Shown in pieces: positions 1 to 64,000 of a DNA stretch of 64,000 nucleotides. The notes under the pieces are model-generated. The model saw nothing but the letters and a program-made list of their open reading frames with translations. It was not told the origin of the DNA and did not search any database. Every line of letters begins with the position of its first letter. The stretch's first letter is position 1. The DNA lies in assembly GCA_017893485.1 (NCBI GenBank), contig JACEHZ010000367.1, positions 434,001 to 498,000 on the forward strand. Reading direction: 5' to 3'. This stretch comes from Hemerocallis citrina (taxonomy: Eukaryota; Streptophyta; Magnoliopsida; Asparagales; Asphodelaceae). Both the position numbers and the translations under genes were made by a program.

Positions 1-1292
1 GAGGGATTTGACGGAGGAGGTGTTGTTCGGGTGCGGCCTAAGCCCCATCAACCCGAGTATGCTCCTGACATCTCGTTTTTTTTTTATTTTTCTTCTAAGT
101 TTTCGGTTCGGGCTGCTAACTCGTCCCCCCCCCCCCTTTTTTTTTGACTCGTTGCAGAAGCAATGAAGATCGACTTCAACTCCATGATGGCGGACAGGTC
201 TAAGCTGGCCGGGGGGAAGAAGAGGAAGAGGGCGGCTGCGACTGTTTCGTCGACCCCGGCACCTGCCGTCGCCTCGACCATCTCTCCGCCTCCCCCTGCT
301 GTGGAGGTGCCCTCGGAAGTTATCGTCGCTGAGGAGCCCCCGTCTTCTTCGGTCCCTGGCGTGATCGAGGGGATCATCGATGTGAACGCGGCACTGTCGA
401 TAGAGGCACCACCGCTGACCCAGGCCGCCGAAGAGATTCTGACAGAGCAGCACAAGCAACTGTTCGTGCCGAATTGGCGAGTGAAGAACCATGACGGGTT
501 CCTCGGCAATTCACTGATGTCAGTGCAGGTCGTCAAACACTTGGCGACCCCGAAGGACAGGGCCGCGCTGAGGGCAGGGACGGTCGGTGACGACACTTAT
601 GAAGTCGCCCGGTCACTTGTTTCGGTAAGTGTATTGCAAATTTCGTTAAGTCTGCAACTCGGCATGTGTATTAGTGACTGTTGTCTCTGTAGGCCACTTG
701 CCACTTCGGCCACCTCCTCGAGACATTTGCCGCGCAGGAGAAGGAGCTGAGGTCCGCCAGCGACAAGGACAGGTTGGCGAAGGTCAGGGCGGTCAAAGAA
801 CTTGAGGCCGAGCAGAGGAGGTCTGAGGCCTTGGAAGTCCGGGTCGCGGATCTTGGGTCGGACTTGGAGAAGGCTAAGGAGCGGCTCGACGCGGAGTCTG
901 CCAAGGCTGCCAAGGCCGCCGAGGACTTAGCTGCGGCGCTGAAGTCCTTGGCCGAAGAGAGAGCGGAGAAGGATGCCCTGGCGACGAAGATCCGGGCCGA
1001 GGTGGAGAAGGTGGTCGAGGAAGAGGCGAAGAAGCACATGGCCGAAAATATGGAGAAGTCCTATCAAATGGCCCTCGACCACGTTCAGGAGCGTGTCCCC
1101 GGCTTCGATCGGGTCGGCTATCAATTGTTTCCAACGCCGACCTCGGACGATGAAGGGGAGGAAGGCGAAGAGGACGAGGCTGAAGGCGAAGGCGAGGAAG
1201 GACGGGATGGAGAGACTGTGGGAGATGGCCAGGTCAAGGGACCCTCCGTCGATGCACCTGTGGCTGACGCGGCGACGAAGGTGGACCCTTGA
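1..1292 (+). CDS. Antisense gene A of Tat-1 (gypsy-type PF04195-like protein, C-terminal coiled-coil part), partial
   Basis: This gene runs opposite to gag-pol. The visible exons are 1-56, 158-624 and 693-1292. The second exon holds a lysine/arginine patch (KKRKR) and an alanine/proline-rich linker. The third is strongly heptad-like, rich in Glu, Lys and Ala, followed by an acidic tail (EGEEGEEDEAEGEGEE) and a stop at 1292. Joining 624 to 693 keeps the frame exactly (phase 0). The homologous gene in Tat-2 (43540-45635) shows that the missing N-terminal part resembles the Pfam family PF04195, 'putative gypsy type transposon', whose function is unknown. The first intron lies at 57-157. Expression is not shown, but the reading frame is better kept than the gag-pol of the same element. 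Confidence 0.75.
57..157 (+). other. Probable GT-AG intron 1 in antisense gene A (Tat-1)
   Basis: The donor GTATGC follows the conserved exon (RDLTEE..LF.GGL-like peptide). The segment is T-rich with a C/T tract and ends in TTGCAG just before the next conserved peptide. The matching place in Tat-2 has the donor at 44443, but its acceptor AG looks lost. Confidence 0.6.
625..692 (+). other. GT-AG intron 2 in antisense gene A (Tat-1)
   Basis: The donor is GTAAGT and the acceptor CTGTAG; the segment is 68 bp, phase 0. Splicing joins ..SLVS to ATCHFGHLL.., and the Tat-2 copy has an intron at the same residue (..STVS / ITVHFGHLM..). Conservation of position and phase between diverged copies is strong support. 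Confidence 0.8.
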
Positions 1293-1467
1293 TCCCCTCA
1301 GTTTTTGTAGTTTTCTTCCTTTTTTCGTGTTTCGATCGTTGTAATGCCTTTTGCGGACTGGCCACCGCCTTTCAATGAATGAAAACTATTTTGACTCCGG
1401 AATTTGTCTAAGTGTTTGGCTCGGTAATGAATGAAGAATATCCAATGCTATCTCTTTCTTATTTCAG

Positions 1468-2181
1468 ATTGCCGAGCCGGCTTGTAACACTTTGGCCGAA
1501 CAGCGCCGAGCCGAGCTGTTTAAGCGATCTCGGGAGGATCGTCTCGAGGGTGAGGTTCACTTGACGAGGAAAATACTTCATAACTTGGAGATAAGGCATA
1601 GCGATGTTTTAGTTGAACTGCACCACCTGCGAATAGTCGAGGCCGAGCTATCTGCTAGGGAAGAGGAACTGGCTCGAATTTCAGCCGAACGGGACGGCTT
1701 GGCGAAGAAGGTGGAAGAGTTGCAGAGGGTGACTGTCGACAAGAGCGTCGAAGTGACCCACTTGCGTCGCGTTATCTCCGACAGCGCCGAATACCCCGGT
1801 TCGGCGAAACTCCCTCGGTTTAAGGTGATAGTAAAGGATGACACTTTGAAAGACCGCATCGTCGAGCTGGAGGAAGAAGTCGCTCGGCTCAAGCCTCAGC
1901 CGGTGAGGGCCAACGTCCGGAGCACCTCGTGCACCTGCGAGGAGATCGAGCGAGGGATCACGTTCTATCAAGCGGCGAGCCGGACTCCCCTCGTAGGCAG
2001 GTCAGCTGCCGATGCCCAAAGCGGTGTGGCGGTGTCTTCAAGCGGTGCTTCGGTAGGAGCAACCGTCAGAGTTAGTGGCGAGGAGGCGTCTCGGTTCGTC
2101 GGCCTAGATTCGAGCTCGGAGGTCAAGAAGCGTCGACCCAAAGTGTCTCTAAAACGGAGCATTCCTCTTCCTCGGAAGTAA
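1468..2181 (+). CDS. Antisense gene B of Tat-1 (coiled-coil protein with conserved basic C-terminus)
   Basis: This is a second plus-strand gene after gene A, open from a possible acceptor (TTATTTCAG, ending 1467) to a stop at 2181; no clear ATG start is seen. It is largely a Glu/Leu/Arg-rich coiled coil, then a motif with cysteines (STSCTCEE, near the middle), a Ser/Gly-rich stretch and a basic end (KVSLKRSIPLPRK). The Tat-2 copy (45874-46785) is longer and matches in the coiled coil (RVTVDKS.EVT), in the VKDD.LK.RIVELE.EVARLKP block and in the basic tail. The function is unknown. The conserved C-terminus argues that it is or was a real protein rather than a chance frame. Confidence 0.65.
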   Translation: MAEPACNTLAEQRRAELFKRSREDRLEGEVHLTRKILHNLEIRHSDVLVELHHLRIVEAELSAREEELARISAERDGLAKKVEELQRVTVDKSVEVTHLRRVISDSAEYPGSAKLPRFKVIVKDDTLKDRIVELEEEVARLKPQPVRANVRSTSCTCEEIERGITFYQAASRTPLVGRSAADAQSGVAVSSSGASVGATVRVSGEEASRFVGLDSSSEVKKRRPKVSLKRSIPLPRK

Positions 2182-2464
2182 TGGGCTGGTCGTGTCCTTG
2201 TGTTGTAACCTACTTGCGAGTTTTTGCTGTTGTAATCCGCTTTGTAATTTTTATCCAACTTATTAATGGAATCGGAGTTGTTTTACCCGAACTGTAATTG
2301 GCTGTCTCCTTATCTGTGCCATGTTTGTGCCGACTAGAGTAGGCTTGAGACGAACCACGAGGCTGGTGTTCGCTTCGCCGAACTCCTTGGCCTCGAATTT
2401 TCCTTCTTCGCTGTGCTTTTGAGCTATCGGCTCGGTTTGGCTGCTTAGGGCGTAGTTGCTTCTT

Positions 2465-3187
2465 GACTATGCCCACGTGGCTTGACCAGAGACGTCTGAC
2501 GTTCGCGCGGATCTCGAGGCGGGTCCGGTTCCCAAGAAAACAATATCTTGTCGTTTTGTGGACACGTGGCTGAACGAGATCCGCTCATCACGCGCTAGCG
2601 CGCTTTCTGAGGCGATCCGACGGTGGCTTCGCCTCGGGGTGATTCTTTGCCATATACGAGGGTCGGTAACCCGGTACCTCGGCTTGGCGTGTAGTTGCTT
2701 TCTGACTGCGCCCACGTGGCCTAATCAGGGACGTCTGACGTTTGCACGGATCTCGAGACGGGTCCAGTTTCCAAGAAAACACTATCTTGTCGTTTTGTGG
2801 ACACGTGGCTGAATGAGATCCGCTCATCATGCCCTAGCGCACTTTCTGAGGCGATCTGACGGTGGCTTCGCCTCGGAGTGATTTTTTGCCATATACGAGG
2901 GTCGGTAACCCGGTACTTCGGCTCGGCGCGTAGTTGCTTCCCGATTGCGCCCACGTGGCCTAATCAGGGACGTCTGATGTTTGCACGGATCTTGAGGCGG
3001 GTCCAGTTTCTAAGAAAACACTATCTTGTCGTTTTGTGGACACGTGGCTGAATGAGATCCGCTCATCACGCCCTAGCGCACTTTCTGAGGCGATCTGACG
3101 GTGGCTTCGCCTCGGAGTGATTTTTTGCCATATACGAGGGTCGGTAACCCGGTACCTCGGCTCGGCACGCGAGGGCTGTGATTTGTA
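2465..3187. repeat. Three tandem copies of a 239-bp unit (Tat-1)
   Basis: The anchor GCCCACGTGG starts at 2471, 2710 and 2949, so the period is 239 bp. The units hold two CACGTGGC motifs each. They lie between antisense gene B and the pol end, in the hypervariable 3' region of Tat elements known to breed satellites. The 283 bases before the array (2182-2464) hold only the presumed 3' end of gene B. Confidence 0.9.
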
Positions 3188-3273
3188 CCTAATCCTGGCC
3201 CGACCGAGGGTGAGTCGGAAAGATTGGGTCAAGTCGTCGGAGAGATCCGATCGTTAGATTAGTTTAGTTTGGG

Positions 3274-4125
3274 GGATGCGGGAGCAGTTTCGAATGGCGA
3301 GCTACTTCTAGTCCGCTTAGGAGCGAACTTGCGAAGCAAAGCCGAGCCAAGTGTTGGACTCCGATCCATTCAACGGCTGCAGGAGCAATTTCGAACGGCG
3401 ATCTGTCCCCCGGCTCGTCTATAGACGTGCCGAGGAGGGAGAGTCGAGCCGAGTGCTGGACTCCGAACCATCGTGTGGGTAGTTTAAGGGATGCAGGAGC
3501 AGTTTCGAATGGCGAGCTACTTCTATTCCGCTTAGGAGCGAACTTGCGAAGCAAAGCCGAGCCAAGTGTTGGACTCCGATCCATTCAACGGCCGCAGGAG
3601 CAATTTCGAACGGCGATCTACCCCCGGCTCGTCTATAGACGTGCCGAGGAGGGAGAGTCGAGCCGAGTGCTGGACTCCGAACCATCGTGTGGGTAGTTTA
3701 AGGGATGCAGGAGCAGTTTCGAATGGCGAGCTACTTCTATTCCGCTTAGGAGCGAACTTGCGAAGCAAAGCCGAGCCAAGTGTTGGACTCCGATCCATTC
3801 AACGGCCGCAGGAGCAATTTCGAACGGCGATCTACCCCCTGCTCGTCTATAGACGTGCCGAGGAGGGAGAGTCGAGCCGAGTGCTGGACTCCGAACCATC
3901 GTGTGGGTAGTTTAAGGGATGCAGGAGCAGTTTCGAATGGCGAGCTACTTCTATTCCGCTTAGGAGCGAACTTGCGAAGCAAAGCCGAGCCAAGTGTTGG
4001 ACTCCGATCCATTCAACGGCCGCAGGAGCAATTTCGAACGGCGATCTACCCCCGGCTCGTCTATAGACAAGCCGAGGAGGGAGAGTCGAGCCGAGTGCTG
4101 GACTCCGGACCATCGTGTGGTTAGA
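3274..4125. repeat. Four tandem copies of a 214-bp dimeric unit (Tat-1)
   Basis: GGAGCAGTTTCGAATGGCGA starts at 3281, 3496, 3710 and 3924 (periods 215, 214, 214). Each unit is itself two diverged halves of about 107 bp: GGAGCAGTTTCGAATGG.. and GGAGCAATTTCGAACGG.., each ending near TTGGACTCCGA or CTGGACTCCGA. The same half-unit recurs as a 116-bp monomer in Tat-2 and in Tat-3. After the array, 4126-4291 is the post-pol untranslated sequence. Confidence 0.9.
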
Positions 4126-4291
4126 AAATTAAAGGCTGAGGTATGCGGTAGTATCAGAAATATGAAAAACTTTATTTATTAATATCTAATGGTCGGCTGC
4201 TTCTAAAGTTGCTAGCCGTTATTACAATGAAAAAAGAACAAAGGAAAAATTACTAGCAGCAGGAGAGGAGTGTTCCGACATCTCGAGTTAC

Positions 4292-5110
4292 TTAGATACG
4301 CGTGGCTGCCTTCTCTTGGTATTTCAAAAGATGGTCGGCGTTCCAAGTCCTGGGAATTTCTCTGCCCTCAAGATCTTCTAGCTTGTATGCACCGGGGCGG
4401 ATCACTTTGGAGACTTTGTATGGTCCCTCCCAATTTGGGGCCACTTTGCTTTTCTGTCCGGGGAACGAGATGGCCAATTTTCGGAGGACCAGATCCCCTT
4501 CTTTCAGGTTGGTTGGGCGGACCCGTTTGTTGTAGGCGAGTTCGATTCTTCTCCGGTAACTTTGTTGCCGTATGGCTGCTCTTTCCCGGATTTCGTCTAT
4601 CAAGTCTAGGCTTGTTCTGAGCTCCCTGGCATTCTGTTCTTCTTCAAAAGCTATCAAACGAGGAGAGGGTATCCCAACTTCTAGTGGGATGAGGGCCTCG
4701 GACCCATAGGTGAGATTGAACGGACTCTCGCCTGTCGGGGTCCGCTTCGTGGTTCGGTAATTCCACAACACATTGGGCAGCTGATCGACCCACAATCCCT
4801 TGGAGCACTTGTCGAGTCTCTTCTTGATGCCGGAGAGGATCTGTCGGTTGGCATTCTCGGCTTGGCCATTTGACTGGGGATGGGAGACAGAGGAGAAGCG
4901 GTGTTGTATGGCTAGGTCTTCACATAAGGCTCGGAAGGCAGCTCCAGCGAACTGCGTACCGTTATCCGTAACTACGACCCGAGGAACACCGAATCGGCAG
5001 ATTACATTTTTCCAGAAGAATTGAACAACTCTATGTTCGGTAATTGTAGCCAGGGGCTCGGCCTCTATCCATTTCGAGAAATAGTCGACTGCCACGACTA
5101 GGAACTTCAA
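4292..5110 (-). CDS. Tat-1 integrase (C-terminal segment of gag-pol)
   Basis: This segment encodes the catalytic core and C-terminal domain of a retrotransposon integrase, which inserts the DNA copy into the genome in the nucleus. The D,D35E triad is visible: D9 (AVDYFSKW), D49 (VTDNGTQF) and E85 (NGQAEN), with 35 residues between the last two. Further on come the conserved PY/YGSEA region (LTYGSEALIP) and the GPYKV C-terminal motif. The frame is continuous with the upstream pol segment except for one stop at 5108 (TAA where Tat-2 reads CAA, Gln), so the ATG-like start is only the first Met after that stop. No chromodomain is seen, as expected for Tat. Confidence 0.93.
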   Translation of the reverse strand: MKFLVVAVDYFSKWIEAEPLATITEHRVVQFFWKNVICRFGVPRVVVTDNGTQFAGAAFRALCEDLAIQHRFSSVSHPQSNGQAENANRQILSGIKKRLDKCSKGLWVDQLPNVLWNYRTTKRTPTGESPFNLTYGSEALIPLEVGIPSPRLIAFEEEQNARELRTSLDLIDEIRERAAIRQQSYRRRIELAYNKRVRPTNLKEGDLVLRKLAISFPGQKSKVAPNWEGPYKVSKVIRPGAYKLEDLEGREIPRTWNADHLLKYQEKAATRI

Positions 5111-6889
5111 TTATCCGGGGGCTGGTGGAAATGGCCCCAGTAAATCCATCCCCCACATTGCGAAGAGGATCAGACTTGATAGGGAGGAGAGTGGTGCTTG
5201 TGGAAGGCGTCGAATGTCGGAATACTTCTGGCAGGAGGTGCATTGCCGAACGTGTTGTTCGGCATCCCGTAGGAGAGTGGGCCAGTAATACCCGTAGTTT
5301 AACACTTTGCGCGCCAAGGCTCTGGAGCCGGAGTGGGCTCCGCCGATGCCCTCTTGGAGCTCTTGCAGGGCGTAGTCGGCTTGTCCGGGGGAGAGGCACC
5401 TTAGGTAGGGTCGACCATCCACCTGGGTGAAGGAGCGCTTATACAGAACGCCTTCGACCAATATGTATCGCTCGGCTCGGGTCCTTATCTTTCGGGCTTC
5501 CTTCGGATCCCGGGGGAGGAGTCCGTCTCTTAAAAACTCGACGAGGGGCTTCATCCAATTGTCTTCGAGGGGGAGTGGCAGTGTTTCGACGGAGTTGAGA
5601 GCCTCGTCCTCTATGCTTGGCTTGAGGAGGACTTCTATCAGAACAGTTTGTTCGAGGCCTTGAAGGGATGAGGAAGCTAATTTGGACAGGGCGTCGGCCT
5701 GGGCATTTTCTTCTCTGGGGATTCTTCGGATGAGGGCCTCCTCGAAGAGCGCCATGAGGCTCTTTACTTTAGCCAAGTACTTTACCATCCTGTCATCGCG
5801 GGCTTCATATTCGCCGAGGACCTGGTTGACGACCAACTGAGAGTCGCTGAAGATCTGCAGGCGTCGCGCCCCTGCGTTTCGGGCCATCCCAAGGCCGGCT
5901 ATGAGTGTCTCGTATTCGGCTTCGTTGTTTGAGGCTTTGAAGTTTATCCGGAGGGAGTATTGGAGGACAAAGTCGTCTGGGCCCGCGAGGATGACTCCTG
6001 CCCCGCTCCCCTCGTTACAAGAGGATCCATCGACATATACCGACCAGACAGGCGGTCCCTTCATTGTTTGTTCGGAGTCGGGGATAGTTGTTTCAACTAT
6101 GAATTCGGCCAGCGCCTGCGCCTTGATTGCGGTCCGAGGCTGATAAGTAATATCATGTTGGCTCAGCTCGATCGACCACTTCATGAGGCGGCCGGAAGTC
6201 TCTGGCTTGTGAAGGATCTGTTTCAGCGGCTGGTCGGTAAGAACGACCATCGAATGGGACTGGAAGTATGGCCGAAGCTTTCTCGCAGCCATTATCAGGG
6301 CGTAGGCTATTTTCTCAATTTTCGGGTACCGGAGCTCGGCGTCCCGGAGCACTTTGCTGACGTAGTAAATGGGCTTCTGAGTTCTTTCTTCTTCTCTGAC
6401 TAAGACCGCACTAAGCGTCTGTTCGGAGGCTGCCAAGTAGAGGTAGAGTGGTTCGCCCGGTATGGGTTTGCTGAGAAGAGGCGGATTGACGAGGTAAGCC
6501 TTAAGCTGGTCGAAGGAGTCTTGTTGTTGCTGCCCCCATTCGAATCCCTTAGCCCCCCTGAGGGCTTTGAAGAACGGGAGGCACTTCTCCCCAGACTTCG
6601 ACAGAAAGCGCCCAATGGCGGCTAATCGACCAGTCAATCTCTGAACTTCTTTGACGTTTCTAGGCGGGGCCATGTCCAGTGTGGCCTTGATCTTCTCCGG
6701 ATTTGCCTCTATTCCTCGTTGGCTAACCATGAAGCCGAGGAACTTGCCTGATGAGACGCCGAACGCATACTTGTTCGGGTTGAGTCTCATATTGTGCTTT
6801 CTCAAAACATCAAACGCTTCTTGGAGGTCGGCCACGTGATCAATGCCTCGGATGCTTTTCACAAGCATGTCATCCACGTACACTTCCAT
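5111..6889 (-). CDS. Tat-1 pol: RT C-terminus, RNase H, archaeal-type RNase H, integrase zinc finger
   Basis: The segment starts at the RT active site (YVDDML, residues 4-9; both Asp present). The RT-linked RNase H follows at about 145-240; its first catalytic Asp is replaced (AAS where most Ty3 elements have DAS). A second RNase H of archaeal type is at about 282-405 with D287 (VYVDGSS), E325 (NEAEYE), D349 (FSDSQLV) and D399 (AQADALSK). The integrase zinc finger is near 511-553 (..H519..H545..C550..C553). The dual RNase H is the hallmark of Tat elements. The stop before it (TGA at about 6890) replaces CGA (Arg) of Tat-2. The frame ends at the TAA near 5108, just before the integrase core. 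Confidence 0.92.
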   Translation of the reverse strand: MEVYVDDMLVKSIRGIDHVADLQEAFDVLRKHNMRLNPNKYAFGVSSGKFLGFMVSQRGIEANPEKIKATLDMAPPRNVKEVQRLTGRLAAIGRFLSKSGEKCLPFFKALRGAKGFEWGQQQQDSFDQLKAYLVNPPLLSKPIPGEPLYLYLAASEQTLSAVLVREEERTQKPIYYVSKVLRDAELRYPKIEKIAYALIMAARKLRPYFQSHSMVVLTDQPLKQILHKPETSGRLMKWSIELSQHDITYQPRTAIKAQALAEFIVETTIPDSEQTMKGPPVWSVYVDGSSCNEGSGAGVILAGPDDFVLQYSLRINFKASNNEAEYETLIAGLGMARNAGARRLQIFSDSQLVVNQVLGEYEARDDRMVKYLAKVKSLMALFEEALIRRIPREENAQADALSKLASSSLQGLEQTVLIEVLLKPSIEDEALNSVETLPLPLEDNWMKPLVEFLRDGLLPRDPKEARKIRTRAERYILVEGVLYKRSFTQVDGRPYLRCLSPGQADYALQELQEGIGGAHSGSRALARKVLNYGYYWPTLLRDAEQHVRQCTSCQKYSDIRRLPQAPLSSLSSLILFAMWGMDLLGPFPPAPG

Positions 6890-6892
6890 GTT

Positions 6893-7627
6893 TCAGCTAA
6901 TCTGTGCCTGGAATACCTTGTTAACGAGGCGCTGGTATGTTGCCCCGGCATTCTTTAGGCCGAACGACATGACCCTGTAGCAGTAGAGTCCTTGGTCGGT
7001 CACAAAAGATGTCTTCAGAATATCCGGGGGGAACATCCTTATCTGATTGTAACCCGAGAAAGCGTCCATGAAGCTGAGGAGCTCATGTCTCGAGGTTGCG
7101 TCAATCAGAGTGTCGATGCTCGGCAGAGGGAAGGGGTCTTTAGGGCAGGCCTTGTTAAGGTCTGTGAAATCAATACAGATTCTCCATGTTCCGTTGGACT
7201 TTTTCACCATTACTACGTTTGATAACCACTCAGGATAATTCACTTCCTGTATGAACCGGGCTTTCAACAATTTATCCACCTCCTCTTTGATAGCGAGCTG
7301 ACGTTTGGGAGCGAACTTGCGCCTCTTCTGCTGGACCGGTTTGGACCCCGGATCAACACTGAGGCGGTGGACCAAGAGTTCTTCGGAGATACCGGGCATG
7401 TCTGCAGCTGACCATGCGAAGAGGTCTTGGTTGGCTCGGATGCATTTTACAATATCCGCGTATAGTGCGGATGGGAGGGTCTTGCTGACAAAGAACCTGC
7501 GGGTCGGCTCCTGCTCCGAGAAGAGTACCTCTTCCAACTCGTCTACCGGCTCGGAAGTTGGCCGAGCAGCATCTTGGGGGATCTCGAGTGTTTCTAAGGA
7601 GAGGACGGGTCCGAGGGTGGAAGTCAT
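6893..7627 (-). CDS. Tat-1 pol: N-terminal part of reverse transcriptase
   Basis: This is the fingers/palm region of a Ty3/gypsy RT. It contains the VDKLLKARFIQEV and WR.CIDFTDLNKACPKD motifs, the catalytic Asp in FMDAFSGYNQ (D188) and the FGLKNAGATYQR motif. It precedes the YVDD block in the next segment, from which a single nonsense codon (TGA near 6890) separates it. A further stop near 7646 separates it from the protease. The three segments were one polyprotein. Confidence 0.92.
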   Translation of the reverse strand: MTSTLGPVLSLETLEIPQDAARPTSEPVDELEEVLFSEQEPTRRFFVSKTLPSALYADIVKCIRANQDLFAWSAADMPGISEELLVHRLSVDPGSKPVQQKRRKFAPKRQLAIKEEVDKLLKARFIQEVNYPEWLSNVVMVKKSNGTWRICIDFTDLNKACPKDPFPLPSIDTLIDATSRHELLSFMDAFSGYNQIRMFPPDILKTSFVTDQGLYCYRVMSFGLKNAGATYQRLVNKVFQAQIS

Positions 7628-7648
7628 ATAACACTTGCGGGCCTGCTC

Positions 7649-8311
7649 CTAATTGCCCCTTACTTCTCCCACTCCAGCCCGAGTGGGGAATTTCATTTTG
7701 AGATGATAGGCAGAAGGGACGGCTTCAAGGGCGGCTAGGCCGGGCCGACCCAAAATGACGTTGTAGGCCGCTGGGACATCTACGACCATGAAATCCATCG
7801 ACTCCGTGCGGGTAGTAGGAGTTTTGCCGGCCGTGACATCGAGGGTGATTACCCCTTCAATCGTCACCGGCACTCCCGTGAACCCATGGAGCGTGTAGCC
7901 GGCGGGCTTGAGTCTGTCTCGGGGGAGCTTCAGCCCCTTGAAGGCGTCGAGAAAGAGTATGTTGACGGAGCTACCATTATCCACTAAGATTCTCTCGACT
8001 TTGAAATTGGCCATGTGAAGGCTGATGACGAGTGCGTCACAATGAGGGGTACGGACACCCTCGAGATCTTCGTCAGAGAAGGTGACGGGCACTCCGAGGC
8101 CTTTGGGAGGAGGGGTGGTTCGGACTGAGTTTACTTCTTTAATAAAAGCTTTCCGAGAAGAGTTCGAGGAGCCCCCCATTGGACCCCCGTGGATGAGGTG
8201 GAGGACCCGTTCTTCCTCAAACTCTGGCGTCTCTTCTCGTTCCGGACGTTTGTTAGCCCCCCGAGGCTGGGGAGGAAGCTCGGCTTGGTCCTTTCTCACG
8301 AATTTTGCCAA
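7649..8311 (-). CDS. Tat-1 aspartic protease region of gag-pol
   Basis: The segment holds the retropepsin-type protease that cuts the polyprotein. The active site is DNGSS (D111-S115) after KVERILV, the variant of DTG/DSG common in Tat elements. A second hydrophobic strand with YNVILGRPGL follows. The N-terminal third is the gag-protease linker (EFEEERVLHLIHGGPMGG). It is shifted out of frame from gag near 8400 by a small indel and closed by TAG at 7646. Confidence 0.9.
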   Translation of the reverse strand: MAKFVRKDQAELPPQPRGANKRPEREETPEFEEERVLHLIHGGPMGGSSNSSRKAFIKEVNSVRTTPPPKGLGVPVTFSDEDLEGVRTPHCDALVISLHMANFKVERILVDNGSSVNILFLDAFKGLKLPRDRLKPAGYTLHGFTGVPVTIEGVITLDVTAGKTPTTRTESMDFMVVDVPAAYNVILGRPGLAALEAVPSAYHLKMKFPTRAGVGEVRGN

Positions 8312-8333
8312 CTGCCCCCTCTGGATAAGGGCC

Positions 8334-9260
8334 TCAATCTCGTTTCTTAGCGCACGACAATCGTTGGTGTCGTGCCCATGGTCCCGGTGATAGCGGCACC
8401 ATTTTTTCTCTATCTCTTCTCTTAGCAGGGGTGTTCATCTTCGGAGCAGGAGGTAAGACCCCTTCTTTTTCGACTTCCATGAAAATGGCGGAGATGTTTG
8501 TGGTGAGGGGAGTAAACTTTTCAAATCTAGGGGAAGGTCGGCGCTGGCCAGCATTATCCTTCTGGAACTTCTTTGCTCCTTCTTCTTCAGTTCCCTTCCT
8601 CTTAGACCCGGAGGCGGTTCCTTCCCAGTTGGGCTGTTCCTCGGCCTCTTCAGCTCGGATGTACTTTTCAGTGCGGAGGAGGAGGTCAGAAAAGTCGTGC
8701 GGAGGTTTCTTGGTGAGGGAGGAGCGGAGGTTGGAATTGAGGATATTGGATTGGAACGCCGCGGTAGCGACGGATTGGTCGAGGGACGCGATGGTTCTGG
8801 CTTCAGCTGTGAACCTCTTCACGTAGTCCCTCAGTTTCTTCCCCTTCTGTTGGCGGAGGTGCAATAGTGAGATGCTGGTCTTCTCGGCCCTTCGGCTGCT
8901 GACGAAATGGGTGATGAACAGGGTTTCGAACTGTTCGAAGGAGAATATCGACGCCGGGGCAAGGCGAGAGTACCATTCTCGAGCTGGGCCTTTGAGAGTT
9001 GCAGGAAATGTTTTGCAGAGGAGGGCATCGGAAGCTTGATGGAGGAGCATCAAAGTCTTAAAGCTTTCGATGTGGTCAACTGGATCGGTCTCCCCAGTGT
9101 AGTTCTCGAACTGGGGAGGTTTGAAACCGAACGGAACAGGGGCATCTACTATGGTCCGGGAGAACGGGGGTCGGCTAGGACGTAGGGTCCTCCCCCTAAG
9201 CTCCTCTTCTCGGTTTATCTGTCCCAAGAGCTTTTCCACCTCGTTTAGACGGCGGTTCAT
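8334..9260 (-). CDS. Tat-1 gag (capsid) segment
   Basis: This is the retrotransposon gag domain that forms the virus-like particle in the cytoplasm. The family block is seen at about residues 40-190: HIESFKTLM, CKTFPATLKG.AREWYS.L, FEQFETLFITHFVSSRR and LRDYVKRFTAEA. The same peptide recurs nearly unchanged in Tat-2 and Tat-3. The Lys/Glu-rich end leads to the nucleocapsid-like KWCRYHREHGHD.NDCR motif of the sister copies, which is lost here to a frameshift (..REKMVPLSPGPW). The N-terminal leader is in another frame (9453-10022). Confidence 0.9.
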   Translation of the reverse strand: MNRRLNEVEKLLGQINREEELRGRTLRPSRPPFSRTIVDAPVPFGFKPPQFENYTGETDPVDHIESFKTLMLLHQASDALLCKTFPATLKGPAREWYSRLAPASIFSFEQFETLFITHFVSSRRAEKTSISLLHLRQQKGKKLRDYVKRFTAEARTIASLDQSVATAAFQSNILNSNLRSSLTKKPPHDFSDLLLRTEKYIRAEEAEEQPNWEGTASGSKRKGTEEEGAKKFQKDNAGQRRPSPRFEKFTPLTTNISAIFMEVEKEGVLPPAPKMNTPAKRRDREKMVPLSPGPWARHQRLSCAKKRD

Positions 9261-9452
9261 GGTGTCATCTCTCCGACGGTGATCTGCCGAGCCACGGGAC
9301 TCGTCTTCGTATGAGGGGGAGCGAGGGCTGCGGCGATGGTAGCTTCGAGAACGACGAGGACTTGGGGTGCGCCTGGAATTGGTAGGAGCGGGTCGAGGAG
9401 AAGGGGACCGTTGGCGAGGGCTCCGGACCGGAGGAGGGGATGGGGCCCTCGG

Positions 9453-10022
9453 CTAATTGGGGTTCTGACGGAGGTTGAGGGCCTGTTGTACCATTGCTTG
9501 GAATTGTTGGAACTCGGCACGGGTGATGGGTGCCTCATTGTTCCTAGGCTGCTGCCGACCTGCTGGAGAGTGCCTCCTTCGGTAGTGATCGGGGGAGTCC
9601 TTTCTCCCTCTTCGGACGGGGGACCTCCTGTGCTCTCGGTGTCGGGGGGATCGCTCTTGCTGGCGGGAGGCTTCCCCCCGAGCCCGCTTTTCATCCAGAT
9701 GGCGACGAAGGTCATCATCCTCCGGGCGTTTGGGAGGGGCATTGTGGCGACCAGAGGCTCGGGGATGATGGGAGGCCATGGAGGCACTGGAGGCGTTGTG
9801 GATGGAGAGGTTCTCTTGGTGAAGAGGCTGTTTCTGGGGGTTAGGACCCTTTGGATCAGGAGGTGGAGGGTTCCGTTGGAGCGGCTCTTCCATGGTAGGG
9901 GGGAGTTGCCCTTGTTGCTGAGCGGGATCAGGAAGGACTTCTTGCTGGTCAGGGTTGGGCACTCGGTTGGACCCTCTCGACCGAACTTTGCGAGGCGGCA
10001 TGGCAGGAGAAAACCTCTTCAC
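9453..10022 (-). CDS. Tat-1 gag N-terminal arginine/proline-rich segment
   Basis: This is the start of the gag polyprotein after the LTR and leader. It begins MKRFSPAMPPRKVRS; the second Met (MPPRKVRS) aligns with MPPKKMRSKG in Tat-2 and may be the true start. It is Gln/Pro-rich, then Arg-rich (HREHRRSP, RRRHSPAGRQ), and carries the conserved ITRAEFQQFQA motif near its end. The frame closes just before the capsid segment, so a frameshift near 9450-9260 separates them. Confidence 0.75.
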   Translation of the reverse strand: MKRFSPAMPPRKVRSRGSNRVPNPDQQEVLPDPAQQQGQLPPTMEEPLQRNPPPPDPKGPNPQKQPLHQENLSIHNASSASMASHHPRASGRHNAPPKRPEDDDLRRHLDEKRARGEASRQQERSPRHREHRRSPVRRGRKDSPDHYRRRHSPAGRQQPRNNEAPITRAEFQQFQAMVQQALNLRQNPN

Positions 10023-10052
10023 CGGAAAGAGGAGAGGTCTCTATTCGTTAGT

Positions 10053-10070
10053 TTCCCACAGACGGCGCCA
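10053..10070 (-). other. Primer binding site of Tat-1
   Basis: Read on the minus strand this is TGGCGCCGTCTGTGGGAA, three bases inside the 5' LTR end. It is a typical Tat-type site and differs from the initiator-Met site. The first nine bases fit the 3' end of tRNA-Asp (..ACGGCGCCA), but the rest does not, so the primer tRNA is uncertain. Confidence 0.75.
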
Positions 10071-10212
10071 ATCTGTTGCCGCTAAATTTGGTGTGGGGGC
10101 ACACAGATAGAACTTGTGGATTCTTGGGAAAACTGAATAGAAAGACCTGTGTACCTGTTCCGTCGGGCCTCGATCGTCGTTTCCGCCGTGCACCTGCAAA
10201 AAGTGCGAGGCA

Positions 10213-10228
10213 CCGGGGTTGTTCCCGG
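10213..10228 (-). other. Conserved GC hairpin in Tat-1 LTR leader
   Basis: CCGGG..CCCGG stem about 110 bases downstream of the LTR TATA box on the minus strand, therefore probably inside the RNA leader. The same stem is kept in the Tat-2 and Tat-3 LTRs although the loop changes. Confidence 0.5.
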
Positions 10229-10329
10229 CGACGCACCCTCCGACGCTCAAGTCAGTAATCTGGCAGACTATGAAAGAGCGCAAAAACTGGTGAAAGATTG
10301 ATTACCTCTTGATGGAGATGGGTGGGGGG

Positions 10330-10338
10330 TATTTATAG
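10330..10338 (-). promoter_or_regulatory. TATA box of the Tat-1 LTR promoter
   Basis: The minus strand reads CTATAAATA in a GC-rich setting (GGCGCC before, ACCCCCC after). The same box sits at the same place in the LTRs of Tat-2 and Tat-3. Confidence 0.7.
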
Positions 10339-10738
10339 GCGCCTTAGGGAACGGATTAGGAATGTAATCCTCGTGATCTGATATGGAATATTCTTCCTGT
10401 GAACAGATTAGGAATGTAATCTCAAATCCCGGTGAAGGGATAGGCACGAATCAGGGTCGTTGATTAACATGAATCAGAAACCCTAATTCTATCCCTTCTG
10501 AGCTGGGTTTGCTGCGGGTTGAAACCCGTAGCCGATTGAGGTGGATCCGTTCGTGGGTAAGTGGATCTTCGGAGAAGATAACCAGTACCCGCTTCAGACC
10601 TGTCAGAAGGTGAAATTACCGTCCTACCCCTGTGCCTCAAGATTCGTGATCCATCTGGACGGTTCCGATTTAACCCCATTTTCAGCCATATCAATGCCCT
10701 ATCCCCTATCGTCTACCCTGTTGTACCCTACCCCCACT

Positions 10739-13442
10739 CTAGGATACAACCGCACTATTATTTCGTCTAAGGGATCTCAGCGTCTGAAGTTGTTCGGCTT
10801 CGTTAGAGCCTGTGGCTAAACCGAAAAGACTAGCATAGTATAGCAAAGAATAATCTGGAATGAAGTTTAAAATTGAAATACAATTAGAGTTACCTCCGAT
10901 TGCGGAGACCAGGTCTTTTGCCCTTGCTGCTACTCTTATCAGATCGTCCTCGCTTGGTCCCTGCTCCCCCCACTTATCCAATTGCCTTTTGCTTTTCCTC
11001 TTATATTCTATAGTACCCTTGCTTGTGGTCTCTCCTTCTGCACGCTCCCACACTTGTTTCTCTGATTTGTCAGTATCTGAAGTGTAAATCATCGCCCATT
11101 CCATCTAGAGCTTCAATTCTCACCCCTGTTGCATTACTGTTGACTCCATCCTTGGAAACGTCATCTTGGATGTCGTCCAGCAAAAGAATTCTCTGTACCT
11201 CTTCCCTAATTTCTGCCTCCTGTTCTTCTAGTTTCTCCCGTCCGCCTTGTTGGCCCCTTCGGCATTAGTATCCATACCCAAGTCTGCATTGGGATGTGTT
11301 TCCTCTGTAATCTCCACTGATTTGTTTTAATACCAGCATTCCTGTCTTCTGTGGGCTCTCTGGAGTCTATCTGTTTGTGAACAAGAATTTCTTTGTGCCC
11401 CCTTTCTGCTAGTCCTCTAATAGCTTCTTGCATAGCTCTCTTAACGGCTTCATCGAAATCCCCTGTATTCAAAAGATTAAAACTGCCTTGTGTCGAGATA
11501 ACAATAGCAGTAGGCTCCAAAGAAATCTCTTTCCCCATTTTTGAGAATCCCCCCTGGCTGAAGTGGCTCAATGAGACCTTCAAACGGCGTGACAGAAGAC
11601 TTTCTCTGTCGATGAAGTGATTTTTCGATCAGCGTGTGTGAAGGAAGGAGGTGACAGTTCTTCGACTCAGTGGAGAGGTCTGAGTCGACACAGTGGAGGG
11701 GTCTTTTCGGCCGATTCAGCACAGTGGAAGGGTCTGTGTCGACAAGACCATTGTATTGTGAATCTTTCAGTGAGTGGCCCACACCATGTGCAGCCCCACT
11801 TTTCGCCTCATAAACCGGAGCCTGCTGTGTGGAATTAATCTTCTAGATCCTACGGCTGAGATTATCCCCCACGTAATCTAATGGTTGAAGATTATGAGTT
11901 AAAATGATTTGATGGACCGCTGTGATCATTTCCCCCTCGATCCAACGAACCCTGTTTGTCTTCAACCTCTCGCCTACGAGATTCCTTCGCCTCCGATGGA
12001 GAAGCAGCGTCTATGGGACCCGCAAACGATACTGATTTCCTCACCTCGGAGATCACTTTAACCTCGTAAACTTCTTCGTTGAACTTCGCTTGAATAGTGG
12101 ATGGGATGTCCTCTTTTGCATCGATGCCGATCCTAATACGCGCAAAATCTTGACGGTAGTGTAGAAGCGTTCGTCGAACTCCGCTTGAATAGTGGATGGG
12201 ATGTCCTTTTTTGCGTCGATGCCGATCCTAATACGCGCAAAATCTTGACGATAGTGTAGAAGCGTACTGTTGTCTATCTCGATAAGGAATCCGAAGTCCT
12301 TAATGATGTTCTGGAATGCTGATTTAACCCATATATGGAATGGGAGATTGTATAATCTTATCCATAACGAAGGTTTAGACTCCGGGTTCATGGCGCCGAA
12401 TTTCCTCGACCAACGGGAGAATGCGACGTAGAATTCTTGTCGACCATGACCCTCTAAACCTTTCAAACTAAGCAATTCTTTCACTTTCTCAGAGTTTTCG
12501 GAGTGGGTGAAGTAAACATTCTGTTTTAGTTGCTGGATCTTCCAATCCACCTCCACTGACTTCGAAGTGTTCTCTGTAATCAAGCGTTCTATCTTCGGAA
12601 TTGAGGGGTAGCCAGATTGCGCCTTGATCAAAACACAATTCGTATATCTCCTTTCAAATTCCGCCATGATAGGGGTCGGGGTGATAATGGCTTTGATAAC
12701 TTTCCTCCCCCCTGCAGAGCTTTCCTCCGTGCCGCTGTTCTTCGATCCTTCCTTGTTAACGAGAGTAGTAGTCCTCTTGAGCACCGCTGATGGCTTGGAT
12801 ACAATCCCCTTGTCGCACTCAGTTGAGATGTGTCCATACGATTTGCAAGCATAACAAAATCATTGGTTTTTGCACTCATGAATGGTGTGCCCACGCTGCG
12901 CGCACTTGTGACACTGAGTGGCGTTAGCTAATCTTGATGTCTCCGATGAATAATTCTTGATTAGAGTGTTTTGGCGAATGGGTGTTCTCTTCTTTTTGGG
13001 CTTCACAAGAACCCATTCACCATTCTCATCCTCCTTAGTCTTCTTGATCTCCTCCTCCGGCGAAGTATTCTTCGGCGACTTGGTGATCCATCTATCGGAT
13101 GCTGCTCGTTACCTTGTGACGTCGGCATAGGACTTCTTGAGAATCTTCGAACTCTGTTCTCTATCAGTCATCCCCATCGGCGACGCTCTCCTTTCTCCTT
13201 CGTCTCTAGCTCTGTGTTCTTCCGATCTATATCTCTCCCTTGAAGGTCCTCTATGGACCGTTCTAGGGATTCTATGCTCTGTCCGTTCGAACCTTTCATC
13301 GTGGATGCCGGAGCGGTGATCGTCTCTGGTCTACTAAGAGCGGCGGCGATGAAGATCCTCTTCCCTATTGCGTTTGTCCATGTCTAGCTCCCTGCGATAG
13401 CTTCTCTCCTCTCGCTCTGCAGTTGACCTTTGGTCTCTCATT
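10739..13442 (-). pseudogene. Zinc-knuckle / DUF4283-type ORF (LINE ORF1-like), degraded
   Basis: Read on the minus strand, the broken frame begins near 13442 with an Arg-rich segment (MRDQRSTAEREER..). A Lys-rich linker follows, then two CCHC zinc knuckles (CHKCAQRGHTIHEC and CYACKSYGHISTEC, about 12840-12920). The next domain, open from 12784 to 12053, has LWIRLYNLPFHIWVKSAF and DFARIRIGID, typical of DUF4283-type RNA-binding proteins of plant LINE ORF1. The tail (11583-11206 and 11104-10739) is in other frames. Stops, frameshifts and a 95-bp duplication break it. If it is a LINE, the RT-encoding ORF2 would lie on the far side of Tat-1, outside the window. A domesticated or host zinc-knuckle gene is the alternative. 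Confidence 0.7.
12074..12264. repeat. 95-bp tandem duplication inside the LINE-ORF1-like frame
   Basis: TGAATAGTGGATGGGATGTC occurs at 12091 and 12186 within two nearly identical 95-bp copies. Ninety-five is not a multiple of three, so the duplication itself shifts the reading frame. The open frame ends at 12053, soon after it. Confidence 0.85.
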
Positions 13443-15073
13443 CTTTTGGTAACTTGTAAACAAATAATTTACACATTTGGATAGTTATTTAATTATCATT
13501 AGTTCGTAGGCACGTCAATCCATGCTGCGGCTACACAATGATTTAAGTATGTCTGAGATTTAACAATTGGGTACTTGATTTTATGTAGATGATTAATATA
13601 ACTTCGCCTTAAAATTGGGTGATTAAAATTCATAAATCGATGTATAAGAGAAGAGATAAATTGATCTCGGGATAGTTCTGTTTCGTTTTCACCATCATCT
13701 AAGCCTTTTCACTCCAACTGGAATTGAACATAAGGATCTTACAACAATGTTATGACTTATGACAACCTATCACCAAACGTTTAGCGTGAATCTCTCTCAC
13801 AATATGTATCTTTAATCAATTTTGTGTTACTTATATTACATGCTGTTGAGAATGCATGATAATACTGATTACTCTATACATAATACACCTTTTTAAACAG
13901 CAAATCGGTGGCTGGTTGGCTTCACAATATTTACAAGAAAATTTCTCAGAAATAAATTAACACAAAGTCAGACTGCTCAATTAACAAGAAAGAGTCATAA
14001 AAAGTTTGTATAATATATAAAAATTCAACAAATATTTTGGTTCATCTCTATGGGTACACTTATGATAGGTAATCGAGATTAATTAGGAAGCAATTACGAC
14101 ATTAAAAATGGCCAACAACCTCGTTCTTTGCACGCTAATGACTCAAACAAACTACAGAGCTGTCAACAATTCTCAACATCTTTCATTTTTATATACAAAA
14201 AATAAAGTGATAAAACTAACAAGAATTAGCTACTAGTTTTAAAATAATGTAAATGTAAATGTGGTGTTAGTTAAGGCTTTATTAATTTGACATAGAAAAA
14301 TTTAATTCTTGTGAAGTCAATTACCTAATATGCATAATAGACCCAAGTGATAGAGTGCAATATTTCATCTGAATATAACAAATAATAATAGGCAAGCAAG
14401 CGTACTACTACAAACAACAAAGTTAGATCAAAATTTCATATATGATCAACAACTAGCTATAGAAGAATAGCAAATCGGCAATAAATATACTTTTTGTAAG
14501 ATGTCGGTTGTGATTATGCCAAATAGACTAACTAGCAACTAGATTCAGTCAAATTACTCTATCATTGTGAGATGGAACTGTTCAACTCCATCTATATACA
14601 AGGAATGCTATATCAACCTTAATCAAAAGAGTAGAACAGTGGCTTGAGCTCGCATGCCCTTTACAAGTTACAACATTATTAGTCACAGTTCTTCCTACTT
14701 GTATTTACCAGTACTGACGAACTCGTTAGAATGCAGTAAGTATTAAAGGACTGGTACAGATCTATCTCCTAGTTGATCAGTAGCAGGTCAGGAGTTCCAA
14801 AAGCTAGTCCTTGCATCAAGAGAAATGAAAAAAGAAAAAAGGAAATTACTGAAGCATGTTTAGAAAATTTGTATTAACTTGGATTCTATAGCAAAATAGT
14901 AGAACACAGGTCAGGTTGTCTTCACTTGTATGATGGTCTATTGCAAAACACTAGGCAATCCAAGATGATTTAAACATCCTCAAAAGCCATTAATGCCAAA
15001 ACATAACTATACATCGACACACTTCATCGTTCGCATGGATATGATCTGAACCATTAACATTGTTTAGAATGAC
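13443..15073. other. AT-rich sequence without recognised gene
   Basis: About 1.6 kb of AT-rich DNA with stops in all frames. No zinc finger, RT, integrase or tRNA-like motif was recognised. It may include the 5' region of the LINE-ORF1-like sequence and older decayed repeats. Confidence 0.5.
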
Positions 15074-15076
15074 TAA

Positions 15077-15175
15077 GAGCATCCACTATCGTTTTGAACA
15101 AAATTTCCATATTTAGAAATTGGGAAATAGCAATAGGAGGATACGTCTGCTATCGTTGGTGCTAAATCTGCTAGA

Positions 15176-15207
<32 letters not shown>

Positions 15208-15711
15208 AACATTTTCGTCATTTTCCGATGGCAATTCCATAAATAATGGGATGAAGCAAATTGGAGGATTTGCTTCAAACCGATGAAGGTCTGCCACCAG
15301 GAGCTTTTTTTGTTTTTTGTTTTTATATTTCCTAATGGCAATTTGGTAATATTTTGGCTGGCATTTTAGTAAATACTAAAAAAAAGAAAAAAGAAAGAAA
15401 CATAGGAAGTTCATCCGTCTCTCTTTTTTGGCTTCAAATGGATGAAGATCATCCGTTAGCTAAAAAAAGAGGGGGGGGGGGGGGGGGGGGGGGATGTTCA
15501 TTCGTCTTTTTCTTTTTCTTTTTCTTTTTCCCCAAATAAATGAAGATCATCCGTCTTCTACTTTTAGCATTTCTTCGAGCGCGATTTCTAAATTTAGTGA
15601 TGCACTGTTCACTCCTATTATAATATTTGGGTTTTTAGCAAACGACTGTGAGAGTTTTTTTCTAAATGGATTGCTAAATTTTGGGTATTTAAAAAACGAT
15701 AGTGGATGCTC
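15077..15711. mobile_element. Tourist-like MITE (PIF/Harbinger type), 635 bp
   Basis: The terminal inverted repeats are GAGCATCCACTATCGTTTT on the left and AAAACGATAGTGGATGCTC on the right, flanked by TAA at 15074-15076 and 15712-15714. A three-base TWA duplication is the PIF/Harbinger signature. There is no coding capacity. The inside holds A-rich and T/C-rich tracts, a run of more than 20 G at about 15471-15493, and several copies of GATGAAGATCATCCG-like sequence. Confidence 0.85.
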
Positions 15712-15778
15712 TAAATTAGTATAAATATGTAAAATCAAATTATTTGAAATTCATTTGTCCATCCATCATGTCATTATT

Positions 15779-17477
15779 TTTTTTTAAGGGAAAAGGTGGA
15801 ATAAGGCCACCCTGTTTCATTAATAAGTGCATAACGAAACAAACCCAGAGTACTGGGCCCAAATACAAACTACAAACAGAAAATAAAACATATATGAAGT
15901 AACATGACGCGTACAGACAACAAATCCCTCCAACAACCCTCGTGGGTGGGCCTATAAACAAGCTCGGTCCAGCCAAATTGTGAGTACGTCAGATTAGCTT
16001 CGTACAGTGCCTCCACGGCGCATGCATACCCACCTGAAACAAGTCTGGCAGGATTTTATCACCCGCCGATCCCTGCCTTCACCTCGCTGGAGGGACCCCA
16101 TCTTTGGGCCCGAGCCCCGCAGAACGAAAACTGACCCTACGGCACACGCACAGCGATCGCACCCTCCCACCATCTCCACCACACCTCCTACAAACGTGCC
16201 AGTAGCTCCCACAGCCGCTACCAAAGAGAAAGCCGTGAAGAGGATACCTTAACCTCTCACACGATAGCGCTTTCTTAGGTGATTTCTCACCACACAACTA
16301 TTTCGCTCACCCCACCAATCACCACACTCCAAGAGAGAGTCGTGTAGAGGATGCCTTCACCTCTCTCACGCTCAAGCTCTCTCCGACGATTTCTCACCAA
16401 ACAGACTTATCTCGACTCATACTCCCACTTCGAGGGAAGAGACGACGTTGTCACGAGTCAGTGGCCTAAGCTGAGGTGCACTCAATAGCCCGATAGTAGG
16501 TACTGTGAAGACTTCACTGGCGACATCATAGGACGCGCTAGACCAACCATACCCAAACACCTGGCCCCAAACCGAACCACCGAACTCATACACTTGCACC
16601 CCAGATCTAGGGTTTTCGCGACAACCGGCTCGGAAGGATGCTCTGGCGCGACATAGTCGCCCCGCGCCGGTTGAGACAAGCATCCCGGAAGTAGAGGCAA
16701 GTGAGCGAACATCGCGGAGGGATCCCATCTTTGGGCCCAAGCTCCGCAATCGTGCAAAACAACCTAACTCTATAGTTGGATTACGGCACCTCCAAGCACA
16801 TCCGGCTTCTTCACATGCACTACCAACCATCGGAAACACCAAATCACAATGGCAGATCGCCGTGAATGGCTCCAAGAGTGTACACAAGGTGGCAAGCACG
16901 AAGAACAACCGGGCCAATCACAAACAAAGCCTACCAAATCCAACCCCATCCAAAAACCACCGACGGTGGGGTGGCTGCCGACATCCGGGCCCCCACAGTA
17001 GTTCTCAGATCTGGGCCAACGGTGCACCATGCTACTGGCCTCAGATCTGGCATTCCAAGCCAATGGGTCGTCGTCTTCGTCGGGGGGGGGGGGGGGGGGT
17101 GGGGGGCTGCCAAACCACCGAGCGAAAAAGGGTTCGGATCTGGGCCATCGCCGCCTTCGCCGTCGGCCTCAAATTAGGGACGTGCCATCGGCGATGACCA
17201 CCGGGAGCCCCCTTCTCAGATCCAAGATCGCGTCGAACGAGATCGTCGCAGCTGAGATCGACGGCGCACCAGGAAGAAGAGGGAAGAAGGGTAAGCACGG
17301 TAAGGGGGGGGGGAGCACCGGGGCGGCGGCGGCGCACCCTAGCTGCCACCCCACACACCAAAATCAAGTTTTCTAGTTAGGGTTTTTGGGTTGGAGATCG
17401 GGAGAGAAGGGAAGAAGAGCAGCAGTTTGTTGGGTTGGAGATCGGGAGTTTTAGAGATTAGAGATTAGAGATATAAT
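15779..17477 (-). mobile_element. LINE-A: short non-autonomous LINE with 15-bp target-site duplication
   Basis: The element is flanked by CATCATGTCATTATT at 15764-15778 and 17478-17492 and ends (minus strand) in a poly-A run (poly-T at about 15779-15787), so it was inserted by target-primed reverse transcription. Its 3' tail (..CAGTACTCTGGGTTTGTTT..CACTTATTAATGAAACAGGGTGGCC) is nearly the same as that of LINE-B at the right edge. The body is GC-rich and holds only short frames; no RT or endonuclease motif was found. It contains paired internal repeats, for example GGGA(C/T)CCCATCTTTGGGCCC at about 16092 and 16720. It looks like a 5'-UTR plus 3'-tail derivative that borrows the machinery of a full LINE. 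Confidence 0.8.
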
Positions 17478-17492
17478 CATCATGTCATTATT

Positions 17493-17701
17493 AAAAACGA
17501 TATTCAGTCATACAATTTGTAACACTTAAATGCATGGACAAACAAATCTTAAATGACTTGATCTTTAACCGTAGATTAATTTAGACATGTAGATCAAAAT
17601 GGACGGTTCGGATTTTTATTTATATCAGAAAAAAAGTTCTCGTGTATTTTTCATCAAAGAAGTCCTCACTTGATCATAGCCCATATAGCCCTATATATAT
17701 A
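17493..17701. other. Short AT-rich spacer between LINE-A and the Helitrons
   Basis: No gene or repeat was recognised here apart from the right-hand target duplication of LINE-A just before it. Confidence 0.5.
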
Positions 17702-17836
17702 CTAGTAATTTACACGTGCGTTGCACGGCTTAATAAATACATATTTTTTTAAAAGTAAAAATTCAGGCACGCGTGTTGTACGGGTTGGTAGAAGGACAAA
17801 TTACACTAAGGCCTTTTCCCATTATAGTAGTAGAGA
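17702..17836 (-). mobile_element. Mini-Helitron A (135 bp)
   Basis: The minus strand begins A|TCTCTACTACTATAATGGG and ends with a CACGTGC-type hairpin (CCGTGCAACGCACGTG) followed by TTACTAG|T. The ends TC..CTAG between A and T are the Helitron rule. It has no coding capacity. Confidence 0.65.
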
Positions 17837-17846
17837 TATATATATA

Positions 17847-18236
17847 TCTACTACTATAATAGGAGAAGACCTTAGTCCATAACCCAACCCGTGCAATGCA
17901 CGTTTAATTAAACTGTATCATATAAACCAATAAAATACGTATAATACATGTTCAAATTTATTACCCTCTCCCTATCTCTCAAAAAAACTAAAAACCCTAC
18001 CATCTTCATCTCCCTCTCTCTTTGCATCTGCCCCGTGGGAGAAGGATCATGAACAGTGAATGTCAAACTATTATTTTACGTATTCCGCACGTGCTTCTCC
18101 CATTATAATATAGATAAATAGAATATAAAAAAAATTGTCTATTTTACGTATTCCGCACGTGCTTCTCCCATTATAATATAGATAAATAGAATATAAAAAA
18201 AATTGTCCAGACGTGCATTGCACGTGTATTTACTAG
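17847..18236 (+). mobile_element. Mini-Helitron B (390 bp), head to head with A
   Basis: It begins A|TCTACTACTATAATAGGAG and ends with the hairpin ACGTGCATTGCACGT (18211-18225) and TTTACTAG|T. The first half carries another CCCGTGCAATGCACG palindrome. An internal 70-bp tandem duplication (about 18068-18207) contains a reversed Helitron-like 5' end (TTCTCCCATTATAATATAG) twice. It has no coding capacity. Confidence 0.65.
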
Positions 18237-20330
18237 TATAAACTATATTGAAATTCTACAATTCAATTAGACCACAAACCAAGTCCTCGTCCACAACTAA
18301 TACATGTTCATTGTATGCACTGTGCACACCTCAGTAATGAAAGAGAAACTTCAAAACATTGGCTTTTGCTCTAGATACCGTTGACGATGTGCAATTTGAG
18401 GAGAAATTTGGAATAAAAGTAACACAACATTTAGGTAGATATGATAGACAAAATACAATAGCATCAAAGGGAACCAAGGAGTGAAAAGAAAGTCCAAATT
18501 TGGGCATTCATTTAAAAAAAAAAAAACAGATAAAGCAGATTATAAATTCACTATTATATCCAATTGGAATTAATCTATAACCTGGCCTTCCACTAATATC
18601 CATTTGGAGTTGATCTGACCAACCTGGCATTTGATAATTTAGAATTAAAGACGCTAATTACTTACAGGGATCGATGCAGAAACAGATATATTATAAAAAT
18701 ATATGTACTGCGTTGTAACGTAAAAAATGAAAATTTTGAATATTATAAAAAGTTAAAAACGATTAAACAGTAATTAGTACCTCTATCAAATGCAAAATTC
18801 TCTAAAATCATTGAAACATATTCACTACCTCTATCAAATTTGAACCCTTGATTTTTAGCATTTAACTAGATTTTTTTAAAAAAATTCATTAAGAATAACA
18901 AGTGCTTCATTCTTCATATATATGACAAACTTATAATAATCATCTACAAAAGCGATTAAATACTTCTGACCAATAATTATCTCACATAGTCACAAAGCTG
19001 CTGAGATCACAAATATCAGAATGTATCGATTCAAAAAGTTGCGAACTCCTAGAGACCATATAAAATAATTTTCTAGTGATCAAAATCTAAATTCAAACTT
19101 CACATTTGTCATATTTAATAAAATGTCATTTAGTATAGTTATACGTTTTAACAAGAACAAACAATTTAATATATAGTTTTCAAATCCTACCCAATTATGA
19201 TATGTTCAGAAACTATACACAATTAGAACTATTATTATTAATTGTCTCATTTGTTAAACTCAACTTATACATGCGATTGGCAATGCACATTATAAGAGTT
19301 AATACAAAATTACTCTTCCAAATTTCACAAAACTATTTGCTTTCTCTAGTGATTCTAACAATGTCCACTTATTCAAACACATTGTGCGAATAGTTATTTC
19401 CTTTATTCGTTCTTCATCATCTTCATAATGCTAAATGAGATAATGACTAACATGTTCAACTTTGCACACATAGTACAATGAACGAGAAAGAACAAAACGT
19501 AACTAATGGAGTCATATCCTACATAAAGAGATACTCTCTCCTAAGTTACAGACATTTGTTATACATCTTATACATTTTTTTTAATTTTTAAATTATTAGA
19601 GAAGCAAATATATATTTTCACACAAACTGCAAACAATGAATTTGTCAAGATATTTATACACATAGTATGATAAAGCACTTAACAAACCTAACATGCTAGT
19701 TTTCAAGGTGAGAATAACTATGATCTAAAAATCTCAATCATGTGATCAAACACACAAAATGTTAATACATTCATCACATGAAAATACTAAGAAAGATTAG
19801 AGTAGATCATACCGGCACTTCAAGTTAGAAGTGTTTTCCAAATTTGATGGAGAAGCCTGCGTGGTGCAGGCTTATTCCACCGTGATGCATATCCAGCATC
19901 TCCAACATACACAATTTGTAGGTAACATTAAAGTTCCTACATTCATCAAATTGTTATAGATTAGCCAATTAAACAAATTATTAGCACTATTTAATTCTAA
20001 CAATAATTTTATTGGAGATATAGCTGTATAGTCAAAACTATAACTTATCTTATCAAAATAAATATTTGATCTTCAGCACATAACCACAACATTTATTTAA
20101 ATTTGTATTTTTAATTAAACAATGCATAATACGGTTTTGAACTTTAGTACTTAGCAACAAAATTCAAATAAATAATAAAAATAACAATTTAAATTTGGTG
20201 AAGAACTTATCTTTAATTTAGATCTGAATTGGTAGTACACTGCAGTAGATCCAGTTTTCTCCCCAAACACGGAATACAAAATAATACCCAATGGATTATC
20301 TCCACTGGTTAGATCCAGAGCTGATTCCTT
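18237..20330. other. AT-rich intergenic sequence
   Basis: This stretch holds one Copia fossil (listed separately) and a small perfect hairpin (AAGCCTGC-GTGGT-GCAGGCTT, 19853-19873). Otherwise it is AT-rich sequence with no recognised gene. Confidence 0.5.
18780..19160 (-). pseudogene. Copia integrase fossil
   Basis: Conceptual translation of the minus strand in shifting frames gives pieces in the order expected for the Copia pre-integrase/integrase region. These are KYDKCEV near 19115, IHSDICDL near 19015 (usual form HSD.C), IAFVDDYYKFVIYMKNEAL near 18960 (usual form FIDDYSRY..Y.LK.K.EA) and DRGSEYVSMI near 18830 (usual form SDRGGEY). Stops and indels are frequent, so this is an old dead fragment. 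No LTRs were found for it. Confidence 0.55.
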
Positions 20331-20640
20331 TTGGCTGGATCTGGATATGATCCAACTGTCCAAACACCAAACAACAAATCTCTAACCAATAGAGCAGTTG
20401 TTGGACTGGATCTGAATCTGGATCTGCTCAAACAGTCTTAACACCAAACATCAATCTCCAATCAATAGAGCAGCTGTTGGACTGGATCTGAATCTGGATC
20501 TGCTCCAACCACCCGAACATTAAACACCAAATTCTCAACCAATGAAAATTCTTGTTTGGTTAGATCTGAGTCAAACTCAGCTGCCAGGATCCACTCTCCA
20601 ACCCGAACACAGAACACCATAAACCACCAATCAAAAAAAA
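20331..20640. repeat. Degenerate direct repeats of about 76 bp rich in GGATCTG
   Basis: The block AATAGAGCAGTTGTTGGACTGGATCTGAATCTGGATCTGCTC at about 20389 recurs with two or three changes at about 20465 (period 76). Further diverged copies with CCAAACACC and GATCTG lie on both sides. The origin is unknown. Confidence 0.55.
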
Positions 20641-21090
20641 TCAAATTTTGGATCTGAGTCCCTTTCCTTCTCTCTGTTAGTACTCGGGAAGAAGGAGAAG
20701 AAGGGGTGGGCCAGTTGCTGGCAGTGGGGTAGCGGTGGCTGCGTCGATGTCAGCGATGCCAGCGGAGGCTCCGCCCAGCGGTGGTGGCGACCAGCAACGA
20801 CGATGGCGACGACTAGTAGCAATGTACGATGACGCGGTGGAGGCTGCACCCATCGACAGCTCGAAACCCAGATGCTTGGGTTTGTGTATCAGCAATAGCA
20901 GCTTGCGATGGCGATGCTAGCGTTAGGGGCAGCGGCGGTTGCCAACGTCGGTGGCTCCCTGCTGTGGCGACTGCGAATTCAGACGACCGAAACCTTCGAA
21001 AATTTCAAGCCTTCGGCGATTTCAATCTGATGATCGGTCAGGTACTACTCTCTCTCTTAATCTCAAAATTAATTGTGAATTTCTCAAGAT
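20641..21090. other. GC-richer sequence without recognised gene
   Basis: Two short overlapping frames occur on each strand (for example 20677-20895 minus), Ala/Ser/Arg-rich and of low complexity. No family motif was recognised. It could be a first exon of a lost gene, but nothing here proves it. Confidence 0.4.
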
Positions 21091-21359
21091 TGTTAGAGAT
21101 TATGAGAGATTATAACAATAGAAATTAGGGTTAATATCCTAAACTAAGGTGCTTGAGATATTTACCCTAGGTATCAAGATTGGAATATCTAGACTACAAT
21201 CACAAGCCAGTATTTATAGGACCTATAAATATTGGTTTGGGTATTGGATCTCAACCCAGTCCACCCACATTCCATATCCATACAATTAGTACATGTAACA
21301 CACGTGTTACCCATAGAATAATATTACACATAATATTATTCATATAGTGAGAATATACC

Positions 21360-21376
21360 TAGGGTTGGCAAATGGG
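21360..21376. repeat. Left terminal inverted repeat of hAT-1
   Basis: TAGGGTTGGCAAATGGG pairs with the right end with three mismatches and is preceded by the target duplication AATATACC. Confidence 0.88.
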
Positions 21377-21913
21377 TCGACCGGGCCGGGTCGGGTCGAA
21401 CCCGTCCGGGTTGGAACCCAACTTGGGCAGGTTCAGATCGGGTCCAAGTGGCAATCGGGCCGGGCCGGACCTGGTCGTAAGTGCAAATAGTCGACCCGCC
21501 CAACCCGTGAACCCTTTCGGGTCCAACCTGGGTCGGGTCGCGGGTTGGTCCGCCTAAAGTTAATTTTTTTTTTACTTAAAAAAATGTAATTTTAATAATA
21601 ATAAAAAAATGTAATAATAATAATAATAATAAAAGAGTAAAATTGCCAAAAAAAAAGTATATATTATTAATATAATTTCAACTTATACAAATTTCACAAT
21701 TTGTAATAAGAAATAAAGATTTTCTACAAATTTGTTTTATACAATAACAAATTTCTTCGATACAGTTTCAATTTTTTTCAATTATCCTAATTGTTAATAA
21801 CAAACAAAGATTTTATACAATTTTTTTATACATTTACAATTGTCTTCAATTTGTTGGTCTTCAATTTGTTGTTGTTGTTGTTGTTGTTGGTCTTCAATTC
21901 CTCATTTTGATTG

Positions 21914-24041
21914 CTATTGTTGTTGTTGTTGTTCTTCCGGCGAGTTGCTTCCACTTGAAGAAGTGTCGAACGCTTTTCCTTGATTCCTATCTTCAACCTT
22001 CAGCCAGTCTTCCGTACAGACGAGCATCTCCAACGATTGGGCCTTCAAGCGATTCTTGTAATCGGTTAGAACACTGCCACTTATAGAAAAAGCACTTTCT
22101 GAAGCAACTGTAGAGACAGATTGAGTTAGTAGATCTTTAGTCATATATTTAAGAATACTATAAGTATGTTCATGGTCTTTCCACTATTGTAAAATATCTA
22201 CTGAAGAAGTAAAAGATTCAAAATCTTGTTGATTATACCAATTTAATTCAGTTGGTTGATTAGTTCTAGCTTTTTTTTATTGAATTTTTGCAAGTAAATT
22301 AAATGTGGCATCATCTAAGTTACCCTTCTCTTACCTTTAGAAGTAGAAAAAGAAGAATTAACTAAAGAAGTTGTACAACTAGATGCAAAACTTCTATTAT
22401 AATAATCATACAAGTTATTTAATGTCGATTCAAATTTAACTAAAAATGTTCCGCAATCAATTTCAGATTCATCTTTCTCAAGTAAAGTAAAAAATATTTC
22501 AATCAAAATCTTCGTACCTTCTAATTTGATACGAGGATCCATCACAATAGTAATACAATACAACATAGGAGGAGGATTAAAATACTTCAAAATTTTGGTG
22601 TATGTAGGTTTCACAATATGACCAATAAAAGCATCATCGATCATTTGTTTGAAAGTTTGCATCATAGTAACTATTGAAATAAAAATGCTACTAGAAGTAG
22701 ATTCATAAGATTTTGAAAATTTGAAAATTGCGGTTTTAAAAGGTTCTAAAAATTTCAAGAAAGATTTGGCATAAAACCAAGCTTGGGGAGTCATTTCAAA
22801 ATTTGGCATATTTTTTGCAATACAAGAATCATTTATACATGCTTTATATTCAGTAACAACATGTAGCAAATCAAAAGTAGAGTTCCATCAGTATTTAACA
22901 TCGTTTGGAAATTTTCTAAAATGTACATTTTTAAGCCTACACCAAGCTTTCCATTCTTCAAATATAGGGCTACTTAATGCAATAAAATGTACACAATTTC
23001 TAATGTTAACTATATATGGGTCGGCTATTTTTAATGCATCTTGAACACATAAATTTAAATATGACATGCACATCTAACATGAAAAATATTGTCAGATGGA
23101 GGGTTTAATGTGGTTTTTAATATACTGATTGATGCATTGTTGTTAAATGCACTATCAAAACTTATACACATAATTTTGTCACGAATATAAAAAATATCAC
23201 AAATTTCTAAAATACGATTTGCAATTTTATTACCACTATGGGGATAGGGCAACACGACAAGTGCTATGATCCTTTTTTGAATGATCCAATCACTGTCGAT
23301 CCAATGATAAGTTATTCCCATCATTGGAATATTGTTGCAATATGTCCAACAATCGGAAGTTAAAGAAACTCTACAAGTTAAACTCCATAAAATAGCAATC
23401 AAAGCTTCTCTCATTTCAGTGTACATTTTAAAACAATCAGACTTTACAGTATTTCTAGGGATTCTTTTAAAATGCAGGTTCAAGGCGGTTTGATTAAAAT
23501 TTTCTAAGTCCCTACTCTCGGAATAGGAAAATGGTAACTCTTCCTTGATTACTAGTCGGGCCATTTCCCGACGAACAAGTTCAGGATCATAAGAATGGCT
23601 ATCAACTACACCGATCCTAGGGTGGATTTTTTGTTGACCGTGTAGGTCTACAAGAAGGTCTTTATGTACATTTTGGATGTGTCGTCTTATTGTACCCGTC
23701 CCCTCACCCCTCTTCCATTTGTATGGCTTCGAACATGTTTTACAAACTTTTATGCCTACACCCGAATTTTCTTCGTCTGGAATATAATCATAAAATTTGT
23801 GTCAATCATTAGTTTCTCCTATAGTTTTCCTACTACTACCTGCTTGTGTTGTTTCAGTTGCTTGTGTTTGTGGTTCTTCTTCTATGTATATGTCTCCTAC
23901 AAACTCATCGTGTGTACCAATGTGTTGGGTCATAGGGTACTCTTCGGCGGGGTCATTTTGTTGGACAATTGGAGGCCTACGAGAAGTGTCGGTGGAATCT
24001 TGTCCACTTTGGCTACGACCGCTACCTCGTGATCTAGACAT
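21914..24041 (-). pseudogene. hAT transposase (BED zinc finger, RNase-H-like core, hATC domain), broken
   Basis: The transposase would cut and rejoin hAT ends in the nucleus. The reading starts at 24041 with a Ser/Gln-rich leader (MSRSRGSGRSQSGQ). A BED-type zinc finger follows near 23670-23760 (VCKTCSKPYKWK..TGTIRRHIQNVH). The catalytic region runs through 23564-23055 (LTSDCWTYCNN, ITYHWIDSDW) and 23073-22315 (DUF4413-like, MDPRIKLEG). The dimerisation domain is at 22144-21914 (VSTVASESAFSISGSVL, LVCTEDWLK). Several stops and frameshifts separate these blocks, so it is dead. It is of the RICESLEEPER/Ac-like type common in plants. Confidence 0.9.
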
Positions 24042-24186
24042 GTTGATATAGTAGTATTTATGAAAAAATTAAATACAATCTAGACGAGATAAGTTAAAAA
24101 AAAAAATCTAGAAAACAATAAAAGGGTTGTGAGAGAGAAGATCGAAAAACCAACAAACAAATATGATAAAAAAAATTATAACTACA

Positions 24187-24767
24187 TGTTGCTGCTGATT
24201 TTGGTGTGGGAGCAAACAGATGAATTTGTGGAATCTTGAGAAAACGAATAAGAAAAACCTGTTGACCTTCACCAATGTGTCGACTTGTTTCTTGCCGCTG
24301 TCGTGAACCTGCAAAAAGTGCGATACACCGGGATGGATCCCGGTGACGCACCCTCTGACGCTCTTGTGAATAATCAGGAAGATTATGAAAGAGATTTATG
24401 TAGAAAAATATTGATTACCTTGTTATGGGGGGGGGGGGGAGAGGGGTATTTATAGTCGCCTTAGGGATCCGTTTCGAGATAGGGCAAATCTCTACTTCCC
24501 GGTGTTGATGGATAAGAAGTGGTTAAAACTGCCTCTTAAGGATAATCACGAATTTGAATTATTCTTTATCCTTATGAACTGGTTTGTAACGGGTTGGTAT
24601 CCATACCCAGTAGGACAGATCCGTTTATGGGTTATTGGGCTTTGAAGAAAGACCCGGTTCCCATTTTAGACCTGTTTGTAGGTAAAATTACCGTTTTACC
24701 CCTGACAGCTTTAAGATTCGTGCCCGATTTGAACAGTGCCATTTTGGTTCTATTTTTATCCATATCA
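24187..24767 (-). repeat. 3' LTR of Tat-3
   Basis: 581 bp with TG..CA ends. The polypurine tract lies on its right side, which identifies it as the 3' LTR. It pairs with 59300-59876. Confidence 0.9.
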
Positions 24768-24785
24768 CGAGCCCCCTACTCCTGG
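24768..24785 (-). other. Polypurine tract of Tat-3
   Basis: The minus strand reads CCAGGAGTAGGGGGCTCG immediately before the LTR start TGATATGG. The same place in Tat-2 reads CGGGAGTGGGGAGCTCG. Confidence 0.75.
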
Positions 24786-26410
24786 ATACTGAGTTTTATA
24801 GTCTTTAAGGAGTAGTTTTGTTCGTTTTCAATGGCTAATAGAATTTATCGGAGTTCTCGAGGGAGTTTGGATCTTGCTCAAGGTGTAACAGTGTCAATAT
24901 GAGCTTTTAAAGTACCCAAAATTATCCTTAGAATATTCTGGATTTTTTTTTGATTTTTCCAGATTTTTCTGAATTTTTTGAATTTTTTATTCAATTTTCG
25001 AATTTAAATAATCGATTACCGAAAATTTTAATTAATTATGCTAATATAATAATTATTATTTTCAGAAATTAAAAATTATTTTCCGAATTAATAATTATTT
25101 TAAGAATTTTTTAATTAATTTTTCTGATTTTTAATTAATTTTTCGAATTTTTTAAATAATTAGCTCAATTAAATAAATTAAATATTACCTGGACACGTGC
25201 CGCAATCCTATGCGTTGATCACAATCAGAGAGCGCACATCACAAAGCAGGGCATTTTTCTCTAATGTGCAGCTCGATGCCTCTGTTGCTCGGCACCCATT
25301 GCCGACCCACCAGATGCTGCCACGTGGCCGGTCAATGTTGACCGTTGACCGCCATGTGGAACCTTTTTTTTCCCCTCTCTCGCACTCCTCCTTCTTCTAC
25401 GTCTCTTCGTTGCCTCCTTCCTTCAGCTTCGTCTATGCCTTCGACCCCAACACTACCTCCGACCCCAGCTCCCACTCTGTCTCCGCCTCTGAGGGCGTCA
25501 CTGGAACTCGAGGAGGAGTTCAGTGTAGGGAGCTTGTTGAAGTTGACGGAGGTGGTTTTCGAGCTCGGCTGGCCATGGGTTCGGAGAGGAATCGGTGAGG
25601 AGGAGTTGGGTTCGAAGCTCGACTGCGGAGGAGCTCGGCAAGTGGAGGCGAGGTCGGAGCTCGGAGGTGCGAGGGGAGCTCGCGAAGGGGGGAGTTCGAC
25701 AAAGGTGGTATGGCCATGGCGGTGGAGTTCGAAGCTTGACGAAGGAGAGCTCGGAGATGGAAGCTTGGTGAGGTCTTGGCCATCGCTAGCCTTGGTCGAG
25801 GCGCTTGCTGAGCTTGGAGGCGAGGAGCTTGGAGCTCAGCAGTAATGGGTTCAGCGTGACCTCGTTGGAGCTCATCGAACGTGGAGCTCGGCTGCAATTG
25901 GTGCTCGCGAAGCGGAGGTTATCGAGGGATCTCGTCTTCGGAGGTCGATGAGGTGAGGTGCTCGGAGCTCGTTGATGGAAGATGGCGAGGAGCTGGCTCG
26001 AGCTCGGCGTTGGCGAGGAGTAAAGGTGAAGCTCGACGAGGAGCTTGGCAAGGAGATGGCTCGAGTTCGGCATCGGCGAGGTGGTTGGTTGGCGAGCTCA
26101 ACATTGGTGGGTGCTGGAGCTCGGCCATGGCGGAGCTTGGTGAGGAGTTGATCAAGGAGTGGAGGTGAGCACGGAGTTGGGGCTCGCCGTGGCGGAGCTT
26201 GGTCACGAGCTCGAGCTCGGAGCTCGCCAATGGTAGTGAAGGTGCTCGGCCCAGTGGAGTTGGAGTTAGGCGACGATGGTGTGGTTTTTGGCAGGAAAAC
26301 GTGAAGAAGAAAGGGTAAATGGAGGAGAGAGGTGGTTCGGGTTTGGGTCTAAACGGGCTCCGACCCGACCCGTTAACCCCTAACTCCCTTCTTTCATTCT
26401 TCTTGTTTTT
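24786..26410. other. Tat-3 3' untranslated region: AT-rich block, then GAGCTCGG-rich block
   Basis: 24900-25190 is an AT-rich block (repeated TTAATTAATTTTTC) matched by 41580-41880 in Tat-2. 25190-26350 is GC-rich and full of short GAGCTCGG / GGAGCTCG repeats. Frames such as 25345-25845 (plus) are open only because of this composition, and no antisense gene like those of Tat-1 and Tat-2 is recognisable. Confidence 0.6.
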
Positions 26411-26479
26411 TGGTGGTTATTGTTTGTTCAGCGAATCCGAGCTGTTGATCGTGATTGAGCTCGAATTTTGAGACATAAT

Positions 26480-28110
26480 TTTCCCCCAATTTGCAACTCG
26501 GTAGCTCGGATTTCAGATCCGAGCTACGTGGCTCCATCTAGACGGTTGATCACAATCATGCACGAATCACGAAGGATTAGTTGTTTTTCGCTAATACGCA
26601 GCTCGGTACCTCGGTAGCTCGGATTGTAGATCCAGAGTACGTGGCAAGATCTGGGCTGCTTGATGAAGATCTGGCATGAATCGTGAGGCGATAGTTTTCG
26701 CCATTTTCATGCTCGGCACAGCTATGTTGTGACCCACTTTCCCGGTGCTACGGATGTCCGATCGGGGCATGTGACCCCTCGTTTCGAAGCTGACTCGAAG
26801 ATCTACAACTTCTCTTTAGGAGTCAGTTGGAGAATCACTTGTATTGACGGTCAGAATAGGCCCGCAATATCTTCACTTCTATCGGTATCTCGGATTGTAG
26901 ATCCGAAATACATGGTGAGATCTGAGCCGTTTGATGAAGATCTGGCGCGAATCACGAGGGATTAGTGATTTTTTGCCAATACACAGCTCGGTACCTTGGT
27001 AGCTCGGATTGGTGATCTGAAGTACGTGGCGAGATCTGAGCCGTTTGATGAAGATCTGGCGCGATTCACGTGGGATTAGTGATTTTGCGCCAATTCGCAG
27101 CTCGGTACCTCGGTAGCTCAGATTGTAGATCCGAAGTACGTGGCGAGTTCTGAGTCGTTTGATGAAGATCTGGTGCGAATCACGAGGGATTAGTGATTTT
27201 TCGCCAATACGCAGCTGGTACCTCGGTAGCTCGGATTGTAGATCCAAAGTACGTGGCGAGATCTGAGCCGCTTGATGAAGATCTGGCACGAATCGTGAGG
27301 CAATTAGTGATTTTGTGTCAATTCGCAGCTCGGTACCTCGGTAGCTCGGATTGTAGATACGAAGTACGTGACGGGATCTGAGCCATTTGATGAAGATCTG
27401 GGGCAAATCACGAGGGATTAGTGATTTTTTGCCAATACGTAGCTCGGTACCTCGGTAGCTCGGATTGTAGATCCAAAGTACGTGGCGAGTCGGAGCCGCT
27501 TGATGAAGATATGACTCGAATCGTGAGACGATAGTTTTTGCCATTTTCACGCTCAGCACAGCTATGTTGTGACCTACTTTTCCGGTGCTATAGAGGTCCG
27601 ATAGGGGCGTCTGACCCCTCGTTTCGAAGCTGACTCGAAGAACTACAACTTCTCTTTAGGAGTCAGTTGAAGAATCAGCCATATTGAGAGTCAGAATAGG
27701 CCCGCAATATCTTCGCTTCTGTCGGTAGCTCGGATTATAGATCCGGAGTACGTGGCGAGATCTGAGCCGTTTGATGAAGATTTGGCACGAATCATGAGGG
27801 ATTAGTGATTTTACGCCAATTCACAGCTCGGTACCTCGGTAGCTCGGATTGTAGATCCGAAGTACGTGGCGAGATCTGAGCCGCTTGATGAAGATCTGGT
27901 GCGAATCACAAGGGATTAGTGATTTTTCGCCAATACGCAGCTCTGTACCTCGTAGCTCGGATTGTAGCTCCGGAGTCTTGGCGAGATATGAGCCGCTTGT
28001 TGAAGATCTGGTGAGAATCATGAGGGATTAGTTATTTTTCCTCAATACGCAGCTCGGTACCTCGGTAGCTCGGATCATAGATCCGGAGTACGTGGCAAGA
28101 TCTGAGCTGC
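26480..28110. repeat. Tandem array of about 114-bp units with higher-order structure (Tat-3)
   Basis: GGTAGCTCGGATTGTAGATC-type anchors recur near 26614, 26885, 26999, 27115, 27231, 27342, 27456, 27727, 27838, 27953 and 28064. Most spacings are 111-116 bp. Two units (starting about 26614 and 27456) are 271 bp because of an extra block (GCACAGCTATGTTGTGACC..). The long units repeat after about 842 bp, so the array has a higher-order repeat. Confidence 0.85.
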
Positions 28111-28139
28111 TTGATAAAGATCTGTCAAGTTGAGAAGAA

Positions 28140-28695
28140 CTTCGGTCTCCGAAATCTTCGAAAAGGAGCTCCACTCCTGTTGGCTAAGAAGATGAGCTAG
28201 GAGGATCCTCGCAAGACCCATTCGGGAGACGAGTTTGAAGAGCAACTCTAGGGAAGAGTTTTGAGCTCCGAACTCGCTTAGAAGAGGACCACTCGGGAGG
28301 CGAGCAAGACGAAGAATCACCTCTAGGCTCTAGGAGAGAGCCATTCGGGAGACAAGTTTGAGGAGCAACTCTAGGGGAGAGTTTGAGCTCCGAACTTCTT
28401 GTTTAAGTGAGTTTCAATAGTTGTAGGAGCAATTCCGAATGGTGAGCTACTTTGTACTCGCTCGTTCGCAAGTAGCTAAAGCGGCATTGAACCAAGTGTT
28501 GGACTCCGAACTTGTCGTTTGAGGGGGTTAACGAGTTACATGAGCAATTCCGAATGGTGAGCTGCTCCGCACTTGCTTGTTGCAAGCTGCTAAAGCAGCA
28601 TCGAACCAAGTGTTGAACTCCAAACTCATTTTTTGAGCTTAGTAAGTTGTGGGAGCAGCTCCGTAGGATAAGCTGGACTCCGAACTCACCATTTA
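28140..28695. repeat. Post-pol tandem repeats of Tat-3 (two families)
   Basis: 28205-28400 holds two copies of a roughly 125-bp unit with CATTCGGGAGAC and GAGCAACTCTAGGG. 28424-28695 holds two and a half copies of a unit of about 115 bp starting near GGAGCAATTCCGAATGGTGA and ending near GTTGGACTCCGAAC. The latter is the same monomer family as in Tat-1 and Tat-2. Confidence 0.8.
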
Positions 28696-28881
28696 ACGTG
28701 TCGTAAATGTAACTGGGAGAGGTAGAAATGAAGCAAGTGCAATAATAGAAAACAGCAATTATTACATGCTTAGAGTTTTATTGAGATAAACTAAGTGGCC
28801 GCTTCAATGGAGCGAGCCATTATTACATGCTTTTGGCCTTGTTAGAAGCATTGGCCTTATTGAAACTGAATACCTACTTCT

Positions 28882-29178
28882 ACGATAGGGTGAAAGCCTC
28901 TTGGGAGGAGTTTGGTTCTCCCCCTACTGGACCTCCTTGGATAAAGTGGAGGACGGCCGTGGGTTCAGAATCTTGGAACTCGGTGGACCTCTCTGTTCAC
29001 TTGTAGGCTCCTCGGGGTGGAAGGTCGGCCCCGTCTCTTCGGACGAACTTGGACAGGTGTCCCCGTTGTATGAGCTCTTCAGTCTTCTCTTTGAGAGACC
29101 GACAATCATCCGTGTCGTGGTCGTGGTCCCTATGAAAGCGGCACCACTTATCCCTGTTTCTTCTTACCATAGGAATTC
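28882..29178 (-). pseudogene. Tat-3 gag C-terminus (right of the Chr-1 insertion in reading order)
   Basis: It continues gag from 57722: nucleocapsid-like motif KWCRFHRDHDHDTDDCR, then LIQRGHLSKFVRRDG, a stop (TGA where Tat-1 reads an Arg codon), then EFQDSEPTAVLHFIQGGPVGG and a TAG after ..QEAFTLS. In Tat-1 and Tat-2 this point leads into the protease. Here the post-integrase 3' sequence follows at once (28696-28881), so pol is missing. Confidence 0.85.
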
Positions 29179-31539
29179 TGTAGCGCCCCAAATTTTCAAT
29201 ATGATATCTCAGAAATACGTGGCACAATTCCCAGCATCAACTTCAATTGGAATAGTAAACATAGCCAAAACACACATAATTTTTATTTCAACCTTTATTA
29301 CATCCTTTGTTTACAAAACACGGCAAAATAAAAAACACTTTGAATTTCAAACTTTTCTTTACAACACATCTTTACAATTTTAACATCATTTCTATCTCAA
29401 GCATCCAAATCCTAAGCTATAAGCACCTACCTGTAAAACATGAGGCCAGAGATAACCCTAACCCCCAAAACTACAGGGGTCAGCCATAACGGTGTGAGTG
29501 ACATAAAAAGAAAACAACATAAATAAAACATAAGGCATAGAATCATAAACATGTTTTAACAGCAAGAATAAAAGAAATGAGAAATAACAATAAGTAAAGC
29601 ATGAAGACATCAAGAAATATAAGATTGTAAATAGTAGAGCATGAAAATAACAAGTAAAACTAGACTAAGTGTCAAGTGTAGGAAAAACAGAAAACAACAT
29701 GCATAAAACCAAGTCAAGAAACATCAATGCTATATACTGACTCTCTAATGCATACTTGTCGGATTCTATGCATTCTATACTAGATAGGTCCGGTGCAAGC
29801 CCTTAACGATCTCCACTTTATAGGGTTAAATTCCTCATTATGCAACTAATTCTACTATGATCATGGAAAACAAGATCCAGAATACTCTGCGAATAAGCAC
29901 CACAGCCCTCGACGCGTAAGCATCATGTAAGAATAGCTCTAAAACAGGAGAATCACCTCCTAACCGTGTACCCTACGAACAGGCTTGCGAGGCCCTCGAC
30001 GTGCAGATACACCGAGTACATCCCGTGAATAGGCCCGCCGACCCTCGACACGCGAATGCACCCTGCATGCTCCGTGAATAGGCCTGCAGACCCTCGACAC
30101 GCGAACATACAAATGTCCTCTCGACACAGGACAACAAACAGTCTTGGAACACATTCGTTGGACTAAACAGACCAAGAGCATATACTCACGTTTTCCAACG
30201 TAATATCCTGGATGGATATTATATTTGTATAATTATTATTTTGAAATTAAAATATTTTTGGGAATTACTTGGTTTTTGAAATAAACAGTTATCTAGATAT
30301 ATATTCTAGTAAGTATATATGCATATCGTATCAGTTTTGTGCACTTGTGCAAAATCTTGAATAACGCATTTTTTGATAAAAATGTCTGGAAAATTCCGGG
30401 AAGATACTAAAAATTATTATTTTATTTAATTTTCAGTATTGAAATATTTTTGGTGGACATCACCCGGTTTTGTTAACAAACATTATATGTATATATACTA
30501 GTTGGTATACGACTGTTTTGTATCAAATTGATACTGGAATCTTCCGAGCCAGTAATAAAATTATTTTATTTTATTTTTCGGAATTAAATTATTTTTGTAC
30601 AGATTTGTTCATTTTCACTAATGAAAAATATCTGTATAATCAGATTTACGTACGAAATCGAACTGTGTCGATTTCAGGCGTTTGAACAATTCGTGTAGTA
30701 TGTGATTTTGGGAAATTTTATTTTATTTAGATCCATCATGATGAGATGGAGGGTTTGGATTGAATTAGGGCTTGATTGTAAGGGTTATTTGCAAATAAAT
30801 CATCATTTGTTTTGAGCCACAAGTGTATATGACACTTGGACTCATTTTCCACCACAAAAAACCCTTCATTTCCTAATAAAACACCCCTAACCCTTCCCCC
30901 TTCCATTTTGGCTGGCCCCAACTCATTCTAGGGTTAGAAACCCTCATTTGTGTATTCCAATCTCCATTTCATCTCATCCCAATCTCATTTCACCTCTTCT
31001 ACTTCTTCTACTTTGAAGAAAGAAAAGAAAGAGGGATCAATCAAGGAAAAGAGAGTTAGGGTTTCATGGGTTTCATGGAATTCTTGTGTTCTTGAAAGGG
31101 AGCAAGAACAAGGAGCAAACAAGAAAGGAGAAGGAAGTGCAAGTCCTTCCTACTAGTCTTCAAAGGTGGGGGTTTCTCATTCTCATGGATGTTTAGATAT
31201 TTTTAGGGTTATATTTATTGTATGTTGTCGTTTTGAGTTAATTTCATGTGCATAGGGGCTAAAGTAAAGAGCATGTAATGTTTGAAGTGGTATAACATCA
31301 AAGTAGAGCATAAAGAATCGATTTTTGTAGGTTGTAAGGTTGATTTTAATAACCATGTAAACGATAGAATCTTGACCCGAATTTTATGTGGGAGGTTCTC
31401 CTAAGTGTTATTAGTATGCTAGAATTTTTGGAGATTTTTCGGAGTAGTTTTGATGGGTGAAACAAGCCATTTCCCCAAAATAGCAAAATTTGAGCCAAAA
31501 CAGTGGACTCACTGTTTTGGGATTGTGTCGCAGTGTGTT

Positions 31540-33230
31540 CGGGGAGCTGGGAAGTGGTCTTCCCTGCAGAATTTAAGGTTCAGGACAACTAGGAAGTTGT
31601 AGTAGACATCTTTCCCTTTCCGAATTAACCTCTCGGGTTAAATTCCGATAAGAGACGCAACAGTTATGGCCATTGCAAATCAGGACAGCAAGTTCGGCTG
31701 AGATGCTCACTGTTCTGTTTGGTTGTCATTTTTGAGCCTCTTACTGGATGAATCTGAGGTTCAGACCAACTAGGAAGTTGTAGTAGAAATCTTTCCCTTT
31801 CCGAATTGACCTCTCGGGTTAAATTTCGATAAGCGTAATAAGAGTTATGGTCATTGTAAAATACAGCAAATAGCTGTTTGACTGAATGCTTACTATTTCA
31901 CTTCTTTGTCATTTTTGAGAGTTTTACTTGATTAATCTGAGGTTCAGACCAACTAGAGAGTTATAGTGGACGTTCTCCCCTTTACGAATTGACCTCTTAG
32001 GTTAAATTTCGATAAGCGGAGTAAGAGTTATGCCGTTTGCAAAGTACAGAAACTGGCTGTCTTTACCGGACTCTTGCTGTTTTGCTTCCTTGAGATTTTA
32101 GAGTGTCTTAGTGGTTGAATCTGTGGTTCGGACCAAATAAAGAGTTATAGTAGACGTTCTACCTTTTCCGAATTGACCTCTCGGGTTAAATTCCGATAAG
32201 CAGAGTAGAAGTTATCGGCTCCCAAAGTTTCAGCTTTTCTGGGTTAAGTCTGGTGTTTTTGGTTACTTTTTGTGCATGTTCGACGGGTAGAAACTTGGAT
32301 TTCCTTACAGAATCTGAGTGACTGGTAAACTGGAAAGTTTTAGTAGATATTCCCACCTTTTTAAATTGTTTAGTTTTGTTAGATTCTGAGAAGTGGAGCA
32401 AAAGTTACAAGCTACGGAAGTTTCAACTTTTATTTGAAAATTGGTAGTTTGGTAACTGTTTGCGTATGTTCGACGGGTAGAAACTTGGATTTCCTTACGG
32501 AATCTGAGCGACTGGTCAACTGGGAAGTTTTAGTAGATTTTAGCACCTTTTCAAATTTTCCAGTTTTGTTAGATTTCGATAAGTGGAGCAAAAGTTACAA
32601 GCTACGGAAGTTTCGACTTTTTGTTGAAAATTGGTAGTTTGGTAACTGTTTGCGTATGCTCGACGGGTAGAAACTTGGATTTCCTTACGGAATCTGAGCG
32701 ACTGGTCAACTGGAAAGTTTTAGTAGATGTTCCCAAATTTTCAAATTGTCCAGTTTTGTTAGATTCCGATAAGTTGAGCAAAAGTTACAAGCCACAGAAG
32801 TTTCGACTTTTTGTTGAAAATCGGTAGTTTGGTAATTGTTTGCATATGTTCGACAGGTAGAAACTTGGATTTCCTTACAGAATCTGAGCAACTGGTCAAC
32901 TGGAAAGTTTTAGTAGATGTTCCCACCTTTTCAAATTGTCCAGTTTTGTTAGATTCTGATAAGTGGAGCAAAAGTTACAAGCTACGGAAGTTTTAACTTT
33001 TTGTTGAAAATCGGTAGTTTGGTAACTGTTTGCGTATGTTCGACAGGTAGGAATTTGGATTTCCTTGCGAAATCTGAGCAACTGGTCAACTCGTAAGTTT
33101 TAGTAGATATTCCCACCTTTTCAAATTATCCAGTTTCGTTAGATTCCAATGAGTGGAGCAAAAGTTACCAGCTTGCAAAGTTTCAACTTTTTGTTGAAAA
33201 TCTGCAGTTGGGTTAAACTATTTGCATGTG
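31540..33230 (+). repeat. Tandem repeats of about 170-190 bp within the solo LTR
   Basis: Units carry TAGAAACTTGGATTTCCTTAC, then GTTTTAGTAGAT, then AGCAAAAGTTACAAGC. Well-kept copies begin near 32280, 32470, 32657, 32847 and 33040 (about 187-190 bp). Older copies with AGTTGTAGTAGA..CCGAATT.ACCTCTCGGGTTAAATT lie at 31560-32210. Open frames here are by-products of the repeats. Confidence 0.85.
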
Positions 33231-34904
33231 TTCAATGGACCGGATTTTGAATTCCTTACAGAATCTAAAATAGTGTTCCACTAGTGAGTTGTGCCGATGT
33301 TCTTACTTTTCTAAAAAGTATATTTCTGTCGAATTCCGACAAGCGCAACACTGGTTGCTTCTAGACTGTCGGAAGGTTTTTATGTCGCTTATCATGCTTT
33401 TCTTTGGTAGAATGTTTGTACTAAACTATTTGTAGATTGTTCTGTTGCTTCTAATTATAGAAGAACAAGTTTCGCTAGTAAGCACGTTTGGTTTCTTCAA
33501 GGTTGACTACCTGTATGGTTATTTTTGGTATGTGGTTTGCTCATACGTGGCCCGACTGGCCCGTAGGTAGCTGTTGGTCTTATACGTAGCTAATTTGGCT
33601 CGTATGTATGTTGTTGTCTCATACGCGACTCGACTGGCCTGTATGTAGCTATTGATCTCATACGTAGCTTGTTTATCTCATCTGTATTTTTGGTTACTAG
33701 TATGTAGCTTCTTAGCTAATACGCAGTTTGTTGTGCTCATCAAGGGTGATATCATTACCCTAGGGCTATCGACCATCAAGACGTGTGTTTACCTTACTCC
33801 TAAGGGACGGTGGACGAGTCACTCGCGTGTACCGTCAGATCTTAACCGAGTTTGTTGATCGCGGACTGGAGTATGACGAAATCCAAGTTCAGGGTAGTAG
33901 CATGCGAATACGTTCGTATTGCCGAGGTCTTGGATTGATAGGCCATGAACCAGATCCTTAGGGATTCTGGTAAGTCTAGGTTGATAAGCCTAGTAGAGTT
34001 ATCTTGCGAAGTCTGACTTAAAACCGAGCATGTTGTGATTATACTGTTGTCATCCCTAGGACTGTTCAAGGCTAGTGACATTGTTAGGATAGTAACTTTT
34101 GGCTATTACTACTTAACCATTACCTATTATCATTTTTCACCGAAGGAAAAGAGTTGGTGTTAAGGGTGATACCTTATGATCCGACCTGTCCTATAGGCCG
34201 GCACTAGGCGGTGTTATTGGGTTGTACCCTTTTTTTCAAAGGAATACGGTCTGTGCCTTCTCACGAGTTGGGAACATGGGATTCGTATCTCGTCTGTTAA
34301 TTTCTGAAGTGCCATGATAAGGCGGGAGCTATTCCTGTCGGAGCTAGGGGGATGGACCCCCAGAACTCCGCCTTGTCTTATATCTAAGGGCATGAAGCCA
34401 TAGACTATGGTCTGGCTAGGGGTGCCACAGGGGATGCTTCGAGCTAACCTGCCGCAGAGACCCCAGAGACCCCAAGGATTCGTCAAAGATATTTGAGTGG
34501 GGTCGGGCAATAGTGGCAAACATGGACACCACTATATGCCTGCAGTAATGGGACTAGACCGTACCTGCAACCTCATAAGTCATGTTATATCTTCAGAAAC
34601 AAGTTGTGTACAAAAGTAGAATTCATGACGTGGGGTTCAAATCCCTATATATGGAAAAATGGCTTGAGATGGGGCATATGTAGTATGGGATGCATACCGT
34701 TTCGGAGACTTGCTTGCATTAGAATAAGAGCTTCCTTGCATTAATAAGTATTGCATTAGAGTCTAAGGCATAGCATACACTGACACATCAAATATATATA
34801 CACGTTTTTCTTTTCATCAATCTATTTTGCTATAGTTGAGATTCGCTGCTAGTTATCAGCCTTAAAGCGTTAGCGAATACTGAACTCCCCACTTCAATAG
34901 GTAC

Positions 34905-34990
34905 TGGATTGCAGAAGTACAGGTACTGGATTGCAGAGGTACATGTATTGGATTGCAGAAGTACAGGTACAGGTACAGGTACAGGATTCA
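34905..34990 (+). repeat. Minisatellite (AGGTACTGGATTGCAGAAGT)
   Basis: Three to four copies of a unit of about 23 bp, followed by a short AGGTAC microsatellite. Confidence 0.8.
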
Positions 34991-35884
34991 GGAGGACTCA
35001 AGGCGAGAGAGTAAAGAGCCGATTTCATTAAAGTTTTCCGCTGTAAATATGTTGTAAATTATTTATTTGTTGGAAAGCATCTAAGTGGAGTATCAAGTGT
35101 TGTTCTTTATTCATTGTACTCTGATGTAATATGTTGAAAGTTGTTACACTTGGGATTGTAAAGGTATTATTGTAACACTGTTGTAATGTATTGCAATTTT
35201 GTAACATTTGGATTTGTAATACATTTATGTTGAATAAAAGTTTAAAATTTTCCTGTTTTTCTGTGTATTATGGCTAATTAAAAAAAAGATTCTGGCTTAT
35301 GTCACAGTTTCCCAGTTACCGAAAATCGGGACGCTACATCCAAGTTCCATCATATCTCCACAAGTGCCTGTCCATAGGTTGGTTATTATTAAAACACAAA
35401 AATCTGCAACTCTAGAGTTAGTGTATCCTGCCGGACTTAATTCCACAAAACAAATCCAAGACTCTGCAGGTCTAAATCCACAAATCTCATCTGCTGGTTC
35501 ACAAGACTCCCACTCAAGACCTATAGAAATCACAACTCATCCATCAAGACCAAAACTTTCAATAAAACTTACAAATCCATCATAAAAAACGATTATATGA
35601 AGAAACCTCTTAAATCAACAAAAATCCAAATCTTATATAAAATTCCAGAATCCAAATAAATATTAAATCTATTAAATAACTGAAAATCATATTTTTAAGT
35701 TGCAGAATATCACAAAACATCAATTCCTTTGAAAACACGTATAACTCAAATAAGGTCCAAAAGAATACATTTAAAGCTCCAATATAAATCTTTGTAAAAG
35801 ATTTTTAATCTGTAGTCAAACATCTTTTAAAACAATATAATATTGAAGGAACAATCGATCAAAACACGCATCAGAAAAACTCAA

Positions 35885-36245
35885 GAAAACATCAGTCAGA
35901 GCGGTAGCAGTCAACTTCATAGGGTAGTCAGTTGACTGTCCCGCATGAAATCCAAACTCAAGAAAATATCAAGCAGTACAGTGGCAGTTGGCTGCATACT
36001 GTAGCCAGTCGACTGGCCCACGTAAAATTCAAAGTTTTAAGAAAACATAAATCATAGCAGTGGTAGTCGACTGTGTAAAGTGGTCAGTCGACTGTCCCGC
36101 ATGAAAATCCAATACATCAAGAAAACACAAATCTGAGCCGTGACAGTCGACTGTCTTGCCTAAAAATCCAAAACCTTGAGAAAACATTACAGCGAGGATC
36201 GCGACGGTCGACTGTCGAAACATACCAGTTGACTGTCGTACCTAC
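35885..36245. repeat. Repeats with palindromic GTCGAC in the Chr-1 LTR (left copy)
   Basis: Units of about 78 bp, each with a CAGT(C/T)GACTG core and AAGAAAACA. The same array is at 55510-55905 in the other LTR, where one more GTCGACTG copy is kept. Confidence 0.75.
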
Positions 36246-38055
36246 AGATTGCAGTTTTAATTTGTGCACATTTCAACCGATACGGAGTTTTACTTTATAA
36301 AAACGAAATATGTGAAAAGTACATTTTTGATATGGTAAAATATTACTTGTAGGGTATATAAGAGTCCACAAAAACAAAACAAAACCATTTCAAATTAATA
36401 AAAGTAGCAATTTGTTGAATTTCTTCAAAAATAAGACATGAACATATACATCTTCACAAATAGAGTTTTTAAGAATCAATTATGCATCAAAATAACTTCG
36501 TATTATGTTCCAAACCATATCAATGCCAAAATAAGTTAAAATATAATAAAATTCCATAAAACACACAAGGATTCAATTTCTTCAAAACTACAAAATAGGA
36601 TATTCATATAAAAATGTTTGTGCTTGTTTGTGCACCAAGAAAACTTCGCAAATCCATCAATTAAAAATAAAAAAATATTCAGATTAAAACTTGGTATTTG
36701 AGCAAATTCAATTTCAAGTAAAAACTTCACAAAATCACGAAATCCCCAAATTGATCATAATGCGTAGATCCAAATCTAAACCTCTTTCTCATACTCCATG
36801 ACTTGATTCCTAGATTCAATAGCCATTAAACTCATCCACAATCATTCACAATAATTTGTCCATACTTATGAGCAATTATAACAATCACTAATCAAGTTTC
36901 TACTCAACGAAAAACCCCCAAATAGAGTTAATGCATTTATACACAAGTAAAGGTAATCTTTTTATCCACTTTTATGCAATATCATCATACAACACATTAT
37001 GATAAGTTAAAACAGCATGTATATAAAGGAAAGCATCCTACTCATGATTTCTATTTAGTTCTCTAACAATCATAAGTCAACAAATTAGGGCTCCAATCTC
37101 AATAATATAGTTTCATGAAAGGATTCACTTTTAATTCATCTACTCACCAAAACTTCACATATCATCGTACAAACTCCTAGCATGTTTTCTAATCGATAGA
37201 TCATATGTATTCATACCAAACCCTAGCATGCTTTCTAATAGATGAAACACCACATACAACATTCAAAGAACAATACAAAACAAATTATATCACTCACCTC
37301 TATGAAGATCAACCGAAGAGAAATAAAGAATAAGAGAAATCCTTCTTCATAAGAAAACCAAGAATCCTCACTTGAAAACTCCAAGAAAATAGAAATAATA
37401 AACTCCTTTGTGTAGCACAGCAAGAGATGGCTACACCCACTCTTAAATAGGCCAGAAAATTAGGTTTAGGGTTTGTAAATAGACTTACAAAATACATCTT
37501 TTAAATATATCCTTCTATATATAAATATTTATACTTGGAAACCAAATAAAACCAATTTAATTTAGTTTTAAAAACAAAACAAACACTTTATAACCAGCCG
37601 GCACTATTTTGAGAACCCAGAAAAATGAATTTGCACTTTTACCCCTCTAAATGACAAATTTGCGAAAAGATCGTTTTTTTTATCAAAACTTGCAAAATAA
37701 ATCAAATTCATTAAAACAAAAGTAAACTCTTTATATCTGAGTAGACTAGGCATCATACCCAGCCCAAAAATTTAAAAATCTGGAGTTTTCACTCCAAGTG
37801 GTAATTTTGCACAAAAGTCCATCTTTTTGTAATATTTGCAAATAGGTCAAATAAATATCAGAAAAATTCAGAAAATTCACAAATAATATCTAATAATAAA
37901 TAATGATTTTCTACAAAGTTGTTTTTGACTTTGAACTTTCCAAGAAAACATTTGCACGTGTAAAAAGAAAAGATAATTCTTCAGAAAAGTATTTATTAAA
38001 TCTTCAAAAATCATTTTAATCTGAAAAACATTATTTAAAAATCTGAGGTATTACA

Positions 38056-38070
38056 TCACTCCCTCCTTAG
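38056..38070 (-). other. Polypurine tract of Chr-1
   Basis: The minus strand reads AAGGAGGGAGTGA directly before the LTR start TGTAATACC. Confidence 0.75.
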
Positions 38071-38156
38071 AATAGTTCTGTCCTCAGAACTACTACTAAT
38101 AGGTCGAAACCAAAAATAAACAAAAGGAAATGAAATCTCATAAACGAAAATATAGT

Positions 38157-38660
38157 TTAAGAAACACTATCACACAAGATAAAGTAATCTAACAAAAGAA
38201 ACACCACCAACTCAAAGAGCACAATCATACAAATGAACACAATCATACAAAAGTTCAGTAAAAACCTTCCGCATGCGATCCTCCGACTCCCAAGTAGCTC
38301 CCGCTGCGCACTCTGATAACTTGCCTTCGGAAACCTGCTGCAACAACCTCTGAATCTCTGCATCTAGCTTCTGACCTTCCACCATCTGCTTCAACCTTTT
38401 GAGAATTCTTGGCCACTCCCTCCTTAGAAAGGACATGACCAAGAAAAGTTACCTCAAACTTGCAACTCAAAAGAGATCGGTACCAAATAATCTCCCAACA
38501 ATCTTGATTTCATAGTCCTCGTAATATCGATCAGCAATTAATTCTTTCTCTGATGGTGTTGCCACCGTCAAGGCTCCGCCTGGAAACAACTTAGGCTCCA
38601 TACCTAAGACTTTAGCAAAAATTGGGCGACACAAATGTATGCAAGAAAACAGTATCAAAT
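38157..38660 (-). pseudogene. Chr-1 pol remnants (protease, RT, pre-integrase and chromodomain scraps)
   Basis: Read on the minus strand, the pieces are a protease-like strand (ALTVATPSEKELIADRYYED, about 38590-38500), a short RT piece (EVTFLGHVLSKEGVA, about 38455-38400), a pre-integrase-like piece (LDAEIQRLLQQVSEGK) and the end of a chromodomain (ATWESEDRMRK, about 38290). These normally lie several kilobases apart. The order is kept but nearly everything between is deleted. The chromodomain piece places the element in the chromoviruses. Confidence 0.75.
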
Positions 38661-38797
38661 AAAACTTTTGCTTTTATTCCATTAACCAAAATAAATTTTG
38701 TTACATGGAGAATGATACTCAAATCTCCAATTTATTCTCAAACAAAGTTTTACTTAATATATAAATGAATGAATTCAAAATTCTTGCACACTCCGGA

Positions 38798-39838
38798 TCA
38801 CATCCCTGAGTTACCCGCATCCTCCTCAGTCAACACTCGCCCCTGCCTCTGAACTTTGCTTCCGCCTGCACCATCTTTCTTTAACTGTGGACAGTTTTGT
38901 CTGAGATGCCCTTCACGACCACACTGATAACAAACCTGCACCCTCCGAGGCTTGGAGCATGCTGCCTGACAATGACCTACCTCTCCACAGTTGAAACAAG
39001 TCACGCCTTGAACTGCGGGTGCCTTCTGCACTGGCCTACTGAACTTGCCCTTCTTCGCTGGGAACTCCTTCTCACTCTGACTATCTACTGGCCTTTCGCT
39101 GCTGTTCCAGGACTCCTGCTTCTTCAAGAATTGGTCCATATCCTCTTTTGTCATAGCTGCTCTCCTGACCAGCTTATCAAACCTCCTTATGCCCAACGTA
39201 ATCATCTTCGACCTCAAATTCGGCCTCAAGCCATACTCAAACTTCTTGGCCTTCTTCGCTTCATCCACAATCAGCTCCGGTGCATACCTTGGCAGCTGAG
39301 ATAACTTAGTCTCATATTCACGCACTATCATGCTGCCTTGCTACAGGTTCAAGAATTTTGTTGCCTTCTTCTCCTGAATATCTAGAGAAAAGAAACGGTC
39401 CCTGAACTCATCCAGAAAAGCCTCCCAAGTCACTTGCTGATCCCCAAACGTCCTCTTCACTGACTGCCACAAAATGCCAGCATCCTTCTCTAACTGCATT
39501 GCATCCAATTTCACCTTATTGACTGCTGGAGTTTCCGAGACTTCGAAGATCATCTCCATCTATCTAATCCAATCATCAGCCCTATCTGGATCAGACTGCC
39601 CCTCAAACACAGACAGCTTCATTCGCTTGAAGGACTCAACTTGCTTGATAGGACCAGCATTAACAAACACTGGTCCTGCCCCCTGATTCTGATTTTGATT
39701 CTACGCCATATTATCTGCCATGAATGTGCTCAAGGTCTGATATACTCTTGCAATCTCAGTCTCAAGATCAAGTCCTGCTCCATGGGAACCTTCCGCCCCA
39801 TCACCATTACCACCATTTCTGGTCCTAGGTCTTGCCAT
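38798..39838 (-). pseudogene. Chr-1 gag with two CCHC zinc knuckles
   Basis: The capsid/nucleocapsid protein begins MARPRTRNGGNG at 39838. The gag core carries DWIR.MEMIFEV, WEAFLDEFRDRFF, YETKLSQLPRYAPELI and FEYGLRPNLRS, and ends with two knuckles (CFNCGEVGHCQAAC and CYQCGREGHLRQNC). Three or so stops (for example after FMADNMA and before MEMIFEV) interrupt an otherwise well-kept frame. The last part, 38798-39331, is open. This form is typical of Tekay/Del-type chromoviruses. Confidence 0.88.
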
Positions 39839-40060
39839 TCTACTGAATACTGCAAAATGAGGGTAAAGTTAGAGCATCACAACACAATTCATATTCACAT
39901 CAATATCCTATGGTAAAACCCCAACCATACCCCAAACCAAAACATCATGTTCTAACTCTACGTGATACTCAAACTCTAATGTCCATGCCTAGTTACTCAC
40001 GCTCTAATGTCCACACCTAGGTTTATTTTTATACCATGTTTATTATTACTATTGAAGCAT

Positions 40061-40072
40061 GCTCTGATACCA
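40061..40072 (-). other. Primer binding site of Chr-1 (initiator tRNA-Met)
   Basis: The minus strand reads TGGTATCAGAGC five bases after the LTR end (CGCTACA), the standard initiator-Met site of plant LTR retrotransposons. Confidence 0.92.
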
Positions 40073-40864
40073 ATCTCTGTAGCGCCCCAAATTTCCAATA
40101 TGACATCTCAGAAATATGTGGCAGCATCAGCTTCAATTGCAATAGTAAACATAGCCAAAACACACATAATTTTTATTTCAACCTTTATTACATTCCTTGT
40201 TTACAAAACATAGAGGAATACAAAGCACCTTGAATTACAAACTTTTCTTTACAACACATCTTTACAATTTTACATAAGCCATAACATCATTTCTATCTCA
40301 AGCATCCAAATCCCAAGCTATAAGCACCTACCTGTAAAACATGAGGCTGGAGATAACCCTAACCCCCAAAACTACAGGGGTCAACCATAACGGTGTGAGT
40401 GACATAAAAAGAAAACAATATAAATAAAACATAAGGTATAGAGTCATAAATAATATGTTTTAATAGCAAGAATAAATGAAATGAGAAATAACAATAAGTA
40501 AAGCATGAAAACATCAAGAAATATAAGATAGTAAATAGTAGAGCATGAAAACAATAAGTAAAACTAGACTAAGTGTCAAGTGTAGGAAAAACAGAAAACA
40601 ACATGCATAAAACCAAATCAAGAAACATCAATGCTATATGACGACTCTCTAATGCATACTTGTCGGATTCTATGCATACCATACTATATAAGTCCGGTAC
40701 AAGCCCTTAACGATCTCCACTTTATAGGGTTAAATCCATCGTTATGCAACTAGTCCTTCTACGGTGATGGAAAACAAGATCTAGAATACTCCGCGAATAG
40801 GTACCATAGCCCTCGACACGCAAGTATCATGTAAGAATAGCTCTAAAACTGGAGAATCACCTCA

Positions 40865-41433
40865 TGTTGCAGCTAAATCTGGTGTGGGGGCAAACAGATA
40901 GAATTTGTGGATTCTTGGGATGTTGAATAGTCAAACCTGAAACCTTTTCGCTGGAGTTTGACCGTTATCTCCCGCCGTTGACCTGCAAAAAGTGCGAAAC
41001 ACCGGGGTTGATCCCGGCGATGCACCTTCCGACGCTCAAGTCAGTAATCAGAAAGATTATGAATGAGATTTTACTGGCAAAAGATTGAATACCTGTTAAT
41101 AGTAAGAGATGGGGGGTATTTATAGCCGCCTAGGGGACCAGTTTCGGAATAAGATCAAATCCCTACTTCCCAGTGAATGGATAGAAGTGAATCAGGGTCG
41201 TTGATTAAGTATAATCATAAACCCTAATTCTACCCAGCTGGACTGGGTCTCTTGCGGGTTGAAACCTGCACCCAGTTGAGATGGATCCGTTCGTGGGTTA
41301 TTGGGTCTTTGGAAAAAAGACCTAGTACTCACTTCAGACCCGTTTGTAGGTGAAATTATCATTTCACCCCTGATCTTCAAGATTTGCGCCTGATTTGGAC
41401 GGTTCCGATTTAGCCCTATTTTAAACCATATCA
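40865..41433 (-). repeat. 3' LTR of Tat-2
   Basis: 569 bp, TG..CA ends, with the polypurine tract on its right. It pairs with 54166-54734. Confidence 0.92.
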
Positions 41434-41450
41434 CGAGCTCCCCACTCCCG
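41434..41450 (-). other. Polypurine tract of Tat-2
   Basis: The minus strand reads CGGGAGTGGGGAGCTCG directly before the 3' LTR. Confidence 0.75.
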
Positions 41451-42145
41451 AAGACTGAGTTTAATCAGCCTTTGAGAAGTAGTTTTACTATTTTAATAGC
41501 TAGCGGAGTTGTATCGACGTCCATATGAGGGGTGTCGAATCTTTGTATGAGGTATTATGATGATTTTTAGCGTTGGTTGCGTGCCCAAGGTTGTTCTTGA
41601 GCTCTCCTGGACTTTTGGCAATTTTTCTTAATTTTTATCTATTTTTCAGACCATTTATTTAATTTCGTGAAGCGGTGATTTATTGTTCGGGGGCCTTAAT
41701 TAATTATTCTAAGCAATAATTATTTACCCAGGGGCTCAAAAATATTTTCCCGAATTTATAATTATTTTTTTTAGAATTTTTAATTAATTTTCCTAAATTT
41801 TTAATCGTTTTTTTCGCAATTTTTAAATAAATAATTCGATTTTAAAATAAAAAATTAATTTTTAAATATATTAATGTCGTGGCGCGATCTGGGCTCTTCA
41901 TCAGCCAACGACGCGAATTTTGGTGAGATCTAAGACCTGCGGTTGCTCGAAGGTGTGTTTCTCTTCATTCGGCGGCAGGTCGCTTCGGTGTCGCTGCCGA
42001 ACCCCTCCAAACACGTGTTAGGATGGAGGCCGAAGTCTAGGGGGGTTCGGGATCTCCTGCCGAGGTGTAGAGATACCTCGGCGCGGCAACACGTGTAATT
42101 AAGGGGTTCGGCGAGTCTTTGCCGAAGTCCGGAGTGGGTTTTACC
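41451..42145. other. Tat-2 sequence between polypurine tract and 68-bp array
   Basis: 41580-41880 is an AT-rich block shared with Tat-3; 41880-42145 is GC-richer and leads into the repeat array. No gene was seen. Confidence 0.6.
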
Positions 42146-43215
42146 ATGTTTGGGCATCAGTGCTAAGAGCGCTCGGCAAGGCATGCCGAGGTCCCAAAGT
42201 GAGAATTTTTTCCACGTTTGGGAGTCGGTGCCAAGAGGCAAGGCGTGCCGAGGTCCCAAAGTGAGGATTTTTTCCACGTTTGGGCGTCAGTGCCAAGAGC
42301 GCTCGGCAAGGCGTGCCGAGGTCCCAAAGTGAGGATTTTTTCCACGTTTGGGCGTCGGTGCTAAGAGCGCTCGGCAAGGCACGCCGAGGTCCCAAAATGA
42401 GGATTTTTTCCAAGTTTGGGCATCGGTGCCAAGAGCGCTCGGCAAGACATGCCGAGGTCCCAAAGTGAGGATTTTTTTCACGTTTGGGCGTCGGTGCCAA
42501 GAGCGCTTGGCAAGGCATGCCGAGGTCCCAAAGCGAGGAATTTTTCCATGTTTGGGTGTCGGTGCCAAGAGTGCTTGGCAAGGCGTGCCGAGGTCCCAAA
42601 GTGAGAATTTTTTCCACGTTTAGGAGTCGGTGCCAAGAGGCAAGGCGTGCCGAGGTCCCAAAGTGAGGATTTTTTCCACGTTTGGGCGTCAGTGCCAAGA
42701 GCGCTTGGCAAGGCGTGCCGAGATCCCAAAGTGAGGATTTTTTCCACGTTTGGGCGTCGGTGCCAAGAGCGCTCGGCAAGGCACGCCGAGGTCCCAAAAT
42801 GAGGATTTTTTCCAAGTTTGGGCATCGGTGCCAAGAGCGCTCGGCAAGACATGCCGAGGTCCCAAAGTGAGGATTTTTTTCACGTTTGGGCGTCGGTGCC
42901 AAGAGCGCTTGGCAAGGCATGCCGAGGTCCCAAAGCGAGGATTTTTTCCATGTTTGGGTGTCGGTGCCAAGAGTGCTTGGCAAGGCGTGCCGAGGTTCCA
43001 AAGTGAGGATTTTTTTCACGTTTGGGCATCGGTGCCAATAGTGCTCGGCAAGGCGTGCCGAGGTCCCAAAGTGAGGATTTTTTCCACGTTTGGGCGTCGG
43101 TGCCAAGAGCGCTCGGCAAGGCGTGCAGGGGTCCCAAAGTAAGGATTTTTTCCACGTTTGGGCATCGGTGCCAAGAGCGCTCGACATGGCGTGCCGAGGT
43201 CCCAAAGTAAGGAAT
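42146..43215. repeat. Array of about 16 units of 68 bp upstream of antisense gene A (Tat-2)
   Basis: The unit runs from CACGTTTGGGCGTCGGTGCC through GCGCTCGGCAAGGCGTGCCG to GAGGTCCCAAAGTGAGGATT. Some units lack CGCTCGG (62 bp). The short variant CCAAGAGGCAAGGCG appears at 42231 and 42632, so about six units form a higher-order repeat of 401 bp. Because the unit is not a multiple of three and has few stops, long frames run through it on both strands. Confidence 0.92.
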
Positions 43216-43373
43216 ACTGCTTGGAGATGACAGCTGGCCTTTGGACTGTTGATCTTCTGAGGACTTTGACCGTTAGTTATTAATGCGACAATACAACTTT
43301 TGCCGTTTTTGCGTAAATGGGCCTGATCGTTGGTCTTTCGAGGCCCAACATCCTCGTTTGGTGTGCCGGCTTC

Positions 43374-43380
43374 TATAAAA
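43374..43380 (+). promoter_or_regulatory. TATA box of the antisense genes in Tat-2
   Basis: CTTCTATAAAACTCAACACC lies 166 bases before the ATG of gene A and about 160 bases after the repeat array. A C/T-rich initiator-like region (CACTTCTTCACTACTCC) follows some 20-30 bases downstream. A donor-like CAAG|GTAACT near 43505 may mark a 5' UTR intron. Confidence 0.6.
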
Positions 43381-43539
43381 CTCAACACCCCCTCACTTCT
43401 TCACTACTCCAAATTTTTACTCAGGCGGTGAATTTCCTATCGAGAGCCTCCGGTGATCGTCGACCGTTTTTCGGTGAATACTCCCACCGCGACAGTCACT
43501 TCAAGGTAACTTACACTTAGTTTATTTTAAGTAGAAAAA

Positions 43540-45635
43540 ATGTCTCTTTCCCCTGTTTCGGAGCCCTCCCCCTCTGCTGGCAAAGCGCCGTCTCCGAGTC
43601 AGAGACCTCGCACCAACAAGGGCAAGAGAGTTGATGGTCGAGACACCATAGTGGAAGATCCGAAATGTATGGGGGAGTTCGACAGACTACCAGGGGTGCT
43701 GACGGGGCTCCATAGGTTTCGGGAACTTCCGGAGGAGCACGCCGAGCGTATAGTACATGGGAGGGGTCGAAGTTTCGAGGAGAACGCAGCGAGAGAGACC
43801 TAGGAAGCAGACGACATAGTTTCCATTCTCAATGAGGCAAACTTGGCAGCAATCCAGGAGTGCTTTCACATCCCGGAGGAGTACGAGTTGATGCTGCCGG
43901 GTCCCGGGGTGAGGGCCAACTCACCGATGCCGATAAACATGTGTTTCTGGCCGGTCGACGCCTTGATCGCCGGGGCACGTCTTCCTCTCCACCCGTTTGC
44001 ATCTCAAGTGCTTAGGTGGTTCGGGGTCAGCTCCATCCAACTAATGCCGAACACGTGGAGGGTCATCACGGGTTCACTCTCCATTGCCAGGCGGCCGAGA
44101 TCGAGCCGGAGGTGAGGGTGCTCCGGACACTTTACAGGCTTCATCAGTAGCATAAGGCCGAGTTCAGATACTACTTGGCTCCGAGGCATGGTGCTCGGCT
44201 CGTCAGCTGCCCCGACTCGATAAAACACTAGCGAGACAAGTATTTCATAGTCCGGAGTCGCGAGGCGTGGCCGATACCTTCAGGTTGGGTGGAGGAGGTA
44301 ACGAAGAGGGTGAGGGAGTCGCCAGTGCTTCATCCCAATGAGGAAGAGGCGGTCCAAATTCTTCTTGACCGGCCAAAGTTCGACTGGAGAGATCTGACCG
44401 AAGATGCGCTCTTCAGGGGAGGGCTCTGTCGCTTAGACCCCAGTACGCGGCTTTATCCGTTGTTATTTTTTTTCATATTTATTTTCGATCTTGTGTTTTA
44501 ACCAACTTTCCTTGCTGCTGGGACTATGGACTACGACGCAATCCTGGCGTAGAGGGCGGCCCTCAGAAGCAAGATGCCTAAGAAGCACAAGAGGGTTGCC
44601 ACGAAGTTGGCCTCGGGGAAGCCGAAGGCCGTCGATGCTGCCGCTCCGGAGGCAGAGGCTTCGACGATTTTGACCCTGAGAAGGGTGCCAGTAACGGCCT
44701 TGCCATCGATCGGGGCTGGCGAGTTCCCGATAGCCGCTGTGCTCGGGATAGAGGCGCCTCCGCTGACAGCGGATGCCGAGGTGTTCCTCACCGAGGAACA
44801 TAAGAAGATTTTCGTTCCGGACTGGCAAGTTCAGAAACATGATGGCTTCCTTGGCGATTCGACATCAAGCATGCAGGCGGTGAAACACCTAGCGACGCCG
44901 AAGGATCGAGCGGCCATGGATGCCGGCAGCGCGGGCGACGATGCCTTCGAGATCACGCGCTCGACGGTTTCGGTAAGTATTGATTCCCTCCTTGTTATTT
45001 ACTTGCATGTTGGTTTTTCTAACTCCCCCCCCCCTTTTGTTCGGCTGTAGATAACCGTCCACTTCGGTCATCTTATGAAGAAGATGATGGAGCTCGAGAA
45101 GGAGCTCAAGCAGGAGGTCGACCGTGCTCGGGCTGAAAAGGCACGCCTTGCCAGCGAGCTCGACAAATTGAAGGTTAAGTTCGAGGGGAAGACGACAAGT
45201 CTTGAATACCTTGAAGGCTTTGTTACGAAGCTCGAGGATGACCTGCTTCGGCAAAGGGAGGAGTCGGCCAAGGAGCTGGTCGAGGCGGTGGAAGCTGCCA
45301 AGATCGCGGTGGCGAAGGATGCCGAAGATGCGACTATGGGGAAAGCGCAGGGCTTCCTCGCGGCTAACATGGCCAAGGCGTATGCTCGCGCCATCGAGGA
45401 AGTAACGGAGCGGTACCCCGAGGTCGACTTCTCCAGATGGCGGCTCTTCCCTGATCACGTAGACGGCTTCGACACCGAGTCCGAGGGGGAAGGAGGGGAT
45501 GACGAAGAGGACGTCGAGGTCGAGGTGGTTGGCGAACGCCAGGGGCCCAAGGTGACTCTGCTAGCAATGGTCCCTCCTTCGGGGGAATCCGACCCCATCC
45601 AATCCCGTCGCCCCAAGAAAGAGGTCGCCCCCTGA
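43540..45635 (+). pseudogene. Antisense gene A of Tat-2 (PF04195-like domain plus coiled coil), with introns
   Basis: It starts MSLSPVSEPSPSAGKAPSPS. The domain at 43840-44440 (in two frames) has ARLPLHPFASQVLRWFGVSS, QLMPNTWRVI, then FRYYLAPRHG.RLV and KYFIVRS.EAW, the pattern of PF04195 ('putative gypsy type transposon', function unknown). A first intron donor is at 44443. The next exon, from 44574 to 44972, is joined by a GT-AG intron (44973-45050) to a coiled-coil exon ending at 45635 with an acidic stretch (EGGDDEEDVEVEV). Breaks are a TAG at 43801, a frameshift near 44065, further stops near 44152 and 44224, and a TAG near 44550. The Tat-1 copy (1-1292) supports the exon structure. It is convergent to pol and is not part of the polyprotein. 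Confidence 0.8.
44973..45050 (+). other. GT-AG intron in antisense gene A (Tat-2)
   Basis: Donor GTAAGT, a C/T-rich tract (CCCCCCCCCTTTTG) and acceptor CTGTAG; 78 bp, phase 0, at the same residue as the 68-bp intron in Tat-1 (625-692). Confidence 0.82.
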
Positions 45636-45873
45636 CTTATTCTTTTTTTTATATTATTTTTTTCTTCTTTTGATGTACTGCCTAATTGCGGACTGGCCAC
45701 CGCACTTTTTTTGACTAAATGAAAAATCCATCTTCTTGAGTTCGGCTAAATCTTTGTGAGTCCATGTCAATGAGTTTACAAAAGTTCTTGAAATTTGGCT
45801 GAGTGTTCATGTTGTCTCGTTCAAGAGTTGTCTTAGTGTTAACCAAACTTGCTAATTTTTTCAACTCGTTGAG

Positions 45874-46785
45874 GTGACCCAACTCGATAATGCGACTCAT
45901 GCGGCGGAGGGGTCAGGTTCCGAGGTGGGCTCAGGGGCAACGAAGTTGTGCCTCGCGAGGTGCCGAGAGCGTCTTTATGAAGTCGAGTTGGGGCTGTGCA
46001 GGGCCGAAAGCGAACGAAATCATCTGCAACTAATTGTAGGCTGCCACAACATCGAGATTCGGAGACTAGAAGGGAGGCTTGCTGATATGACCCCTGAAGG
46101 CGATGATGATGGGTCGTCAAGTGCCTTTACTCTTGGCTTGAGACTTAAGTGTCTCCGCCACTCCTTGTCGAAGATGACGACGGAGAGGGACGAGTTATTA
46201 GCTGAAATCCACCACTTGCAAATAGTAGAAGAAGAGCTTTTGGCGGAGGAAGAAGAATTAATATCGGCGGTGGGCAAGTTGATGGCCGAGCGCGACGAGT
46301 TAACGGCAGAGGTCGACGATTTGAAGAGGGTTACAGTCGACAAGAGTATCGAAGTTACTCAGCTCTGCCGAATTATTGCCGACCGTTCTGGTGCCGCAGG
46401 CTCCGCTGTGCCCCCTCGCTTTAAGATAGCCGTAAAGGACGACCCTCTGAAGCATCGGATAGTCGAGCTAGAGGCCGAAGTCGCTCGCCTCAAACCTCGT
46501 TCAGGACCGATCAACGTTAGAAGCACTTCGTGTACCCGTGAAGAGAGCGAGCGAGGGATTTCATTCTACGAGCTTGTGACTCGTTCGCCTATGGTTCGGC
46601 AACGTCCAGGTGATGCCCAAAGCGGGGTGGTTATCTCGTCGAGCGGCGCATCCGTAGGGGTGACTGTGAGAAGTAGCGTAGAGGGTACATCTCAGTTCGC
46701 CGGTCTAGGGACAAGCACCGAGGTTAAGCACTGCCACCCCCGGGTATCTTTGAAGCGGAACATCCCCGTGCCTAGGAGGCATTGA
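45874..46785 (+). CDS. Antisense gene B of Tat-2 (303-residue coiled-coil protein)
   Basis: An unbroken frame from an ATG at 45874 (MTQLDNATHAAEGSG) to 46785. Residues of about 25-215 are coiled-coil-like (Glu/Leu/Arg-rich). The conserved blocks are RVTVDKSIEVTQL, VKDDPLKHRIVELEAEVARL, NVRSTSC and the basic end RVSLKRNIPVPRRH. A Ser/Val-rich stretch (VVISSSGASVGVTV) lies between. The Tat-1 homologue is at 1468-2181. No enzymatic motif is visible and the role is unknown; a structural or nucleic-acid-associated accessory protein is a guess. It is the longest unbroken non-repetitive frame in Tat-2 outside gag. An alternative start upstream by splicing (TCAACTCGTTGAG|GTGAC) is possible. Confidence 0.75.
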   Translation: MTQLDNATHAAEGSGSEVGSGATKLCLARCRERLYEVELGLCRAESERNHLQLIVGCHNIEIRRLEGRLADMTPEGDDDGSSSAFTLGLRLKCLRHSLSKMTTERDELLAEIHHLQIVEEELLAEEEELISAVGKLMAERDELTAEVDDLKRVTVDKSIEVTQLCRIIADRSGAAGSAVPPRFKIAVKDDPLKHRIVELEAEVARLKPRSGPINVRSTSCTREESERGISFYELVTRSPMVRQRPGDAQSGVVISSSGASVGVTVRSSVEGTSQFAGLGTSTEVKHCHPRVSLKRNIPVPRRH

Positions 46786-47019
46786 GGCAGTCTTCTGTTT
46801 TCCAAGTTTTGAATCTGTCTAAGTATAAGTAGTCGGTCTTGTAATTTTGCTTTTTAACCCCTGTAACTTCGTTGTAAAGAGAAGTACTTGTAATTTTGAT
46901 TTGTTCCCCAACTTTATAGAAGAGAGACTTGTTCCCTCTCCTGGACTTGTGTGTTTTGTTAGTCAATTGTGGTTGTAGGAGCACTTTTGAAGGGCGGGCC
47001 ACTTCTTACTCGTTTATGA

Positions 47020-47325
47020 GAACGCTCGGCCAGGTGTGCCGAAGTCCAACGCGAGAGTATTTTCTCACGTTTGGGCGTTGGTGGCCAGAACGCTCGGCAA
47101 GGCGTGCCGAAGTCCAACACGAGAATTTTTTCTCACGTTTGGGCGTTGGTGCCCAGAGCGCTCGGCAAGGCGTGCCGAAGTCTAACGCGAGAGTTTTTTC
47201 TCACGTTTGAGCGTCGGAGCCCAGAGCGCTCGGCAAGACGTGCAGAAGTCCAATGCGAAAGTTTTTCTCACGTTTGAGCGTCGGTCCCAAAAGCGCTCGG
47301 CAAGGCGTGCAGAAGTCCAACTTTT
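47020..47325. repeat. Second array of the 68-bp family, downstream of antisense gene B (Tat-2)
   Basis: Five units of about 68 bp with CACGTTTG(A/G)GCGT(T/C)GG, CGCTCGGCAAGGCGTGC and GAAGTCCAACGCGAGA. It is related to the array at 42146-43215, so the antisense pair is bracketed by the same repeat family. Confidence 0.85.
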
Positions 47326-47589
47326 GACAACTACTTAAAATCAGAAGCAAGTCTTCCTTCTTATAGGCATAGAATGTCGACTTTACGAACTTGAGATTGA
47401 TAAGTAGTGCCATGGTTTTTGCAACCTCCTGAGGCGCTGCAAACTGTAAGAGAAATCATTTCAACTTTAAACGAACCATAAGGTTAGCTCTTCTAAGTAC
47501 TCTTTTCCCATGTCTAGTATACTGGTAGGAACCCGGTTGTCAGTCGAGTGATTTGGATTCCAAAGACGTGGTTCGAGTAAGTTTCAACG

Positions 47590-48165
47590 GTTGTGGGAGC
47601 AGTTCCGAATGGTGAACCACTTCTAGCTCGCTTAAGAGCGAGCTTGCGAAGCAGAGTCGAGCCAAGTTTTGGACTCCGAACACGTCGTTTGAGTGAGTTT
47701 CAACGGTTGTGGGAGCAGTTCCGAGTGGCGAACCACTTCTAGCTCGCTCAAGAGCGAGCTTGCGAAGCAGAGTCGAGCCAAGTTTTGGACTCTGAACACG
47801 TCGTTTGAGTGAGTTTCAACGATTGTGGGAGCAATTCCGAATGGCGAACCACTTCTAGCTTGCTTAAGAGCGAGCTTGCAAAGCAGAGTCGAGCCAAGTT
47901 TTGGACCCCGAATACGTCGTTTGAGTGAGTTTCAACGATTGTGGGAGCAGTTCCGAATGGCGAACCACTTCTAGCTCGCTTAAGAGCGGGCTTGTGAAGC
48001 GGAGTCGAGCCAAGTTTTGGACTCCGAACACGTCGTTTGAGTGAGTTTCAACGGTTGTGGGAGCAGTTCCGAATGGCGAACCACTTTTAGCTCGTTCAAG
48101 AGCGGGCTTGCGAAGTAGAGTCGAGCCAAGTTTTGGACTTCGAACACGTCGTTTGAGTAAGAATA
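47590..48165. repeat. Five tandem copies of a 116-bp unit next to the pol end (Tat-2)
   Basis: GGAGCAGTTCCGAATGGCGA-type anchors start at 47596, 47712, 47828, 47944 and 48060 (exactly 116 bp apart). Each unit has the inverted pair AGCTCGCTTAAGAGCGAGCT and ends in TTTTGGACTCCGAACACGTC. It is related to the Tat-1 half-unit and the Tat-3 repeat. Confidence 0.92.
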
Positions 48166-48339
48166 ATTAAAGGCCTTAAACAGAGAGACAAAATAACCAC
48201 AAGAGAAGTATGAGGGGGAAGGAAGTCTTTTACTGATAACTGCTAATCGGCTGCTTCTAAGTTGCAAGCCGCTATTACAATGAGAAAGTAAAGAAGCAAA
48301 TACAAATAAAATGATAGGAATGGCTCGACATTGGAAGGT

Positions 48340-49192
48340 ACTCGGAGAGACGTTCAGGAGCTCTCTTGGTACTTCAGTAAATGGTCGGCATTCACTTCTG
48401 GGTATCTCTTTGCCTTCAAGGTCCACTAGACGATACGCTCCGGGACGGACCACTTTGGAAACTTTGTACGGTCCTTCCAATTCGAAGCTAGCTTACTCTT
48501 TTGACTAGGGAACGAGATAGCTAGCTTTCTGAGGACCAAGTCCCCTTCCTTGAGATCTGTGGGACGAACCCTTTGTTGTAGGCCTGCTCAATCCTTCTCC
48601 GATAGAATAGAAGCTCTTTCACGGAGCTCATCAATTAGGTCAAAATTTGCTCGGAGTTCTCTCGCGTTCTGCTCTTCATCATAGGCAACAAGGCGAGGAG
48701 ATGGCAGAGCAACCTCTAACGGGATTACAGCCTCGGACCCATAGGTGAGATTGAAGGGTGACTCTCCTGTGGGGGTCCGTTTCGTAGTGCAGTAGTTCCA
48801 CAATACGTTTGGAAGCTGTTCCGCCTATAAGCCTTTGGCCGATTATCTAGTCTCTTCTTGATCCCGGAGAGGATCTTCCTATTGGCGTTCTCTACTTGGC
48901 CATTTGACTGAGGATGGGAGACGGAGGAGAAACGTTGCTGAATGCCGAGGTCTTCACATAAGGATCGGAACGCTGCTCCTGTAAACTGTGTTCCATTATC
49001 TATTATTAGGACCCGAGGTACGCCGAACCTACAGATGACATTTTTCCAGAAGAACTGCAGCACTTTGTTCTCAGTAATAGTAGCCAACGGTTCGGCCTCT
49101 ATCCACTTAGAAAAATAGTCGATGGCCACGACTAGGAACTTGAGTTGGCCTGTAGCTGGTGGGAAAGGACCCAGCAAGTCCATCCCCCACAT
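48340..49192 (-). pseudogene. Tat-2 integrase, frameshifted
   Basis: The core is at 49192-48840: AIDYFSKWIEAEPL, IIDNGTQFTGAAF and NGQVENAN, so all three catalytic residues are kept. The frame then breaks (ORFs 48803-48588 and 48480 onward). The C-terminal GPYKVSKVVRPGAY is at about 48480-48430. It has the same domain order as the Tat-1 integrase. Confidence 0.9.
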
Positions 49193-50562
49193 TGCGAAGG
49201 GAATTGGACTTGAGAGAGATGTGAGTTGTGCTTGGGGGAGGCGACGGATATTGGAGAACTGCTAACAAGGGCTGCATTGCTGGACATGTTGCTCGGCATC
49301 TTGAAGTAGGGTAGGCCAAAAATATCCGTAGTTCGGAACTTTCTTGGCAAGGGACCTGTACCCTGAATGTGCTCCGCCTATGCCTTCGTCGAGTTCTTGC
49401 AAGGCATACAAGGCTTCTTCCGGGGAGAGGCACCTCAAGTAGGGTCTGCCATCTACTTGGGTGTAGGAGCGTTTGTACAAGACTCCTTCAACAAGGGTGT
49501 ACCCTCCGCTCTCATTCGGATTCGACGGGCTTCTTTAGGGTCTTCGGGAAGGACCCCGTCCCTGAGAAACTCTATCAAAGGCTTCATCCAGTTGTCCCGG
49601 AGTTAGACGGGCAGCGACTCCATAGAGTCGGGGGCTTCTTCTTCTATGCTCGGTCTTAGGAGTACTTCGATGAGGATGGTCTGCTCAAGACCTTGGAAGG
49701 AGGAGGAGGCTAGTTTGGAGAGGGCATCCTCTTGGGAGTTATCTTCTCTAGGGATCCGCTGGATTAGCGCCTCTTCGAATGAAGCCATGAGACTTTGGAC
49801 CTTGGCCAGGTACTTAGCCATTCGGTCGTCTTGCGCTTCGTACTCCCCTAAGACCTGATTCACGACCAGCTGCGAATCACTGAATATTCGGAGATGCTGT
49901 GCTCCAGCCCTGCGTGCCATACCCAGGCCGGCTATGAGGGCTTCATACTCAACTTCGTTGTTGGAGGCCTTAAAGTTGATGCGGAGGGAGTATTGGATAA
50001 CGAAGTCATCTGGTCCTGCTAGAATGACCCCGGATCCGCTCCCTTTGGTGCAAGAGGACCCGTTTACATATACTGTCCAGATGGGAGGCCCGTTTGTCAC
50101 TTGGCTAACTTCCAGGATGGTACTCTCAACAATAAACTCAGCTAAGGCTTGAGCCTTGATGGCGGTCCGAGGCTGGTAAGATATGTCATGTTGACTCAGC
50201 TCGATCAACCACTTCATCAGACGACCGGAGGTCTCGGGTTTGTATAGGACTTGCTTAAGCGGCTGATCGGTGAGAACGACCACCGAGTGGGATGGAAAAT
50301 AAGGGTGGAGCTTCCTAGCTACCATAACCAAAGCGTATGCTGTCTTTTCTAATCTCGGATAGCGGAGCTTGGCATCTCTGAGAACCTTGCTCACATAATA
50401 GATAGGCTTCTGAGCCTTGTCTTCTTCCCTCACTAGGATAGCACTGAGAGTTTGCTCGGAGGCAGCTAGGTAGAGGTAGAGTGTTTCCTCGGGAATAGGC
50501 TTGATGAGGAGAGGGGGATTGACCAGATAGGCCTTCAGTTGATTGAACGATTCTTACTGCTG
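49193..50562 (-). pseudogene. Tat-2 RNase H, archaeal-type RNase H and integrase zinc finger, broken
   Basis: The RT-linked RNase H lies at 50433-50200 (KPIYYVSKVLRDA, VVLTDQPLKQVL). The archaeal-type domain lies at about 50080-49700 with YVNGSS where Tat-1 has YVDGSS (catalytic Asp changed to Asn), NEVEYEALIAGL and IFSDSQLVVNQV. The zinc-finger segment is 49480-49262. Frameshifts separate the pieces near 49600 and 49260. At 50550-50565 the codons read TAA..TAA where Tat-1 has Gln codons. Confidence 0.88.
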
Positions 50563-51330
50563 TTAGCCCCACTCGAAGCCCTTAGCCCCCCTGAGGGCTT
50601 TGAAGAAAAGAAGACACTTCTCTCCTGACTTAGACAGGAAGTGCCCTATGGCCGCGAGGCGCCCTGTGAGCTTCTGAACCTCTTTCACACTTGTAGGAGG
50701 AGCCATGTCCAGTATGGCTTTGATCTTCTTGGGGTTGGCTTCGATCCCTCTTTGACTGACCATGAAGCCTAGGAACTTTTCCGAAGAGACTCCGAACGCA
50801 CACTTGTTCGGATTGAGCCTCATATCATGCCTCCTCAACACGTCGAATGCTTCTTGGAGATCGGCAACATGGTCGGCCCCATGGATGCTTTTAACTAGCA
50901 TATAGTCAAAATACACTTCCATGTTTCGGCCGATCTGATTCTGGAAGACCTTATTGACGAAGCGCTGGTAGGTTGCACCGACATTTTTTAGCCCGAAGGG
51001 CATTACCCTGTAGCAATAGAGTCCTTTATCGGTGACGAAGGAGGTCTTCGGGATATCCGGGGGGAACATTCTGATTTGGTTGTATCCGGAGAAGGTGTCC
51101 ATGAAGCTCAGCAGCTCATGCCCCGAGGTAGCATCGATCAAGGTGTCGATGCTGGGGAAAGGGAATGGATCCTTAGGGCATGCTTTGTTCAGGTCCGTGA
51201 AGTCGATGCAAATTCTCCAACTTCTATTGGCCTTCTTGACCATAACAACATTAGAGAGCCATTCGGGATAGTTGACTTCTTGTATGAACCGGGCTTTGAG
51301 GAGCTTGTCTACTTCTTCATTTATGGCTTG
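50563..51330 (-). pseudogene. Tat-2 reverse transcriptase with altered active site
   Basis: The RT palm has FMDTFSGYNQ (first catalytic Asp kept) and FGLKNVGATYQR. The YVDD box reads YFDY (residues 111-114 of the segment 51243-50563, codons about 50913-50902), so the second Asp of the pair is Tyr, which should abolish polymerisation. A TAG near 51330 (CAG in Tat-1) separates it from the upstream segment. Confidence 0.9.
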
Positions 51331-52047
51331 CTAACGCTCAGGGGCAAATTTGCGCCTCTTCTGCTGGACCGGTTTGGACCCCGGAGCAACGCTTAGGTGG
51401 TGGACGAGGAGCTCCTCGGAAATTCCTGGCATATCGGCAGCCGACCAGGCGATGAGGTCATGGTTCTTCCTGATGCATTGGATTATGTCGGAACATAAGG
51501 CAGAGGGGAGGGTCTTGCTGATGAAGAACTTGCGGTTCGGATCTTGCTCAGAAAAGAGCACTTCTTCTAGCTCGTCCACTGGTTCGGACATAGGTTGGGC
51601 GTTCTCCTGGGGAATCTCAAGAGTCTCGAGGGAGAGGACAGGTCCCCCGGTGGAGGTCATGTAACACTTGCGGGCCATCTCTTGACTACCCCTTACTTCT
51701 CCTACACCTGACTTGGTGGGGAACTTCATTTTAAGATGATAAGCCAACGGGACGGCCTCTAAAGCAGCTAGGCCAGGTCGGCCTAGAATCACATTATAAG
51801 CAACTGGGATGTCGACGACCATGAAATCCATTGGCTCCGTCCGGGTAGTAAGAGTTTTGCCAGCGGTTATGTCGAGGGTTATTACCCCTTCGATAGTCAC
51901 TGGCACTCCCGTGAACCCATGAAGCGTGTAGCCGGCGGGCTTGAGCCTGTCCCGCGATAACTTGAGTCCTCGGAAGGCCGCCAGGAAGAGGATGTTGACA
52001 GAGCTACCATTGTCCACCAGAATCCTCTCTACTTTGAAGTTGGCCAT
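51331..52047 (-). CDS. Tat-2 protease and start of RT (gag-pol segment)
   Basis: The protease active site is VDNGSSVNIL close to the segment start (MANFKVERILVDNG), with YNVILGRPGL later. The linker to RT carries ELEEVLFSEQDPN and ADMPGISEELLVHHLS, then PVQQKRRKFAPER and a stop. A 10-bp deletion near 52055, relative to Tat-1, puts this segment out of frame with gag. Confidence 0.88.
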   Translation of the reverse strand: MANFKVERILVDNGSSVNILFLAAFRGLKLSRDRLKPAGYTLHGFTGVPVTIEGVITLDITAGKTLTTRTEPMDFMVVDIPVAYNVILGRPGLAALEAVPLAYHLKMKFPTKSGVGEVRGSQEMARKCYMTSTGGPVLSLETLEIPQENAQPMSEPVDELEEVLFSEQDPNRKFFISKTLPSALCSDIIQCIRKNHDLIAWSAADMPGISEELLVHHLSVAPGSKPVQQKRRKFAPER

Positions 52048-52061
52048 GTGGAGGTTGATTA

Positions 52062-53825
52062 CTAATGGGGGGTTCGGACACCCTCCAGGTCTTCATCTGG
52101 GAAAATCACCGGGACTCCGAGGCCTTTGGGAGGGGGTATGCCATGAACCGAATTGACTTCTCGTATGAAAGCCTTCCGGGAAGAGTTGGAGGTTCCTCCC
52201 ATGGGACCTCCATGCATGAGATGCAAGATGCGTTCCTCTTCAAACTCGGGAGTCTCTTCGCGCCTCTTGGGATGCTTGTTAGCTTCCTTGGGGGGAGGAA
52301 GAAGATCAATTCGGTTCTTTCTCACAAATTTAGACAGTTGCCCTCTCTGGATGAAGGCCTCAATTTCATTCTTCAGGGCCCGACAGTCATTGGTGTCGTG
52401 GCCGTGCTCTCGATGATATCGGCACCACTTTTCCTTGTCCCTCTTCTTGCCAGGGGTATTCATCTTCGGGGCAGGAGGCAGAACTCCTTCCTTCTTGACT
52501 TCCATGAGAATAGTAGAAATGTTGGCGTTAAGAGGGATAAACTTCTCAAATCTGGGAGGCGGGCGGTGCTGGCCCCCGTTGTCCTTCTGAAGCTTCTTAG
52601 CTCCCTCTTCTTCAGCTGCCTTTCTCTTGGTCCCGGAGGAAGACCCCTCAAAAGTGGGGCGATGTTCAGCTTCCTCGGCTCGGATATACTTCTCGCTTCT
52701 CAGAGGAAGGTCGGAGAAGTTTTGCGGGGGCTTTTTGGCTAGGGAGGACCGAAGGCTTGAGTTTAGTACATTTGACTGGAAGGCTGCTGTAGCGACCGAT
52801 TGGTCGAGGGAGGCAATGGACATAGCTTCCACGGTAAACCGCTTCACATAATCTCTCAGCTTCTCGCCCTTCTTCTGACTGAGGTAAAGTAGCGAGATAC
52901 TAGTCTTCTCGGTGCGACGGCTACTTACGAAGTGGGTGATGAAGAGGGTTTCAAATTGTTCAAAGGAGAAGATGGAGGACGGGACGAGGCAAGAGTACCA
53001 TTCCCGAGCCGAACCTTTGAGAGTAGCTGGGAAGGTCTTGCATAGTAGAGCATCGGAAGCCTGGTGGATCATCATGAGAGTTTTGAAACTCTCGATGTGA
53101 TCCACGGGGTCGGACTCCCCAGTATATGTTTCAAACTGCGGGGGCTTGAAGTTCGGTGGAACGGGTGCTTCCATGATAGTTCGGGAGAAGGGAGGTCGGC
53201 TTGGACGGAGGGCCCTTCCTCTGAGCTCCTCTTCCCTGTTTAGTTGCCCGTGGTGCCTCTCCATCTCATGGAGACGACGGTAAACAGCATTATCCCTTTG
53301 ACAGTACCTTGGCAAGCCTCTGGACTCGTCTTCGAACAAAGGGGAGCATGGGGTTCGGCGATGGTAGCTAGGAGAATGATGAGAACTGGTGATGTGATGG
53401 CAGTGGCTCAGAGCTTGAGGAGGAGTTAGGGACCGATGGTGAGGACTTTGGACCGGAGGAGGAGTGGGGACCCTCTGAGCATTGTTGTTGTTGTCTGGTC
53501 GGAGGTTGAGGGCTTGCAAGATGGTGGCTTGGAATTGTTGGAATTCGGCTCGAGTGATAGGCCCGTTTTCATCCCTCGGGGGCCGCCGACCAGCGGGAGA
53601 GTGATGCCTTCTTCGATGGTTCTCAGGGGACTCTCTCTGCCTTCTGTGAGGAGGGGACCTCCTATGGTCGCAACGACGAGGAGATCGCTCATTTGGACGT
53701 TCTGAGCGGGTGGCTCCGTCACGGGCCTGCCTCTCATCCAAACGGCGGCGAAGGTCCTCTTCTTTCTGCTGGTTGATAAGGATGTTGCAGAGGTCTTCGG
53801 AAGGCCGGGGGTTGTGAGATTCCAT
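52062..53825 (-). CDS. Tat-2 gag (587-residue open segment)
   Basis: This is the longest open frame in the window. It has an Arg-rich N-terminal part (RRCDHRRSPPHRRQRES), the ITRAEFQQFQATI motif and the gag core (HIESFKTLMMIHQASDALL, KTFPATLKGSAREWYS, FEQFETLFITHFVSSRRTEK, YVKRFTVEA). The nucleocapsid-like motif is KWCRYHREHGHDTNDCR, followed by the protease linker LHLMHGGPMGG. The Met at 53825 lies after a decayed leader, in which MPPKKMRS near 54095 probably was the true start. Stops occur between. Confidence 0.88.
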   Translation of the reverse strand: MESHNPRPSEDLCNILINQQKEEDLRRRLDERQARDGATRSERPNERSPRRCDHRRSPPHRRQRESPENHRRRHHSPAGRRPPRDENGPITRAEFQQFQATILQALNLRPDNNNNAQRVPTPPPVQSPHHRSLTPPQALSHCHHITSSHHSPSYHRRTPCSPLFEDESRGLPRYCQRDNAVYRRLHEMERHHGQLNREEELRGRALRPSRPPFSRTIMEAPVPPNFKPPQFETYTGESDPVDHIESFKTLMMIHQASDALLCKTFPATLKGSAREWYSCLVPSSIFSFEQFETLFITHFVSSRRTEKTSISLLYLSQKKGEKLRDYVKRFTVEAMSIASLDQSVATAAFQSNVLNSSLRSSLAKKPPQNFSDLPLRSEKYIRAEEAEHRPTFEGSSSGTKRKAAEEEGAKKLQKDNGGQHRPPPRFEKFIPLNANISTILMEVKKEGVLPPAPKMNTPGKKRDKEKWCRYHREHGHDTNDCRALKNEIEAFIQRGQLSKFVRKNRIDLLPPPKEANKHPKRREETPEFEEERILHLMHGGPMGGTSNSSRKAFIREVNSVHGIPPPKGLGVPVIFPDEDLEGVRTPH

Positions 53826-54144
53826 TGAGTTGGTTGAAGAGTTATGTATGGAGATGTGGTCACGGTGAAGGGGTTGTTTATGAGGATTGGGACGAGAGGT
53901 CCTTACACTAGTATTCTAGGTCCCGAGTGGAGCCCACTAGGATTGAAGAGGAGGTTGCTCCTACTGTAGGGGCTGATCAGGCTGAGGAGGGAGTTGCCCC
54001 TGCTGTTGGACGGTTTGGAGGGGGACCTCCTGTTGCGGTTGAGGAGGAGTGGGTCCGCGGTTGGACCCTTTGGATCTCATTTTCTTTGGAGGCATGGCTG
54101 GAGGTGCTCTTAACCAATGGAAGAGGATGAGTTGCTATTCGTTT

Positions 54145-54162
54145 TTCCCACAGACGACGTCA
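54145..54162 (-). other. Decayed primer binding site of Tat-2
   Basis: TGACGTCGTCTGTGGGAA on the minus strand, two transitions away from the Tat-1 site. Confidence 0.65.
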
Positions 54163-54302
54163 ATCTGTTGCCGCTGAATCTGGTGTGGGGGCAAACAAAT
54201 AGAATTTGTGAATTCTTGGGATGTTGAATAGTTAAACCTGAAACCTTTCCACTGGAGTTTGACCGTTATCTCCCGCCGTTGACCTGCAAAAAGTGCGAAA
54301 CA

Positions 54303-54318
54303 CCGGGGTTGATCCCGG
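54303..54318 (-). other. Conserved GC hairpin in Tat-2 LTR leader
   Basis: CCGGGGTTGATCCCGG on the plus strand, about 105 bases after the TATA box in the direction of transcription; also at 41002-41017 in the other LTR. Confidence 0.5.
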
Positions 54319-54417
54319 CGACGCACCCTCCGACGCTCAAGTCAGCAATCAGAAAGATTATGAATGAGCTTTTACTGGCAAAAGATTGATTACCTGTTAA
54401 CAGTGGGGGATGGCGGG

Positions 54418-54426
54418 TATTTATAG
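54418..54426 (-). promoter_or_regulatory. TATA box of the Tat-2 5' LTR
   Basis: The minus strand reads CTATAAATA in the same context (GGCGGCTATAAATACCC) as in Tat-1. Confidence 0.7.
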
Positions 54427-55509
54427 CCGCCTAAGGGACCAGTTGCAGGATAAGACAAATCCCTACTTCCCAGTGAATGGATAGAAGTGAATCAGGGCCG
54501 TTGATTAGGTATAATCATAAACCCTAATTCTACCCAGCTGGACTGGGTCTCTTGTGGGTTGGAACCCGCACCCAGTTGAGATGGATCCGTTCGTGGGTTA
54601 TTGGGTCTTTGGAAAAAAAGACCCAGTACCCACTTCAGACCCGTTTGTAGGTGAAATTACCATTTCACCCCTGATCTTTAAGATTCGTGGCTGATTTGGA
54701 CGGTTCCGATTTGGCCCTATTTTTAGCCATATCACCTCCCAACTGTGTACCCTACAATAGGCTTGCGAGGCCCTCGACGTGCAGATACACCGAGTACATC
54801 CCGTGAATAGGCCCGCTGACCCTCGACACACGAATGCACCCTGCATGCTCCGTGAATAGGCCTGCAGACCCTTGACACCTGAACATACAAATGTCATCTC
54901 GAGACAGGACAACAAACAGTCCTGGAATGCATCCGTTGGACTAAAGAGACCAAGTGCATAAACTCACGTTTCCTAAGTTCCATCACATCTCCACCAGTGC
55001 CTTTCCTTAGGTTGGTTATTATTAAAACATAAAAATCCTCATCTCTAGAGTTAGTGTATCTTACCGGACTTAATTCCACAAAATAAACCCAAGACCTCGC
55101 AGGTCTAAATCCACAAATCTCATCTGTCGGTTCATAGGACTCCCACTCAACTCCGAGAGAAATCACAACTCATCCATCAAGACCAAAACTTTTAATAAAA
55201 CTCACAAATCCATCATCAAAATGGATTATATGAAGAAACCACTTAAATCAACAAATATTCAAATCTTATATAAAATTCTAGAATCCAAATAAATATTAAA
55301 TCTATTAAATAACTGAAAATCATATTTTTAAGTTGCAGAATATCGCAAAACATCAATTCCTTTGAAAACACGTATAACTCAAATAAGGTCCAAAAGAATA
55401 CATTTAAAGCTCTAATATAAATCTTGTAAAATATTTTTAATCTGTAGCAAAATATCTTTTAAAACAATATAATATTGAAGGAACAATCGATAAAAAGAAG
55501 CATCAGAAA

Positions 55510-55905
55510 AACTTAAGAAAACATCAGTCAGAGAGATAGCAGTCGACTTCATAGGGTAGTCAGTTGACTGTCTCGCATGAAATCCAAACTCAAGAAAATA
55601 TCAAGCAGTGCAGTGGTAATCGGCTGCATACTGTAGCTAGTCGACTGTCCTGCGTAAAATTCAAAGTTTTAAGAAAACATAAATCAGAGCAGTGGCAGTC
55701 GAGTGTGTAAAGTGGTCAGTCGACTGTCCCGCATGAAAATCCAATACATCAAGGAAACACAAATCTGAGCAGTGACCGTCGACTGTATAAGGTGGTCAGT
55801 CGACTGTCCCGCCTAAAAATCCAAAACCTCGAGAAAACATTGCAGCCAGGATCCGACGGTCGACTGTCGAAACTTACCAGTCGGCTGTCGTACCTACAGA
55901 TTGCA
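55510..55905. repeat. Repeats with palindromic GTCGAC in the Chr-1 LTR (right copy)
   Basis: The same array as at 35885-36245, with the core CAGTCGACTGTC repeated at about 78-bp steps. Here an extra GTCGACTGTATAAGGTGGTC segment is present. Confidence 0.75.
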
Positions 55906-57721
55906 GTTTTAGTTTGTGCACATTTCAACCGATACGGAGTTTTACTTTATAAAAACGAAATATGTAAAAAGTACATTTCTGATATGGTCAAATATGACTT
56001 GTAGGGTATATAAGAGTCCACTAAAACAAATCAAAACCATTTCAAAGTAATAAAAGTATCAATTTGTTGAATTTCTTCAAAAATAAGACATGAACATATA
56101 CATCTTCACAAATAGAGTTTTTAAGAATCAATTATGCATCGAAATAACTTCGTATTATGTTCCAAAACATACCAATGCCAAAATAAGTTAAAATATAATA
56201 AAAATCCATAAAACACACAAGGATTCAATTTCTTCAAAACCACAAAATAAGATATTCATATAAAAATGTTTGTGCTTGTTTGTGCACCAAGAAAACTTCG
56301 CAAATCCATCAATTAAAAATAACAAAATATTCTGTTTAAAACTTGGTATTTGAGCAAATTCAGTTTCAAGTAAAAACTTAACAAAATCACGAAATTCCCA
56401 AATTGATCATAATGCATAGATCCAAATCTAAACCTCTTTCTCAAACTCCAAGACTTGATTCCTCGATTCAATAGCCATTAAAATCATCCACAATCATTCA
56501 CAATAATTTGTCCATGCTTATAAGCAATTATAACAATCACTAATCAAGTTTCTACTCAATGAAAAACCCCCAAATAGAGTTAATGCATTTATACACAAGT
56601 AAAGGTAATCTTTTTATCCACTTTTATGCAATATCATCATACAACACATCATGATAAGTTAAAACAGCAAATATATGAAGGAAAACATCCTATTCATGAT
56701 TTCTATTCAGTTCTCTAATAATCTCAAGTCAACAAATTAGGGTTCCAATCATCAATAATATAGTTTCTTGAAAGGATTCACTTTTAATTTATCTACTCAT
56801 CAAAACTTCACATATCATCATACAAACCCCTAGCATGCTTTCTAATCGATAGATCATATGTATTCATACCAAATCCTAGCATGCTTTCTAATAGATGAAA
56901 CACCACATACAACATTCAAAGAACAATATAAAACAAATTATATCACTCACCTCTATGAATATCAATCGAAGAGAAATAAAGAATAAGAGAAATCCTCCTT
57001 TGCAAGAAAACCAAGAATCCTCGCTTGAAAACTCCAAGAAAATAGAAATAATAAAAGTCCTTTGTGTAGCACAGCAAGGGACGGCTGCACCCACTCTTAA
57101 ATAGGCCGGAATATTAGGTTTAGGGTTCGTAAATAGATTTACAAAATACCTCTTTTAAATATATCATTCTATATATAAATCTTTCTACTTGGAAACCAAA
57201 TAAAATCAACTTAATTGAGTTTTAAAAACAAAACAAACACTTTATAACCAGCCGACACTGTTTTGAAAACCCAGAAAAATGAATTTTCACTTTTACCCCT
57301 CTAAATGACAAATTTGCGAAAAGATCTTTTTTTTATCAAAACTTGCAAAATAAACCAATTCATTAAAATAAAAAGTAAACTCTTTACCTTTGAGTTGACT
57401 AGGCATCATACCCAACCTAAAAGTCCGATAATCTGGAGTTTTCACTCCAAGTGGTAATTTTGCACAAAAGTCCATTTTTTTGTAATATTTGCAAATAGGT
57501 CCAATAAATATCATAAAAATACAGAAAATTCACAAATAATATCTAATATTAAATAATGATTTTCCACAAATTAATTTTTGACTTTGAACTTCCTAAGAAA
57601 ACATTTGCATGTGTATAAGGAAAAGATAATTCTTCAGAAAAATATTTATTAAATCTCCAAAAATCATTTTAATTCATTTATTAATCTTAAAAACATTATT
57701 TAAAAAAACTGGGGTATTACA

Positions 57722-59229
57722 TCTTCATTTTAGGGGGAGCGCGGAGTAGCCCTTCCTCGTCCACCTCCATAAGAACTGCTGATATACTAGCATTGAGGGC
57801 GATGAACTTCTCAAAACGAGGAGCTGGGCGGTGTTGGCCATTGTCATCCTTTTGAAATTTCTGCGACCCTTCTTCGCTTATGTTCTTCCGTTTGTTCCCG
57901 AAAGATGATTCCTCAAAAGTGGGGGGGTTGAGAGCCTCTTCCACTCGGATGTACTTCTCACTCCTAAGCAGGAGTTCTAAGAAGTCCCGAGGAGGCTTCT
58001 TGGCAAGGGACGCCTTAAGGTCGGTGTTAGTGACGTTGTGCCTGAATGCCGTCGAGGCTACTGATTGGTTGAGGGAGGCAATAGACCGGGCTTCGGCAGT
58101 GAAGCGCCGAACGTAATCTCTTAGGTGTTCACCATTTCTTTGGCTGAGGGTCACCAAAGATGTACTTGTTTTCTCAGTCCGGTGGCTACTCACGAAATGA
58201 ATAAGGAAGAGACATTCGAGCTGATCGAAAGAGAAGATGGAGGCCAGAGCAAGTCGAGAGTACCATTCTCTCGCAGGCCCCTTCAGCGTGGAAGGGAAGG
58301 TTTTGCAAAGGAGCGCATCTGAAGCCTGGTGGATCATCATGAGAGTTTTAAAACTCTCGATGTGGTCGGCGGGGTCCGACTCCCCGTTGTATGACTCAAA
58401 GTTAGGGAGCTTGAAGCTTTTCAGAACCGGGGCTTCCATGATTGCCCGGGAGAACGGAGGCCTGCTCGGGCAAAAATTTCTCGCCCGTTGTTCCTCTTCT
58501 CTGTCAAGTCGGCCAAGGCACCTCTCCATCTCGTGGAGACTGCGGTAGACCGAGTCTTCCCTTTGGTCATATCTTGCCGAGCCCCTAGAATCTTTCCCAT
58601 GCGAAAGGGGACTAGTAGTGCGGTGGTGATGGCTTGGGGCAGGTTGAGGACTAGGTTCCCGTTGCTCGTGGTTAGGAGCAACATTGAGGGTCCGCAGAAT
58701 GGCTTCTTGAAAATCCTGGAACTCCGCCCTTGTGACTGGTGTCTCTCCAGCTTGGCAGTCGCTATGTGTGGCTTGGTTTACTGGAGTATGACTTCTCCGC
58801 CGACAACGTGGAGGGGACTCTCTTCGCCACCTCGAGGGAGGGGATCTTTTGGTCCTCGGTCTGCGGGGGGTCCGAACTTTTGAGACCCCTGGGTGCTTAG
58901 GTTGATGGACTCCCCCAAGGGCTCGCATCCATTCAGACGAGTTCGGAGGTCGACCCCCTTTTGGCGGTTGACAATCACTTGACAGAGATCCTGCTCAAGA
59001 GGACTTTGAGAAGCCATAAAGTCAGCTGAAGGATTGGGGACCACGACATGGTCATGAAGAGGATGTTGATTTGGACGACTCTGACGGGAGCCCCCCAGGG
59101 TAGCCCCCCGAGACCCTGGAGGGGCCTGTTGAGGAGGGGGCTGTTGAGAAAGAATATCTTGAGCTGGAGGAGGAAGAGGAGTGACTCTTCGGCTGGGACC
59201 GCTGCCTTCCCCTTCTCTTGCGGATCCAT
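57722..59229 (-). pseudogene. Tat-3 gag N-terminal and capsid part
   Basis: 58928-57722 is open and carries VTRAEFQDFQEAI, HIESFKTLMMIHQ, KTFPSTLKGPAREWYS, FLIHFVSSHRTEK and YVRRFTAEA, then NKRKNISEEGSQKFQKDD, up to the Chr-1 insertion point after ..APPKM. The leader 59229-58928 (possible start MDPQEKGKAAVPAEES at 59229) is spread over three frames by indels. The reading continues at 29178. Gag appears to be the only protein Tat-3 could make. Confidence 0.87.
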
Positions 59230-59278
59230 AGTTTGAGACTACTCTCGCTGATGAAGTTAGGTTGAATTGCCTTTTCTT

Positions 59279-59296
59279 TTCCCACAGACGGCGCTA
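59279..59296 (-). other. Primer binding site of Tat-3
   Basis: TAGCGCCGTCTGTGGGAA on the minus strand, one base from the Tat-1 site. Confidence 0.7.
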
Positions 59297-59440
59297 ATCT
59301 GTTGCTGCTGATTTTGGTGTGGGAGCAAACAGATGAATTTGTGGATTTTTGAGAAAACGAATAAGGCAAACCTGTTGACCTTCACCAATGTTTTGACTTT
59401 TTTCTTGCCGCTGTCGCGAACCTGCAAAAAGTGCGATACA

Positions 59441-59456
59441 CCGGGATAGATCCCGG
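59441..59456 (-). other. Conserved GC hairpin in Tat-3 LTR leader
   Basis: CCGGGATAGATCCCGG, a nearly perfect palindrome; CCGGGATGGATCCCGG in the other LTR (24328-24343). It lies about 100 bases after the TATA box. Confidence 0.5.
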
Positions 59457-59555
59457 CGACGCACCCTCCGACGCTTTTGTCAATAATCAGGAAAATTATG
59501 AAATAACTTTATGTAGAAAAATATTGATTACATTGTTATGGTGAGGGGAGAGAGG

Positions 59556-59564
59556 TATTTATAG
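59556..59564 (-). promoter_or_regulatory. TATA box of the Tat-3 5' LTR
   Basis: The minus strand reads CTATAAATA, at the same place as in the other Tat LTRs. Confidence 0.65.
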
Positions 59565-60219
59565 TCGCCTTAAGGATCCATTTCGAGATAAGGACAAATC
59601 TCTACTTTCCGGTGTTGATGGATAAGAAGTGGTTAAAACTGCCTCTTAAGGATAATCACGAATTTGAATTATTCTTTATTATTCTGAACTGGTTTGTAAC
59701 GGGTTGATACCCATACCCAGTAGGACAGATTCATTTATGAGTTATTGGGCTCTGAAGAAAGACCCAATTCCCATTTCAGACTCGTTTGTAGGTGAAATTA
59801 CCGTTAACCCTTGAGAGCTTTAAGATTCGTGCCCAATTTGAACGGTCCCGGTTTGGTTCTATTTTTAGCCATATCACTACAAAAAAAAATATCAAGACAA
59901 TAAGAGGGTTGTGAAATTTTGATACCGTACTTCGCGGATACTCGTATATAAAATGAGAGTAAAATAAAAGTAGAAGTAGAAGTAGAAGTCCGGATCGTAT
60001 ATAGATAGAAAGAGAGCTTCTTTGTTAGAGCCTTGGAGGAGTTGAAGACTTGAAGACGTAGTTGAATGTTGAATTCGATACGGTCGGAATTTGTCGTTTG
60101 ATCGTTTCTATGTTGCTAGCTTCTTTGTTCACAAAATTTGGAATAAATTGAGATTGAATTGAGTAGTAGTAGTAGAGTAAGAGAGTGAGGTGTGAAATTT
60201 TTAGTTTGGGTTTAAGGGG

Positions 60220-60227
60220 TATTTATA
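60220..60227 (-). promoter_or_regulatory. TATA box of the hAT-1 transposase
   Basis: The minus strand reads CCTATAAATACCCC about 350 bases inside the right end. The transcript would run through 60190-59882, is then interrupted by Tat-3, and would resume at 24186 with the ATG at 24041. Confidence 0.6.
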
Positions 60228-60560
60228 GGTAAAAAAAACCAAAAAAACCAAAAAAACCAAAAAAAAACGGCTATAACAGTCGTTAGAGGGCAATTCTGCT
60301 GTTGGACCTGCGGGTTGAACCGTCGACCCGCGCGGGTCGAACGTTTGACCCGTACGGGTCTAACGGTTCGAAAAAAGCGCGTCGACCCGCGGGTTCGCGA
60401 GTGGGTCAGTACTGTGCACCGGGTTCGCGGGCCGGGTTCTACGGATCCAAATCCACATTTTAACAACCCGGGTCAACCCGCTTATATTCGCGGGTTCGAC
60501 CCGAACCCGAACCATGTTCTTACGGGCCGGGTTTGGCGGGCGGATCGTGGGTCAGCTCGG

Positions 60561-60577
60561 CCCGTTTACCATCCCTA
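60561..60577. repeat. Right terminal inverted repeat of hAT-1
   Basis: CCCGTTTACCATCCCTA, the inverted partner of the left end, followed by AATATACC. Confidence 0.88.
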
Positions 60578-60599
60578 AATATACCTATATATCCAACAC

Positions 60600-62200
60600 A
60601 AAATGTAATATTCCTTTTTGGCAAAGCCAGGATCTTCTCCTCTAATCACAGTGAAAGCTGGGATGCAATGAGAGAAGCTTGAGCAAATCTAACCTTGGGA
60701 GTCGCCCTGTGAGTTTAGAACCCATCATGCAACTTTCTATGGAAAGAATGTCAAGAATCCCTTCACCTCAACCAAGCTGCATACCGTAGCACCATTTTCC
60801 TCCGAAAAGTCTGAAATGAGTACTCAACCACACAACAGTGACTGACTCCCACTGGTATCAGAGCTCTTCCAATTAACATTCCAATGGTTATACATACACC
60901 GCCCGGACATCTCCTGTCCTCTGAAAAATTCTATGGAATGATTTCATCAAAACTCCTGTCACACTCAACAAGCTAGGTGTGACAATTTGGAAACATCCAA
61001 CATATTAACCTTTCCAACTCTAAAGATCCTCACATAGAAGTCGGAAATTCTTCTCCATCCATACTATTAATTTCTTGGTTAAGCACCGGATTGGATTCTA
61101 AAAATGTAACTGATACTCTGTTGGGTGAAAGTGAAACCACATTGTTTATTTTCACATATATGTTTGAGGCGAAGAACCAGGACCGTGCGTAAACTGCCCA
61201 AACTTGCTCTTCTGACAAGTCTTTATACTGTAAATTTGGATATCCCGAGCTTGATCGGACGGGCTTATGAGGTTAGAAATGCTAGCCTCATCACTGCAAT
61301 CCATTTGCCTATTTGAGAGGGAGGGAGGATAAGTCCATGAAATTAAGCAACCATAGCACCATAAAAATCTTGAACCTAATTATTCGGAATAGCCAAAGGG
61401 TTCAACTCCAACAACACATTTGAGATCCCAACCATAAATGCTCCCCGCTCCCATGAATCTAAAAGAAGAAGGGACCTTATGGGAGAACATTGAGAAGTTT
61501 GTTGCTAGGTATGGAGAAAGACAGCTCGTTTCCTCTCTTGGAATACCTTTGGAATACTTTCTTGAAGACATCACCAGAATCTTTGGTATAATTAGTAAGA
61601 ATTTCAACCAGTTCAAATGCACACCTTTCAATATCCCAATCACTATATATATTGCCCAAACGTCACCCTGTTTAGGGTAAACCTCAAGAGTTCCATCAGT
61701 TATGCCATTTGAAACCATGTGAGAGAACGACGAAGGCTGACACAGTGCTACTCTGTTCAGCTCAAGATTAAAGGTTCCACATAAAATTGACAAGCCGACG
61801 ACATCATGCCATTTCTTCTCGTGCAATTATTTTGAACCATGTAACATAAAACTGATCCACGTTGATGAGTCATTGTATTGCCAATTCAAACATAATGACG
61901 AGGCATGTGATCTTTGATCATAGGCCACCCAAATCTGACCTGTAGTGAAGAGTTAGTTCTATCTTCTAACTGTTCTCATAATCATAGTAGTCTTTCCTAA
62001 ATCGAATCTGCGTCTCTGCAACCCAACACGCTTCCCCGTCACAAATTCTCTTCTTCTTCTTCTTCTTCTCACTATCATCACCTCCATCTACCCTTTTCGA
62101 CCTTGATGAACTTCGTGAGCTGTAATCGTCACCCACATTATGGAAGATGTTCCTCATATCAAATTCTGACCTCTTAACCGGATCCACAGCACTGAGTAGG
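60600..62200 (-). pseudogene. Plant DUF3444 protein (DnaJ-associated type), two domains, decayed host gene
   Basis: The minus strand encodes two consecutive DUF3444 domains. Domain 1 (about 61940-61380) shows GQIWVAYD, SILCGTFNLELNRV, YPKQGDVWAIY, then in another frame SDWDIERCAFELVEILTNY, then IPREE and FSHKVPSSFRF. Domain 2 (about 61218-60600) shows EEQVWAVYAR, FRVGKVNMLDVSKLSH, DFSEENGATVCSLVEVKGFL and FSHCIPAF. Upstream (62200-61966) is a Ser/Arg/Lys-rich linker (EKKKKKKRICDGE). In plants this domain usually follows a J-domain; that N-terminal part is missing because a long LTR begins at 62201. At least six stops or frameshifts break the frame. Confidence 0.8.
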
Positions 62201-62635
62201 TGTAACGCCCCCCAAATCATATGAACCATTGCAATAACATAGTAAGAAAACAATCTCATGATAATAAATTTCATCAATAAAAGTAGCTGAAATGACTAAC
62301 AAAAAAAATATAATTCATTACAAGAATGATTGAATCTATCAAGCAAGAAGTCTCATTACAACTCCACCGTACAAAATAACTTTGAAAAGAGGTTCGAAAT
62401 CCAATTTGTTATTTTGACACTCTATAATAATTTATTCTCAAAAGATATAAGCTTCCAAGCTCCTTTATCCTTTCAAGCACCAGGCCTTGATGTGCTAATC
62501 TAAAAAGATTTATCAACAACAAAATGAGCTGACGCCGAGTAGTAATTAAATAAATATAACAAGTAGCCGTCAATCTATAAAATGTCACATTAATAATTAA
62601 ACATATTAATTCACGGTCCAATCCATGTACAACCG

Positions 62636-63448
62636 TATTCATTTTTGGGGATGTATCCCAAAGTGATCAGCGGTCATCTGGAGAACGAAAGCCCCACTCA
62701 AAATCAAAGCCTTCCTATGGCTGGTTTTGAATGATGCGATCCTGACTAGGAAAAACCTCGCTAAGCGCCAGTCGAATATGAATTCTCAGTGCGGGTTCTG
62801 CCGCGCTACTATGGAGACTAGAGACCACCTTTTGTTGCAGTGCTCTAGGAGCAAAGCGGTACTCATCGAAGTTCTAAGCGCCGTAGGGACGAGTCAGTAT
62901 CCTAGTGCCTACGAAGACCTGTGGGTAGGTCCTAAGTTCGTAGCAGAGAGGGGTTCTATGAGAGAAGCGTGGTATATCGCCATTGCCGCAACGACCTGGG
63001 TCCTTTGGCTAGACAGAAATAATCTTTACTTTCGTGGAACCTACAATAGTATTTCTGGAAATTTGACTCACATTATGCATTTTATTTCATTTTGGGCTAA
63101 TGTAGCCACAGTAGGACCCAAAGGGAGGATCGCGAGCATCTTTCAGGTGGAGGAGTTTGATGATGAGGAGATTGAGATCGGCCCGACGATCGATTGACAG
63201 CCAGTACTGACGTCCCTTATCATAGTTACCCACCTCCGAAGGGTTTGTTGAGGAGATATGATGTAGTTCTTTTTCCTTGCGGCTGGTCTAGTTTGCTTTT
63301 ATCCCACCCCCCATGTTTAAGGATGGAGTTTATGTTCTCATTTTTCTGTTTGTAGGGCTTTGTTGTATGCTCAGTACTCTGAGTTTGTTTATTAATCACT
63401 TATTAATGAAACAGGGTGGCCAGATTCCACATTTTCTTCAAAAAATAA
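62636..63448 (+). mobile_element. LINE-B: 5'-truncated LINE (3' end with RT zinc-binding domain)
   Basis: The 3' end of a LINE: zinc-binding RT tail, untranslated region and A-rich end (CAAAAAATAATAAT). TAATAATTAAACATATTAAT before it (62591-62610) recurs after it (about 63447-63468), and GTACAACC follows in both copies, with 16 extra bases in the left copy. This is a target duplication of 20 bp or more. The 3' tail is shared with LINE-A. Confidence 0.8.
62673..63197 (+). pseudogene. LINE-B reverse transcriptase C-terminus (zf-RVT domain)
   Basis: The frame reads AVIWRTKAPLKIKAFLWLVL, then ILTRKNLAKR, then CGFCRATMETRDHLLLQC, the zinc-binding domain found at the end of plant LINE RT proteins (PF13966 type), then WVLWLDRNNLYFRG and a stop at 63197. 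The polymerase and endonuclease parts are missing (5' truncation). The remaining frame is clean, so the insertion is rather young or lucky. Confidence 0.85.
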
Positions 63449-64000
63449 TAATAATTAAACATATTAATGTACAACCATAAGCCAATACAAATAATAGCAA
63501 AAGAATATCTAGAATGCAAAAGAACATAGGTATGCCCCCCTCCCCCCCCCCCCCCCCCCCCAATCTCATGCGGTCAACACTTACTACTACGGTTGACAAG
63601 GTATACACCACTACAGTCTGTTACAGAACAGTTTATTGTGCAAACAAACTCATCACTCAAAGAGTGGATACATGAGTGGACATAGGGGTTACTTAAATTC
63701 CAGACTCATATACCAGTATACAAACTTGGATGCATGACATATGAGCAACATAACTGTAAATATGGTAATAAGCTAAAATAGCCATCTCAATATTCATAAT
63801 GTCATAATACTGCTCATGTATATACATCCTTACTCAAGCTATGTAAAATAATGCATAGTTATAGTTTAAATGAGAAATACATAGATATTTTTAACTACAA
63901 TCCACATACAGATGACAGAATGCTCATATTTCACAATTTCACATTCACACAAACACACCACAATACATTAATCTAATTTAATAGTTGCACATCACTACAT

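What the first reader, a model, noticed from the sequence alone, without database searches (positions are those of the whole stretch)
43374..46785. Antisense two-gene cassette with its own TATA box inside a Tat retrotransposon, shared with Tat-1
Between pol and the 3' LTR, Tat-2 carries two plus-strand genes (A: PF04195-like domain plus coiled coil; B: coiled coil with a basic tail), opposite to gag-pol. Tat-1 has the same pair (1-2181). Gene B in Tat-2 is an unbroken 303-residue frame while the gag-pol around it is full of stops. Antisense additional ORFs are known in Tat elements, but a spliced two-gene unit with its own promoter is worth study; function is unknown.
Basis: partly seen in the sequence, partly recalled or inferred. 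Interest (0 to 1): 0.75.

Follow-up and report, generated by a model that had tools for sequence, protein, structure and literature searches.

The report
Spliced antisense accessory unit in retrotransposon
A plant retrotransposon carries, on the strand opposite to its replication genes, a protein-coding unit that is probably spliced; antisense genes of this kind are already known, but the sequence suggests that the two "genes" described here may be two alternative endings of a single gene.

Summary
The antisense cassette is real and protein-coding, but it belongs to a published kind. Gene A carries Pfam PF04195 (E 1.9e-8). It is the antisense "TRP28" accessory ORF that Vicient 2025 (PMC11963269) reports in 97% of recently active Retand-element clusters, alongside antisense ORFs with Smc or other domains. 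An antisense gene with its own promoter is published for maize Grande (as cited in PMC7264820).

What I add: (1) Tat-1 and Tat-2 share an intron between A exons 2 and 3, same place and phase. (2) The three segments compared show purifying selection (pN/pS: B core 0.35, A exon 2 0.46, A exon 3 0.61). (3) In Tat-1, B has no methionine in 237 codons and follows a strong acceptor; in both copies B is in phase with the exon-2 donor. B is probably an alternative last exon, not a second gene. (4) An 18-nt non-coding block after A is identical in both copies.

No transcript data could be examined; no relatives were found, in databases that seem to hold few plant proteins.

The parts
40868..54741 (-). 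Tat-2, the host element (bounds approximate); LTRs about 40868-41440 and 54166-54741
   Evidence: LTR pair 40865-41446 / 54166-54744, 92.8% identity; K2P 0.068; flanking 5-mers GGAGG / TGAGG (one mismatch) read; RT and RNase H matches; gag, RT and integrase-region matches to Tat-1 pieces
42139..43213 (.). 68-bp tandem array (16 copies) immediately upstream of the antisense unit
   Evidence: 73-81% identical to the array at 47019-47321
43374..43379 (+). TATA-like box, putative promoter of the antisense unit
   Evidence: sequence; not tested functionally; 30 TATAAA on the plus strand of the window
43540..44442 (+). Gene A exon 1 (ATG 43540), PF04195/TRP28 domain; broken in Tat-2 (stops at 43801, 44148, 44229; frame change between about 44080 and 44105)
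   Evidence: PF04195 E 1.9e-8 for 43804-44103; frames
44443..44525 (+). Intron 1, approximate (donor GTACGC at 44443, weak; acceptor apparently lost in Tat-2; Tat-1 counterpart 57-157)
   Evidence: compared by eye
44526..44972 (+). Gene A exon 2 (start approximate; in-frame stop at 44550), with a basic stretch PKKHKR (Tat-1: KKRKR) that resembles a nuclear localisation signal (recalled motif)
   Evidence: tblastn between the copies, 46-48% identity; pN/pS 0.46 for 44565-44972
44973..45050 (+). Intron 2, 78 nt, phase 0, TCG|GTAAGT...TGTAG; Tat-1 counterpart 625-692, 68 nt, same donor 9-mer and phase
45051..45635 (+). Gene A exon 3, coiled-coil-like, acidic tail, stop; first alternative last exon in the proposed model
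   Evidence: tblastn to Tat-1 exon 3, 33% identity; only weak, below-cut-off Pfam matches, some to helical models; pN/pS 0.61
45686..45703 (+). 18-nt non-coding block TTGCGGACTGGCCACCGC, identical in Tat-1 (1351-1368); AATGAAAA follows 14 nt later (9 nt in Tat-1); likely 3'-end or splice control site
   Evidence: longest exact match between the two cassettes; longest match in 2000 shuffles of the two 3' regions was 13; only 2 sites with up to 3 mismatches in the window
45874..46785 (+).
46840..46893 (+). Cluster of four TGTAA after the B stop (Tat-1: four in 2204-2297); plant poly(A)-type upstream elements (recalled)
   Evidence: window density 1.1 per kb
47019..47321 (.). 68-bp tandem array (4.5 copies) on the other side of the cassette
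47552..48158 (.). 116-bp tandem array next to pol, related to Tat-1 3265-4124 and Tat-3 28382-28663
1..1293 (+). Tat-1 gene A, cut by the window edge: end of exon 1 (1-56), intron 57-157, exon 2 158-624, intron 625-692, exon 3 693-1293
1468..2181 (+). Tat-1 exon B: 237 codons without methionine, after acceptor TTTCAG ending at 1467 (top 0.1% of AGs in the window by a crude score)

Best explanation
This is the antisense accessory transcription unit of a Tat-clade (Retand-like) Ty3/gypsy retrotransposon. It is transcribed by RNA polymerase II from an internal promoter next to the tandem array near the 3' LTR, on the strand opposite to gag-pol (inferred). The pre-mRNA has a 5' part, exon 1 with the PF04195/TRP28 domain and exon 2 with a basic stretch. 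A strong phase-0 donor at the end of exon 2 joins either to exon 3 (coiled coil A, with its own 3' end) or to exon B (a different coiled coil with a conserved basic tail, with its own 3' end). The element would thus make two proteins with the same N-terminal TRP28 part and different oligomerisation parts (exon structure supported by two copies; alternative use inferred). The proteins most likely work in the nucleus as oligomeric, DNA-associated regulators of the element's own expression or integration, by analogy with the nuclear Grande gene23 protein (inferred; about 0.35). The antisense placement lets the unit keep introns: they cannot be spliced out of the sense genomic RNA that is reverse-transcribed (inference from established splicing rules).
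For: PF04195 in exon 1. Exon 2/3 junction kept in place, phase and donor 9-mer TCG|GTAAGT in two copies whose proteins are only 51% (exon 2) and 40% (exon 3) identical; the proteins join as ..SLVS|ATCHFGHL.. and ..STVS|ITVHFGHL... Both exon-2 donors are in the top 0.3% of GT sites of the window by a crude recalled score matrix; acceptors of exon 3 are in the top 2.5% (Tat-2) and 4.2% (Tat-1). Purifying selection: pN/pS 0.35 [0.28-0.43] for the B core over 204 codons, 0.46 [0.37-0.58] for A exon 2 over 136, 0.61 [0.50-0.75] for A exon 3 over 171, with third-position excess in the plus-strand frame. B has 0 methionines in 237 codons in Tat-1; its acceptor there (TTTCAG, top 0.1%) and the Tat-2 acceptor are both phase 0, as is the exon-2 donor. 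Both A and B are followed by their own 3'-end-like signals. Two long helices in the B model; 11 of the 13 ten-residue blocks from 21 to 150 have mean pLDDT above 90.
Against: No transcript was seen. Only two copies could be compared. The Tat-2 acceptor of B is mediocre (81st percentile) and the intron-1 donors are weak (Tat-1 83rd percentile; Tat-2 scored lower still). Phase agreement alone has a one-in-three chance (inference). A donor late in exon 3 could also reach B in phase: Tat-2 45552 is strong (99th percentile), Tat-1 1233/1281 are weak (88th/82nd). Exon 3 and exon B show no detectable sequence relation, so there is no sign of an exon duplication. dS is saturated, so the omega values are only rough; the N-terminal part of B, which does not align well, was left out of the selection test. 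The B model rests on two sequences and its tail is of low confidence. Gene A of Tat-2 is broken, so Tat-2 itself cannot make the A protein.
Confidence: 0.55

Rival explanations
1. Two separate antisense genes, A and B, each with its own promoter and start codon.
For: Each has its own stop and a 3'-end-like region; in 63 published Retand clusters 104 antisense ORFs were found, of which 57 carry TRP28, so 47 others exist.
Against: B has no methionine at all in Tat-1 and no start codon conserved between the copies; a strong acceptor stands directly before it in Tat-1; only 174 bp (Tat-1) or 238 bp (Tat-2) lie between the A stop and B (coordinates).
Confidence: 0.15
2. One fused protein: exon 3 is spliced near its end to exon B, so B is exon 4 of gene A.
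For: Late donors in exon 3 are also phase 0; Tat-2 45552 AAG|GTGACT scores in the top 1%.
Against: The Tat-1 candidates are weaker and not at the aligned place; the region between has a conserved 18-nt block and AATGAAAA, which looks like a real 3' end of A.
Confidence: 0.2
3. The antisense RNA, not the protein, matters: it pairs with the genomic RNA and feeds or dampens silencing; the frames are remnants.
For: The unit is complementary to the element's own full-length transcript; a dsRNA role is discussed in PMC7264820.
Against: Amino-acid-level purifying selection on A exons 2-3 and the B core between Tat-1 and Tat-2 needs translated proteins over much of their history. It does not exclude an added RNA role.
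Confidence: 0.07
4. Chance or decaying frames without coding history.
For: Gene A in Tat-2 has stops and a frame change; an open B in Tat-2 is expected by chance.
Against: Pfam match above cut-off; pN/pS well below 1 in three segments; intron position kept.
Confidence: 0.03

Closest known systems
Antisense TRP28 (PF04195) accessory ORF of Retand elements (Vicient 2025, PMC11963269; text parts 1-3 of 5 read)
   Same: Same domain, same place between pol and 3' LTR, same antisense orientation, antisense ORFs with Smc-type domains also reported, tandem arrays nearby.
   Different: That survey used ORF Finder; a word search of its main text found no 'intron', and 'splic' only in its reference list. 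Here the unit appears spliced and the second ORF appears to be an exon.
Maize Grande gene23 (Gomez-Orte et al. 2013; not read, known from PMC7264820 and PMC11963269)
   Same: Antisense gene between pol and 3' LTR, transcribed from its own upstream promoter; protein nuclear.
   Different: Whether gene23 has introns or a second last exon was not seen; sequence not compared.
pvRetro13 and the other common-bean Ty3/gypsy families with antisense ORF2, 15 in all (Gao et al. 2014, PMC4093653; passages read)
   Same: [quoted passage not shown] some proteins match SMC, i.e. coiled-coil-like.
   Different: Described as a single ORF2 per element; no splicing in the passages seen.
Ogre elements (Tat clade; passages of PMC6317226)
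   Same: Tat-clade element with a spliced transcript.
   Different: The Ogre intron is in the sense transcript between gag-prot and the rest of pol; here the introns are in the antisense unit.

Membership tests
Tat clade of Ty3/gypsy (Neumann et al. 2019, PMC6317226, passages) | A second RNase H (aRH), between RH and INT in Ogre and Retand | tested here: met
   In Tat-1 piece 5114-6892, RT_RNaseH (146-245), then RVT_3 (288-405), then Integrase_H2C2 (517-557); Tat-2 piece 49606-50553 has RT_RNaseH then RVT_3. Reading RVT_3 at this place as aRH is my inference.
Retand lineage | Antisense ORF with PF04195 between pol and 3' LTR | tested here: met
   E 1.9e-8, above the curated cut-off; the frame itself is broken in Tat-2
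Retand lineage | RT phylogeny places the element in Retand | not tested
Retand lineage | POL-3'LTR region of 2,933-6,566 bp (published range) | tested here: inconclusive
   Tat-2 about 6.9 kb (integrase-region match ends 48345; LTR edge about 41446), slightly longer; 1.1 kb of it is the 68-bp array
[quoted passage not shown]
   Arrays at 42139-43213, 47019-47321, 47552-48158
Grande gene23 type (antisense gene with own promoter) | Promoter activity upstream of the antisense gene | not testable with these tools
   Only a TATA-like sequence at 43374
SMC proteins | ATPase head domains (recalled definition) besides coiled coil | tested here: not met
   B and A exon 3 give only weak matches below every curated Pfam cut-off, none of them an SMC model

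The most novel reading that the evidence does not exclude
The two antisense 'genes' of such Retand elements are one gene with two mutually exclusive last exons, giving two nuclear proteins that share a TRP28 domain but oligomerise through different coiled coils. Introns persist through retrotransposition because the unit is antisense, and the conserved 18-nt block in the first 3' end controls the choice.
Probability: 0.4. Interest if true: 0.6.

Novelty: new member of a known kind. Interest (0 to 1): 0.4.

Why it matters
Antisense accessory genes are reported in nearly all recently active Retand clusters, yet their function is unknown and, in the surveys I read, they were found by scanning for unspliced ORFs. 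If the unit is spliced, such scans miss the true proteins. It also offers a simple reason for the antisense orientation: only antisense introns survive copying through the sense genomic RNA. The alternative-last-exon idea can be tested with RNA-seq and with the published set of intact elements.

Tried and rejected
Protein database: B (309 codons) gave 4492 word candidates and no hit at E <= 1e-3; the PF04195 piece (100 codons, so only candidates of 55-175 residues were eligible) gave 7 candidates and no hit at 0.01. Since PF04195 is described as restricted to flowering plants, I take this as a database with few plant proteins, not as absence. Viral contigs: 59 pattern matches, no relative. PDB sequences: no credible match for the PF04195 piece (best 0.0073, to a designed TIM barrel) and none for B at 0.1.

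Structure of the PF04195 piece: mean pLDDT 52, not usable, so no fold search was made. RNA folding of the 18-nt block region, both copies and both strands: not better than shuffles (z +0.82, -0.43, +0.23, -0.66), so a hairpin is not supported.

The idea that exon 3 and exon B arose by duplication was dropped: best blastp E 0.59 in four comparisons. The idea that the open B frame in Tat-2 shows recent selection was dropped. The third Tat element (Tat-3) was examined for the cassette: none of the tblastn hits printed (E below 0.1) lies in it.

Literature: eight answered searches of the held library listed no paper whose title or abstract start describes splicing of these antisense genes. The lists were capped: 20 of 2,657, 20 of 159 (11), 8 of 8 (27), 20 of 8,338 (33), 10 of 49 (41), 1 of 1 (42), 12 of 219 (56), 8 of 110 (61). 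Passages of PMC11728184 concern Athila and Tekay accessory ORFs; passages of PMC3091746 did not show gene23. The Grande gene23 (2013), Retand (2006) and Steinbauerova (2011) papers were not read.
Full report
What was checked. The finding places an antisense two-gene cassette at 43374-46785 inside a Tat retrotransposon. The window was self-compared (only matches of at least 120 bp, E below 1e-10, printed), scanned for repeats and read in the relevant frames. Tat-2 is a minus-strand LTR element of about 13.9 kb whose LTRs are 92.8% identical (K2P 0.068, 29 transitions and 8 transversions in 578 sites). By Pfam, gag and integrase were found in Tat-1 pieces, and RT and a double RNase H in pieces of both elements. 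The order RNase H, RVT_3, integrase in Tat-1 fits the Tat clade as defined in PMC6317226 (passages).

The genes. Gene A has the Pfam domain PF04195 in the piece 43804-44103 (E 1.9e-8, above cut-off). The other pieces of A that were scanned, and B, reach no curated Pfam cut-off. B is predicted as two long helices followed by a low-confidence tail that is nevertheless conserved in sequence. Tat-1 carries the same A (cut by the window edge) and B at 1-2181. Tat-3 (LTRs 24187-24768 and 59300-59877) gave no tblastn hit of A or B among those printed, E below 0.1.

Gene A of Tat-2 is broken: stops at 43801, 44148 and 44229, a frame change between about 44080 and 44105, and a stop at 44550. The statement that B is intact while gag-pol is broken is true but weak. 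A simulation from the present B sequence leaves it without a stop in 52%, 44% and 37% of runs at 0.030, 0.0375 and 0.045 substitutions per site; half the LTR divergence is 0.034 (indels not modelled). In the same call, Tat-1 gag-pol pieces matched Tat-2 over 2030 codons (some overlapping) with 15 stops and several frame changes.

Selection. Codon alignments of Tat-1 and Tat-2 give pN/pS of 0.35 (bootstrap 0.28-0.43) for the B core over 204 codons, 0.46 (0.37-0.58) for A exon 2 over 136, and 0.61 (0.50-0.75) for A exon 3 over 171. For comparison, gag gives 0.20 over 364 codons and five segments of the protease-RT-RNase H-integrase region give 0.11, 0.08, 0.09, 0.12 and 0.30; the last (integrase) runs past a frame break and is probably inflated. 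Left out were the poorly aligning start of B (94 codons in Tat-2, 33 in Tat-1) and the first part of exon 2. Synonymous sites are saturated, so omega is only rough (0.13, 0.16, 0.32 for B, exon 2, exon 3). The antisense proteins have thus been kept by selection between the two element lineages, though less tightly than gag and most of pol. Exon 1 could not be tested because all but the last 56 nt of Tat-1 exon 1 lies outside the window.

Splicing. Between exons 2 and 3 both copies have a short intron (68 and 78 nt) with the same donor 9-mer TCGGTAAGT and a TGTAG acceptor, both phase 0, and the joined proteins align across the junction. Intron 1 has a strong acceptor in Tat-1 (57-157, top 0.2% of AGs) but weak donors in both copies, and in Tat-2 its acceptor seems lost. 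The percentiles come from a crude score with matrix values from memory.

B as an exon. In Tat-1, B has no methionine in 237 codons (at an assumed 2% frequency the chance is 0.008). It follows a near-ideal acceptor (TTTCTTATTTCAG, top 0.1%) and is in phase 0 with the exon-2 donor; the Tat-2 acceptor at 45873 is also phase 0 but mediocre (81st percentile). No start codon is conserved. The simplest account is that B is an alternative last exon. A fusion through a late donor in exon 3 remains possible: Tat-2 45552 scores in the 99th percentile, the Tat-1 candidates in the 88th and 82nd.

A conserved non-coding block. The longest exact match between the two cassettes is not in coding sequence but after the A stop: TTGCGGACTGGCCACCGC, 18 of 18 nt. 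The longest match in 2000 mononucleotide shuffles of the two 3' regions was 13, and there are only two sites with up to three mismatches in the window. For scale, exact matches of up to 36 nt occur in gag-pol and 33 nt in the LTRs, so the block stands out within the cassette, not within the element. It lies 9 nt (Tat-1) and 14 nt (Tat-2) before AATGAAAA. It does not fold better than shuffles. After each B stop there are four TGTAA within about 120 nt, against a window density of 1.1 per kb; reading these as plant poly(A) elements is from memory.

What is known. Vicient 2025 (PMC11963269; [quoted passage not shown] Vicient and Casacuberta 2020 (PMC7264820; parts 1-2 of 3 read) cite Grande gene23 as transcribed from its own promoter and nuclear, and ask for study of antisense and spliced transcripts. 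Gao et al. 2014 (PMC4093653; passages) report antisense ORF2 in 15 common-bean families. The finding therefore belongs to a known kind. Splicing of the antisense unit is not mentioned in the main text of PMC11963269 by a word search, and none of the eight answered library searches (capped lists) showed such a paper by title or abstract start. Unheld papers may describe it.

Most likely working. Supported by the sequence: an antisense coding unit, an exon structure shared by two copies, and selection on the protein. Inferred: transcription from an internal promoter, alternative last exons, nuclear action of a TRP28 protein with coiled coils, and regulation of the element itself. An antisense unit can keep introns because the sense genomic RNA carries them as non-spliceable complement; this follows from splice-site orientation and was not tested.

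Noticed in passing
45686-45703 and 1351-1368: 18-nt identical non-coding block just after the A stop in both Tat copies, longest exact match of the cassette; role unknown (3'-end formation or splice choice suspected).
   Followed up: partly
42139-43213 and 47019-47321: The same 68-bp tandem repeat (73-81% identical) stands on both sides of the antisense cassette in Tat-2; the unit contains the inverted repeat TCGGCA-TGCCGA. Possible binding sites for the element's own protein.
   Followed up: no
47552-48158, 3265-4124, 28382-28663: A tandem repeat next to pol is recognisable in all three Tat elements of the window (about 70% identity to the Tat-2 array), unusual for arrays described as highly variable.
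   Followed up: no
24187-59877: Three-level nest: Tat-2 lies in the right LTR of another element (LTR pieces 29177-38057 and 40076-57723, about 90-93% identical), which lies inside the gag of Tat-3 (LTRs 24187-24768 / 59300-59877).
   Followed up: partly
24769-29178: This part of Tat-3 shows no match to the pol of Tat-1 or Tat-2 nor to the antisense cassette and has its own 114-bp arrays (26882-28124); a possible non-autonomous derivative.
   Followed up: partly
30194-35341: About 5.1 kb in the left LTR of the middle element that is absent from its right LTR, with 183- and 190-bp tandem arrays; a probable further insertion.
   Followed up: no
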